NCBI GenBank assembly: GCA_001692895.1
Contig: KV748182.1
Location: forward strand, 3,166,341-3,230,340
DNA length: 64,000 nucleotides
Reading direction: 5' to 3'
From: Cenococcum geophilum 1.58
Lineage: Eukaryota; Ascomycota; Dothideomycetes; Gloniales; Gloniaceae
A model generated the notes under the pieces. That model did no database searches, was not told where the DNA came from, and was given only the letters and a program-made list of their open reading frames with translations. A program made the position numbers and the translations under genes. Position 1 is the first letter of the stretch. Each line of letters opens with the position of its first letter. This document shows positions 1 to 64,000 of the stretch, piece after piece.

Positions 1-225
1 CCCGAAGTGCAACACCAGAAGAAGATTAGATAGAAGGGACCCTTCCAATAGATTCGCCTTGCGAATAGCTTCAATTCTAACCTAGTTTGGTGGCAATTGG
101 CCTAATATATATAAAGTTACGAATTATTTTGTATTGAGGGTGTTTTTGTGTTGAGGGCGTAGGCCCCCACTAGGTGGGGGCTGCGCAGCATTCGAAGAAC
201 CCGACGGGGCCCGAGTATTGTATTA
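1..225. other. Flank left of the repeat nest, no gene seen
   Basis: No coding frame is visible. A short G/C-rich inverted repeat lies near 147-178 (GGCCCCCAC facing GTGGGGGC), which could form a small hairpin. Nothing else was recognised. It is the sequence immediately outside the outermost inverted-repeat element that starts near 226. Confidence 0.5.
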
Positions 226-442
226 GTCGTTTGCAAAATGAATTAGAATCCTTGGCATGTAGATCCCCGATTTTTGCGCCCAACCTAATGTGTAAAACTG
301 TGAGATAACTAACTCATTTCCACGTTAAACGCGCCTTATTATCGATATAACGTCCCTATTATTAGTTAGTAAGTTAAAGCCGACGTCGCCCTACTATTTG
401 CCCTATCTTAACGTATTTCCTAGTGCTATAGTGCCTTGAATT

Positions 443-646
443 TAATAAACTGAATGATATTAAATAAATGAATAAAGCTATAGAATCTGTCTATAAGGAA
501 TATAGGCCTTAATATAGGCCTATATCTACGGGGTCCGGAGTGACTACTATGGATACCGAAGTAGTTGCTGCGGAGACTAAATAAGAAGGGACTCTGCTTA
601 TGTAAGCAGGAGACGCATGTGGAGGACTCCTCTAGTACTATCGTTA
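443..646 (-). repeat. Copia 3' LTR
   Basis: 204 bp, paired with 26218-26421. In element orientation it is the downstream LTR because the coding region reads on the minus strand. The pair is about 96 percent identical by hand count, and all differences are transitions. Confidence 0.87.
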
Positions 647-2172
647 TACCCCCTAGTGCTCCACTAAAACAGAAGCAGATCCTTGCTAAATTAGTATTAA
701 ACTTGTTTATATATAAAAGAAATACCTTATAATCCTCCGAGTGTATTATAGGTCCTATTTAACCTCTCCCTAATCTGTAATCAATTACTTATTATAAGCT
801 CTACATCGTTCCCATCCCCTATTTAAAAGTCGTTAGCATTAGTTAGAGTTATTAAATGGCGTACCCTCCGAGGTTTTGCCGACCTATATATAATTTCCTA
901 CTTAGGTTTAGTGTCTATATCGCATTAAATAAGGCCTAGCTGCTTAACAAAGTTCCTAAACTAAGTCGTTAATAGTAGCTTTATAACTAAGACTGTCTGC
1001 TACTATACTGCTTATAGAAACGTGCCATAAGTGGATTACGCCGCTTTAAACCTTGTTATAAATATAGTGCTAGTATAGCTTAAAGTGCTTAGTACGCGCG
1101 TGGTAGTCGTCGCTTTTAGTAAGGCTTATAGCTGGTTAATTATCGCCATATAAATATATCGGTAGTAAATCCTTTCCGGTGTAGCCTAAATTAGTAAGCA
1201 ATTAATAGAGCTATAAGGCTTCCTTAGCCGCATACGTTATTGCTACGTACTTAGCCTCTATAGTAGAGGTTGTAAGAATTAACTACTTATTTAATTTATA
1301 TAAAACTAGGCTACCTACTAGCTTATAAATATAGCTAGAAGTTAACTTTCTATCGACCGCATCTGCGAATACTGTATCGCTATAGCCGTGTAGTTATAGG
1401 TTAGGTATATTACCTAGTGCGCTTCCGCTATACTCCCTATTGTAATTAGGCATAGTATAGTCTATAGCTAACACTTTAGCGAAGGCTTTTAGAGGTGGCT
1501 GCTACCCTTAGGGTAAGCCAAACTCTATACCTAAGTCGATTATCCCTATATAGTAGGTGAGTATCTATATCGCGGCGTCTATATATAGTTTGGTAGGATT
1601 ATATAGAAACTAATAGAGCTTTCCTATAGCCTAGGCTATATTAGGCCGAGTCTAATTATATAGATATAGTAGAGAGCCTATTAGCAATTAATACCGTTTT
1701 ACTAGCTCTAGCGGAGCTTAATCCTTAAGCTTATGTAGCTTAAAGTCTACTATAAATGGGTAAATTAGTATAGAGGCTAGTACGTAGTCTTCTATATAGA
1801 ACGTATGTAGGATTTTTCTAATATAGGCGTCTTATACTAGTTGAGTTAATCGCGCCTAGCGGTTCCTTATAATTTGAATACTTAGGTAGTACGCAATTGG
1901 GCCTAAGTCTTTTACTTTATACTTATTCTTAAGTGCTTCTTTAAGCAGTTTATTTATCCGTATATCTCGTCTAATTAAGATAAAATTGTTAACGTAGACG
2001 ATAATAATTTGGCCGCTTTGCTGGCTAATAAAGACGTATAGGTTAGCTAGAATTGGTATATATTTAAGGGTAATAAGGAAGCTCTTAAGCTCCTTATACT
2101 AAAGATATAGCGCCTACTTAAGACTATAGAGAGCCTTAAGCAGTAGGCCTATAAAAGTAACGCCGTCCTTCT

Positions 2173-2597
2173 TATAACGGAACCTTGTAGCAAGAACTAC
2201 AATAGGCTCGTTATTGGGCTAGGTATGTAGGTAATGCAAGTATAGAGGTTAACGAGTAATAATAACTGGTAGAGTGGTTGCCTAACAGATTAACTCTAAT
2301 TATATTCTAAGAATTACTATAAGGAAGGAACTATCTAGGTAGGGACTAAGGGTCCTTAAATACACAACTATACTCCTATAAAATCCTTCTTATACATAAT
2401 ATATGTGTGCTCTATTTACTCTATTACGAATTATATAGATTCTACAGATTATATAGATTATATTACGTAACCTCGGTTACTATTCCTTATTATATAGCTC
2501 CACTAATTCCATCTTAAACCGTACTTATATTAACTAACTAGCTTCTTCTAACTCTTCCCTAAGTAGTTATAATATCGTACTTAAAGCGTCCGTAACA
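2173..2597 (-). repeat. Gypsy A 3' LTR
   Basis: 425 bp. Its edges correspond to TGTAACGG and CCGTAACA, that is TG..CA termini allowing for transitions. It shares most of its sequence with the Gypsy B LTRs except for a stretch of about 80 bp in the middle. Confidence 0.88.
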
Positions 2598-5500
2598 CCA
2601 TCTCCCTCCTCTTTATCTTTATCATTAAAGATTCCTAATATCTCTAAGTTGTTTACTAAAGGTGTGATATTCATCTAATTAATTTAGTTAATATTGTTGC
2701 TTATTATACCTAAAGCAATTTCTTCTTCCTTAACCGCTTGTCGTACTCGTACTATTACTGCGATATTGTCTCTTAGTGAGATTATACCGTCTCTATATTC
2801 TCGTTGTTTAAAAGAGGGGTTAGTTTATATTATATTAGCGAACCCATCTTCGCGATAACCGTCCTTTTACTTAAAGTGCACTAAAGCGAATATTTGTTTA
2901 TCCTATAATATTTGCTCCGTCTCTAATACTAAATATACATAACCTATTACTCTTAATAGTTGTCTAGTTCCCTAATTAACTTGTCTTAGGGTCTTATATT
3001 TAATCTGCTGCTATATAGCTAGATAATAAACTGTCTATTACTCTGGCGGAGTTGCGCTATTTCTATAATGCTAAATAAGAGGCTGCCGAAGCTTAGCAAC
3101 GGGCCCTTAAGTCTCGTTTTATGGCGTCCGCTTAGTTAATCCGTCTTAAGAAGATATATAAGAAGGTTTATTCTAAGGAGTGGAAACTTATAAAATAGGA
3201 TCTATAGGAACTTAGTAATAAAAGAATAGATTTTCCTTTAATAGAGAAGGAAACAGGTCTAAGTAGCTCGGCAACTACTCTTCTTAGGTCCCCCTTAGGT
3301 AACTTATTCTTTAGCGATCCTTTTTTATTAATACTGCCTAACCTAATTTCTTTTAATACTCCTATACCTTTCTTATAGCATTTTTTAAATTCTCTAGTAG
3401 CTCCTAGGTAGTCTTATTATAGCCTATCCACTTAACCTTATACTATATTTTATTGTTAATATCCTTATAACTAATAATCTTTAAAACTTACTATTTATCT
3501 TCTTCCTATCCTCTATATATATCTACTTTATAAACTAGTGGCTTAATATTCCTATATACTAGCTCTAGTATTATAATATACTATATAGGGTAGATCTTTA
3601 TTTTAGCTAGTAGGTTTAACTTAAATATAACTAGTGAAATTCTTTATATAATTTTAAAAGGTCCTAGTCTAATATAGTCTAACTTTTTACTTAATTGTCA
3701 ACTCTTAAAATTTTTGTGTAGTAGCTATACTTTATCTCCCTCCTTAAGATCTAGTCCCTTAGATCTCTTAGCATTATAGTACCTTTTTATTCTTTTTTAT
3801 ACTTTCTTTACTAATTCTATAAGGTCTATATAAAGATTCATTAACGTTTTTATTCTTTCTTTAGCTGTACTACTTATCTTCTTTACTTATTATAGTAACA
3901 ACGATATTCTTAGCTTATATCCGTAATTTGCCTTAAATAGTAATATACCTATTCCTTCTTAAGGTATTACATTATATATAAATTGTGTAATTAGTAATAG
4001 CGATACCTAATTATTCTGTATATAATTAATATAGTACCTTAGATACTGCTCTAGTGTCTAATTTAATCTTTCTATTTAACCGTCTGTCTGCGGATAATAT
4101 ACGGTAAAAGTTGCTACTTAAACTCCTTATTTCGCTAAAAATACCTCCTAAAATACTGCTATAAATCTTAAATCTCTATCCAATATAATCTTACTTAGTA
4201 CTCTATGTCTTATAAATACTTCTTTAACATAGATTCTAGCAATATCTTCCGCTAAGATTTCTTCTATGCATGCTATAAAGTATCCCTACTTTATAAGCTT
4301 ATCTACTATTACTAAAATCGCGTTGTAATCCTATCTAGTAATAGGGTCTCTTAACCTTAGTAACTTAATAATAAAGTTCTATAATATAACCTCCTATAGT
4401 CTTTTTGGTGTTTTAATAGGTTGTAGCCCTTTATATAGCTTATGCCTTACTAGTTTATTCCTTTAGCAATCTAGATATTCTTTTATAACCTTTTTAGCTA
4501 TTCTCTAGATTCTATTAATAATATACTCCTCTTAGAGTCTTAACACTAAGCCTATAGCTCTATTATATCCTTAAGTTAATCCCTTATAGAATTCCTTTAT
4601 AAATTGCTCTGCTATGCTTTTTAAGATATACTTAGCTTCTTAATTTTTGTATATATCCGTCTACAGATCTTCTAGTTATACTTTTAGAATTCTTTATGCC
4701 TAAAAGCTTTCTAGAGACTTATAAACTTTCTTTAGTTCCTCCTAAGTTGCTATAATCTTTAGATAATTATACCTAATTAGTCCGTCTATATCTTTTCGCA
4801 GTAAAGCCCCTAATGGCTTCTTTTAGTTTTATAGTTTAGCCTTCTAACTTAGATCATCTGCTCATATATTGTCTATACCTTTAGTATACTAAATCTTAAA
4901 ATAGTATTCCGTAAGTATCTCTGCCTATCTAACCTATCTTTAATTAAGTTCCTTTATTATTAGAAATTCTGTTAAGTTCTTATAATCTATCTTAACTATA
5001 AATAGTTTCTCTATGCCTTGTAAAAATACTCTTTATTCCTTTAATACTATAACTATACCTAATAACTCCTTATTATAGATATCATAGTTTAACTCTAGTA
5101 GTGTTATTTTCCGACTATAGTATACTACTAGGTGCCATTTATCTTAATATTTCTGCGTAAAGTACGCCCTTAGTATATAGTCTAATATATCTGTTTCTAT
5201 AACTATCTCTAGTCCTAGTTAATAGATCTTAAGAACTAGCTCCTAGGTAAACAATTCCTTAATTTTTTTAAATAATTTTTACTACTCCTTTCCCTATGCC
5301 TATAGTTCTTCTTTCTTTATTAGTCGCGTAAGTGGCTTAATATCCTTTAACTACTGCGCTATAAACCTTCTATAGTAATTATAAAACCCTAAAAATAATC
5401 TTAACTATATAATATTCTCTAGTTCTTACTAATTTACTATAGCCTTAATTTTCTTTAGATCTATACTAAGTTAGCCTAGTTTAATAATAAATTCTACAAA

Positions 5501-7845
5501 ATCGGTCTTTTTAGTAAAGAACTCGCATTTCTTAATTACTACTGGCATCTATTCTTCTTATAGTCTCTTTAAGACCCACTTAACATATTCCCCATACTCT
5601 TCCTTAGTTATTAAGTAGATAATAATATTGTTAAGGTATACTATAATAAATTCATCTAAGTGTGCTCCTAATACATTGTTAGTGCGTTTATAAGCCCAAA
5701 TTATATAACTAATAGTTTATATAGTCCTTCCTTTAACCTAAAGGCTGCTTTCTATTTATTGCCTTCCTTAATCCTAATCTAATAGTACGCCTATTTTAGA
5801 TCTATCTTTATAAAGATTTACGCGTTACCTATCCTGTCTTAGATTTCGCTAATTAAGGGTAAAGGATACTAATCCTTTCTGGTAATGCTATTTAACTATC
5901 TATAGTCGATGTATAGCCTTAGCTTGCTATTTTTCTTTAGTATAAACAATACTAGATATCCCGCTAATAACTGTGATGGTCTAATATATCCCTTTTATAA
6001 GTTCTCTTAGATAAACTCTTTTAATACTCTACCTTCTTCTTTAGTAAGCTTATAGATTAGAAAGAACCTTAGACTTATTCCTAGTTTTAATTCTATCTTA
6101 TAGTCCTATACTATATACTCTAACAGCTTCTTACTTTTTAGTAACTATAGTTTCTTACTATACTTATAGTATCTCTTTAGTACGTAACTTAGTCCTTTTT
6201 CTATTTCTTTATAGGTTACTCCTACTTAGTACTATACTAACTTAGCTTATTATCGCATCTTACAGTATTAAGTATCTCTAATATTAACTTAACCTGTAAC
6301 CCAATCAATCCTTAAATTATACTCCTGTAACTAAGGCATTCCTAATACTGCCTTATTATTTCCTAATAGTAATATGTTAAAAGATATCTCAATTTATCTC
6401 CTTTTAATAGTTATCTGGATAAGTCCTGTTTTAAGATTAATAATCCCTCCTCTATAGGCTATTAGATCTCCTAAAATTATCACTAATAGGTAAGATTGCT
6501 CCTTCTATCTATAAGGTAATCCTATTTTTTTAACTACTGCTAGTAAGATATAGTTCCGCGTTACTTTACTATCTATTAGCGCTTTAAACTATTAATCTTA
6601 CCACTTAACTTGTAAATTTAGGTATTATCCTTAAATTCCTTTAAGGGTCTAGGGCTCTATTACTAGCTCCCTCTAGTCCTATAGGCCTTTACTTTTCCCA
6701 ACTATTAGCTACTTAATCCTTATATACTTAGCTTACTCTTTAGCTAATACTTAGTTCGCTTTTTATCTTTAATATACTATAGATAGGTATTCTCTAGATA
6801 TTCCCACTACTATTATCTATCTAGGCATTTTTCCGTAAGGAATCTTTTTAGTTAAAGTATTAAGTCGCCTAACTCCTAAACTTCCGCTAAATGCCAGCTA
6901 TGCATATACTTAGCATTCCTATATTATTACTTATCCGTTATCCAATATATCCTTATAGGGTATTTCCTTTTTTTTTTTTTAGGTTCTTATATATCTTATA
7001 TATATTATCCACGTATACAATCTATAATAGCATATAGTATACTAGGTGCTTTAGGTTAACTCTTAGCTCGTCTTTATCCTTAAGTTTAAACCTTTATTAT
7101 GCTAATCTAAACGTTATAACTTTATTTATAGGTACTAAGATACGTCTTTTACTTCTCTAGTCCTCTAATTATTCCTTTAGATCCTTTAACGTTATAATTA
7201 AGGCTCCTTTAATATAATTTATGGCCTTTTTTATAATCAGGTGGTCTTAGATAACTTTTTCGTCCAACTATATATAGAAATCTTCCCACTCGTTATTATG
7301 CCTCTGTCTATACCACTTTTAGTACAGCTGCTAAAGTATATACAGCTTATCTGTAAGGAAGTATCTTCTTATTACTATATCGTAACAGCCCTTTATATAT
7401 TGTTCCTTAAATCTAATAGGGATCCCTAGATCCTTTTCGTTTTCCAGTTCAATAAGCCACTTAGCTCTTAGTATGCCTACTCTAGGCCTATTAGTAATTC
7501 TGCGTACTAACGCTCTGTCCCTTATATGTCCCACTATACTAGATCTTTTATCTAGTTTCTATTCTTACTATACGATAATTCTTTATTTAAACTCTGCTAT
7601 AGTTTTTTTTAGTTTACGTCTTGCGCTCTAATCCTCGAAGTTCTCTTACTTCTTAATCTTAATATTGACTTTTTAATCTTTAGTCTAAATACTGTATTTT
7701 ACTAGTAAGTCCTCTAAGTCCATATATCTGTCTCCTAGTTTAGTTGCTATTTATATTACAGATTCTCTAATCTGTAAACATCGGGAAAATATTCGCAGGC
7801 TGGGTTTCAAGTTGACTTTGCTAAGCGCGTTTCGCGTAATTGACA

Positions 7846-7960
7846 TGCAATTTAACCAACTTAACACGCAATTAACCAACTTAACACGCAATTAACCAAC
7901 TTAACACGCAATTAACCACTTAACACGCAATTAACAACTTAACACGCAATTAACGCAACT
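7846..7960. repeat. Tandem array, 18-20 bp units (D1)
   Basis: About five to six copies of CAATTAACCAACTTAACACG, with slightly shortened copies towards the right end. It lies just inside the left end of element D1 and has no clear counterpart in D2. Confidence 0.8.
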
Positions 7961-8103
7961 TACCATATTCAAAAGTTGAATGACATGTAGTTAACCAACT
8001 TATATTTAAAAGTTAAATAATACGCAGTTAACTAAACTTATATATTCCTTAATATGCAATTGTGGAATATAATATATTATTTAAGTTTATGCTAATTACA
8101 AGA

Positions 8104-8280
8104 GGCTCTGCCGAAGCTCTACAAAGCAGAGCTCTGCGAAGCTCTGCACGAAGCTTCGCGACAGAGGCTCCGCACGAGGCTCCGCACGAAGCTCCGCACG
8201 AAGCTCTGCGTACAGAGGCTCTGCACGAGGCTCTGCGCGAAGCTCTGCGTACGGAGGCTCTACACGAAGCTCTGCATCTG
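8104..8280. repeat. Tandem array 1 of D1, 12-bp GAAGCTCTGCAC units
   Basis: About 14 units of GAAGCTCTGCAC and close variants. Because the unit is four codons long and lacks stops, open frames appear on both strands (8062-8304 + and 8096-8323 -). I treat these as consequences of the repeat, not as genes. The units are mostly the G/C form, with few RIP-type changes. Confidence 0.85.
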
Positions 8281-8473
8281 TCAGATAATCTATATTCTCT
8301 CTAAGGCCACAGGTCACGTGCACAGGTCACGTGCACTGTAAAATCTCTTTGTAGCTCAAGCCCTCAGGGGCCAGACAATTAATCAACCCATTTCATCAAT
8401 TTGCAGCCACCTTAATTTTTACCTTCCTTACATCCTCCCTAACTTAGGAGGCACTGGAACGGCAGCTAGCAGA

Positions 8474-9018
8474 GGACCGTCGCCAGAACTAGACGACCGT
8501 TGCAGAACTAGACGACCGTCGCCAGGAACCAGACGACCGTTACTAGAACCAGACGACCGTCGCTAGAACCAGACGACCGTCGCCAGAACCAGACGACCGT
8601 TGCTAGAACCAGACGACCGTCGCCAGAACCAGACGACCGTTGCCAGAACCAGACGACCGTCGCCAGAACCAGACGACCGTCGCCGTCGCCAGACGACCGT
8701 CATTAGAGCCAGACGACCGCCCTAGAACCAGACGACCGTTACTAGAACTAGACAACCGTCGCTAGAGCTAGACGACCGTCGCTAGAGCTAGACGACCGTT
8801 GCTAGAACTAGACAACCGTTGCTAGAACCAGATGACCGTTGCTAGAACCAGACGACCGTCGCCAGAACTAGACGACCATCGCCAGAACCGGACGACCGTC
8901 GCCAGAACCAGACTACCGTTGCTAGAACTAGACCACCGTTACCAGAACCAGACCACCGTCGCCAGAGCTAGACCATTGTTACTAGAACTAGACAACCGTC
9001 GCCAGAGCCAGATGACAA
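8474..9018. repeat. Tandem array 2 of D1, 20-bp units
   Basis: About 27 copies of CGACCGTCGCCAGAACCAGA, varying mainly by C/T (CGTCGCCAG versus CGTTGCTAG). The same array type recurs at 13188-13620. Confidence 0.87.
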
Positions 9019-9076
9019 CGACTAGCTAGCAAACACTATAAACGATTTAATTAATCGATCGAATTAAGGTAACACA

Positions 9077-9432
9077 GACAGGTAGGCATAGATAGGCAGA
9101 CGCTAACGGGTAGGCAGATACGACAGGAGGTAAATATAAATAGGTAAGTAAATGCAGATAGGTAGGTAGATACTAACGGGTAGGCAGATAGAGATAGGTA
9201 GGTAGATGCAGATAGGCAAGCAGATGTAGACAGGTAGGCAATATAGACAGGTAGGTGATGCAGATAGGTAGACGATGTAGATAGGTAGGCGATGTAGACG
9301 GGTGGGTAATGCAGACAGGTAGGCGATGCAGATAGGTAGACGATGCAGACAGGTAGACGATGCAGATAGGTAGACGATGTAGACAGGTAGACGATGCAGA
9401 TAGGTAGACGATGCAGACAGGTAGGTAGATGT
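9077..9432. repeat. Tandem array 3 of D1, GGTAGGCAGATA-type units
   Basis: A run of roughly 12-bp units built from GGTA, GGCA and GATA tetramers. The long open frames on the minus strand here (9103-9466) are repeat artefacts. The counterpart in D2 is 13684-13912. Confidence 0.85.
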
Positions 9433-11969
9433 AGACATAATAGATTATATAAAGAAGTGTATACAATTTATTTTACTAGCCTTATAAACGGCTTTAAAAT
9501 AGTTTTTATTATTTAAAATATACTATTAATATAAAAGAAGTAAATAGCTCTAAATATAATTGTAGTTGCTAAATGCGCAGTTTGCGCGCAGTTTACGCGC
9601 AATTTACGCGCAGTTTACGCAGTTTACCTGTCAAAAAAAACACGACATAGGTAGGTTGGTCAAGTAGCCAAATAACCTAAACTGCGCGCTAACTGCGCCG
9701 ATTACTGGTAACTGAGACCATTAGCAGCCTATAATATTTTGCCGATGAAGAAGCTTCTTACTTCTTATCTATAGGTGTCCTAATTCGTTCTCCGAATTCT
9801 TAGCCCCTTAGATTCTTTAATCTTAAGCTTGCTTCTAACTTAAGCCTAGCTCTAGCCTTAGTCTAACTAGGCTTACTTAGTATTCTTATCTTATCTTAAG
9901 AGTCTTAAATCTTACTTATCTTGTCTTAAGAATCTTATACCTATAGGAAACTTCGTCCTAAGCTTATTTATATATCTTTAAACTAAGCCGTCACTCTACT
10001 CTATCGGTTATTGTCTGTTATAGGTCTTTAAGCTTACCTTATCTTATTTTAAGAATCTTAGTTATCTCTTATCTCGTCTTAAGAATCTTAAGCTTTTAGC
10101 CTTTTACCTTTACCGAGTGCTAAAGTAGCTCGCTATCCTACTTCTCTTACGTTTTGCGAAGCGATAGATATTATATTTAGCGGGGTCTTAATCCCTACTA
10201 ATGTTCCCTATTTTATAGTAGAATTATTCTCTACCTTTAGTATAACATCTCTAATAGCTACGTGTTCCTAGTAAACCGCCCTTATTACCTCATTGTTATA
10301 AAATATTTTGCCTTTATTAAATTTATTATTTTTAATATCCGATCTGCGAACTGGTTCATTAGTTTCTTTATACTTTGCTAAGTATAGCTCCTATAGCTAA
10401 TAGCTTGCACTATATTTAGCGTCCTTATAAATTTAGTATACGTTATTATAATAAAACGCGAAACTTCTAATTAAACACTCTTTTATTCCTCGTAGTATAT
10501 TATTATCCCTCTATATATATATATCGTCTACTAGTCTTATGCCTTTTACTATATAGTAACTCTGCCTACTTCTATAGTCTCTAACATAATAACCTTATTT
10601 CCCGCAATTTATATAAGCTCCCTTTTTAAACTATTTTTCTTGCTATAAAGTCCGCCTAAACGTCTTCTGCTGCTAAGATCCCTGGTTTAGCCTCTACTCC
10701 TTAGTCCTATAATTACTAGATCCTTAACCTCTAGGTTTTTATAGTTTTTTACTCCATCTTNTATAGGCTTCTTTAGTACCGCTTAGGTTTATTAGCTCTG
10801 TGCTATACTATAGTTTTAACCTTAGCTTTAGTTATTGCGTACTCTGCGCCTTATATAACTATAGAACTCTATCCTAACCTTGCTTAGTCTGCTCCCTTTA
10901 GTAGATTTAATTATTAATCTTAATCGCCTAATCTATTAGTTCCCTTAGGGTATCCGTATCTTTTATTAGAATAATTATATCCTAGACTTTAGCCTTAAGT
11001 CCCTATTTATACTGTGCTATAAGCGCCCTATTATTCTACTTAACTTATATTACTAATATCTAGAACTACATTATGTATTTAATTGCTAAGGTTTATTGCG
11101 TAATGTCTTAGAGTTTTCTTTCCGCTATAGTTACTGCCTCTAGGTCTCTAAATATTTGCGTAAGTTGTTCTATAAATCTATTCTAGCTTAAGAATATAAA
11201 CCGTACCTCTTAGTTTATAGTTATTATTCCATTTACCTGGATTTCTATAAAGTAAGGCTTAAACTATTTAAGTGCCCTTTCTGTTAAGAACAATCCTATA
11301 TACACTATTTAATCCATAGGTATTGCTAGCTTAGCTCCCTCTTACGTAACCTTAAAGTGCATTTACATAAGGAATCCTTTAAGCTTTAATTTTTCTCCTA
11401 AGAATCTTTTAATTAATGGTAACTTAACCTTTACTGCGCCTATCCCGTTAATCCTATTCTTTAATATTATATTGTTTTCTATTAGCTAGTTAATTATCTT
11501 TTATAGTTATCTAACCGTTATAGGTTGCTATAAGTTAGTGTTTACTATACTAGTGTCGTTACCTAATCCCAATATAGTTGCCGCCGTTAATAGCGTTATA
11601 GTAGCTACTTTTAGTGGCATATTGTTCAACTTCTATATTAATACCGTAACTAGGTAGTAATTATATAACGGAACCTTATAGTAAGAACTATAATGGGCTT
11701 ATTATTAGGCTAGGTATATAGGTAATATAAGTACAGAGGTTAACGAGTAATAATAACTGGTAGAGTGGTTGCCTAATAGATTAACTCTAATTGTATTCTG
11801 AGAATTACTATAAGGAAGGAACTATCTAGGTAGGGACTAAGGGTCCTTAAATATACAACCGTACTCCTATAAAATCCTTCTTATACATAATATACGTGTG
11901 CTCTATTTACTCTATTACGGATTATATAGATCCTATAGATTATATAAATCATGTTATGTAACCTTACAT

Positions 11970-12201
11970 TAGGAAAAAAAATTTGGCCCCGTTATTGCAA
12001 GCGAAAATCGGGGTCTGCAAAACCTGCGTAAGTTGCAATTTTAGCAATTTGCGGGCAATTTGCAGCAATGTGCTATAAACACATAGGCTACCTATGCACG
12101 CGCCTGGCCTATCTATGTGTTTATAGCAAATTGCTAAAATTACGACTTACGCAGACCCCGATTTTCGCTTGTAATAACGTGCCCAAATTTTTTTTTCCTA
12201 A
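11970..12201. repeat. Palindrome at the left end of D2
   Basis: TTAGGAAAAAAAATTTGG at the left is matched in inverted form at the right, and pairing continues through a GCGAAAATCGGGGTCTGC block and a GCAATTTGC block for about 85 bp per arm. Both sides have TA next to GGAAAAAAAATTTGG, so it could be a separate 227-bp MITE (11972-12198). The alternative is an inverted duplication of D2's own end. The good match of D2's two outer ends favours the second reading. Confidence 0.7.
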
Positions 12202-12207
12202 TAGCTA

Positions 12208-13032
12208 AAGGTTCTGTATAAGGCTTTATATAAAGCTCTACACGAAGTTCTATATAAAGCTTTGCATAAAGCTCTATACGAAGCTCTACACAAAGCTTTA
12301 TATAAGGCTCTACGGGCTTTATACGAAGCTCTACATACTAAGGCTCTATATAAGGCTCTACACAAAGCTCTGCACGAAGCTCTATATAAAGCTCTGTACG
12401 AAGCTCTATATAAAGCTCTACACGAAGCTCTACACAAAGCTCTATATAAAGCTCTATATAAAGCTCTACACAAAGCTCTGTATAAAGCTCTATATAAAGC
12501 TCTACACAAAGCTCTATACAAAGCTTTGCACGAAGCTCTATATAAAGCTCTACACGAAGCTCTATACGAAGCTTTGCACGAAGCTCTGCACGAAGCTCTA
12601 TATAAAGCTCTGCACGAAGCTTTATATAAAGCTCTATACGAAGCTCTATATAAAGCTCTATATAAAGCTTTACACGAGGCTCTATATAAGGCTCTATATA
12701 AAGCTCTGTATATAGAGGCTCTGCATAAGGCTCTGTATAAAGCTCTATATAAAGCTCTACGCGAAGCTCTACGCGAGGCTTTGTATAAAGCTCTATATAA
12801 AGCTTTATATAAGGCTCTACGGGCTCTATATAAAGCTCTGTATAAAGCTCTATATAAAGCTCTACACGAAGCTCTACACGAAGCTCTGCATAAAGCTCTA
12901 TATAAAGCTCTATACGAAGCTCTACATAAAGCTCTACGAAGCTCTATACGAAGCTCTATATATAGAGGCTCTGTATAAGGCTCTGCGCGAAGCTCTGCGT
13001 ATAGAGGCTCTACACGAAGCTTTATACAAAGC
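12208..13032. repeat. Tandem array 1 of D2, 12-bp units
   Basis: About 65-70 units alternating between GAAGCTCTGCAC and its fully transitioned form AAAGCTCTATAT. The 238-codon open frame at 12262-12978 (+) and the 107-codon frame opposite it arise because the 12-bp unit has no stop in those frames. The variable positions are exactly those expected from C-to-T and G-to-A change. Confidence 0.88.
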
Positions 13033-13187
13033 CTTTATGTGTGCGCGCGACATACTACTATTGGGTCCCCGCTATATTCCTAATAGCCTCTACACGTGCC
13101 TCTGCTAAGTATACCCCTATATACACCTAGGTAGCCACCTCATTTTTTACCCTTCCTTATATCCTCCCTACCTAGGAAGATACCAGA

Positions 13188-13620
13188 ACGACAGCCAGCA
13201 GACGACCGTCGCCGGAGCCAGATAACCGTCGCCAGAGCTGGACGACCGTCACCAGAGCCAGACGACCGTCGTCAGAGCCAGACGACCGTCGTCAGAGCTG
13301 GACAACCGTCGTCAGAGCTAGACGACCATCGTCAGAGCTAGACGACCGTCGCCGGAGCCAGATGACCGTCGCCAGAGCTAGACGACCGTCAGAGCCAGAC
13401 GACCGTCGCCGGAGCCAGATGACCGTCGCCAGAGCTAGACGACGTCGCCAGAGCTAGACGACCGTCGCTAGAGCTAGACGACCGTCAGAGCCAGACGACC
13501 GTCGTCAGAGCTAGACGACCGTCGCCGGAGCCAGATGACGTCGCCAGAGCTGGACGACCGTCGCCGGAGCCAGATGACCGTCGTCATCGCCACACGACCG
13601 TCGCAGAGCCACACGACAAC
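13188..13620. repeat. Tandem array 2 of D2, 20-bp units with shortened copies
   Basis: Copies of CGACCGTCGCCAGAGCTAGA with several shorter units. It is the same family as 8474-9018. Confidence 0.86.
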
Positions 13621-13683
13621 CGTTTAAACGACTAGCAGCGAACGATAAACGATTTGATCGATCGATCGAATTAAGGTGACATA

Positions 13684-13869
13684 GATAGGTAGGCATAGAC
13701 AGGTAGGCACAGACAGGTAGGCAGATAGGTAGGTATAGACGGGTAGGTATAGACGGACGGACAGACAGGTAGGTAGGTAAGTAGGTAGGTAGGCAGGTAG
13801 GTAGGTAGGTAGGCAGGTAGGAGGCAGGTAGGTAGGCAGGTAGGCAGGTAGGTAGGTAGGTAGGTAGGT

Positions 13870-13900
<31 letters not shown>

Positions 13901-13912
13901 TAGGTAGGTAGA
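13684..13912. repeat. Tandem array 3 of D2, GGTA/GGCA tetramers
   Basis: Starts as 12-bp units (AGATAGGTAGGC) and decays into a pure run of GGTA and GGCA tetramers, with GGCA predominating near 13870-13900. Confidence 0.88.
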
Positions 13913-16900
13913 TGATTTAGAGCCTCTGCGAGAGGCTTCCCCCTTAACGCCTAAAGTAGATAGCTCTACATTTTATATAGTTATAATATAAATATATTTA
14001 AAAGTATATTATAGAAATCTATAGGAATATATAATAATTTGGTTATTATATAATATAATTATAATTTATATAGTTACATATAGTTACAATTTATACAGTT
14101 TTTACAATTCGTACAGTTTTTACAATTTATATAGTTTGCGCACTATTTATTTATAAGGTAGCATTTTACCGCAATTTGCTATTAGATGCTGCAAACTTGT
14201 TACAAAATGCGCAATTTGCTATTAGGGTGCTGTAAACTTGTTGCAAAACGTGCGTTTTGCGCAAATTGCTATCGACTATATACGTCTGCCGCGATCGTAT
14301 AGTTTGCGGCAATTTGCCGCAAACCGCAACAATGACCCTAAAAAAAAATTTCCTGATGTAGTTACTATTCCTCGTCATATAGCTCCACTGGTTCCATCCT
14401 AAACCGTACTTGTATTAACTAACTAGCTTCTTCTAACTCTTCCCCAAGTAGTTGTAATATTGTACTTAAAGCGTCCGTAACACTTCTAATATTAACGGTA
14501 TCCTTTTAGCAGCTAGATATAGATATTCTTGCGGTTAAGCTTCCTATTAAGGAAGGCCGTAATTATATCTAAGTGCTTGTACTTTAGATTGTATATAGTA
14601 ACTAGGGCTATTAGTAGCTTAAATATACTAGGTTAAATAACGCTTGCGAATATATCGCTATAGTTAATTCCTAGGCGCTACTTATTACCGCGTAATATTA
14701 GCTGTGCTTTCTATCTAAATAGGACGTTATTCTTATTAAATTTATATATAAAGACCCATTTAATAGGTAGAGCCTTAGCTCTAGGTAGAAGTTTAACAAT
14801 CTTAAATAAGATATTTATTATTTAAGACTTCTATTCCTTATCCGCCGTAGCCTTCCACTCCTTCTTAAATATTAAATTTATGGCTTTCTTCCAGTTGTGA
14901 GGTTCTAGAGGTAGTCCTTTAGTTATCCTTATTTATTAAGGCTGTAATAGAGCACTTATAAATGTATAGGCGAAGGACGGGGTAAGGTAGGTAGCCTTTA
15001 TAGCCGGCTCCTTCCTTCTGGTTTTATAGAGTACGCTATAGTTAAGCTGTAGCTTTAACTGTATATAAGTGTTTGTTATAGGTTTAGGTTCCTTATTTAA
15101 GTACTTAGTTAAAATCTATTCTAAATCCTCCTAGTAGATATTTTTTAGGGGAGTCCCTTCCTAATAGAGGTGTCCTCCTAGATTAGGAAGCTCTTGCTAG
15201 TTAAGGCCTACCTATTTATTATTAGTAAGGGGAGGTTAATTAAGCTATAGTGCGATATTATAATCGCCAGAGGCACCCCCTAACTAAAAGTCACCCCTTA
15301 ACTAAGAGGCCCAAAAGTCCTAGTCTGCATCCTATAGTAACTAAGAAGCCTTACTTCCTTTCTATAGTGACTAAGAAGCCTTACTTCTTTCCTATAGTGA
15401 CCAAGAGACCTTTAGTATAGTGTCTTTAATAGGAAGTTCCTTAAGTAGTATCTAGCAGATATTATTGTTGCTACCTTCTTCCTTACTAATTGGTATAGTA
15501 AGAAAGGTTCCTAATTTATTAAAGGTAATACTACTTAATTAAACAACCCTATTCTTATAAGGTAAATAGACGCGATATATATATAAGCCTTTATAGCTAA
15601 CCAATTGTCCTTTCTAAGCTCTTATAACGAACTTATTACCCTATTACTACTAAGGGTCTTTTTTATTAATATAGACGTAGGTGGGACAGCTATAGATCTT
15701 CCAGTTAGCGTACGTAATTGTAAAATTGGTGTTATTTAGGGTATAAGCTATTGCTTAAGCGGGCGGAGCTTTATCCTTATTAACTAATATAGGTAATATA
15801 TTAAGCCTATATACGGCTGCCTTGGCGACTTTAGGCTAGAGCTTTAGTAGTAATTAAGTCTTAATTAATATTACCTTAACCCTTTCTTTAACTAGGTAGT
15901 TGGCCTTCTCTACTATTCTATTTTAGTGTGTAGTGTATAGGGTAGAGGCCTTAGTGACTATGCCTTCGTTCTTAAAGAAATTGGTTAAGTCCTTATTAAA
16001 CCACTTAGCAGCTTTATCTAATTGGAAGCAGCCAATTGTTATCCCTATTTAAGTCTTAATTATATAGATAAACTACTTTAAGGTAAAGGCCGCGGAGCCT
16101 CTATTTAATATATAGTAGATCTATTTAAAGCGTGTTTAGTTATTAATAAATAATACCCAGTACTTCTCTCCGTAAAGGCCTTCGTGTTTTAATAGCCTAA
16201 CTATATTAATATACACCTTTTTAAATATGCAATTACTGCGTTGTTAAGGGCGTCTTAATATTTGCTTCTTGGCCTTTCCAAGGTAATAGTCCTCGCAGTA
16301 AAATGGCTTATCCTTAGTAACTATAATCCCCTTTATACTTCTAGCCAGTTAACATATCTAGTTAGGAGGAAGGTATTATAGTCTCTTATACTAAGTCTCT
16401 ATAGTAGCTTTAGTAAGCACGCCTTTCTTATAGAGGCGTAATTATGCAGTAGCTAAAGCTATTATAAAAGGAACCTTTATAGGGTTATCTACCAGTATAA
16501 ATAAATTAAGTCCGTTAATATATAGAATATAGGCTATTTCTACCTAATCTTTAACGAAGTTAATTATGTTATAAAGACTATTAAAAAAGACTCCCTTTTC
16601 TTATAAGATACTAAGCGAGATAATATTTGTAAAGAAGTTAGGATAGTAATATACTTTAGTAAATATAATTATATAGGCTAAGTAGTTAGTTTAGGTAACT
16701 ATAAGCTCAACTAATCTAATACTAATGGCCTTTATTAGGCCTCCTCCCGTCTAAATTTAGATAGGTTTAATTTCCTAATACTAAATAAACTTCCTAATGT
16801 CGTTACCTATATAAATATTTAAGCAATTATCGGCTATCTAGAAGTCCTTAATATTTATTCCTAAAGCTATAGCTACTGGCCTAATAACCTACGTAGTAAA

Positions 16901-17021
16901 GATTGATCTAGTTACCGAATTAGTAGCTTAAAAGGGGTAATTAGATGTCCCCTTAGAGGCCTTATTTATATTTAAGGCTACTCTATTACCTAAGCGTAGA
17001 GGTTATCTCTCTCTAGGTCTC

Positions 17022-17443
17022 TGTAACGGAACCTTATAGTAAGTACTACGGTGGGTTCGTTATTGGGCTAGGTATGTAGGTGAAGCAAAGTTAAGTCAAC
17101 AACGTAATAATAATTAGTGGAGTGGTTGCCTAACAAATTAACTCTAATTATATTCTGAGAATTACTACAAGAAAGGAACTATCTAGGTAGGGACTAAGGG
17201 TCCTTAAATACACAACCGTGCTCCTATAAAACCCTCCTTATACGTAATATACGTGTTATATATGTTATACATACGTTCCCTTCATATACTATGTACACTG
17301 CGTATAACATTATGTGACTTACTTACTATTCTTTGTTATATAGTTCTACCGGTTCTATCCTAGACCATACCTATATTAACTAACTAGCTTCTTCTAACTC
17401 CTCTCTAAGTAGTTATAATATTATACTTAAAGTGTCTATAACA
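17022..17443 (-). repeat. Gypsy B 3' LTR
   Basis: 422 bp, starting TGTAACGGAACC. Its partner is 24633-25054, equal in length. The visible differences are mostly transitions. Confidence 0.9.
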
Positions 17444-20400
17444 CTATTTCCCTCCTCTCTATCTTTATCCTTAAAGATTCTAAACATCTCTAAGTTGTTT
17501 ACTAGAGGTGTAATATCCGTCTAATTAATTTGGTTAATATTATTACTTATTATATCTTCTAAGGTTTCTAAACCTCCTTCTTCTTTATAAGCGCAGTATT
17601 ATACTCGCACTATTGCTAGCATACTATCGCTTAATAAGATTATGCCATCTTCGTGTTCTTATTATGCGAAAGAGGGGTTAGTTTATATTACGTTGGCGAG
17701 TCCTTCCTCCTAGTAACCCTCTTTATGTTTAGAGTGCACTAAAGCAAATATTTATTTATCTTGTAATATTCGCTCTATCTCTAACGCTAAATATATACGT
17801 CCTATCTTTCTTAATAGTCTTTAAGTTCCCTAAGTAATTTGTTATAGGGTCTCGCGTTTAGACTACTGCTATAAAACTTAATGGTGAACTATTATAGGCT
17901 CTTACTAAGCTTAAACGTTTTCGCGATACGGAACAGAAGGCCCTAGATACTCGCATCGTGGCGTCTGCCCGTCTTCTTCGTCTTAAGAAAGTGCGTAAAA
18001 AGGTTTATTCTAAAAAGTAGAAACTTATGGAATAAGGTCTACAGGAACTTAGTAATAAGAGAACCAACTCTCTTCCTGTAGTAAAGGGAACAACTCTAAG
18101 TAGTTTAGCAGTCGCTCTTCCTAGGTCCCCCTTAGGTGACTCATTTTTTAATAATCCTTCTTTATTAATGTTGCCTGACCTCTTCTCTTCCGATACTCCT
18201 ATACCTTTCCTATAGCATTCTTTAAATTCTTTAGTGGCTTCTAGGTAGTCTCATTATAGCCTATCCACTTAACTTTGTACTATATTTTATTGTTAACGTC
18301 CTTATAACTAACGATCTTTAAAACTTACTATTCGTCTTCTTCTTATCCTTTATACGTGTCTGCTTTATAGACTGGTGGCTTAATATCTCTATATGCTGGC
18401 TCTAGTATCGCAATGTGCTATATAGGGTAAATCTTCATCTTAGCTAGTAGGTTTAACTTAAATGTAACCAATAAAATTTTTTACGTAATTTCGAAAGGTC
18501 CTAGTCTGACATAGTCCAACTTCTTACTTAGTCGTCGACTCTTAAAATTTTTGTATAGTAGCCACACTTTATCTCCCTCCTTAAGATCTGGTCCTTTAGA
18601 TCTTTTAGCGTTATAGTATTTCTTTATTTTCTGCTATACTACCTTAGCTGTCTTTATAAGGTCTATATAAAGATTTATTAAAATCTCTATTCTTTACTTA
18701 GCTTTGCTACTTATCTTCTTTACTTAATATAGTAATAATAATGTTCTTAGCTTATATCCATAATTCGCCTTAAATAGTGACGTGCCTATTCCTTCTTGTG
18801 GTGTTGTATTATATATAAACTATATAACTAGTAATAGCGATACCTAATTATTTTATGCGTAATTAATATAGTGCCTTAAATACTGCTCTAGTGTCTAATT
18901 TAATCTTTCTGTTTAACTGTCTGTCTACGGATAATATACAGTAGAAGTTGCTGCTTAAACTCCTTACTCCGCTAAAAATACCTCCTAGAATACTGCTACG
19001 AATCTTAAATCTCTATCCAATATAATTTTGCTTAGTGCTCTATATCTTATAAATACTTCCTTAACATAGATTTTAGCGATATCTTCCGCTAATATTTCTT
19101 CTGTATATGCTATAAAGTATCCCTACTTTATAAGCTTGTCTACTATTACTAAAATCGCGTTATAATCTTATTTAGTAATAGGGTCTCTTAATTTTAGCAA
19201 CTTAATAATAAAGTCCTATAATATAACCTCCTATAGTCTCTCTGGTATTTTAATAGGTTGTAGCCCTCCGTATAGCTTATGCCTTATTAGTTTATTTCTT
19301 TAGCAATCTGGACACTCCTTAGTGACCTTTCTGGCTATCCTTTAGATTCTATTAATAATATACTCCTCCTAGAGTCTTAACACTAAGCCCATAGCTCCGT
19401 TATGCCCTTAAGTTAGTCCTTTATAGAAATCTTCCATAAATTACTCTGCTATACTTTTTGGGATATACTTAGCTTCTTAGGTTTCGTATATATCCGACTA
19501 TAGATCTTCTAGTTATACTTCTAGAATTCTTTATACCTAAAAGCTTTCTAGTGTCTTGTAGACTTTCTCTAACTTATTTTCTTAAGTTACTATAATCTTT
19601 AGGTGATTATACCTAATTAATCCATCTGTATCCTTTCGCAGTAAAGCCCCTAATGGCTTCTCGTTATTTTGCAGTTTAGCTTTTCTACTTAGAGCATCTG
19701 CTTATACGTTTTCTGTACCCTTAGTATACTAAATCTCGAAATGGTATTCCGTAAGCATCTCTGCCCATCTAACCTATCTTTAGTTAAGTTCCTTCGTTAT
19801 TAGGAATCCTATTAGGTTCTTATAATCCATCCTAACCATAAATAGTTTCTCTATACCTTGTAAGAATGCTCTCTATTTCTTTAGTACTGTAACTATACCT
19901 AACAACTCCTTATTATAGATATCGTAGTTTAGCTCTAGTGGTGTTATCTTCCAACTATAGTATACCACTAGGTGCCATCTATCCTTATATTTTTATAGAA
20001 AGTATACTCCTAGTATAAAGTCTAATATATCCGTTTCTATAACCGTTTCTAGTCCTAGTTAATAGATCTTAAGAACTAGCTTCTAGGTAAATAACCTTTT
20101 AACTTCCTTAAACAGTTCTTATTATTCCTTTCCCTATACCTATAGTTCTTCTTTCTTTATTAACCGCGTAAATAGCTTAATATCTTTTAACTATTGCGCT
20201 ATAAACCTTTTATAGTAATTATAAAACCCTAAAAACGATCTTAACTGCGTAACGTTCTCTAGTTCTTGCCAATTCACTATAGCCTTAATCTTCTTTAGAT
20301 TTATACTAAGTTGGCCTAGTTTAATAATAAATCTAACAAAATTGGTCTTCCTGGTAAAGAACTCGCATTTTTTAATTACTACTAGCATCTGTTCTTCTTA

Positions 20401-23400
20401 TAGTCTCTCTAAAACCTATTTAACGTGTTTTCTATATTCTTCCTTAGTTATTAAGTAGATAATAATATTGTTAAGATATACTATAACAAAATTCATCTAA
20501 GTATTCTCTTAATACATTGTTAATACGCTTCTAAAACGTTACTGGTGCGTTTATAAGCCCAAATTATATAATTAATGGTTTATATAGTCCTTCCTTTAAC
20601 CTAAAGGCTGCCTTTTATTTNTTGCCTTCCTTAATCCTAATCTAATAGTACGCCNATCTTANATCTATCTTNATAAAGATTTNCGNATTACNNATCCTAT
20701 CTTAGATTTTACTAATTAAGGGTAAAGGATACCTATCCTTCCTAGTGATGCTGTTTAACTATCTATAGTCGATATACAGCCTTAGTTTGCTATTTTTCTT
20801 TAGTACGAACAGTACTAGATAACCTACTAATAACTGCGATGGTCTAATATATCCTTTTCGTAAGTTTTCTTAGATAAACTCTTTAAGTGCTCTACCTTCC
20901 TCCTTAGTAAGCTTATAGATTAGAAAGAACTTTAGACTTATTCCCTCTTCTAATTCTATTTTATAGTCCCATACTATATACTCTAACAGCTTTTCGCTTT
21001 CTGGTAACTATAACTTTTTGCTATATTTATAGTATCTCTTTAGTATATAACTTAATCCTTAATTGGTTTCTTTATATATTACTCTAACCTAGTACTATAC
21101 TATCTTAGTTTATTGTTGCATTTTACGGCGTTAAGTATTCCTAATATTAACCTAACCTATAATCCAATTAATTTTTAGATTGTATTCCTATAACTAAGGC
21201 ATTCCTAACACTACCTTATTATTCCCCAATAGTAATATGTCGAAAGACATCTTAACTAGTCTTCCTTTAATAGTTAGCTGAATAGGTCCTATTTTAAGGT
21301 TAATAATGCCTCCTCTATAGGTTATCAGATCTCCTAAAATTATTACTAATAGGTAAGGGTATTCCTTCTATCTGTGTAGTAACCCTATTCTTTTAACTAC
21401 TATTAGCGAGATATAGTTCCTTATTACTCTACTATCTATTAATGCCTTAAACTGCTGATCTTGCCACTTAACTTATAAATTTAGGTGTTGTTCTTAAATT
21501 CCTTTAAGGGTCTAAGGCTCTACTACTAGTTCCCTCTAGTCCTATAGGCCTTTACTTTTCCTAACTATTAGCTGCTTAATCCTATTTATACTTAGTCCAA
21601 CTTAGGCTAATACTTAGTTCGCTTTTTTTCTTTAATATACTATAGATAGGTATTCTCTAGATATTCCCACCATTATTATCTATCTAGGCATTCTTCCGTA
21701 AGAAATCTTCCTAGTTAAAGTATTAAGTCCCCTTATTCTTAAACTTCTACTAAGTGCTAACTATGCATATACTTAACGTTTTAATATTTCGCCTCGTCCG
21801 TCATCTAATATATTCTTATTAGATACTTTCGGTTTTTGTCCTTTAGTGCTCTATATATATTACACGCATTATCTATATATACTATCCACAATAGTGTATA
21901 ATATGCTTAATGTCTTAGGTTAACTCTCGGCTCGTCTTTATCCTTAAGTTTAAACCTTTCTTATATTAATCTAAGCATCGCAACTTCGTTTACAGGTACT
22001 AAGATTTATCTTTTACTTCTCCAGTCCTCTAATTACTCCTCTAGATCCTTTAACGTTATAATTAAGGCTTCCTTAATATAAGTTATAGCCTTCTTTATAA
22101 TTGGGTAGTTTTGGACTACTTTTTCGTCTAACTATATATAGAAATCTTCCCACTCGTCATTATACCTTTATCTATACCACTTTTAGTACAGCTACTTAAG
22201 TATATACGGTCTATCCGTAAGAAAGTATCTTCTTATTACTACGTTATAACAACCTTTAGTGTGTCGTTCCTTAAACCTAGTTAGAATCCCTAGATCCTCT
22301 TCTTGTTTTAGTTTAGTAAGCCACTTAGCTCTTAGTATACCTACTTTCAGCCTATTAGTAATTCTTTATACTAGCGCTCTATCCTTTATACGTCCTAATA
22401 TACTAAATCTCTTATTTAGTTTCTATTCTTACTATAAGGTAATTCTTACTCTAAATTCCTCTATAGTTTCTTTTCTTTCTTATCTTATAAGTGGATCCTT
22501 AAAGTTTTCTTACTTCTTAATCGCGGTATTAAACTTTTAATCTTTAGGCTGAATACTATATTTTCCTAGTAAGTCCTCTAGGTCTATATGTCTATCTCCT
22601 AATTTAACTACTGTTTATATTGCAGATTCTCTAATCTATAGCGAAGCTGCTTACTTCCTACCTATAGATATCCTTATTTATTCTCTAAATTCTTAACCCC
22701 TTAGATTCTTTAATCCTAAGCTGACTTCTAACTTAAGTTTAGCTCCCGCCTTAGTCTAACTAGGCGTCTATAGTATTCTTATCTCATCTTAAGAGTCTTA
22801 AATCTCACTTATCTCGTCTTAAGAGTCTTATACCTATAGGAAACTCTGTCCTAAGCTTATTCGTATATTTCTAAACTAAGCTACTGCCCTACTTTATCGG
22901 TTTTCGTCCGTTATAGGTCCTTAGGTATACCTTATCTTGTCTTAAGAATCTTAGTTGTCTTTTATCTCATCTTAAGAATCTTAAGCCTTTGGCTTTTTGC
23001 CTTTATTAAGTAGTAAGCTAGCACTAGCAGTTATCTACTTACTTAATTGTCTTTAAATATTATTTCTTCTGTCTTATAAAGCGATGGATACTATATCCAA
23101 TGGTATTATAATGCCCGTTACTAAACCTTGCTCTATAGCGGTCTCAGTCTCTACTTCTATTACGTTATTAAGGTTTAGATACCCCTAGTTAGTTCCTTTA
23201 CTGTCCTTATCGCTGTTAATTAATAAGTACTCTAACTCCATTATTATTATTACTAATTATTGTCCGTATATTGCTGTAATATCTTAATCTAGCTTATAGA
23301 GTTAATCTTATTCTTTATCTAACTCTTAAGTCCCTTTAAGTTCTCTTAACTCTAGTTCTTATAGCCAATAGCTTATGCTATACTTAGCGTCTTTATAAAT

Positions 23401-24632
23401 TTGGCATGCGTTATTATAACAAAACGCGAAACTTCTAATTAAATACTCTTTTATTCCTTATAGTATACTATTATCCCTCTATACGTATATATCTTCTACT
23501 ATTAATTTAGTTCCCTTTATTATATAGTAACTCTAACTATCTTTATAATCCCTCGCAAAATAACCTTATTTCCCGCAATTTATATAAGCTCCATCTTTAA
23601 ACTACTAACTCTGCTATAGGGTCCGCCTAAATATCTTTTGCTAATAAGATCCCTGGTTTAGCCTATGCTCCTTAGTCCTATAATTACTAGATCCTTAACC
23701 TCTAGGTTTCTATAGTTTCTTACTCTATCTCTTATAGGTTTCTTTAGTACTACTTAGGTCCATTAGCTCTACGCCATACTATAGTTTCTAACTTAGCTTT
23801 TATCGTTGCGTGCTCTGCGCCTTATATAACTATAGAACTCTATCCTAACCTTTCTTAGCCTACTCCCTTTAGAAGATCCTATTATTAATTTTAATCGCCT
23901 AATTAATTAATTCCCTTAGGGTGTCCATATCTTCTATTAAAATAATTACGTCCTGGACTTTAGCCTTAAGTCCTTGTTTATACTATACTATAAGCGCCTT
24001 ATTATTCTATTTAACCTATATAGTAAGTATTTAAAACTATATCGTATACTTAATTGCTAAAGTTTACTATATTAGGTCCTAAAGCTTTCTCTTTGCTATA
24101 GTTATTGCTTCTAGGTCCCTAAATATCTATATTAATTATTCCGCGAATCCTACTTAGCTAGAAAACACAAATCGTACCTTTTAATTAGTAGTAGTTATTC
24201 CGTTAGTCTATATTTCCGTTAAGTAGGGTTTAAACTATTTAAGTGCCCATCCTATTAGAAATAGTCCTATATAGGCTATCTAATCCATTATTATAGCTAA
24301 CTTAGCCCCTTCTTGCATAACTTTAAAATACATTTACGTTAGAAATCCTTTAAGCTTCGATCTCTCTCCTAAGAATTATTTAATTAAAGATAACTTAACC
24401 TTTACTACTCCAATTCTATTAAGTCTTTCTTTAAGTATTTAGTTGTTTTTGTTTAACCTATTAACAATTTCCTGTAACTACCTAACCGTGACTGGTTGTA
24501 AGTTAGTATCTTGCATACTTGTATTTCCACTTAACCTTAAAGTGGTTGCTGCCGTTAACGGCGTCGTGGTGGCTACTTTTAGTGGCATGTTATTTAACTT
24601 CTATATTTATTACTATAACTAGGTAGTAATTA

Positions 24633-25054
24633 TATAACGGAACCTTGTAGTAAGTACTACAGTAGGTTTATTATTAGGCTAGGTATATAGATAAAGCAAA
24701 GTTAAGTTAATAACGTAATAATAACTGGTGGAGTAGTTGCCCAATAGATTAACTCTAATTGTATTCTAAGAATTACTATAAGGAAGGAACTATCTAGGTA
24801 GGGACTAAGGGTCCTTAAATATATAACCGTGCTCCTATAAAATCCTCCTTATATGTAATATATATATTATACATATTATACGTACGTTCCCTTCGTACAC
24901 TGCGTACACTGCGTACAACATTATATAACTCGCTTACCATTCTTTATTATATGGTTCTACCAGTTCCATCCTAGACCGTGCCTATATTAACCAACTAGCT
25001 TCTTTTAACTCCTCTCCGAGTAGTCGTAACATTGTACTTAAAGCGTCCGTAACA
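24633..25054 (-). repeat. Gypsy B 5' LTR
   Basis: 422 bp ending GCGTCCGTAACA, which reads TGTTACGGACGC at the start of the element on the minus strand. Confidence 0.9.
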
Positions 25055-26217
25055 GTCTCTACTATTCGGGCCTTAAATAGGCGTACTTTATTTAATAATT
25101 TTCCTTACCACCTAGATAACCTAGCTTATACTATCCGTACTTATTTAAAGCATCCTTAGTAGGGCCTTAATTGCCTAATAAGGCACTATAGCTGGCTCCC
25201 CTACTACCTCTACCTTAACTATTGCCGTAACTATAGCTATTACTACGTCCTTAACCAGAGTTACCTAGTGGCTTATTAACTAAGGCGAAGCTTTTAAGTA
25301 AGTCCTTTCGCCAAGCCTTATTGGTAAGGTTAGCGATTAATTAGACTAGTATAATCGTGTAGCCGTTGCGAATCTTATTACATTAGATTTAAGCCCATAT
25401 AGGGAAGTATTCGTTAACAGCGTTAATAAATTAATAGTTAATAATCTTATTATCTAGGGCAAGCTTTACCTGCTTAACTCCTTAAACCGCTTCTTAGTAA
25501 CGGCTTAAGAAAGTAGTAACCGCTTAGTCTAATTAAAAACGGAGCTTAATAAAAGTCTCCTATATATTAGCCTTATAGATTAAGCCATAGGCCTTAAACG
25601 TCTACTTAAGGTAATTAATGTAGTCCTTTGCCGTCTGCTTGTATTCTAAGGCAGTAAGGATCTTATTATTGATTGTACTAAGGATAACTAAATAGACTTT
25701 GCCGTCTTTCTTACTGTACTGTTTAAACTCCTTATTATACTTATAGGAGAGTGCCTTATTGGCTAAGCGAATTAAATTATTAGTATCTATAATAATTTAA
25801 GACCTCTTAAGGATCTCGTCTCGCTCCTCCTTATTAGCGTCCTTTAGTACTTAATTAATAGATATCGTAGGTTTTTCTTCCTAGAGCTTTAGGTAGAGGG
25901 GTGGGCCTATATCTTCCTAAATAATATACAGAAGGCCCTCACCACGTAGGTACGTGCTGAGCTGCGTCTAATATTGGGTCTAATTTAAACCGTCTTTCTT
26001 AAGGCGTTAAATGCCTGGGTAGTCTTTACCCATAGCGACGCGTAAATAAATGAATTTGACGCGTAAATACACGAACTTAACGCGTAGATTTGATAATAAG
26101 AAATGATACAGAGCAGTAAGGAATAACCTAGCACGGGTGTAGTAACCCTTAATGCAACCTATGGTAAGGTGTCAATCTTCTGACGTTGCAGCTTGGTAGC
26201 AACGAGTGCTTATAACC

Positions 26218-26421
26218 TGATAAACTGAATAATATTAAATGAATGAATGAAGCTATAGAATCTGTCTATAAGGAATATAGGCCTTAATATAGGCCTATAT
26301 CTATGGGGTCCAGGGTGACTACTACGGATACCGAAGTAGTTGCTGCGGAGACTGAATAAGAAGGGACTCTGCTTATGTAAGCAGGAGACGCATGTGGAGG
26401 ACTCCTCTAGTACTATCGTTA
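26218..26421 (-). repeat. Copia 5' LTR
   Basis: 204 bp, partner of 443-646. Immediately inside it on the minus strand is GGTTATAAGCACTCGTTGC, placed where a primer binding site is expected. It may match an internal part of a tRNA, as Copia elements often use, but I cannot test that here. Confidence 0.85.
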
Positions 26422-27113
26422 GGATTAACCCTACTTGTCGCGCGGATATAGACCGTCTTAGTGCCCTACACATCCTGCCCCCCGTAGGGCCTTAATATTC
26501 CACCTCTTATGACCTGGCAACCGGCTTTGCGTTCTTATTGCGTAGATCTGATCGTCTAGCTACGGCGCGTATAGGAGGCTTAATAAAGTTCTAGTGACAG
26601 AGCCGCATGTAGGTGGGCTTTGTAGTCGATTTAGAAATCACCTAAAGAATATTTAATATATATAAATTAGTTAAATTAAGCTGAATATTAAGCCTCTCTG
26701 CAGCCTTAATTATATGCACAAGATTTATACCTAATATGCGTGAAATCTACGTGCACTATGTATTAAAAACCACTGTATTTTATGTATAAAGTCTACGGAT
26801 AAGACAGCCCATTTTATATTTAAATTTAGTTCTATATATACTAAAAATCTACCTAATATATACACAAACTTAATCCAAAATGCATTAATTTTAGATGCAT
26901 ATTATAGAGCGTAGAGACCGTAGGGTTCGCGGGAGGTACTATAATACCAGGAAACGCGCTAAGATAGCAGGGCGACGTCTTCTTGAACTTACTAACTGAC
27001 GACAGGGACGTTATACAATAAGGGGCGTTTAACGTGGAAATGGGTTAGTTATCTCACGGTTTTACACGTTGGGTTGGGCGCAAAAATCGGGGATCNGCAT
27101 GCCAAGGATTCTA

Positions 27114-27989
27114 CTGCCATTTCGGAAATATCGGGAACTCGCTTAGAGCGACGACGTCGCGCATCCACCCCACCATCAAAACAATATACCCCCTATAGCC
27201 CTACCAATATGGCTCCAATTTATATAAATAAAACCTTATTTTATAGCCTTAAAGTAGAGTTATAAAATAAGCCCTTATTTATATAAATTGGAGCCAAATT
27301 GGTAGAGCTATAGGGGGTGCTCGTTTTTGGGGGGAGAGGGGCTGGATTAGTCAGCGCAGAGCCTCAATTTAAGTTTTACGGCCACCCCCTATAGCCCCAC
27401 TAATATAGCTCTATATTTAATAAATAAAGACCTGTTTTATAGCCCTAGAATAGAGCTATAAAATGGGCCTCTATATATAAAAATTGGATTAATATTGGTG
27501 GAAATATATAGGGTGGATTGTTTTAGTAAGAGGGTAATGTGTTGCTGCGGCTTGGCGATTTTTACTAATATTTCCAAAACGGCAGTATACCCCCTATAGC
27601 CCCACCAATATAGCTCTATATTTTATAAATAGAGGCCCATTTTATAGCTCTATTCTAGGGCTATAAAACAGGTCTTTATTTATTAAATATAGAGCTATAT
27701 TAGTGGGGCTATAGGGGGTGGCCGTAAAACTTAAATTGAGGCTCTGCGCTGACTAATCTAGCCCCTCTGCCCCCAAAAACGAGCACCCCCTATAGCTCTA
27801 CCAATTTGGCTTTAAATTATATAAATATAACCTTATTTTATAGCCTTAAAATAGAGTTATAAAATAAGCCCTTATTTATATATATTAGAGCTATATTGGT
27901 AGGGCTATAGGGGGTATATTATTTTGATGGTGGGGTGGATGCGCGACGTCGTCGCTCTAAGCGAGTTCCCGATATTTCCGAAATGGCAG
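27114..27989. mobile_element. 876-bp fold-back (palindromic) element with TA duplication
   Basis: CTGCCATTTCGGAAATATCG at the left end is matched in inverted form at the right end, and the arms stay complementary over roughly 400 bp each. TA flanks both sides (27112-27113 and 27990-27991), and removal rejoins the right arm of the outermost TIR element. Within the arms are four modules of about 130 bp (27187-27318, 27383-27516, 27598-27720, 27784-27915). Each is itself a palindrome that begins ACCCCCTATAGC and ends GCTATAGGGGGT. No coding frame of note is present. It may belong to the TA-target MITE class, but I do not recognise the family. Confidence 0.8.
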
Positions 27990-28009
27990 TAATTCATTTT
28001 GCAAACGAC

Positions 28010-29084
28010 AAATGAAAAACACAATCCCTCAATGCGCGAAAGATGCTTGTGAGCTCGGGGAGGCGAAGCAGACTGCTCATCAATTGATGTTGACGAGAAG
28101 CGCAAGCAGAGTGCAGCAATCGGAACTGGTACATAGTTCTCAAGGTTATAATCAATTAAACAATAAATTAGTATTTTCAGTGCATCCATAATTACAATAA
28201 TACAGGATTAACGCTCCAAACGTGACATTGAGCCAGGAAGCTGACGCATCCGCATCGAAACTGGCCCTCTGTGCTATGAGATTTTGCGATCAACAGCAGC
28301 AACAGCTGGCCAATTGCCCTCCGCAGCCTTGCTGGCTTGCCCTCTCCTCGCTCAGTATACGCAGTATGTAGTCCAAATCTCATCCCAGGAAGGTTTGAGT
28401 TTTATTCGGTCCCTTTACGTCATTGAAGTGTTCTTATTCCCAGTGTTCAACCGGAATTAATGCTTGGGCCGGGGGGCAAACGTGGTGGACTCGGGACGGC
28501 TGGTAAAACGTTGTTGAGCTCTGCCAAAACGTAGTGGAATGATAGGAAGTTTTTCAATCTGTGCCCGAGTCAGAGTGTGATGAGCCGGAAAATACCAAAG
28601 TATTAGGGCTAAAAGGTTGGAAAAGCTGCTTTGTGCGTGGCATGAAAATTCTGTGGGATACAACAGAGTGGCTTGGGCGATTTATGCCAAGACCTCCGGA
28701 TACCGTGCTCCTTTCGCCAGCTCCAGGTTCGCCAACCTAGGGCCGGTAATGATCACCGCCAGTATATCCACGGATAGCAAATTATACTATAAAATATTCC
28801 AATCGAGGAACCGTTTCAAGGAGGCGTAAGTCCAAGAATTGAGGTTGCCCTCGGCGACGTCGCAGGGTCCTTGTCGAAGACTTCGCTGACCCTGGTGTGA
28901 TTCAATATTTGCAGTCGAAGCCCCCCTAGATCCATTCATATGCAGAAGGGCCTTCAAGTGTACACAAAATGTCCCAGCTCGATGTTTTGGGTGACCCGCA
29001 CGGTAAATGGATACAATTCTGGCTCGGAATGATCTTGCTGGTTCAGCGTGAGTGTTTGTTAGGAGGCTGATAGCTACGTCGTCC
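28010..29084. other. Transition from repeats to normal-composition DNA, no confident gene
   Basis: Base composition becomes balanced here. Several overlapping frames of 60-130 codons exist on both strands, none recognised and none with convincing splice partners. A GTAAGT donor-like site follows 28826 on the plus strand. It may contain upstream exons of the membrane protein candidate at 29085-30066. Confidence 0.4.
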
Positions 29085-30066
29085 ATGATGGCACTAGATG
29101 GGGGCCTTCCTGCTTTCCAGTTAATTAGTGTTGACTTAGTGCTGATCAATGCAGCAATTACGGGCGACAACATCCATACGAACAACGCCTCAAGCTGGTC
29201 CAGAAGTGATGTTACTGAGCTTGTCGCGTTACTGCTGGCTATTCCGGCAACCGTCGTCGCTGTAATTGTTCTTGCAACTGCACTTATGAGACGTTACAGT
29301 GGTAAAATTTGTAAGTGACTAAGCGTAGAGTTAGTGGAGATGAGCTTGTGCATTCAATTTCGTGGTCCGGTTAGACAACACTGTCTTGAACGGGTCATGC
29401 CACGACTCTTCGGATTTGGAAGGAACCTGGACACGATGAGTTGACGGAAGACCTACGCAGGATAAAGCCTTGTAGGGTCGTTCAACAGTCGGAAAGCTCC
29501 AACTACTGGATAAGCGTGCAAACGTAGCTGACTACCCTATAGTACACGAGAGCTGTGACGTCGAATCAGGCGCCTTTGCTGGTATCGGCGATGCAGAGAC
29601 AGTTGAATCCGGTATTGATACCGGGAGTGTACAAGTCGGAGGTGGAGCAGAAGCATTCAGAGGCCAGCACCAGGATTTGGCCAAGCAGCGGGAGGGCATC
29701 AAGTGTCCGTTCGAGCGCAGTGACCTATGCGGTTCATGCACTTTGGCTTTTGTGGACAGGGAGCTGTCCGATGGCTTTAAAAAGGGTGATGGATGTCATC
29801 GACATGGACCATCTCAGCCTGTAGCTGCTCGCTCGATCGCTTCCGGAGTCGAGAAAATGCAGTTAGAATCCTCGGATGCCATTAAAGTCAGAGAGATGAG
29901 AGACCTCGCAGCATGGTTCCAAGAGGAATATGAAAAGACGAACATTCAAATGTCACTGGAACAGGAGGAGTGGGCCGAAGAGCTGATGTGGATCCGCAAC
30001 AGAGCGACTGATGCTGCTGTGTCTTTCGACGGGCCCAAAACGCCTCAAAACGAGGACAGTCACTAA
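29085..30066 (+). CDS. Possible membrane protein gene, exon structure unresolved
   Basis: I do not recognise this gene. The first segment (29085-29310) starts ATG ATG GCA and encodes a strong hydrophobic helix, LVALLLAIPATVVAVIVLAT, followed by the positive stretch MRRYSGK, as in a single-pass membrane anchor. A canonical GTAAGT donor follows at 29311. The second segment (about 29467-30066) begins after an acceptor-like CTTGTAG and has a long soluble frame containing KCPFERSDLCGSC and a Glu/Trp-rich helix, ending in TAA. Joining 29310 directly to 29467 does not keep frame, so a middle exon or other sites are needed. It could be a lineage-specific gene or a decaying one. It sits between two repeat blocks. 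Confidence 0.35.
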
Positions 30067-31256
30067 GTCCATCAACTAGTCCTCGCTCCAACGTCTGGGA
30101 ACATTTGCGAGCACGTGTGTGTGTTTGGAAAATAGGTATGATATCCAGAGAACGGATTGCGTGGAAAGTGTTGGGCCGCTGGACGAAGGCTGAGAGCGAC
30201 GTTTGAGAAGCATCGCAACGTAGTTTTCCAAAGTTGAAGGGGAGCGAAGGATGAAGGCGCTCATGAATTGTTGCGTGGTCGTTTAGTATCGTAATGAATT
30301 ATATGCCTCGCCTTAAGGAAGCGGTGCAAGAAGTGAAGCAAGAGTGATGCAAGCTGTGAAGCAAGGAGTGAAGAGGAAGATGCCTCAGGAAGGAGAAGAT
30401 GAGAGGGTCACCGTGACACGGCCGCAAGTCTCTCGCCAAGAAGAACCGCGGTGGCGAGTATCAGCACTGTGTTATCGAACAGCCAATAACGAAGGGGCCG
30501 GGAGACCCCTGCTCGGCTTTCAAAAGACTCTAGCAAGAACCAATGACATTCGGCTAGGATACGGGCGCAACCCAATTAACCTCCCGTTAAGGTCAGGACA
30601 ACATATTTATACTCCTCTCCTCCCGAGACCGCAAATGCTGCATTCTCATCGCAATCCATAAAATTACCAGCGGAATCTTTTCCCACGGCCGCCGTTACGA
30701 AACTTAATTGGGACGCCCACAAGGCTACCATTCGCTCTTTATATCTCAATGAAAACCGATAATTAACAGACGTCATGAGGATAATGGCGACGGAACATAT
30801 GGGGGCTTTTGTTGAACCAATCAACGGAAGCGCCATACACGGGACCCAAAGGAACTTTTGGGCTCTGAATTTTTCGCAGGGTTCCTGTGGTTCGAAGCCA
30901 AAAGTCGGACTTTTGATGCCTAGAGGACCTTTGATGCCCCAGCATGCAATCTCGCATTCAGCAGAGCCTGCTTGACCTTTGCTGTCACAAGCCGCAGCTC
31001 TATTACGCCATATCAGGTGGCCCTCAGAGCCTATAGCCAATAGAAGAAAGAGGTATTTCCCTGGTGGTCCCCGTAAAACACATCTTCCGTGCACAGGCCG
31101 GGACGCATTCTCGCAAGCAGCGCGAATGATGAAACGAAGCTACGCACGATACAGAGGCTTCAAGCCTGTCATACGACTCCAACCTGACTTATCTTGAACC
31201 CAAAACTTCTTCCGAGGTTCAACCGCGCACTAAGCTATTTTGGTCTTCACCTTTGG
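30067..31256. other. No supported gene
   Basis: Normal-composition DNA with several uncorroborated open frames, the longest being 172 codons on the minus strand at 30576-31094. None resembles a family I know and none shows paired splice sites. Confidence 0.45.
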
Positions 31257-32460
31257 CAGAACGTCTGATATTAAAGTATATTAGAAACTTAATTAATTTT
31301 TATAGGTTTTTTTTTTTTTTTTTTAATTATTATTTATATATATTAAATATATTCTAAACATATTATAACTAGTTATTTATAATAATTAATATATATTTAA
31401 ATAATAGCTTTATTATACCTAATATTAATAACCTATTTTTATTAATTATTTTTAAGTTATTAAAAATAAGCTAATATATACTAATTTAGTACTAAATATA
31501 TTTAAAACTAGTTCTATACCTATTTAGTTTATATTATATTTAAATATATTATAAACTAATTATAAATATTATTAACTTATTTATATAATTTTTTTTAAAA
31601 TATTTATACTTTTTAAATTAATATAATAAATATAACTTTTATTTAAGGCCGCCACTAATTATACACCCCCTAAATGATATACGTACACCCCCCAATTGAT
31701 ACGCATACACCCCATACCTCATTTGGTTTGGACGCTTCCTCATTAAGTTAGAATATCACGTGCGTTTGACTTGTGCGCGCCTGCATCACGAAAATCAAAG
31801 TACGCGCCCATCCAAATTAATACCTTAACTTCACACCTAAGAGCCTATAATTGTAGAGCGTCGCCGCGGTCGGCCAATTGGCTCTATAACTAGCTCTATA
31901 ATTATTAATCGCGTCAACGGATTTACTCGTAGAGAGCCCTTAGTATTTGAGTGAAATACTGGCTAGACTCCTACCGGGCGCACGCGCGAGCGCGGGCGGG
32001 GGCGCGGGTGTGGGCGCGGAGGCAGCTTACAGACATTAAACAGAGGTAGCAGCACCTAAATTAATTCGCGTAACGCCTCACATAGCACTGCGTAATCTAA
32101 TTTAGACTCTGCTACTTGTACTATAACTAAAATTAAGACTTAATCGTGGTGTCGCGGTCGCACTTTTGATTTTCGCGATGCAGGCGCAAATAAGTCAAAC
32201 GCACGTGATGTTCTAACTTAATGAGGAAGCGTCCAAACCATATGAGGTAGGGGGTGTACGTGTATCATTTAGGGGGTGTATGATTAGTGGCGGCCTTATT
32301 TAATACCTAAAGATTTTTAAATAATTCTTAATTATAAATATAATAAAAAGAACTTTAGATTATATATATTTAAAATTAAATTAAAATATATTAGAAACTT
32401 AATTTAATTTTATAGCTATATTTAACTTTAAAATATAATTTTAATTAAAAGGTAAGTTAT
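31257..32460. other. AT-rich island, probably a RIP-degraded repeat
   Basis: The stretches 31257-31640 and 32300-32460 are made almost entirely of A and T, with no open frames. A segment near 31269 (TATATTAGAAACTTAATT) recurs near 32386 in the same orientation, so this may be a very old element with direct repeats. A younger 649-bp element lies inside at 31647-32295. Confidence 0.6.
31647..32295. mobile_element. 649-bp MITE with 8-bp duplication, hAT-like
   Basis: Inverted ends GGCCGCCACTAAT and its complement continue for about 130 bp, including a shared ACACCCCCTAAATGATA block and a TTTGGACGCTTCCTCATTAA block. Perfect 8-bp direct repeats TTATTTAA flank it (31639-31646 and 32296-32303). The 8-bp duplication is the hAT hallmark, although the terminal bases are not the usual CAGGG type. 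There is no transposase, so it is non-autonomous. The inverted repeats remain close to identical while the surroundings are extremely AT-rich. Confidence 0.78.
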
Positions 32461-33147
32461 ATGGTAGAATAAGCGATTTAGGCTTAGTTAACTATATAAC
32501 TTTATATTTTAAGTTAAGGCTACCCTATATAGGGATTGTTCATTAGCGCTTATAGTAGGCCGACCTTTTAGCGTGGTCTGGCCGACCTGTAACCACCTCT
32601 ATACTAACCTAGTACTAACCTAGGCCTCAAAAACGCGTCCGAAAAGTAGGGGCTACCACCAAAGGGGGGGGGTGATATGTGGACGATATGTCGCGGACCT
32701 TGGGGGGTCGTGCGTAACCCGAGGTTATGCCAAGCCTAACCCCGACCTCCGATACCTAAGGATTCCTCAATTCCTAACCGTGAATAATCATACCGGCTCA
32801 GCGTTATCCCCATTTTCTCTGCCTTATTACAGTCTATTCCTGAAGCACATTTGTATGTGGCCTTATCCGGCTTGTCCATGCTTTCGTAAGGCATCTACTA
32901 TGGTCATAAAAGGAGGTGTATAGGGAGAGGCGTATATGGCTTGTAAAGGCAAACGAAGGTGTGCGAGGATTGTTCGTGGGGCAAACCTTAGGTAATTATT
33001 GTTCTTTTGCTGTGGGAGTGGTCGCGGAGTCTACTAATCGCTTCGCATTTTAGCAGAAGCAAGGACTATGGGCTATTTAAAGAGTTGACCTTGAAATTTG
33101 GTTTACCTGACGATGAATAAAGGGGACAATAGTACTACTTCTAGTAT
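32461..33147. other. Intergenic, no gene seen
   Basis: Downstream side of the flavin fusion gene. It contains a palindrome-like stretch near 32520-32545 (CCCTATATAGGG) and a G run near 32660. No frame is convincing. Confidence 0.45.
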
Positions 33148-35020
33148 TCAAAAATCAAAGTCCTCATACACGACATTGCGATTATTAAACCACTTTAGGA
33201 GAGCCTCTCGTAATCCTTTTCCCGCACACAAATACCAAGTCTTGGCTTCCAAAACATTCAAATCTTCCTTCAGCATCCTTCTAATCTTGTACTTCGTTCC
33301 CAGGCGTCCTAAGCCTTCCAATACATTCTCAGTAATATGCTCAGGGTCGCAGCCTGTGACAAATATTGTTGCTGAAGATTCTAATCCGGAATGATTTTTT
33401 AGCGTGTCAACAACCAATTCCAGATCGTCAGCTCGAATTGTCCAGAGCAAGTGTAAGCGTTCCAGACGTAGGTTCGGTAGTTGTCCGAGGAGCGGAGTAA
33501 TACCGACGCCACCGGCAATATAAGGAATGGTGACTTCGGAGCCATTATCTTGCTGGATGATGAAATCACCTCCTACACCTCGTAGGGGCACCTCGAGACC
33601 GGACCGCTCACTCTGCTGAAAGAGAAAAGATGTGACTGGCCCTACTCTCCTGATGGTTATTTCAAACTCATCATGTGATAGAGATGTCGGCGACGATGAG
33701 ATTGTAAAGGTCCGAATAAAATCATCATTTAGACTTCGCGGGTCTTCGTCGCGCATATGACCGTATCCAATGTCAAGTTTCCAAGAAAAATCCATCGCTA
33801 CCCATTGTCCAGCCTTATACGGAAGTGGGTTAGTCACTCTGAACCGAAACCGGCATATTGAAGGGGTAATCTGGGTTTTCTGAATTAGTCTTGCTGTGTT
33901 TGGCAGAGTTTGGCTCAAAGCTGCTCCAAGACTACCTTCCTCCGCAAGGAGACGAATATTTGGATTGTATGGGGAAGGCTCGCCTGCAATTCCTCGGAAA
34001 GGCAGCCCTTTTTGCACATAGCGTGCCTCCGCCAATTTAATTTTAAGAGCCAAGTTAGAATGAGGTAAAATTGCAGCGGCTTCGAGTCCAATAAGAATCT
34101 TCACAGTTCCTGTGACATAGAGCACGTCGCCAGTTTCGAAGTCTGGAAATACAAGCCCTGCCACTGGATTTGTTTGTAGATTACCTAATGTTTGGTATAG
34201 ACGATTACCGCTATACTCTGGATATACTAGTTCGGAACCAGCTTCATCGTTTGAAAAGACTCTCACGAAGCCCTGGGGGCCGCCTCGGTGATTTGTGTCC
34301 ATATCGTACTCAGAGTTACAGCTGGATATAAAGAACATATCTGCCTTTTCCAAGAGCTTCAAAGCCTCCGGGGAGAGTTTTGGTGACTTGGATAAGAGTA
34401 TGGATGATATCGCGGCAGGACGAATGTCTTTTTTATTAAGATATTTAGGGCAGTTGCCTCCTTTCTGTCAACATTTGCCTTAATTGCCATGGACTGCTCT
34501 TACCTAGACTTTGCTCAATCCTAACAACGAGCTGCACCTGGCCCTGAGCAGATGTATCTGATTCTTGGTGCATCTCTTCTTTATCTTCATCTTCTGAAAT
34601 CTGTGATAGAGCCGCTGCAATCATCCGCCCGTAAATTTTGACCCTTTTCCTAGTCATTAGGTCGATGGCCAGCCCGCTCACCATCTTTCCGAGCCCTTCT
34701 CCCTTTACAACTTCGCCATCGTCTCGGCCTTCTATCAGACTTTGGACCACAGGGTCATACTTCCTATCGACCAATGTTCGGATGCCAATAATAGAAGACC
34801 CTAAGGGTTGAGAAAATCCGGATTCTCCACCCCATATGGTTGTCCAGGGTTGCCCTTGGTCATCGACCGTTCCGATGGCTAGGAGAGGCGCTCTTTGTAG
34901 CATGAAACTTGCTTGAGGTGTCAACATGGAAGAGGTCGGATTGTCATGTTCTGGCACGCTCATTAGTTGATGCATCTTTTCTTCCCCCGAGGACCATGGT
35001 AGAGCGATTGAAAAGGCCAT
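33148..35020 (-). CDS. FMN split-barrel / FAD-NAD(P) oxidoreductase fusion protein
   Basis: Modelled as complement(33148-34460, 34504-35020), 609 residues, with one 43-nt intron (GTAAGAG donor, ACAGAAAG acceptor) that restores the GNCPKY motif across the junction. The N-terminal half is a pyridoxamine-phosphate-oxidase-like split barrel: MLTPQASFMLQRAPLLAIGT, GQPWTTIWGG and NCPKYLNKKDI are its usual signatures. The C-terminal half is a ferredoxin-reductase-type module: RTFTISSS for flavin binding, GGVGITPLLGQ for the nucleotide-binding loop, and WYLCAGKGLREALLKWF at the end. No 2Fe-2S domain follows. The family is a fungal oxidoreductase of unknown substrate, probably cytosolic. The start at 35020 (MAFSIALPWSSGEEKMH) fits the family better than an upstream ATG at 35050. 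Confidence 0.85.
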
Positions 35021-35568
35021 GATAATAATGATAAACAGTGGTTTTTCCAATACTTGTGGTGTCTCCTTAAACCTATATCGTTGAAGTGCAATGCGTATCC
35101 GTGTATTCTAGGACGTCGAAGCTATAAAATACAGGTGGTGATGCGTCGAGGACTAAATATCGCGATTTTTGTAATCAACCCAATAATTGGGAGTTGCTGA
35201 GTGAGCACCAGAGAACTTGGCATTGACATGGTTCTATCGCCAGTGTCAGATCTACTACTAGAGACGGGAGGATTAATAGCCGTAGGATAGCGTGCGAATA
35301 ACTGCCAGCCTGCCGCTCCTGTTACGGTCTTAAGAAGGTGCAGCCTATTACGGTCGCGAAACTCCGCGTTTGTATTAAAAGGCGTTTCAAAACGACCCCA
35401 AAAAGGGTGCCAAGTTCAGCTGAATGGGATGCAGCGGTCGCAACATCCCCTGACACCCACGATAAAATTCAACATCGTCGCTCATTACACCCAGCTACTG
35501 ATATCCATTTCCATTAAGTAGTCTACCTATATCCTGCGTACATTAGACCCTGATACATCGCCGACATC
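35021..35568. other. Divergent intergenic region
   Basis: About 550 bp between the flavin fusion gene (-) and the MARVEL protein gene (+), so it should hold both promoters. No specific regulatory motif was identified. Confidence 0.5.
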
Positions 35569-36490
35569 ATGGCGCGAGATAAGGTCAAGCCAACTCATTA
35601 CCCCTTCGTACCATTCCATCTTCTCCGTAGTGCACAGCTGGTCTCTGCCCTCATCGTCGCATCGATAATGTTGTACTTCCTCTGGCACCTCACGCATGAT
35701 CACTATCATCTGCCTTGGACATTCATTCTTGTAAGTATCGATCATATCTGGGAGCCTCGGATGGGCAATGTGTCTGAGACATGAGGTATTAGCCAGCGAA
35801 GAGCAGATATCACTGACTGATTCCTCGTAACAGTTACTTGCTGTATCTCTCCTAACTATTCTATCTCTGTCGACAACTATTGTGCTCCACTGCTGCTGTG
35901 GACTTAATCCCCGCCTGAACGTTTGCCTCAACGGATGCCTCCTTGTACTCTGGTCTGTCGGCTTTGCGCTGTTGAGCTGGTGGAGCAGTGGTACGTTGTC
36001 GCATGTGTGTAATAAGTCAAATTGGGAGGATGAGACTGGCATCATGGTTTGCAGGATTTACAAGGCTTTATTTGCCTTCACCCTGCTTGGATTGTATGTT
36101 CACTCTACCCCTTTAAGTTCAGTCTATTTTATGCCTTCATATCTATTCCCTCGGCTATGCAGCAGGACATACAATGCATATAGAACTCTTACTAATTGAC
36201 CACTCGCAAAAAACAGCGTCTCCACTTTTGCAGCTGCGCTCCTAGACGTATTCGTTTTCCGTCGTGCTACCACCCGCGGAAAATACAACCAAATGCAAAA
36301 CATTGATGAAAAAACGGCTTTTGATGCCCCCAACTCTGTTCCTGGCCTTGATCCATTACCGTATGAGACGCAAAAACCTTTTAGCTCTCAGCCAGCACAT
36401 ACATTAGGGGCGACGGGATATACAGTCCCAGAAGAACAGTTCAACTACGATACGGGATATCAAGGCACTCATGAAACAAGAGGGTTGTAG
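35569..36490 (+). CDS. MARVEL-like four-helix membrane protein
   Basis: Modelled as join(35569-35730, 35834-36093, 36217-36490), 231 residues, with two introns: GTAAGT to AACAG, and GTATGT to AACAG with a CTAAT branch-like site. Four hydrophobic helices are seen at about residues 20-42, 51-74, 88-108 and 138-162, the last reading FVSTFAAALLDVFVF. The soluble tail of about 65 residues is rich in Pro, Tyr and Gln. A short N-terminus, four close helices and a cytosolic tail are the pattern of fungal MARVEL-domain proteins of the plasma membrane. The family call rests on this topology and general similarity, not on a decisive motif. The family's role is membrane-domain organisation; no specific function can be read here. 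Confidence 0.75.
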
Positions 36491-37485
36491 GCTGAAGAGG
36501 CAACAACCTGAATATTTAGATGATTTACTAGGGAGTCTTTAGCTCGGTTAAGAAGCTTTGATGATAGCCTCAGATGTTGTGAATGTTGATTGTATTGGGT
36601 AGCCCTGCATTGAATACTACTTAAGGGTCTGGAGTATCGCGTATATACTTGGTTCGATTTGCTATGGGTCATAAGGCTTGCTAACTCAAAATCCTTCTCA
36701 ATTCGGGGGCTAGCTGGTTTTTTGGGGGTTGTAAACTACTAATATGTAGTATTGCGTTGTCCCATGTATCCAGAAATTTCCCAGCATAAGATAGCGCTAG
36801 CTTTGAGCCGCAAGTACATCAACTCAACACTATGGATAGGGAACTGGTTGTCGATTGGCCTGAAAACTTTTCTCCCCATCCCTGGTCAACCGTGGCCGAT
36901 CCCCATATTCGAGGTAATCCATTTGAAGCATATTGATATCGCGGGTCTCATTCTCTTCGACATGGATCATGGGTGTATGGGCGAACAAAATTGCTTCGCT
37001 GACCTTCAGCTGATTTATCCCTGCCTAAATATCCTCTCCATGATTTGAGATTCCTGATGTGTTGTTGCAATGCCGAATAACCGGACCGTTGAAGTCGTGG
37101 ATTAAGCGCATGGAGCATAAGTTGAGTGTTGGTGATGTGATAGACGCTGCAAACGAACGGTATATTCCAGACCATGCGTGAAGTTCTCGACCGAAGTGCC
37201 GTTGGTCATGTACTAAAAGTATGCATCTACCAGCAGGGTCAATGATTGAGCCTGCTAGATCCACAACAGTAAGGGTTTCAGGCCCGTTTCCAAACGAATA
37301 CACCTTGGACATGCCCTTGTAGAGAGGATAATGCAGTGTTCAGTGGATACATGGACGGTAGTCTTCCGTTACCGAAAATATTAGGATGAAACCGGCTGTG
37401 TCATAAGCTTTGACGACATATCATTCGAAACTAAACTATGACAAATATCATTAAACCGCCAATGTAATTGACAGATGTAACGTCT
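36491..37485. other. Intergenic between convergent genes, no supported gene
   Basis: Lies between the ends of the MARVEL gene (+) and the ataxin-10 homologue (-). Overlapping frames on both strands (98 codons + at 36752, 95 codons - at 37025) have no recognisable domain and no splice support. Confidence 0.45.
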
Positions 37486-40400
37486 TCATCCACGGCCATC
37501 AAAGGTTTTATCCAGCTTTGCCAGTGCAGCCGCCTTCTCAGCATCAAATTTGGCGCCATGGACTCTTGTTGGGAGTTCTCTCATCACCTGCTGAACAAGA
37601 ACTTCCAGGTCTCTCGGATCCTTGGGTTTGACGGCATGTTGCTTTGATAATGCTGTCCCGGCCCCTGTAGCAGACTTTACAACCTCTTTTCTCCTAAGCA
37701 GTACCTGCCCCTTAGAGTCCATATATGTCTCGTATCCATGTTGATCGAGCACCTCGTTGGGTACCGCGCCCTTAGGTTCTAGCTCCCGAATGACATCCTG
37801 GTTCTCGCGGTTACCTTCCATCAGGAATCGCAAGCACATGATAGCATGTTCGCGAATGTATGGATTGTGCTCGTCATAAGCACAGCAGTTCAGGATGGCT
37901 TCGATGCCACCAAGTGGCCGCACCTGATCTTGTACTTTGCGAGATTTCCACACCAAGGATGAGAGAACAAGTACAGCAAGCTTCTTTAAATTGCGCCACT
38001 CGAAATCAGAAGGTTCATCTTGGGATTCGTCGATAAAAGGTCTCGGTTCTGGCATAAATGTCTCCGGAGGCATTGAATTTATTGCATTTGAACCTTCCGG
38101 CCTTACAATGTCGTATGGCCGCTCGACGGCAACAGGAAGAGTGTCGGTGGAAGGTTGGTTTGTTTTGTCTGTATCGTGTGTGCTTGGACTGCCCTCGGGA
38201 TTGGTATTCCGAGTATCATTAAGATTGGGCGCAGGAGTTAGCGGAGCAGCTGGTATTTGACCCTTCGGTATGGCGGCGTCCAGCTCCTTTAAGAGAGTAA
38301 CCAGTTCACTGGTGATTTCCCAATCGGCCATCATCTTCTTCCATACATCATGTTCCGTCAAGATGGCAAAGAATTCGAGGTATTGATAAACACCTTCGTA
38401 CATCCTTTCCATGTCCCAGAGATTAAGTGGGAAGTCCTCTGGATGTGCATGGCCGGCTCGAATTTGGCCTTGTAAGAATATTAAGGCGCATGTTTGAGGG
38501 ATTATATGACGTCTGAACTCAGTCAATAAGAAATTGACCATATGAACGTCCACGCGCATAGGATAATTTTCTGTGCTATCTTTCCCTAACTCTTTGATTA
38601 CGTCTTTGGAGAAGTTTTGCAAAATTTGTGAGGACTGCCGTGCGCGGAAGATGTTGGTAAGAAGTTTCATAATGACTGCCTGAGCAGGTGAGATAATGTC
38701 CTTGGATCTGCAAAGCGGTTAGTAAATGGCAACCTGGAGTCACTTGCTTGGGTTGGGTTGCATTACTCCCTAAATGCGTGATAAGAGAATGGCATTAGGC
38801 CGTTAGTAAGAATGGCTTCCATAATCTTAACCATGAACTTGAAGTACAGCTCCTCTTCCCGAAGATCCCAAGCAGCGACGAATATGAGGAGCTCTCGTAA
38901 CAGGTTCCTTCCGTTGTCTTGTGCTAGAAGTAGGTGACATCGTACAGTATGCATATTCCTAATGGCAATAACCTCATCAGGAGTAGAACCATAACCGACA
39001 GACCCTTCTCCGGGTGGGACGATGCCGGACATAATGATCATTGGGAGAACTTCAATTTCAGTTGGACCTAGAATCAGTGGAACATCGGTGAGCAAGCCGC
39101 GGCCATCGTCTCCTGGAACAACGTAGTCGTTGTCTTCACTGTCTTCGCCTTCACTCCCATCTTCAGGCCCTTCATCAGCTGTATTGACTGCTGTAGGAGA
39201 TGCTGGTGATATAACGGGTGACGATGGCGAGGCGACATGGCTAACTTGGGCAACAGATGGTCTTTCCGAATATGTCTCAAGACGTTTCATGAGGTCATCT
39301 TTTCCTTGCTGAAGTATTTCGGCACCATATGAAGCAGGGTACGTCATTCGAAAATCTGCTTCGCCGGCAGGCGGGGCATCCGGTATCTCCGCAGTTATCG
39401 GAATGTAAGGGTGAACCTCTTTGAGAGGCGACAAGGAAAGCCCTTTATTCTTCTCCTCTAAAGCGCTTTGGGACTTGCTCTCGGCCTCTGCAGCGGCTTT
39501 AGAGGAAGCAATGACGGACTTGCGCATCCGATCTACCTCGATCTGAAGTTGGTTAATGCTTCGCGCAAGAGCTTGGACATTCTCCTCATTCTTCGCATGC
39601 TGGTCGACAACAGTTCTATACGCGCTAGAGGCGGTCAATTCATCGCGATACTTGGCGATGATATCAGCGTATAATATGTTCCATTTCTAAAACTGTTAGA
39701 ATCTGTATTTCCCCCCAAATTGGTATGTATTCAATCTCCGGAACTACAACTTACATTTTTTTCTTCTTCTGCCATAGATTGCCACCGTTTCTTGCATTCA
39801 GCTGCAATTTCAGTTGCCCCGCCTTTCTCGCCTTTCTCGACAAGATCACGTTTTACTTCTATTCCCATTTTACTGATATATAGAAGGAACGGAGATGAAA
39901 CTGGTTGCTGGGCTGGCTTGGGCGGTATATCTGGCCAGGCAGGATCATTCTTATCCTGCTGCCCCGACGACTTTGTTAGAGGAATTCCCGAGTCTTCGTT
40001 AAGTCGGGGCCAAAATTCAGGTCTGCTGGTCAGGTCGCTAGGATTGTGGGGGAGAACGCTGTCAGTTGAGCTATCAAAAAGTTCAACCCAAAGCATCAAT
40101 TTTCGCCGTTCGTTCCGCGCCACAAGATTGTTCAAGAATTGAAGACAAGTGATCAAGAGCTTCTTGACTATACAGTCGATCGTGTTCAGTAAAGCACACA
40201 TCAATTGTGGAGACAAAATAAACCTACAAGAATTTATCACTGCCTGCCATTTGTCCTCATCTGCTGTCCCAGCTTCCCCATCATAACCACGAGCGGTAAC
40301 CTTAACACAAACGCTTATAAGCTTGAACACTTCTTGATCAAATTGTGACTTAGCAGCAAGGTTTTGTGTCTTGTCTCCTGTTGTGAGCACGTTTCGAGCT

Positions 40401-40870
40401 ATTGAACCCATTTTATTCAGCCGCTCAAGATCCTTGAGGAGGCTTGAGGAATGTGATGCAATTAGCGGGCCAGAGAGGCCTTCGTATTCTGGTGTAGCAG
40501 GTTCGGGGACTGCAAAGCATCGCCTTTCGAGCGAAGGAACGGCAGCTTCGAGGAGCTCACCAAGCTCTTTCCAGACCAGAGAATCTGTACCTATCTCTTC
40601 TCTGCCTATATTTAGAAACCGTCTATATAGAGACTAACCAGTAATATTTAGCTCTAAGATAGAAGCTACTTACCGAACCTCTGGGTTCTTCCTCGTTTCT
40701 TCAAGTGTATTCTTGCATACTGTCACCTCCAGCATATGCATCGTATCATCCCGAATATATCCAGGGGACTTGAAATGAACAGTCCATGGTGCAAGAGCCA
40801 GTCGGAGGCGGGCTGCAAATGGTTTCGCCTTGCTTTGCTGATCCGTTGGTGGTTCTGGCACTGCCGGCAT
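37486..40870 (-). CDS. CTR86: Ataxin-10 / CTR86 homologue with an internal HMG box
   Basis: Modelled as complement of five exons: 40674-40870, 40228-40622, 39755-40167, 38767-39686 and 37486-38707. They sum to 1,049 codons in one frame (1,048 residues). The C-terminal part (about 876-954) has the ataxin-10 signature: LVWKSRKVQDQVRPLGGIEA, CCAYDEHNPYIREHA and RFLMEGNRENQDV. Helical armadillo-like sequence also occurs in residues 1-235 and 540-790. Between them, residues about 280-352 read as an HMG box: PVSSPFLLYISKM, EIAAECKKRWQSMAEEEKN, then KWNILYADIIAKYRDEL, crossing an exon junction. A coiled-coil-like stretch follows (about 353-415), then an acidic low-complexity linker. Yeast Ctr86 is about half this length. 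The exon 4 donor is GTAATG and the exon 2 end is GTAGGT; both are less usual but frame-supported. Confidence 0.85.
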
Positions 40871-41560
40871 GCCGGCGTCTTACGCTCTGCAGGGCAACCG
40901 GTCAATATTTCGTAGTTTAGGGATCGACAGCAACTGTAGGCGTTAAGAAATACAGGGATAGGAGAGAGTGGGAGGTGAAGACTTCGGAGTTTCAAAAGTT
41001 CAGGTTCGTCGAAATATTGCCGCTTACCTATTTTCACTGCTCGCTTGTTAAAACTCTGTATTTCACTAATGTCACCCAGCCTTCTAAGGCTGCTTGTTAA
41101 GCCCACTTGACTAAGGGAGCCCTAAATTATATCTTCTGCTTACTAGCTCCAGGCTAGATAATCATGCAACATGAACCCTTGAAAGGTCGTAATTCCAACG
41201 TTGAAATCTTCCGCTTAACCCAATTTGGCAAGCCGAACGAGTGCCAATCCTGCATCGACCCCACCACCCCGCCATCCTCTTCAGTATTAGGAACGTCAAC
41301 AATGCCAGTGAGGCCGCATGCATTTAACCAAAATTAATTATATCTCTGCAATATTCTCCTATTTTCTGTCACTTTCAACTGAACTTCGTCTCCAAGCACT
41401 CCGGCTCCTCTATAACAATACCACATCGTATCATGTGCAGAACAGCATTTGGGCCCTCTAAATGCAAGCCTTTGAATGCCTATGATCCTTCTATTTCCTT
41501 CTCTATCTCTCCCCCCTTATCAACAAGTAGCTCTACGATAAGGTAGCCAACGTGCTTTAA

Positions 41561-41999
41561 GGCGTGTTCGACTGCAATCCGGAGCTTTTTCAATTTGGCG
41601 TTGATCCGTGGTTTCACCGGCGTCAATTAGAAGATAATTAGTGGCACTTAATCTGGTAGTCGTGCTCAATCTGAAATAAAGCCGACTGTTCGGTTGATCG
41701 TTCTAAAAGACCTCAGATGAGGCTCAAAATTAGCGACCTCGGTAAGGGCGGTAGAGTCATAGTAGGCAATTGGACGAGTGCACGAGTAGAGCTCCAGATT
41801 AATCTGACGCCAAGAGCCTCAATTCAACTACTATATACGGTAAAGGGTGCGAATTTAACGCGGATGCCGATCTAGAGGAGCTCCAGATTAGAAAGTCGCT
41901 AGATTGACCGAACAGACACCTCCAGATCAGATTAAAACTCCAGATCAACTCAGTTCTGAAGCCTCCATATTCAATCTGGAGATGCAACCAAACGCACCC
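41561..41999. mobile_element. MITE-like element, possibly PIF/Harbinger-type
   Basis: The left end GGCGTGTTCGACTGCAATCC and the right end (complement of GGGTGCGTTTGGTTGCATCT) are imperfect inverted repeats, continuing with a CCGGAG/CCAGAT block. It is flanked by TTA/TAA. GG(C/G)TGTGTTCGG-type ends with a 3-bp TWA target suit the Harbinger class. There is no coding capacity. Several internal copies of CTCCAGATTA suggest subterminal repeats. It is old and diverged, so the call is tentative. Confidence 0.55.
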
Positions 42000-42112
42000 T
42001 TACGCTTTGTGTTCCAGATAACCCGTTCAGGCCTTACACCATTCACTCACGGAATTCGCATCAACACGTCTAAGGTGTCTCTAAGCTCGTCAAGCCTATT
42101 ACAAAGTGCGAA

Positions 42113-42405
42113 CTACGGGCATGTGCAAGCGAAGCTCAAAGAGATAGTAGCACGGTTGGGTTCTGGTACTACCTCCGCAACCTGCGGATCTAATTTGAAG
42201 ATAGCTTGTTTATCACTAACCAGATTAGGACTTGCGGGTATCGGATATTGTGGGCCCAAGAGTTTAAGCCTTTCGAGAAGACTTTTCCAGATATCATCCA
42301 ATTGCAATTCTGTCTTAAACTGTTGGCCGCAATTCGTGGCATTAATCGAGTTGAGATTGCTGGGAGTGTTTAAGATGGTTTCGCTTCCATACTTGCGGAG
42401 ATGAT
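42113..42405 (-). pseudogene. Unrecognised coding fragment
   Basis: An uninterrupted minus-strand frame of about 95 codons (LRKYGSETILNTPSNLNS... ending SLSFACTCP then stop) has protein-like composition, with a charged helix DIWKSLLERLKLLG and a Pro-rich linker. It has no start codon or splice partner that I can find. It may be the relic of a gene. Confidence 0.3.
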
Positions 42406-43290
42406 GTAGGGATAGGAGGGAAGCAGACCTACCGATTATTAACTATAAGACGAAACGCATCGTGAACCAAAAAAAAGGGGATAGCTAGGATATTCGACAC
42501 TCATTCTTAGACCCAATCACAACTTGGGTATTGCGAAGATCTGAAATGCTGGCTTATTGTGATCTCTTGGTACTGCCTGGTACTCTCTTGAGAAAATTGA
42601 AATTAATCAAATAACTTGAATCAAACGGCGAACGCTGTTTTCATAAGGGATTTGAGCGCTCAGCGTTCAATAAGACCTTTTCCGCTTGTGAAAGCCGGAC
42701 AAATAGTCTTCTTTACAAACTTCAAGATGATTTTTTTTCGGATTGAAGACTTTGGGAAGTTAAAGGCTTACTGAGAGGAACTTTGAAGGATATTATTAAA
42801 TCTAAATATCTAGGGGGCCTGCGTATGAGCATGCATTACACTCAAGCTTGTGCGGAACTGACTAGGATGAAAGCCTAGGAAACGACAGGTAGCTTAAAGA
42901 ATGTATGTTAATCTCGGTTGAATTTTCGAACCCAGAGTATTCCAACTCCTAAAATGAAAATTGGAAGGAGCCCGCAGATTGTGGAAAGTTGGTGACCATA
43001 CCGATGATAATCTTCACCTGTATAGCAAAGGTGTTGGGAGAGATATGTTAAGGGTGAAACGAATCGCGACAAACACAGATTGCCAAGTCGCCGCGTCAGA
43101 GGGCCCAAGTATCAATCTAGGAACTGGTCTAATGTGAGAATAGTATATGAATAGATACTTCTCATGGGCATAAGACCGTTCCAACATTGCAGGGTGTCAT
43201 CGAATGTAAAATATCGCAACAATTTCCAATCCTCTGAAAAGGTTAAATGAGGGACTTTGGATTGGTTGGTAACTGCGCAAAATGGCAGTT

Positions 43291-45395
43291 CTATGAGTCC
43301 AAATGCTTCAGTCTTGCCGCTCTGAACCTACTAACCTTTTTAGTCTTACCATTTATTTCCTCCACAAGAGGTTCTTCAGACTCTGCTTCCGATGGCATGA
43401 AGCCGCCTTGTTTCTGGATTAAACGATTCCGTATCCTGTGGTATTCTACTGCGACCTCTTGGTTGAATATCATGGGATCCAGACCAGTATCATCCGGTGG
43501 AGAAACACGGTCTTCAGTGACTGGCCGCTCAACAATACTTGAGGCCAAAGTCTTTCCGGGAGGGCCCTCGGGAGTATATCGAGGCACTTTACTGCCTCGA
43601 CCATGGTGATTAGGATCAGAAAAAGCCGAACGCAGTTCATGGGTAGTTCCAGCAGCAGGGCTTGAGTGTGTGGCTCGGCTTGAAGCTGGAGCTTCACGGG
43701 AACTCTTAAAGCGAGAAACTCTGGTAGTCTTCGATTGCACTGAGGGTGCACTATGATATTCATCAGAGGGAGCACTCCGTTCCACGATTACTTCATTTAA
43801 TGGCGGGGTTGGCACTGGCGTAACTTTGGTGTGTTGAGTATTTGTGTTGTGGGCAGTGGGGGCCGGCGATATGTCGAGTTCTTCGGCAAATCTGACAGTC
43901 TTCTTGTCATCCAGCTTTGGGACACTTTTATTATCAAGTCCGGCCGGCTGTTTTTGAACTACAAGCCTGCGAACATCTTCAGCGTATTCGGTAAGAGGAT
44001 TGCTCTCAGGTCGTGGTCCAAGGTTCTCCAACATGCGGGCGTTCAGCCTCTTCTCAAGTTCAAGCATTTCATTTTTGTAATCATCGGTGAGAACTCTACG
44101 GGTGATGCGGCCATATTCATCCTCCTCTTCATCATCAGTCGCAACATATTCACTCTCATAATCTTCATCGGAACCCGAGAATTCGCCGCCGGCATCAAGG
44201 TCAATCTCGGCTACCACAGAACCAACCTCGGAAAGCCCATACTGCAGCATCTCTCTACGGAGAGCAGCATCTTCTGGTGACTCATCGGCAGGTATTACAG
44301 GGTACGAGGCAACTTCATTGTCATTCTTGTCTATTTCAATAACTCTGTTGCCACGATTGAAGGTAAAGGCCGCTAGGTCGTTGTTAAAACCACTAGACGC
44401 TAATCCATCCGGTTTAGTAGATTTCGCAGCGCCCTGTTCAGTTCCCGAAGAGAGGGCTTCCGTTTCCTGTGGAAATAGTAACGATCTAGTCTTCGTGGAG
44501 GATGATGAACTAGAAGACGCCTTCAGATGAGCTGAGTGTTTACCGTCTAGCTTTACTGTTTTGTTACTTTCGGTGACTGAGATGATACCCTTAGCTTCTT
44601 GTAATCCTGGTTGGCGCGAGGGCTTCCTGTCTGTAGCTTGTGTTTCTTCAAACTCGGCTACACCTGTTTTCCGTAACGTGTTTATGATGCCAGGTGCGCT
44701 TTTACTTGGATGTGACAGGGTACTTGCTAGATAAGATTATTAGCGACTGGGTACCAAATAGGTAAATACTGAAATCTTACAAATAACGTTGCCTTCCTCG
44801 TCCAGTTCCTCTTGTATGTCAGTCAAAGGGAGTCCTTCTTCGTCGTCAAGATCCGGCTCCAGTAGGGTCAGCGCAGCTCGCAACTTCTTTTCAGCGGCAT
44901 CAAGCTGCTTCTGTACGGTTTGTGTGTTTTGCTGAACGTCTATAAAAACTTAGTCATGTCTAAAGCGAGCGCATTAGAGGCACTCACAATCCAGTCGTCT
45001 GGAAATCAAATCAATAACTTGTGACGCATTTCGCTGGATACCTTTGCCAAATCCAAGAAGCTCTTTGATCTCTGGAGAGCCTTAGCGCACTACCAGAGAG
45101 GTTTAATTGAGACTCCATACCCTTTTCGTTCACTAGGTCGCCTCCGAAGTATTTACCAATGTTAACCTGCTCAGGTTAGCAAGACTGTTGGCCCAATGGC
45201 AAAAACGAGGGCCATTACTATATCTTCTGTGGTTGGCTGGCCCTTGAATCGTTGGATTTCTTCCTTTAGCCCTTCGTACTCTAGCTCCCACGTCTGCCAG
45301 TGCTGCAACGATTTCCGCAGCTTTGCCACATTCTCCTCTAGCCGTAGTCGGTGTCTCTCCAGATCAACCAGCGGATCTCGTGTAGCGCTCTCCAT
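43291..45395 (-). CDS. BUD27: Prefoldin-like URI / Bud27 homologue
   Basis: Modelled as complement of five exons: 45219-45395, 45121-45166, 44988-45071, 44781-44939 and 43291-44726. They sum to 634 codons in frame (633 residues). The N-terminus is a prefoldin alpha-type coiled coil: LERHRLRLEENVAKLRKSLQ, then NIGKYFGGDLVNEKEIKELL across two small introns, then RLDYVQQNTQTVQKQLDAAE. The long C-terminal part is acidic and disordered, with the conserved EYGRITRRVL segment and a C-terminal SRFRAARLK motif seen in DUF3835. The family is an unconventional prefoldin that helps assemble RNA polymerases and links TOR signalling to translation. Exon 2 is only 46 nt. The start codon lies 95 bp from a Mutator-like element that now separates this gene from TFB3. 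Confidence 0.87.
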
Positions 45396-45490
45396 CTTAG
45401 TTATGGCGAGCGGAATGTCGTCTAAATATAGTTGGAGAGGCTTTCGTGTTCTGGTGACAAAGGACGTCGAAAGTTCCAGTGAGAGAAAGA
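45396..45490 (-). promoter_or_regulatory. Remaining proximal promoter / 5' leader of the URI homologue
   Basis: Only 95 bp separate the URI start codon from the Mutator-like element, the last nine being the target duplication AGAGAAAGA (45482-45490). Any upstream promoter function now has to come from this stretch or from the element itself. The other half of the old intergenic region is 48297-48419. Confidence 0.5.
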
Positions 45491-48296
45491 GGGATTGTCT
45501 AAAGTGCAGAGCTTGGCAATGCACGCGCGGGCCAGCGCGGGCCAGCGTCGGTGCCGCCGAAACGCCGTTCCCCGGTGTTTACATACAAATTTACTATGTA
45601 CGCGACGGGGAACACGCCTTCCTTACCATCCTCCGCCGCCTCCATGCATACCTCATCATCGCTATTACTTTTAAAGCCAATGTCCTCTGCTAAACGTCTA
45701 TACTAATTAAAATCTTAGTGTTTTTAGCTTAATTAATATACCTCCCGTCCACACACGCAAGCCAAGGAAACTTCCTACTAATCTTTCTACTAACCTTTTT
45801 GCCTTAACTGCCGCCCACCTACTCCTCTATAACCCCCCTAATATTAAAAAATAGCGCTAGACCCTTTAGGCAATAAAAAAGGAGATTAAAATGTTATAGG
45901 AGGACTTTAAGGATCGCTAGCTATATATTATAAACTTCTAGTTGCGTTAAAAGAAAGGCGACTTTAATAAAGAGACTTTATTACATAAGGACCTTTACTA
46001 CTATTAATACTAGCGCCTATAGGCTAAAAGTAAAGGAAATAATATCTAGAATAGGTCTATTATTATTATAAAGGAGTATAGTAAAAGAATTTATGTTATT
46101 AAGCTCTACTAACCTAATTACGCAATACCTAACTATATTAAAATTATCCCCTATAGGGACTGTATTAAATATATAAAAATAATAAAAAAGGCTAATAAAT
46201 TTAAGCGTAATAAGAAGCTAAAGGAGTTAGCCGGTAATAAGATGCGGAAAAGATATAGACTAAAGGATATTAAGGACGCAATTAGGTTAAATAATAACCC
46301 TATAGCGCACGCCAAATTTAAGGCTACTAGGGGTACTTTCTTTTAGTTAAAAGATATAATTAACGCTAGTATAGAGTAGAAAGCAAAGAATTCTAATTCT
46401 ATATATTTTAGAGTGGGTTTAAAGGCTAATAAGTAATAGTTAAAGCTAGCGGAGTATCTTAAGGGTGGTAGGTCGCTATATAACTTTCCTAAATAGGCTA
46501 TTTCCAGTAACTCTAAGCAACTTTAAAAAATTTATACTAATTTTGCCAATTAATTAAAGGGCTATAATTATTTAAATATTAGCTATTTTTGCCTAGATAG
46601 TGTTATAAGCAAGGTAACTATATAGGTAGACACCTTTCGGCTTAAAACTCTTACCTACTACAGTGCTTAGCTTATAATAATAGATGCTACTTATAACACT
46701 AATTTAGTTAATTAGTTCCTCTTTACCCTTATAGTCCGTAACTCTTATAGTAAATATCAGCCCTATATATATTTCCTATTAAGCTACTAAAACGCCAGTA
46801 TAATATTAGCCTATTTAAATAAGATAATTAGGTAGTAAGTTATATATATAAGGCTTAGTCACTCCCCCCCCCTAATACCTCTACTAATATTTTAGCCCCT
46901 ATTTTCCCTATTTTTTTCTTATATTTCTAAGGAAATTTAGGCTAATTAGGCATAGGTATAGGGGTTAAGGGGGGTGGAACCCTAGATACTTTATTACTAA
47001 CAATTCTACCGCTAAATAAAAGGCTGTTTAAGAGGCTTTTCTAGGCCCTCCTATATTAACTAAAGTAGTTTAACACCTTCTCTACTAAAGGCACTTTAGT
47101 AAAACCCTTAAATGGAAGTTTAGCGGCAACCAATATAAGGTAACGCTGTAATACTGCCTTATGGCGCTTAAATATAAGCAAACTAAAAGGGGTTGTATAG
47201 ACTCCTTACGTATAGCTATTAAAGCTCTACCTATACTAGACTATAAAAAAGGCTTTAAATATATTTAAAAGGAATTAATTAAGAAGATACCTCTCTAGGC
47301 CTAGTATAAACATAAATATTTAATAATACTGCTTTAAATTAAAATAATAAATACGGTGGAGTCTTAGCATAAAGTCCTTAAATACTTATTTAGTAAGGGA
47401 GAGCTTTATAAAACCTCCCTTACTAGCTGTACTAAGTATGTTATAGTTACTATAAAGGACTATAATATACGCGCCTATACTATAAAGCTTAACTTTTAAA
47501 CTAAAAGACACCCTATAGTGCTTAAGCACCCCTAGATAAAAAGCCTTTCTTATTTAGTATAGTTGTTAATTATAAATAAGCTTAAAATTATAGAAAAGAA
47601 GGATACGGAGTATAACAATAATAATAGTAGAGAGCTCCTAGATAAGGTTAGCTGCTCCTATACCTTTTATTAAACCTATTAACTCCCCTACCGCCATATC
47701 TAGAGCAATAATAAGGTATTTAGCTACCTCCGCTAGAAAGACTTTAAACGATATAAGTATATATAGGAGGACTGTAGCTTTAAAACCTATTAAGGTAAGA
47801 ATAAAGAGTATATTATAAAGGATATTAATAATAATCCTTTTGCTCCTTAGCGTATAAGGCTTATAATAAGGGAGGCCCTTAATAATATTAAGGATCGCTT
47901 CTATTAAATTAAGGAGAAAGCTGCCGCTTTAGAACCTTAAATACGGGAGAAGTTAATAGATTAGTAGCTATTAAAGCTTAATTAAGCCTCTAGTAAGGTA
48001 TAGCATTAGAAAATTAAGGAGTTTATTAAGGAAACTAGTCTTCCTATATTAATAAATAAGTAAGTAAACGCAGGGAACCTCTAAAACACTATAAAATATA
48101 CATACATTTAACTTCTTATATATTTAAAAAACCTTATATTTTTGTATATATAGGGAGATAGTAAGGGGGACGTGTTCCCTATCGCGTACATAGTAAATTT
48201 ATATGTAAACACTGGGGAACGGCGTTTCGGCGGCACCGACGCTGGCCCGCGCTGGCCCGCGCGTGCATTGCCAAGCTCTGCACTTTAGACAATCCC
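45491..48296 (+). mobile_element. Mutator-like DNA transposon (MULE), RIP-degraded
   Basis: A 2,806-bp element with inverted repeats of about 128 bp starting GGGATTGTCTAAAGTGC. Flanking it is a perfect 9-bp duplication AGAGAAAGA (45482-45490 and 48297-48305), which is the Mutator hallmark. The outer 83 bp or so of the two inverted repeats are identical; further in, the differences are transitions. The interior is AT-rich and carries a degraded plus-strand coding region with many in-frame stops (TAG and TAA replacing likely Trp and Gln codons), for example around 46170-46520 where a Lys-rich segment is still readable. It probably encoded a transposase, but no catalytic triad can be assigned. 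It is inserted between the divergent URI and TFB3 genes. Confidence 0.85.
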
Positions 48297-48419
48297 AGAG
48301 AAAGATTGTGAGCGATAACACGGCGAAACTTCGGCTCTGGTACACCCTTCAAGATTGACATCAAACACCCCAAGTTGCTTGAACCTCAAGCCCTACAACT
48401 GCCTACTTCCACTGCAAAC

Positions 48420-49661
48420 ATGTCCCGGGCAGCGCAGCGCGGCGGTGCAACGCCTTCCAAGCGCCTCGCAGAGGATGGCGGTGAGCTGCATGCCCATCTC
48501 TCCAGCCTCAACCTACAAACTCCAACATCTACTGACAAATCCTCAGACATTTGCCCCGTTTGCAAATCGTCGCGGTACCTGAACCCAAACATGCGATTTC
48601 TCGTAAACCCTGAGTGCTACCATAAGATGTGCGAATCATGTGTAGATCGGATCTTTTCACACGGTCCTGCGCCATGCCCAATTGCTGGGTGCCGAAGAAC
48701 ACTGCGAAAGCCAAAGTTTAGGAAGCAGACATTTGAGGATATTCAGGTTGAGAGGGAGGTGGATATAAGACGGAGAATGTCAAAAACGTACGCCACATGT
48801 TTTAGAAACAGTCCTGTTAGGTCCTAGGTGAAAACTGACTCTAATAGTTTCAACCGCCGTGAGGATGATTTCGTTTCATTACTCGCCTATAATGATTACC
48901 TCGAAAAGGTCGAAAATTTTACTTGGAACCTTATAAATGGGGTAGACGTTGAAGAGACAGAAAAGACAATCTCCGCCTACGCGGAAGAAAACCGGAGAGA
49001 AATCTCTCGTAATGAATCCGTAGCAGCTCAAGAAGCCCAGTCCCGTAAAGCCCGCGCTGCTGAAGAACAAGAATTAACTCGGCTAAGGAGAGAAGATGCG
49101 CGACGAGAAGATGAGTTGGAACGGCGAGAAAAGGCAGATATGAGGAGGGGCATAATCAATAAACTGGCCACAACGGATGGCGATGCTACGAGTATTGCAA
49201 GAGAAGGACAAAGAGTGGTTCTGAAAAAGAGCCTGGCTCGGCGAGCAGCAATCGATAAACAGCGGGATAATGACCCCTTCGCAGCTGGAACGGAGAACGG
49301 CGATGCATCTAGTGGAATAATATTCAAAGGTCTTAAGAAACGCGTTGCCCCCACACCAGAGAAACCGTATGATCCATTTGATGGATGGTCAGTAGAAAAT
49401 GAATACTTTGTGCTGCAGGGCCAATACGACTGGGACTGGCTTAGTCAAGCACGGACTGATATACGACATACCGCCGGCGGTTACGATGTCAACGACTACT
49501 GCGCTAGAGCACTGTGTGAAGCATTTTCTGGCTTTGGTGTCTTTATTGAAGATGAAGTTGCAGGAAGAAACGTAGGTTCTGCACAGTCCATTGCCACGGC
49601 AGCGGCAGCAGCAGTTGCAGGAAGCGAAAGGTCTGACGTCAACATGGACGATGTTTTCTGA
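48420..49661 (+). CDS. TFB3: TFIIH subunit Tfb3 / MAT1 homologue (CDK-activating kinase assembly factor)
   Basis: Modelled as join(48420-48787, 48848-49661), 393 residues, with one 60-nt intron (GTACGC to AATAG, with CTGAC as branch-like site). It opens with a low-complexity leader and a C3HC4 RING: Cys45-x2-Cys48, Cys66-x-His68-x2-Cys71-x2-Cys74, Cys86-x4-Cys91. The MAT1 signature follows: KFRKQTFEDIQVEREVDIRR, then a long charged coiled coil. The C-terminal part contains GGYDVNDYCARALCEAFSGF. The family bridges the Kin28 kinase-cyclin pair to core TFIIH in the nucleus and is essential in yeast. Start at 48420 (MSRAAQRGG) is preferred over an in-frame ATG-like codon 45 nt upstream. A Mutator-like element ends 123 bp upstream. 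Confidence 0.93.
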
Positions 49662-50441
49662 GCATTATACCCGGATATTAGAGCTTTGGGAGGGGGCGTT
49701 GAGGTTCTTGAGCTGGGTCTATTTACGTAGTATGTAATGGGTAAAGAGGGCATTTGAACCTTTCCCGGCATTATATTCATAGTACCTGCAACGGCAGACC
49801 GGTTAGTAGGTGTAACAGTAGATTATCGTACACTCATAACTGATAAGATTCGTCCCTAACCTGACTTCTTGCTAATTGCATCGAGACAGAAACACTTCAA
49901 TACTCAATCTGCCGCCTAATTTAGTCGGACACGTGATAGGATATGATGGCTTCTAAATTCTGTTGCTCTTATGACACGGGCTATGAGTGACGCTATTGCG
50001 AAAACGGATACTGTGAGTAACTATTGGTATGAACACCATCTAACGTGTAGTAATATAGATAGTGATTATGTCCATACTCTCATTTTAGGCAAGAAGGCTT
50101 ATAGCATCTAATGTTTTTAGATTAAGTAATCAGTCCGGGAAGGCCGATATTATTTCCATAAAACAGGAATTCAAACAAGACGTTTATACCAGCTCAAATT
50201 CTTGTTCCTCAATCTCATCCACCATAGCGTCACCTTCCATAAAACCATGCAAATACCCGTCCCCAACAACCTCATATTACCCTTAGCCGACCGGCCTGAG
50301 AACGAAAGGGACACCCCTGCCATAAAAGATACAAACTTCGTCTCCTGATTTTATCACATCCGTGCCCCAACCAAATCTTCCCGCTTCGGTTCCGAAAAAT
50401 TGGCGATTGTAGCACCATAACCCATATGACCCATTATACTC
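49662..50441. other. Intergenic, no gene seen
   Basis: Downstream of TFB3. No convincing frames or repeats. Confidence 0.45.
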
Positions 50442-52321
50442 TTAGACCTGCAGCTCCTCCAGAGCAAGTTCTGTAGTCACTTGGCTAATATCATAGGTAC
50501 TATGCGGATGGCTGTTAGCATCGTCCGAACTAGCTCTGTGCTCCTCCGCACGCGTCGTCATCCTCCAGATGAATTCTGCGAAGTGTGCCCCATATTCTGG
50601 CCCTGGAACAGTTCGATGTTTCGTCCTATTGCAGATAAAGGTACACCTCAGCGCCTCGAAACTCTCGGCACTGATATGCCTGTCCGGAAAAGCAATATCC
50701 AAAACATTCAAAATCTACAGCCGGGCGTTCTCACCGTTAGCCTTCTACCACGCCTCATGACCGCTTCCCACAATGTCCGGTGTCATGCGGACAGGTTCAG
50801 ACTCTTTTCCTTCAAAGGCTACTTGGCCTTGAACGACTAAAGGCTAGTCTATAATGGCGTTCCGTTGGCTTCTCCGAAGTGTCTCTACAACTTTTATTGT
50901 GTCGACATGTTTTCCGCGAACGACGTGATGAGCATTGTCTTGCTTAAACCTAAAGTCAACTTCCGAGTCCCCTGCTGCGTGAGAGCCATAGTGCTTGAAG
51001 ATCAATGGCTCGTGATGGCATAGTTGTTTCCAGTCAGGAACTCAAGAGGGTAAGCTTACATCCGACTTTTCATTGCTCTTGGCACAACAATATAGTGGGT
51101 CACAACTCCTCCGAGTTGTAAGGTAGGCCGTAGTAAAGACCTCTGCAGGTCTAGATTGTAGTCCGCTCCTCAAAAGTATCCTTGTCTGTAGAAAGATCAA
51201 GCACCCCATAGATCTTGTCGCTTGTAAGTGTACATTTCAGGTTTTAAGATTCTCGGGGTATGTCGAGCAACTGAAGGCCTGTTTGGCCGTCTCTTGGACC
51301 ACGCGCTGAGTTAGTTTCCCGCAAATGATCAACTCGATTATTCAACCGACAGTGTATTCTCCATGCGCCCAAAGGAGCAGGTCTGCGTCTAAAGATCGAA
51401 GCATTTCTATAATTGAGGCAAGATACACCTAGCTGCAGGAAATTATGCCAAGATGAAACACGGACTTTGCTGCATTTGCAGCTTCCTGAACCACCCAGAC
51501 TCTTTTGGACTGTGCATAACAATATAAGCTCATCGATTAGATGATAGATTTCAGCCAAGAAAGAATAGCTGCTAAAGGGGCTCACCCAAGCTCGATTTAA
51601 GAAGAAACTTGGTAAATCTCAGGGCAGGTTTAGAATCTTTTCATCTCCCATAAATCTTGCCCGCGCAGTTTTCTCGTCCCAACCCGTCTGTCACATTTCT
51701 GCAAACTTCCGATTGATAGCTTCCAAAACATCGAAAGCAGACCTTTCCGCGTTCGAAATCTCCTCACCAAGCCATATTATGACCTGTCTTGTCTTTGCAT
51801 ATATTTGTCCCATCCGTTTAACATACTTTCTGCGCTCGCTCATGTCATTTTAACTGATGCATAGAGCATCCACCCAAAGCGTTAGCGGTTCGTCCTTGCT
51901 GTAAGTCCGCTTGCATCAACGTAATCGCCTCAGCGCGGTGAACAGTTCACCTCCAATAACTTCAACCCCATCGGAGAGGATGCGCCCAGGGGATCTGAGG
52001 CAGCCTGTGGCGTGGTACAAGTATTGGTAGATGAGATGGTTCATGATATCCCGTAATCAAAGCGTCTCAATAAATCCATTCAATTCTCCGTTTATATAAG
52101 TCTAAGCTTTGATTTTCTTGGTCAAGGCTGTCATCGTCGTCGTCGTTTTGGTTACAGAGCGAATTGGCGCATACGTAAGAAAGGGCCTCACACTCCGGAG
52201 GGCTCTCTAGACGAACATGTGAGATGCTGCATATGATGTCGTCTTCGTACTCCCCGGTTACGATAGTGAACAGACGAGTCTCAATCTGAGGATTCAATGA
52301 TTTGTACGAGTAGACTAGCAT
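50442..52321 (-). pseudogene. Broken HET-domain (heterokaryon incompatibility) gene remnant
   Basis: On the minus strand the 5' end still reads YKSLNPQIETRLFTIVTGEY and CEALSYV, the opening of a fungal HET domain. Further along, LWVDALC and YAKTRQVIIWLGEE match later HET-domain blocks. The rest to about 50442 contains fragments of open frame that may be the C-terminal region. The gene is clearly not intact and is broken in several places. HET domains drive cell death on recognition of non-self partners; this copy is treated as a fossil. Confidence 0.72.
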
Positions 52322-52743
52322 GTTGGAAGATTTTAACGGGAATGATAAACATCAGAGAAGCCAAGACAACAGTATTGAAGAAAGTACATTAAAGCATCCA
52401 AATTGGCTCCATCTTAGTTTTGCGTATATGTGCAAATAGGTTTTTGTGGGGATACCTGGCTTGATCCATGCGAGCCTGAAGGAATGCCTTGCATGTGGTT
52501 TAACCTATGTATTAAAAGTCTACACCTACCATAATTGTCGGCCACTTATAATCGCAAGTTTAGTATAAAGTGTAAGCCTTCACGGAATTAGTCAGGGATT
52601 CAAGGTTAGTACGAGTGCTGGATAATTTAGGTCCATGAAACATAAAACCACCCCAAAGTATACAAACCTCTAGCACCAGTTTTAAAGATTATTTATTGAA
52701 ATGACTACACTTTATGTAATACAGTCCATATAACACAAATTCA
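52322..52743. other. Intergenic, no gene seen
   Basis: AT-leaning DNA between the HET remnant and the 3' end of IND1. Nothing recognised. Confidence 0.45.
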
Positions 52744-53889
52744 TTACAACCCCAATGACTCTCTCACAGTTTTGGAGATCTCTTCAAATACCCTCGCGTG
52801 CTGGCTCTCGGGTTCAGCAACAACTGTCGGCCTTCCACGATCTGCATCTTCGCATATGCTTGGATGAAGCGGGATTTCGCCTAGTAAGCGCAGGTTATGT
52901 TCTCTGCACATTTTGACAATGTGTGTTGAGGAGCCGAAAATTGGATGTGAGGAAGAGCAGGTGGGGCACACGAAGGATGACATGTTCGAGATGAGGCCGA
53001 GCAGTGGGACGGAGACCTTTTGGAAAAGGGTTACGCCCCTAATAGCGTCTTTCAAAGCAAGGTCTTGCGGAGTCGAAATTATGATGGCTCCTATCCGAGG
53101 TTAGGCTAATTGTCCTTTCCGAAGAAGCCTAGAAATCAGCAATTGAAGTAATGGATGTACACGAACCATCTAATTTGACCTGCTGTGTTATTGTCAATTG
53201 TACATCTCCCGTCCCTGGAGGAAGATCCAGCACCAGAATGTCCAGTCCCCCCCAGTCGACTTCGTGCAGAAGTTGCTGTAGAGCTTTCATAACCATCAAG
53301 CCACGCCACGCTACGGGTGAGGCCTCAGGGATTAAGTACCCCATAGACATGGACTTGACGCCATAATTGGATAAAGGAATGAGTTGGTTGTCTAGTTTGG
53401 AGACAGCAATGTGAGTTTAGTTACTCTAGAGGGTTAGGCTAGAAGATCGAGGCACGAACTGACTCGAGGATAACCTAGGTTCACCGGAAAGGTTCAAGAG
53501 GGTGGGTATTGAGGGTCCGAATATGTCGGTGTCAAGAATACCTGTTCGATAGCCATTGCGAGCGAAGGAGAGGGCAAGGTTAACTGCGATCAGGTCGTTA
53601 GAAAGAATGGCTGTAGCTAAATGCCCATTTTTCTGTTTTTTAAGACAGACCCACCAGCTATTGTAGATTTCCCCACTCCACCCTTGGCAGAGGAAACAGC
53701 AACGACTTTCTTCACATCGCGTATGCTTCGCTGCTGCGGGAGTCCCCGTTGCATCCGTGGAAATTGAGGAGTGCCAGAACGCGGGAGTCCCTTCCAGAAT
53801 TAGTCAGGTTTGGATATTAAAATTGGCAGCACTACCAATGGATTTCCATGTTGCAGGCGGTGTAAAGTGGAAAATAGACGTCGTTTCAT
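52744..53889 (-). CDS. IND1: Mitochondrial Fe-S P-loop NTPase Ind1 (NUBPL family)
   Basis: Modelled as complement of five exons: 53836-53889, 53655-53790, 53464-53583, 53167-53391 and 52744-53090. They sum to 294 codons in frame (293 residues). The N-terminus [19 protein letters not shown] looks like a mitochondrial presequence. The deviant Walker A motif KGGVGKS is at residues 54-60; [30 protein letters not shown] and [11 protein letters not shown] follow in family order. The metal-binding CPTC motif is at about 220-223. The presequence separates it from cytosolic Nbp35 and Cfd1. Ind1 delivers 4Fe-4S clusters to respiratory complex I. Exon 3 uses a GTCAGT donor and exon 4 a GTTCGT donor, both unusual but needed to match the family. 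It shares a short promoter with BFR2. Confidence 0.92.
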
Positions 53890-54022
53890 TTTCTCATCTT
53901 GGTGTTGTTGCTAGTCGGCGTTCATCGCTAGACGTCGGTTTGGAAAATCGTCCGAGCGAACCGCCGATAGGCCGACGAAATTTCTTGAAGGTCGAATACG
54001 AAATTAACCAACCTTCTACAAA
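53890..54022. promoter_or_regulatory. Compact bidirectional promoter of IND1 and BFR2
   Basis: Only 133 bp separate the two start codons, so the transcripts must begin inside it. It contains CGTCGG and CCGACG-type G/C blocks (near 53930-53970). No known factor site is claimed. Confidence 0.6.
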
Positions 54023-55651
54023 ATGAAAAAGCCCAGGTCACAAGGTGATATACAAACTCTGCCTTGATTTCTCAACATTTTATATACTTTCTGACAGCTG
54101 AGAACAGATTTTGACCCCGAGGAACTGCTTGATCCTGCGCCTAGTGACAGTGATGGAACCTCAGACGAACAGAGCGTAGAAGATGCACATGATGGGAGGG
54201 AACACTACATGAATGTTGGGTACTGACCGGTATAATCGCTGATTGGTTCTTAACTTTTAACAGAAGACAGGAAGAGTAAATTTCGGAAACGTGACGTTGT
54301 CCCACTGGGACCTCAGTATGAAGGCTCTCGGGTTAGTCGAGATATCGCTTTGAATGACGACAGCGATGATCCTTTTGCCAAGGGCTTTGATGCGGAGAGC
54401 AGCGAAGGAGAATCAGACAGTGTTTCTAAGAGAGTCAATGGTGTAAGACTTGATCGCATAGAGGAGAGCGACGTGGAAAGCGACGAGAATGGTGAGGATT
54501 CATTGATTTCGGACGGAGACCAAGAGGATGGCATGGAAGAGGACGGTGGGGCGACCGAATCTGAAGATACAGAAGATGAGAATGAAGATAAGGACGACGC
54601 GAGTGTCAGCGAAGAGGATCAAAATGATATTATCACGAATCGCGCCAACCTACGGAAGATTATGAACGAAGAGCAGAAAAATGTAGCTACCACTATATCA
54701 CAAGCAGCGAAGGCAGACGCAGAAAAAGGGAGGGCAGTGAAAGCTCAGCGTAGCACATTCGATTCTCTCCTGAACTCCCGAATACGGCTACAAAAGGCTT
54801 TAATATCCACGAACTCCTTTCCTCCCGCTTCCGAAGACACTACTGGTGCTTTTAAACTCGGAGGTGAAGCTATACATGCTGCTGAAACAGCTGCTCTGAA
54901 CCTCCTCACGACACTATCCAACCTCCGTTCAACCCTTGACGCAACCCGTACCGGCACTAAACGCAAGCGGCCAATTGCATTTACCACTTCCACCCTGTCG
55001 TCTGCGATTTGGGCCTCAATCCAAACCTCGGAGACGCAGAACATACCCAACCGGCGCACCGTTCTTGAAAAGTGGTCCGCCAAGTCACGCCCGGCAGCGA
55101 TAATTCCCCATTCTCGGCGCCTAAACAACTCTGCAGCTGCGCAGCAAACCATCACCGATGTCCTCAACACTCATCTTTCCGACTATGCTCGCCTTATCAA
55201 ACGGACACGAACCCCGCGCTCCTGCGCCCCCGTCCAGTCCGCTGCTGGCCTTGCTGAAGCAACTGACATATACGACGACGCGGACTTTTATGGTCTCCTT
55301 CTTAAAGAGTTACTCGAGCAGCGCTCGCAGGATGTATCTACTGGCAGTAACAACGGCGTCGAATTCATTGCTCAGGCACCATGGCAGGCAGCTCGCGAGG
55401 CGAAAACGAAGCGGGTTGTGGACACGAGGGCGAGTAAGGGGAGAAAGCTACGGTACACCGTACATGAGAAATTGCAGAATTTTATGGCGCCTGAGGACCG
55501 AGGAGCGTGGGGTGAGAGGCAAGCCGATGAGTTGTTTGGAAGTTTGTTTGGGAGGAGGATGGGGCTGGGTGAGGAGATGGAAAAGGACGACGAAGATATG
55601 AGCGACGAGGAGGATCTAGCAGAGCAAAGCCTCCTGTTGTTTAGAAGTTGA
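54023..55651 (+). CDS. BFR2: Bfr2 / AATF-Che1 family ribosome biogenesis protein
   Basis: Modelled as join(54023-54044, 54108-54219, 54271-55651), 504 residues. The family core is clear: DFDPEELLDPAPSD, GREHYMNVG then KSKFRKRDVVPLGPQYEGSR across the second intron, a long acidic segment (about residues 60-145), and the C-terminal TRASKGRKLRYTVHEKLQNF block. The family acts in the nucleolus in early 18S/SSU processing. The first exon is short and its junction is ambiguous: an alternative pair (donor after 54036, acceptor before 54103) also keeps frame, so the first few residues are uncertain. Divergent from IND1. Confidence 0.9.
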
Positions 55652-57158
55652 GGATCTTAAGGGAAATAGGTGGTGATTATGTGGTGTAAATAATCTATCT
55701 ACTCAAGAAGTTACTGGATTTGATAGCAACCCTTTTCGAGCGCATGCGGACAACTGAATATCAACACACCATGAACATCCCTTCGAATTATCCCTCTACA
55801 TATTCGTGCGGTTTCTCTACATTGGCCGATTAGAAGGGCCTGTTAGGAAGCACATACCGTAGCTTCAAGAGCGTCTGAGCAAAAATCCACGTGGCCAAGG
55901 TTGAATTCTCCCGAATAAGCATCGAGTCTCCATGGGTTTCATCAGACATTCCCACGTGCAAAAAATAGACAGTGCTTCACCAATGTCCTGGTTTGCTTGC
56001 GCCGTCAGATATTCCACGCACGCGATGTCTCTAGCCCCGGCGCCTCATCCGCCCATCGACATCTTAATCACTGTCTCACCCAAAGACCCGGTCGGAGGAT
56101 ATCGCGTCATATAGATTCGCTTACGGAGATTGGGGTCAGCCCTGCGGAGTATTCATCTCCGTGCGGATTGTACTGTACTTGAAACGAGGTAACCCCGATC
56201 GTAGCACGGGTTACGAGGCAATCCATGGTATGAAATGAGATCGCGCTCTAGTCTAACAGCGAGTCATACGGAGCAACACCATGTGGCCATGGTTGGAGCT
56301 TGCATTTAGTGCAATTAGTATCGCCACGGAAACTGAGTGAGGTTGAGACTGAGAGCGGACTGAGCTCTAGGCGCGACAGCAAGGGTGGCTGAACGCCTGT
56401 CAATAGCGTGGGCGGGTAGCACAGTATCATGAAAGAAGGCGAGCGCACAGCTGGTAACCTTACGAACAAATGCAGCTAAAGAGTTCATCCTACAAGTACA
56501 GCCGGATACATTAGTTCACCATTAGCACATCAGCGAACCTAATCATTGCTATGCCCATCATCCAAGCCTTCACTAACCACAGACACTCGTCCAAAAGCAA
56601 TCAAAAAAGTACAGAAGCAAATCAAAAACAAAACTGGGGGTATCACCAAACTAGCTCCACTATTTGGAAGTGTCGTTCGTCGCTAGGACACGAATTGAAA
56701 GCAAATGCAAGCAAAAAAAGTATGCAAGCGTCCGTTTCGCGCGCTCCTTGGGATAAAAACATCTTCGTAAGAGGATCCTCCGTTACTTGAAGAAGTGAAA
56801 AAAAATTACAGAGGATGCGCGAGCAAACCCCTTTTCTTGAGTCGCATCCATATGCAAAAAGGTCGGTGCAAGAAATGAAAAGCGCAATGATTCCAAAGGG
56901 CCAGCAAGCGTCAAGAGTGGTGGTTTCGGGGAATACAAAGCGGTACGGTAATGTTGAGGGGTTGAAATTGAATTGGGACATTGAACGGAGACTGCATAAC
57001 ACATATCATCAAACCTTTCCTCTTCCCCGCAAGAACGCTCCGAGCATCGTTATCTTCCCCCTAGATATATGGTAACTGAAATCAAGGTGCTGCGACAAGT
57101 CGCATTGGAAAGAAGAAGAGATTCACTAGCATGGATCCCCGCATGGGAGCCAAGAGGG
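55652..57158. other. Intergenic, no supported gene
   Basis: About 1.5 kb downstream of BFR2. Open frames of 60-119 codons on both strands (for example 56643-57002 - and 56815-57075 +) have no recognisable domains. Part of it probably forms the 3' side of the GPI protein gene. Confidence 0.45.
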
Positions 57159-57515
57159 TCATAGCAATGCGTAGCCCAGGCCGACGGCTATCCCTGCGAC
57201 GACGCCGTTCACGTTCATGTGCGACGCCGCGCCAGTGAAGGTTGCTGTTGAAGTTGGGCCGACAACGGTGGGACCTACGCCGGTGCTACTCACGGTATAG
57301 TTTGCGGCGGAGGTGACGGGAAGAATAGGGCCGTAGGATACGAGGACCGTAGAAGTCGTGTTCACAACGCTCGAGGGAGGCGTACCAGTCTGTGTCTCAG
57401 TGATGACACGGTAGACAGTACGTGTTGTGAAGTAGGTCGATACACTTGTGTCTTGGGCAAAGGCGACCGGAAGAGCCAGGAAGAAAAGAAGGGACTGTGA
57501 AGCCGGATAGCGCAT
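57159..57515 (-). CDS. Small GPI-anchored Ser/Thr-rich secreted protein
   Basis: 118 residues with no intron. A signal peptide is clear (MRYPASQSLLFFLALPVAFA, cleavage likely before QDTS). The middle is rich in Ser, Thr and Val with possible N-glycosylation sites (NTTS, NYTV). The C-terminus ends in a hydrophobic helix (VNGVVAGIAVGLGYALL) preceded by small residues, the pattern of a GPI-attachment signal. It is likely attached to the plasma membrane or cell wall. No enzymatic domain; function unknown. Confidence 0.82.
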   Translation of the reverse strand: MRYPASQSLLFFLALPVAFAQDTSVSTYFTTRTVYRVITETQTGTPPSSVVNTTSTVLVSYGPILPVTSAANYTVSSTGVGPTVVGPTSTATFTGAASHMNVNGVVAGIAVGLGYALL

Positions 57516-58987
57516 TTCGACCGTAATGACAGCGTAATTTGGCTAAATGGTGTTCACGTGGTTTCTGGAATGTATGCGCGATGATGGTATGGGCTTCCGA
57601 TGGAGCGGCTCTGGAATGAATGCGACTGGTGCAGAGCTGATTGTTGACGATGCTTGTTTATTCGAGCTTTGAAGCTGGCTAATGTTCGACAATGATGGAG
57701 AAGGGGTCCCCGAAGCTGAACTGTACGTCTAGTGAAGCTGCGATAGGGCTATACAGAGTCGTGTGCGATGCGCGCGGTATGTGCTTGTGCTTGTGCTTGA
57801 GCTTGAGATGCGACGGTTTGCGACAGCGACAGTGGTGTTAACGGGAGTGAGACTTTCACAGAAAGAACGTGTGTGCAAGGCGCTGCCTGAGAATTGATCA
57901 AACGAGTGACTGTAGCAGAGCAAGAGCTTTGCAACTGGTGGTGACGATGCGGCGCTTGTAAGAGAGGCAGAGGGAAGAAAACTGGGGTGGGAAGTGGATT
58001 TAGGTAAGATACCCATGAGCAATTTCACATTCACGCATCCCTTTGTGCCAATCAAGCCCAACCGGCGCTAACTTGTAATTCGGGGGTTTTGCACCCAATG
58101 TCGGGACGGTAAACTTGCAGAAGCACGCCAGCCATGCACGCGGAGGAGATCGTCACCCACAAATTATCCCAATTTTCAACCCCCTTCCCATTTCCCAGCC
58201 CGCTCCACGCCTCTATCATCATCCTGCCCCGTGAAGTCTTCTGACGGTCTAACCCGAGCGCGAACATCTTCATTTCTAACCATTCAGTTCCTCATCACCA
58301 GTCGTCCTCCAAACTATCTTCCTGACACGACAGTTCACTGCCACTTTTTCGGATGATGAAACGAGCCCAGCAAATCCCGCCTCTATTTTCGTGACCCGTG
58401 CCAGGGCTATGCATGCAAAAACCCTCACCAAAATAGTACGTGGCAGTCGGGAAACCACTGGCGTCGCACCCAGCTACCCTCTCTCCGTCTCTCGCGGCCT
58501 TTTACTGTGTCACGTCACCGCTGTCATTATTGCAATCTCACGTGCCCGTGGGAATTAAAAAGTGTAAACGGCAATTCGCCGTGATGCGATTTCGAGTAAC
58601 ATCATTAGCCGCCCCTATCATTGGTCGAGGTCATAAACCGTAATTCCCTCCAGCAACCCTTCTCTCCTGTACATGAGATTATGATGTCCTACTGTCCTGT
58701 CCTGTTGGCCATGCCGGTTGGTAGGTAGACTAGTTTACAAGATAATGCAAATGAAGCTGTGATGGCAGAAGGCACCTTAAATGGCTCGCTCGAGAAAATA
58801 GCCCAGCCATCCCATATCCAAATTCCCAAAGTCTCACCGCTAGTACTGTAACGCTCATGGCCACCCACATTACATTACTGTACAGTTTGCTGTATGTACC
58901 TGTAAGAATGAAAGAAGGCATGAACAGAAAGCGATGCATCGCGAGTCCTGCGGTCAACTTCTCCAGATGCCCGTGATAGTGATCGCT
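57516..58987. other. Intergenic, no supported gene
   Basis: Upstream of the GPI protein gene and downstream of the TCO89-type gene. A 110-codon minus-strand frame (57729-58061) is Ser/Thr-rich but shows no domain and probably lies in the 5' leader or promoter of the GPI protein gene. Confidence 0.45.
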
Positions 58988-60745
58988 TCAGTCGCCCTCA
59001 GCAACCTCCGTGCTCTCCCATAGCCGGCGACAGATTTCTTCCGCTTCATTACGAACCCTGCCACTGTCGCTTCCGAAACTCTGCCTACCCTCAACATCTC
59101 CGTCATCCCCGACCCCGCGTGCCACCTCAAGGCTTGCTCTTGATCTTCGCCGATCCGCCCCTTCTCCCGCGCTGCTGGACTCGCGAAAACTCGAGGCGAG
59201 TCCCTCCCCACTATTAACGTTTACGAAACCGTTCGTCATTGGTGATCTTGGCACTTTTGTTTTGCGAGGGGAGCCTGGAATCTGATCGATACGTGCGATG
59301 GCATCAGCTAGCGGGTTACGGAACCGTCGGACAACTTTATACTCGAGTGATACTTGATTGAATTGCTGCTGGAGCCGGGGATCTATGCGCCCTTCGCTAG
59401 TCGCTGCGTATGTCATTCCTGATTGCAGCAATGTTGGCCCTCCGGTTCGGGGTAGGATGACCGGGATAAGCTTCTGCGGCTCAATGTTCGACGACGCGCG
59501 CTGCAGCAGCAACTTTTGCTGGGTCCTAGATGGTGGTAAATCTGTAGGCGTACTCGTTCCTGAGCGGCGAGACTGTGACCTAGAATGCGACGCGTGCAGC
59601 GGTTCCGTCATGTTTGGCGCTAACCTGTTCCATTTCTGCGCATCAAGGTCGCCGCTTTGCGCCTTTGGTGAACTTCGCGATGGGAGGAAGTTGCTATCCT
59701 TTGGTGTGCCTGCCGATCCATCGCCGTCCATGAAGCGTGAGACTAGGTCTTTACCGGGCGTATCTGCCAGGGTTGATCCTTGACTGTGGCTCAGCGACCG
59801 AGCATCGTGAGAGTCTGATACTACCGTTGCTGAGATTGACGACATTTGCGGGGGGAGGTTTTGGGAGGCACTGCGCTGTAATAGCCGAGAAGTAATCATA
59901 TCCGCGTCAGGCGGTCGTGACTGATGATACGAACTGCCTCCGTTTGTCTGGCGGCTACTGTGTGAGCGCTCAGGCTGGTGGCGAGTTAGCGGCGAGGGAG
60001 GTGTGTGATATTTTAGATTCTGGATTTCCGTCTCCGTTGATTCGGAAGCTTCATTGTCGGTCTCAGAAGTCTGCACGTCTTTGCCGGGTTCGAATATGAC
60101 TGAGTTCGAGCGGGTGTTCGAGCGGGTGGTGGTAGGTGACTGCGACGCACTCTCCTCCGTCCAGGCATCGTCATGGCCCTCTTCATGGCCCTCTTCATTC
60201 CCTATATCAAAATGCACTGTGGGGTGAGGGGCGTCTGGTGACTGGTGACGCGCCTTTCCTGGTTGCGCAAGTGAGCGCTTGGGGGGTGCTATCTCGCTCT
60301 TAGTTGTCTTCAACATGTTCTTCGTAGATCCCTGTCGTGGGAGATGTCCGCTAGAATGGTTCTTTCTTATGACTGTGTGGGATGAGTTCTTCACGATCCC
60401 GACTGTCGAAGCATTGCGTTTCACACCTAGGCGGGGGCTAGTTGGTGTCGAAGTCGAGTTGCCGGAATGAGAACGACGGTGATGTTTGGCACCGGCGGTG
60501 CCATCGCCCCCGTGCGTCTGAGTGAGTTTGTTTAACTTGTTGAGATTCTTGCCAACGGAAGCGTTCCTTGGGCCCATGCGACTCTGGCCAACGATATGTC
60601 TCTGAGGCTTGTGAGGACCTGCTCTGTGCGAAGAGGAATGCCCATCGGAGGGAGATTGCGATATGTAGGAGGAGGTAGAAGGATGCCTTGCGAGGACGGC
60701 TGGCCGTCTCGGCTGCGACTGAGCATCCTGAGAGGGAGGTGCCAT
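58988..60745 (-). CDS. TCO89: TORC1 subunit TCO89-domain protein
   Basis: 585 residues from ATG at 60745 (MAPPSQDAQSQPRRP); an in-frame ATG 99 nt upstream exists but fits less well. The protein is mostly disordered and rich in Ser, Pro, Arg and Gln. Features that fit the fungal TCO89 domain family are the opening RRPAVLARHPSTSSYISQ, the stretch RNASVGKNLNKLNKL, the C-terminal VVRRFRNPLADAIARI, and many basic SP/TP sites. Tco89 is a non-essential TORC1 component at the vacuolar membrane in yeast. A run of EEGHEEGHDD (about 195-205) is a small local duplication. The call rests on memory of the family's layout, not on a catalytic motif. Confidence 0.78.
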   Translation of the reverse strand: MAPPSQDAQSQPRRPAVLARHPSTSSYISQSPSDGHSSSHRAGPHKPQRHIVGQSRMGPRNASVGKNLNKLNKLTQTHGGDGTAGAKHHRRSHSGNSTSTPTSPRLGVKRNASTVGIVKNSSHTVIRKNHSSGHLPRQGSTKNMLKTTKSEIAPPKRSLAQPGKARHQSPDAPHPTVHFDIGNEEGHEEGHDDAWTEESASQSPTTTRSNTRSNSVIFEPGKDVQTSETDNEASESTETEIQNLKYHTPPSPLTRHQPERSHSSRQTNGGSSYHQSRPPDADMITSRLLQRSASQNLPPQMSSISATVVSDSHDARSLSHSQGSTLADTPGKDLVSRFMDGDGSAGTPKDSNFLPSRSSPKAQSGDLDAQKWNRLAPNMTEPLHASHSRSQSRRSGTSTPTDLPPSRTQQKLLLQRASSNIEPQKLIPVILPRTGGPTLLQSGMTYAATSEGRIDPRLQQQFNQVSLEYKVVRRFRNPLADAIARIDQIPGSPRKTKVPRSPMTNGFVNVNSGEGLASSFRESSSAGEGADRRRSRASLEVARGVGDDGDVEGRQSFGSDSGRVRNEAEEICRRLWESTEVAEGD

Positions 60746-61711
60746 GCTTACTTTTCTGCAGGTCTTTTGTGGCTTTCGCAGGCTTAGGGTCTTCCTGAGG
60801 GACGAAGAACAAAAGAGGCGCTCGCGGGTCAGCGCGCAGCTCAAGCTTGATTCGGCGGGTCAATGACTGATTAAGAAGGCCGCTGCATCAGCGGCCAGCC
60901 ATGGGATCAATTGCGGGACAAGTAAGGGAGTAGTACAGCGTGTCCTAGCAGGAGCCCAATGTTGGTTGAGGTCTTGCGCCAATTGAGAGGGAAGGCGGTG
61001 AGGTCGTGCAGAAGGGCCTCCGCGCGAAAAAAGCACATGGCACTCTGCCACCTTATGAAAAGACAGTCGCACACAACACTTCCATACTTTCCATGCTTTC
61101 CATACGTGAATGCGTGAATTGCCTTCACCGCTGTTACTCAATTGTCTACCGTGCTTGCTCAACGCCTTTGTGGCATCGTCTGATTGATCAATTCGTGAAC
61201 TCTATGTACAATTAACAAGTAAGCACAAAGTGCTTTTCCTGCACCTGGGCTTTACAAAGCCAGATTCATGAAACCCATCCACTCTGATTATGACTTGTAA
61301 GACATTTTTCGGAGCGAAACTGCAAATACTAGGGACAAGCCGAACTTTCTCAATTTTCCATCTGCAAGTACCCGTCCCGAGTAGTCCTTAATCAGGAAAT
61401 ATTGGCTCGCTCCGTATTGACAGCCATCAGTAGCGAAAGACCACATGGAAAGACAACAGTCTTAAAGTGTAAAGAAACAAGAAATATTGGCCCCATCCTG
61501 CCTTACAGGATAGAACTGCATTGACAGCGTTCATGCATGCCTCATAGAAGATTCTATGCAGCGGCAGTCAGCATGTAGATGCATGAACCCTTGCATGTAC
61601 GTACCCGTTCACATACACACAATCCCTTTTAGGATTTATCGATTTCCACAACTATCTCTCCCCTGTCTACACAACTCGTAACCGTCGATTCTTGAAACTT
61701 GCCGCCCCATC
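60746..61711. other. Intergenic, promoter side of the TCO89-type gene
   Basis: About 1 kb containing short unremarkable frames. Two local direct repeats CATACTTTCCATGCTTTCCA are seen near 61083. No gene recognised. Confidence 0.45.
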
Positions 61712-62830
61712 TCAATTTCTAGAGTCTTTCATGTGGTGCAGCCGGTTTGCCAGATTTTCGAGCTTGCGTTTCATGCCGCGCTTCCGACTGCTGCCCTGGC
61801 GCCGGGTCCCATCCGGACTTCGAAGACCATCGATACATCCAAACGACGACATTGAACGGATAGAGGTAGCATAGGTTCGGTAGGACGGTGGAGGCGCACC
61901 AGAGTGATATGTCGGAACTTCTGACAGATTTCCCATTGAATCCTCATGAATCATGCTGGAAATAAGCGCCCCCAAAGACTCATCCGCTCCTGGAAGCCGC
62001 TCACGGGAGACGCCAGTCTGAGCAACCAATACTAACTCATCTCCATGTGAAACCCATAGGTTTTTCATCCAACCCCAACGACGTGTACCCCTCAGAATAT
62101 TCCGACGATTCGCCTGAACAGCCACTACTTCTAATGCATCAGCCGTTGGCAACTCTTGTATAGTTGAGCGTGACAGGAGGGCCATGAGCGATTTAGAGCG
62201 GTGTTTTGGTGCCGATGAGGAAGTGTCACGCTCGTGATGCTGAGAAGGAAGAAGCGGCATTGAACGCATCCTCACGTGCACTTTCGGAGGACTACGAGCG
62301 ATGAATCTGATCCGATGACGCCGATGGCTCTCTGAGAAAGTTTCCGAACCATCCGATTCGATGCGCGAGTGGTTCACGATTGGAACTGCATATTGGACGT
62401 CGGAGGGTGAAGGGTTGGAAGAAAAGGTGGACGGGTCTTGCCAGTATGGTATGCCTCCCATAACCCCAGGAGATGGTCTAATTACGGTCGAATCAAGCCA
62501 TGTATGTACGTCCCGTATGATAGTTGAAGAAGGCCTAACTGGCCTAGGTGGAGCACTTCCATTAGTCTGAGTGAGCGACGTTACCGATGTAGGTGAAGGT
62601 ATTCCAGCAGGGCCGACACTCTCCTGTGCAGAAGGGGCAAGTATATTTGAGAGCTTCTTCTGCTGCTCGGCTTTTCTGAGGGTGACTCTCTTTGCTTGAT
62701 GCGATGCTGGTTTGAAGAATCCGATTGCATACCATCTCTTAGCAGGCCCTCCTTGGCAATCTTTATTCTTCTCAGCCGAAGTCCTCTCGTAATTATTGTG
62801 CCGACCTAGCGAGCCCATGCTAGAGGCCAT
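61712..62830 (-). CDS. Uncharacterised fungal protein, 372 residues
   Basis: I do not recognise this gene. One uninterrupted frame runs from ATG (MASSMGSLGRHNNYERTS) to stop. It is basic and Ser/Pro/Arg-rich, with no signal peptide or membrane helix. Segments that look conserved are KRWYAIGFFKPASHQAKRVT with LRKAEQQKKLSNILAPSAQE (about 30-68), HTWLDSTVIRPSPGVMGGIPYW (given here as positions 109-130), and PPPSYRTYATSIRS near the C-terminus, which contains a PPxY-like PPSY motif. The intact reading frame over 1.1 kb and coherent composition support a real gene. Confidence 0.7.
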   Translation of the reverse strand: MASSMGSLGRHNNYERTSAEKNKDCQGGPAKRWYAIGFFKPASHQAKRVTLRKAEQQKKLSNILAPSAQESVGPAGIPSPTSVTSLTQTNGSAPPRPVRPSSTIIRDVHTWLDSTVIRPSPGVMGGIPYWQDPSTFSSNPSPSDVQYAVPIVNHSRIESDGSETFSESHRRHRIRFIARSPPKVHVRMRSMPLLPSQHHERDTSSSAPKHRSKSLMALLSRSTIQELPTADALEVVAVQANRRNILRGTRRWGWMKNLWVSHGDELVLVAQTGVSRERLPGADESLGALISSMIHEDSMGNLSEVPTYHSGAPPPSYRTYATSIRSMSSFGCIDGLRSPDGTRRQGSSRKRGMKRKLENLANRLHHMKDSRN

Positions 62831-63603
62831 GGCTGAATTGGCTAAACCAGCAAGTTGCGAGAGATATGGGAAAACTAGAGATCTAGGGATTTCAGGGCTT
62901 GGTCTCTGGGAGATGAGGTGGTTGGTTAAGAACCGAACGAAGCTAATCTGATCAGTGAATGGTTCAGTAAGTTACCACGAAGCCAGGTGAATCTTAGGTA
63001 ACGGACGTGTTTCAGAAGCAGAAAAGGTCTGCAGGTATGTGAATGAATGCTTATCAGGTCAGTCACTTGCGCGTGACGTAGGTGCAAGTCAGTGTATGGA
63101 AGAGGAAGCTGCATTATAGCCTTCACGTTTGAAGGCTAGGTTATACCTACCTTGGACGTCCTGATCTTTCTTCGGGCAACAACTGTTACTAACGACGGTA
63201 CTTCCGCATTCTGTGTGATACATTAATTTGTCGCAATGAAGAAACTGTTCTTCTCCTATTGCTTTCTTACTCCGATGCTACCTCATCATCAAATGCTTTG
63301 ATATACTTCAGGCCTAGAGTTCCTTAAACATCACACTGGCGATGAAGTGCGCGATACGGCTGTAATTATATCACTCAAAATGGGTTTGGTGGTGTGTTAG
63401 GAATGGATGTGATGCAACGCAAGGGACAGTGATTAAACAATATACTTTTGTGTGGTACGCTGACCCAAAATATACAATAAGAAAGATCTAACTACGGAAT
63501 ACTGGTGATATATATCCACTCAACTCTAACTTACATAATGTCCGATCGTCCAGCGCTTCGTCTCTAGAAATTCCCAAGCAGGCTCATCAATTATGCAGCC
63601 GTT
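62831..63603. other. Intergenic, no gene seen
   Basis: Upstream of the 372-residue protein and downstream of the partial gene at the window edge. It probably contains the promoter for 61712-62830. No motif identified. Confidence 0.45.
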
Positions 63604-64000
63604 TCATGGCTTCAGAAGCCGGGTCCTTATTCGCTCCGCTATGTCTCGTTTCTGATTCGCTGTCAGGAATCGATGCTCTCGTTCTTCTAGCCAATCGTCA
63701 AGATTCTGCCCAGATGATGGTGATTCTATGAGCTGGAATCTTTTCTTGAAATCGCGAACGACAGATGGATGATCGCTGAAGATGACAGTCACTGTTTTTA
63801 GTAACCGTCGATCCAGGAGAAGAATGTCCCGGATCCAAATGTCTGTATTGTTAGGCTCAATAAGAGAGGCTTTAGATGAATAATTTGGTTTATTCTCAAG
63901 AGAGAGGTGCAAAGATTTGAGGCCCATTAGGGGCGGATCCGGTAATTTGATTTGGTTCAATCCTATGTTTGGAATATTCCTTGTAAAATGAAGCCTCTCA
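63604..64000 (-). CDS. 3' part of an unrecognised gene, start outside the window
   Basis: The minus-strand frame is open from the window edge (64000) down to a stop at 63604, about 131 codons, with no start required inside. It reads LHFTRNIPNIGL at the edge and continues with DIWIRDILLLDRRLLKTVTV and DWLEEREHRFL, ending RTRLLKP. The charged, Leu-rich character resembles the C-terminal part of fungal F-box or 2EXR-type proteins, but no diagnostic motif is visible. Confidence 0.6.
   Translation of the reverse strand, partial: ERLHFTRNIPNIGLNQIKLPDPPLMGLKSLHLSLENKPNYSSKASLIEPNNTDIWIRDILLLDRRLLKTVTVIFSDHPSVVRDFKKRFQLIESPSSGQNLDDWLEEREHRFLTANQKRDIAERIRTRLLKP

Follow-up and report, generated by a model that had tools for sequence, protein, structure and literature searches.

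Two DNA elements, here D1 and D2, lie close together in the 64,000-nucleotide stretch of Cenococcum geophilum DNA that we analysed (the window), and each holds three kinds of tandem array. The question they raise is whether one transposon family has carried these arrays as a single cassette or whether two different elements each captured the same repeats. We consider it likely that D1 and D2 belong, as diverged copies, to a single non-autonomous, PlavakaB-like family, known here from these two copies only, in which the array cassette is ancestral and the arrays are passive cargo. Elements, arrays, spacers and subterminal features are given on the forward strand, and target duplications without strand.

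Two separate insertions in one retrotransposon

D1 (7779-9747, 1969 bp) and D2 (11967-14358, 2392 bp) are non-autonomous TIR elements with the ends CATCGGSAAAATATT and CATYAGGAAA, respectively. Their host is one decayed LTR retrotransposon, hit twice independently, and sibling retroelement copies in the window supplied empty sites for both. The differences in spacing gave insertions of 1971 bp for D1 (against a sibling retroelement) and 2394 bp for D2 (against a sibling LTR), that is, the element plus 2 bp in each case. When the flanks were joined across either element, they aligned to the sibling without gaps over 25-30 bases on each side of the junction. The D1 duplication reads AA (7777-7778 and 9748-9749) and faces GC in the sole sibling, so that its length is supported and its sequence is not. 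The D2 duplication reads TA (11965-11966 and 14359-14360), against CG, TA and CG in three sibling LTRs. D1 and D2 are thus separate insertions, each with a duplication 2 bp long. These results agree with the limits that an earlier note had drawn for both elements and with its view of them as separate insertions, and the empty-site comparison it had proposed fixed the target duplication at 2 bp in both. It should be noted that D1 was taken as 7780-9748 in the matching against the window, the CpA/TpG ratios, the array shuffles and the shuffle tests of the spacers and subterminal regions, whereas the motif counts and the flank comparisons used 7779-9747.

Three arrays and two spacers in a shared order

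Both elements carry three arrays in the same order, the first of 12-bp units, the next of 20-bp units and the last GGTA-rich, with one spacer between the first two and another between the last two. In D1, the 12-bp array has the unit GAAGCTCTGCAC (8105-8276; 13.7 copies by TRF, 14 units counted), the 20-bp array the unit AGACGACCGTCGCCAGAACC (8470-9016; TRF, 27.4 copies), and the last array is built mostly from a 17-bp unit that has a GGTAGG core (9114-9437 with autocorrelation; TRF 9152-9437, 16.5 copies). The 12-bp array of D2 (12213-13034; TRF 12213-12984, 64.2 copies; 69 units counted) has a unit akin to that of D1 with many C>T/G>A differences, and is followed by a 20-bp array with the unit AGACGACCGTCGCCAGAGCC (13199-13617; TRF 13200-13617, 21.4 copies). 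The third array of D2 (13680-13911; TRF and autocorrelation) passes from 14-bp units (13680-13773, 7.0 copies) into 4-bp GGTA/GGCA units (13767-13911, 36.5 copies). The highest TRF scores were 623 in D1 and 717 in D2, against maxima of 58 and 57 among 200 dinucleotide shuffles of each; the weakest arrays scored 126 (D1 12-bp array, at period 12) and 97 (D2 14-bp stretch). A weak 48-bp higher order was also seen in the D2 12-bp array (TRF; lag 4, p 0.007 among 12 lags).

The spacers are homologous between the elements. The spacer before the 20-bp array (D1 8405-8469, D2 13133-13198) is identical in 54 of 67 columns (81%), and the one after it (D1 9017-9099, with a 3' part already GGTAGG-like; D2 13627-13706, with a 3' part that runs into the third array) in 70 of 83 (84%), values equalled by none of 200 shuffles in either case. 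Since both spacers are common to D1 and D2, the array set probably predates their split. The TRF arrays and the two spacers together bear out the shared order described in the earlier note. Its GGTA/GGCA array in third place needs amendment: this array is GGTA-rich in both elements, but autocorrelation gives a 17-bp unit in D1 and 14-bp followed by 4-bp units in D2, although the motif GAYAGGTAGR occurs in both (14 times in D1, five times in D2). The suggestion that the arrays expanded and then spread with the element stands in part: the shared spacers agree with it, while the 20-bp units are more alike within an element than between D1 and D2.

Ten open frames lie in or overlap D1 and D2, and none encodes a recognizable transposase (Pfam, E 0.01). 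Nine had no family at this threshold. For the remaining one, a 257-aa array frame, 13 families unrelated to each other matched, HAM1_C best (E 9.7e-10); we attribute these matches to repetitive composition, since in 12 of these families no single stretch passes. The long open frames in the D2 12-bp array arise because its unit length is divisible by three, and coding by them was rejected. On the analysed DNA, neither Rfam at the gathering threshold nor a tRNA search gave a match.

Ends and subterminal motifs

The consensus CATYRGSAAA fits all four element ends, which supports the CATC[A/G]G-type ends proposed earlier. Both D1 ends begin with CATCG, the D2 left end with CATTA, and only the D2 right end with CATCA; relative to the D1 end consensus, the D2 right end has one mismatch and the left end two. 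On both strands of the window, six of 127,982 sites lie within one mismatch of this consensus, three being element ends and the others lying at 5289, 32171 and 43881, and 69 lie within two mismatches, including all four ends. In a 15.8-kb portion, five of 31,606 sites on both strands were within two mismatches of the end consensus.

Inside the ends, the motif GCARTTWRC is concentrated in the outermost 254 bp: 19 of its 22 matches in the window fall in the four subterminal regions (6, 6, 3 and 4), with 4.0 expected window-wide by shuffling, and none in the cores of D1 and D2. The motif was picked by eye after looking, as one of five patterns counted and the only one enriched at every one of the four ends, and the counts are not independent because many matches share one tandem or inverted repeat. 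According to TRF and motif counts, the left subterminal region of D1 (7843-8043) consists of a 20-bp unit with GCAATTAAC followed by a 37-bp repeat, and the right one (9575-9696) of the 11-bp unit GCGCAGTTTAC plus one more motif. Beyond the three arrays noted earlier, D1 has two more near its ends, one of 20 bp (7843-7962) and one of 11 bp (9575-9620). The left end of D2 (11967-12206) is a near-complete foldback with three GCAATTTGC (folding z -14.5; 0 of 200 shuffles as stable), and motif counts place four GCAATTTGC, on both strands, at its right end (14171-14317). Beyond ends and motif the subterminal regions of D1 and D2 do not align, shuffles doing as well as the four cross pairs in 100, 13, 144 and 19 of 200 cases. 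The D2 right subterminal region weakly matches 31493-31625 (69%, E 2.5e-4); both are A+T-rich.

Judged from sequence, the subterminal motifs are likelier candidates for transposase sites than the three arrays. The earlier proposal that the arrays themselves serve as transposase-binding subterminal repeats is thus not favoured, the motif being common to all four ends and absent from the cores.

RIP-like differences in the D2 12-bp array

Measured against the D1 unit, the D2 12-bp array shows transitions at 86 of 130 CpA/TpG, 76 of 136 CpG and 12 of 205 other C/G positions, compared with 3 of 28, 0 of 26 and 1 of 42 in the D1 array, a comparison that favours D1, whose own 12-bp consensus is the reference, and assumes the direction of change. 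By this measure, the array appears heavily C>T/G>A changed in a manner resembling RIP. RIP concentrates C>T/G>A changes in CpA/TpG; the share at CpG, here nearly as large, is not known as a feature of classical RIP. A RIP-like change of this array would be compatible with the earlier suggestion that the arrays might act as heterochromatin seeds. The D1 20-bp array is likewise changed (CpA/TpG 23/55, CpG 23/164). The observed/expected ratio of CpA+TpG reaches 0.84 in D1 and 0.67 in D2, against 0.35-0.45 in the four retroelement segments that flank them; within D2, it is 0.48 in the 12-bp array, 1.04 in the foldback and 0.89 at the right end, and 13850-14049, outside the 12-bp array, is equally depleted (0.49).

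The D2 array may alternatively have grown from A+T-rich units, or the D1 unit may be the derived one, with no later RIP-like mutation. The assumed direction of change leaves room for this reading, as do the 48-bp higher-order signal and the linkage of differences at C10 and C12 (OR 14.7) and at C12 and the next G1 (OR 121). However, the 67 units fall into 36 distinct sequences, neighbours show no similarity at lags 1-3, and the differences lie at CpA, TpG and CpG positions with other C/G mostly spared, and we therefore consider it unlikely. On the preferred reading, in which the D2 array was itself changed in a RIP-like manner, the change occurred perhaps because homology is repeated along the array for several hundred bases. 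We further speculate, as a rather remote prospect, that a long 12-bp array suffices by itself to trigger RIP-like mutation: its units would be recognised against each other with a period of 11-12 bp, as is reported for RIP in Neurospora, and the array would attract the mutation while the ends needed by the transposase are left intact. The array period as the cause is only suggestive: in weak-homology RIP tests, as the available text reports them, other periods did better (PMC4858203). D1 and D2, with 14 and 69 units and far more RIP-like differences in the long array, offer a natural test of RIP homology sensing, and a relation with length that held across the genome's copies would bear on fungal defence recognising short tandem repeats.

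A probable single family carrying an array cassette

Common ends, subterminal motifs, spacers and 2-bp duplications support the earlier placing of D1 and D2 in one family. We propose that an unseen transposase moves both in trans, recognising the CATYRGSAAA ends and probably also the candidate GCARTTWRC motifs. The common ancestor would have held the full cassette, from the 12-bp array through to the GGTA-rich array, and the units would have been expanded or homogenised separately in D1 and D2 afterwards. The arrays are most likely passive cargo between the ends that the transposase needs. D1 and D2 landed in a retrotransposon far more CpA/TpG-depleted than themselves, and the long 12-bp array of D2 would have undergone its RIP-like change later.

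That the subterminal regions align no further than the ends and one short motif could also mean that D1 and D2 are distinct elements from a common transposase group, each of which took up a composite satellite locus that already existed and was the same for both, and in oysters, as far as the available description goes, some related flanks do carry unrelated repeats. We regard this as quite improbable: order and orientation are alike, two spacers are kept at 81% and 84%, the ends are similar and the duplications equal in length, and two captures with identical limits are a less simple account. No comparable array exists elsewhere in the window, where the best matches are a 32-bp stretch for the D2 arrays (E 0.037) and 22-23-bp stretches for those of D1 (E 0.009-0.03); adjacent arrays of the three kinds outside an element, which the earlier note took as the mark of a captured satellite locus, are absent from the rest of the window. 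Alternatively, the family could be part of a different superfamily, one whose duplications are TA or some other 2 bp, such as Tc1/mariner-pogo, PHISTA of PHIS or ESTA of CMCT, an assignment we find improbable, if somewhat less so. Tc1/mariner-pogo elements have a strict TA duplication. The D2 duplication is TA, and families with TA duplications, PHISTA from rust fungi as well as ESTA, are described in the available text of PMC12730594. But D1 has AA as its duplication, and TA is thus no strict rule here, which counts against these groups and leaves Tc1/mariner-pogo rejected, and the PlavakaB ends match best. ISL2EU (PHIS), as far as the available description goes, has an AT duplication within AATT, usual ends of GG and a distribution in animals only, and was rejected on the AA/TA duplications and CAT ends of D1 and D2.

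It is also conceivable, though we doubt it, that the arrays have a function in binding transposase or a host protein, for example through the CGAC-C-GTCG dyad of the 20-bp unit. Both elements have retained the 12-bp unit and the 20-bp one, and the central CpG of the dyad (C8G9) is changed in 3/96 cases against 29/192 at the unit's other two CpGs, a signal noticed post hoc and with a p of 0.0014 uncorrected for multiple tests. However, hundreds of bases separate the arrays from each of the two ends, and the third-array unit differs between D1 and D2. We retain passive cargo as the preferred reading.

Comparison with known systems

A text search of the openly licensed literature for four unit sequences found no match, and the array layout is undescribed in the titles and abstract openings among the matches listed. 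Separate pattern scans for the 20-bp unit and for the spacer (viral and prokaryote contigs each) and for the 12-bp unit (viral contigs) gave 0 loci, which carries little weight in non-eukaryotic collections. The 2-bp duplication at both insertions led us to reject Helitrons/Helentrons, which make none.

Judged by structure only, ends and duplication length appear to fit best with fungal PlavakaB in the CACTA/EnSpm (CMC) group. PlavakaB (Kojima 2025, PMC12730594; CMCT group) has termini CATCA..TGATG and duplications of 2 or 3 bp according to the available text, and D1 and D2 resemble it in their CATC-type inverted ends and have, at both empty sites, such a duplication. They differ in having ends CATCG, CATTA and CATCA rather than CATCA throughout and in lacking a transposase; the families described there are from Agaricomycotina, and that text does not mention internal arrays. 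The close-set subterminal repeats at both ends that mark CACTA/EnSpm (CMC) elements have a counterpart in GCARTTWRC, a motif chosen post hoc.

That no described transposon class has such a layout, as the earlier note put it, is too strong in kind, judging from the available text of the following reports. Cg_HINE, non-autonomous Helentrons of oysters (PMC7492417), carry tandem arrays in their centre, in exceptional cases two kinds in succession, but these are animal elements with Helentron ends, no target duplication, one or two arrays rather than three and many monomers of 140-180 bp. A quinoa CACTA-like element (PMC8978399) is of CMC type with subterminal repeats and an internal captured satellite array, but is a plant element with one array near its 3' end and the CACTA 3-bp duplication. 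The Tetris foldback of Drosophila virilis (PMC4079207) is non-autonomous, with tandem repeats and no transposase found, but has ~220-bp repeats inside long inverted repeats and 8-10 bp duplications. BrickBuilt, a MITE of Porphyromonas gingivalis (PMC4596501), holds a minisatellite in a small inverted-repeat element, but is bacterial with a single 23-nt array. One or two arrays are thus already known elsewhere, whereas three arrays in a Plavaka-like element are new, and the family would exemplify a non-autonomous transposon with Plavaka-like ends by which several minisatellites are spread together in a single cassette.

Insertion sites in a decayed retrotransposon

Toward its left, the window contains two decayed copies of a single LTR retrotransposon, recognized from long direct repeats at a steady spacing: copy 1 at about 2173-14500 and copy 2 at about 17024-25054. 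The non-autonomous inverted-repeat element D1 (7779-9747, 1969 bp) lies in the interior of copy 1; the 3' LTR of that copy is interrupted by the related D2 (11967-14358, 2392 bp). Across D1, the copy 1-copy 2 spacing falls by 1971 bp (from 14864 to 12893); across D2, the LTR-to-LTR distance within copy 1 grows by 2394 bp (from 9491 to 11885). The joined flanks of D1 were identical to copy 2 at 326 of 400 aligned bases over both flanks, and those of D2 to the 5' LTR of copy 1 at 337/389, both alignments being gap-free for 25-30 bases on each side of the junction. Two more LTRs align to the D2 flanks (312/387 and 307/379 identical), though gaps of one and two bases occur close to the junction. 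Given the sibling spacing and the gap-free joined flanks, each insertion therefore fits a 2-bp target duplication: AA at D1, where the sole sibling has GC, and TA at D2, where three siblings have CG, TA, and CG. The search for empty sites proposed in the earlier note thus succeeded at both elements, and its view of D1 and D2 as separate insertions was confirmed, each having its own empty site.

A Pfam scan of ten open frames of the window gave matches for seven at E 0.01, including TCO89, MAT1, AATF, and DUF3835. These family names, together with background on RIP, are the grounds for taking the host to be a fungus. An RVT_2 reverse transcriptase fragment, which we take to be Copia-type, lies at 1856-2098 (-) (E 4.3e-09, Pfam). 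Both retrotransposon copies may lie within a larger composite element of about 27.8 kb, whose ends would be the inverted matches at 215-397 and 26964-28020; a palindrome interrupts the right one. An inverted repeat with 403-nt arms (91%) lies at 27112-27991, and shorter inverted repeats inside it start ACCCCCTATAGC. The A+T-rich, CpA/TpG-depleted element at 45491-48296, with 140-nt inverted ends (94%) inside a 9-bp duplication (AGAGAAAGA), is presumably Mutator-like, as its structure looks.

A probably older cassette of three arrays

Tandem Repeats Finder recovered three arrays in identical order in D1 and D2, as claimed earlier, with scores well beyond those of 200 dinucleotide shuffles per element. 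The D1 12-bp array repeats GAAGCTCTGCAC (14 units); its D2 counterpart (69 units) has the related consensus AAAGCTCTATAT. For the 20-bp array, the D1 unit is AGACGACCGTCGCCAGAACC and the D2 unit ends ...GAGCC. The third array, described before as GGTA/GGCA in both elements, does carry a common GAYAGGTAGR motif, but its period is 17-bp in D1 and 14-bp, then 4-bp, in D2. The two spacers between arrays are kept (54/67 and 70/83 columns identical), each differing by 9 transitions, 1 transversion, and 3 gaps. The common order and these partly non-repetitive spacers are the main evidence that the cassette of arrays and spacers would predate both insertions. Likeness among 20-bp units was 0.83 and 0.86 within an element versus 0.79 between D1 and D2, and the strictly closest unit belonged to the other element for 5/27 D1 units and 1/21 D2 units, so the arrays appear to have been homogenised or expanded largely apart since the cassette arose. 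The proposal that the arrays expanded and then spread with the element thus fits in part.

Element ends, subterminal motifs, and the role of the arrays

The four element ends are CATCGGGAAA, CATCGGCAAA, CATTAGGAAA, and CATCAGGAAA. Among 127,982 window sites on both strands, six matched the D1 end consensus with at most one mismatch, three of them being both D1 ends and the D2 right end; 69 matched with at most two, the D2 left end included. On these counts, chance is an unlikely cause of the resemblance at the fixed end positions, but near matches also turn up elsewhere. One, at 32171, falls within a MITE-like inverted repeat (31684-32280, 116-nt arms), where CATCACGAAAA/CATCGCGAAAA at 31784 and near 32171 resemble the D1/D2 ends. 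The left 240 bp of D2 (11967-12206) fold back on themselves over nearly their whole length (z -14.5), and CCTAAT at 12197-12202 mirrors the start of D2; this foldback may represent either an inverted copy of the D2 end or a nested MITE.

Inside the ends, alignment of D1 with D2 was not clearly above shuffles (13 to 144 of 200 as good, four cross pairs). The motif GCARTTWRC, picked after looking from five patterns counted, is repeated in all four subterminal regions, which hold 19 of its 22 window matches versus 4.0 expected window-wide; the 19 are not independent, since 10 sit in the two short tandem arrays of D1 and others in D2 repeats. GCAATT, CGCAATT, GCAATTTGC, and GCGCARTT were not enriched at all four ends. 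GCARTTWRC is absent from the D1 and D2 cores, which speaks against the suggestion that the arrays serve as transposase-binding subterminal repeats. They are best read as passive cargo: a transposase would need the element ends and probably subterminal motifs too, and the stretch between would be left free for arrays. A weak sign of function comes from the 20-bp dyad, where changes hit the central CpG in 3/96 cases versus 29/192 at the other two CpGs of the unit (p 0.0014, post hoc).

RIP-like base changes

Four retroelement segments had CpA/TpG observed/expected ratios of 0.35-0.45, a strong depletion, with TpA enriched as in RIP-mutated DNA; gene regions of the window had 1.06-1.08. Depletion was milder in D1 (0.84) and in a large share of D2: 1.04 in the foldback, 0.93 in the GGTA array, 0.89 in the right end, 0.80 in the 20-bp array, and 0.71 in the spacer. 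Both elements therefore came after most of the retroelement decay, or escaped it. The lowest D2 segment was the 12-bp array (0.48), and in sliding windows one other stretch was as low (13850-14049, 0.49).

Scored against the D1 unit, the D2 12-bp array carried transitions at 86/130 CpA/TpG, 76/136 CpG, and 12/205 other C/G positions; the D1 array, itself the source of that reference, had 3/28, 0/26, and 1/42. The direction of change is assumed from the D1 unit and rests on dinucleotide context. Because it is assumed, the rival reading that the D2 array has undergone no later RIP-like mutation gains slightly in probability, but we still consider it unlikely. Variant units are scattered, without clustering save weakly at lag 4, and this suggests that mutation of the D2 array followed its expansion. 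C12 and the following G1 differ jointly (34 TA, 1 TG, 7 CA, 25 CG), which would fit CpG-to-CpA followed by CpA-to-TpA change, or two unit types. The 20-bp array of D1 also has such changes (CpA/TpG 23/55, CpG 23/164), so the D2 12-bp array is not their sole target in the family; the D2 20-bp array has fewer (11/43, 9/124). Neurospora RIP is reported to integrate homology over several hundred bases and to favour an 11-12 bp period in one experimental setting but not in another (PMC4858203). By analogy, the 820-bp D2 array would exceed that homology length, and the 172-bp D1 array may fall short of it.

Comparison with known elements

A separate Pfam scan of ten open frames within or overlapping D1 and D2 found no transposase at E 0.01. 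In CACTA elements, repeats at short intervals are described in both subterminal regions (PMC8978399), and CMC elements are given target duplications of 2-4 bp (PMC4482050). The nearest published match, by structure alone, is PlavakaB, reported with CATCA..TGATG termini and 2 or 3 bp duplications (PMC12730594), although only one of the four D1/D2 ends is exactly CATCA. From this structural match, D1 and D2 would work like a Plavaka-type non-autonomous element.

The claim that no described class has this layout stands in part. Among the matches listed in the literature search, no published element had three successive arrays and no Plavaka-like element had internal tandem arrays. However, such arrays are already known in non-autonomous elements: as far as their sources describe, oyster Cg_HINE has one or two, a quinoa CACTA element contains one (PMC8978399), and Tetris and BrickBuilt carry them internally. 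What would be new here is three in succession, in a Plavaka-like element.
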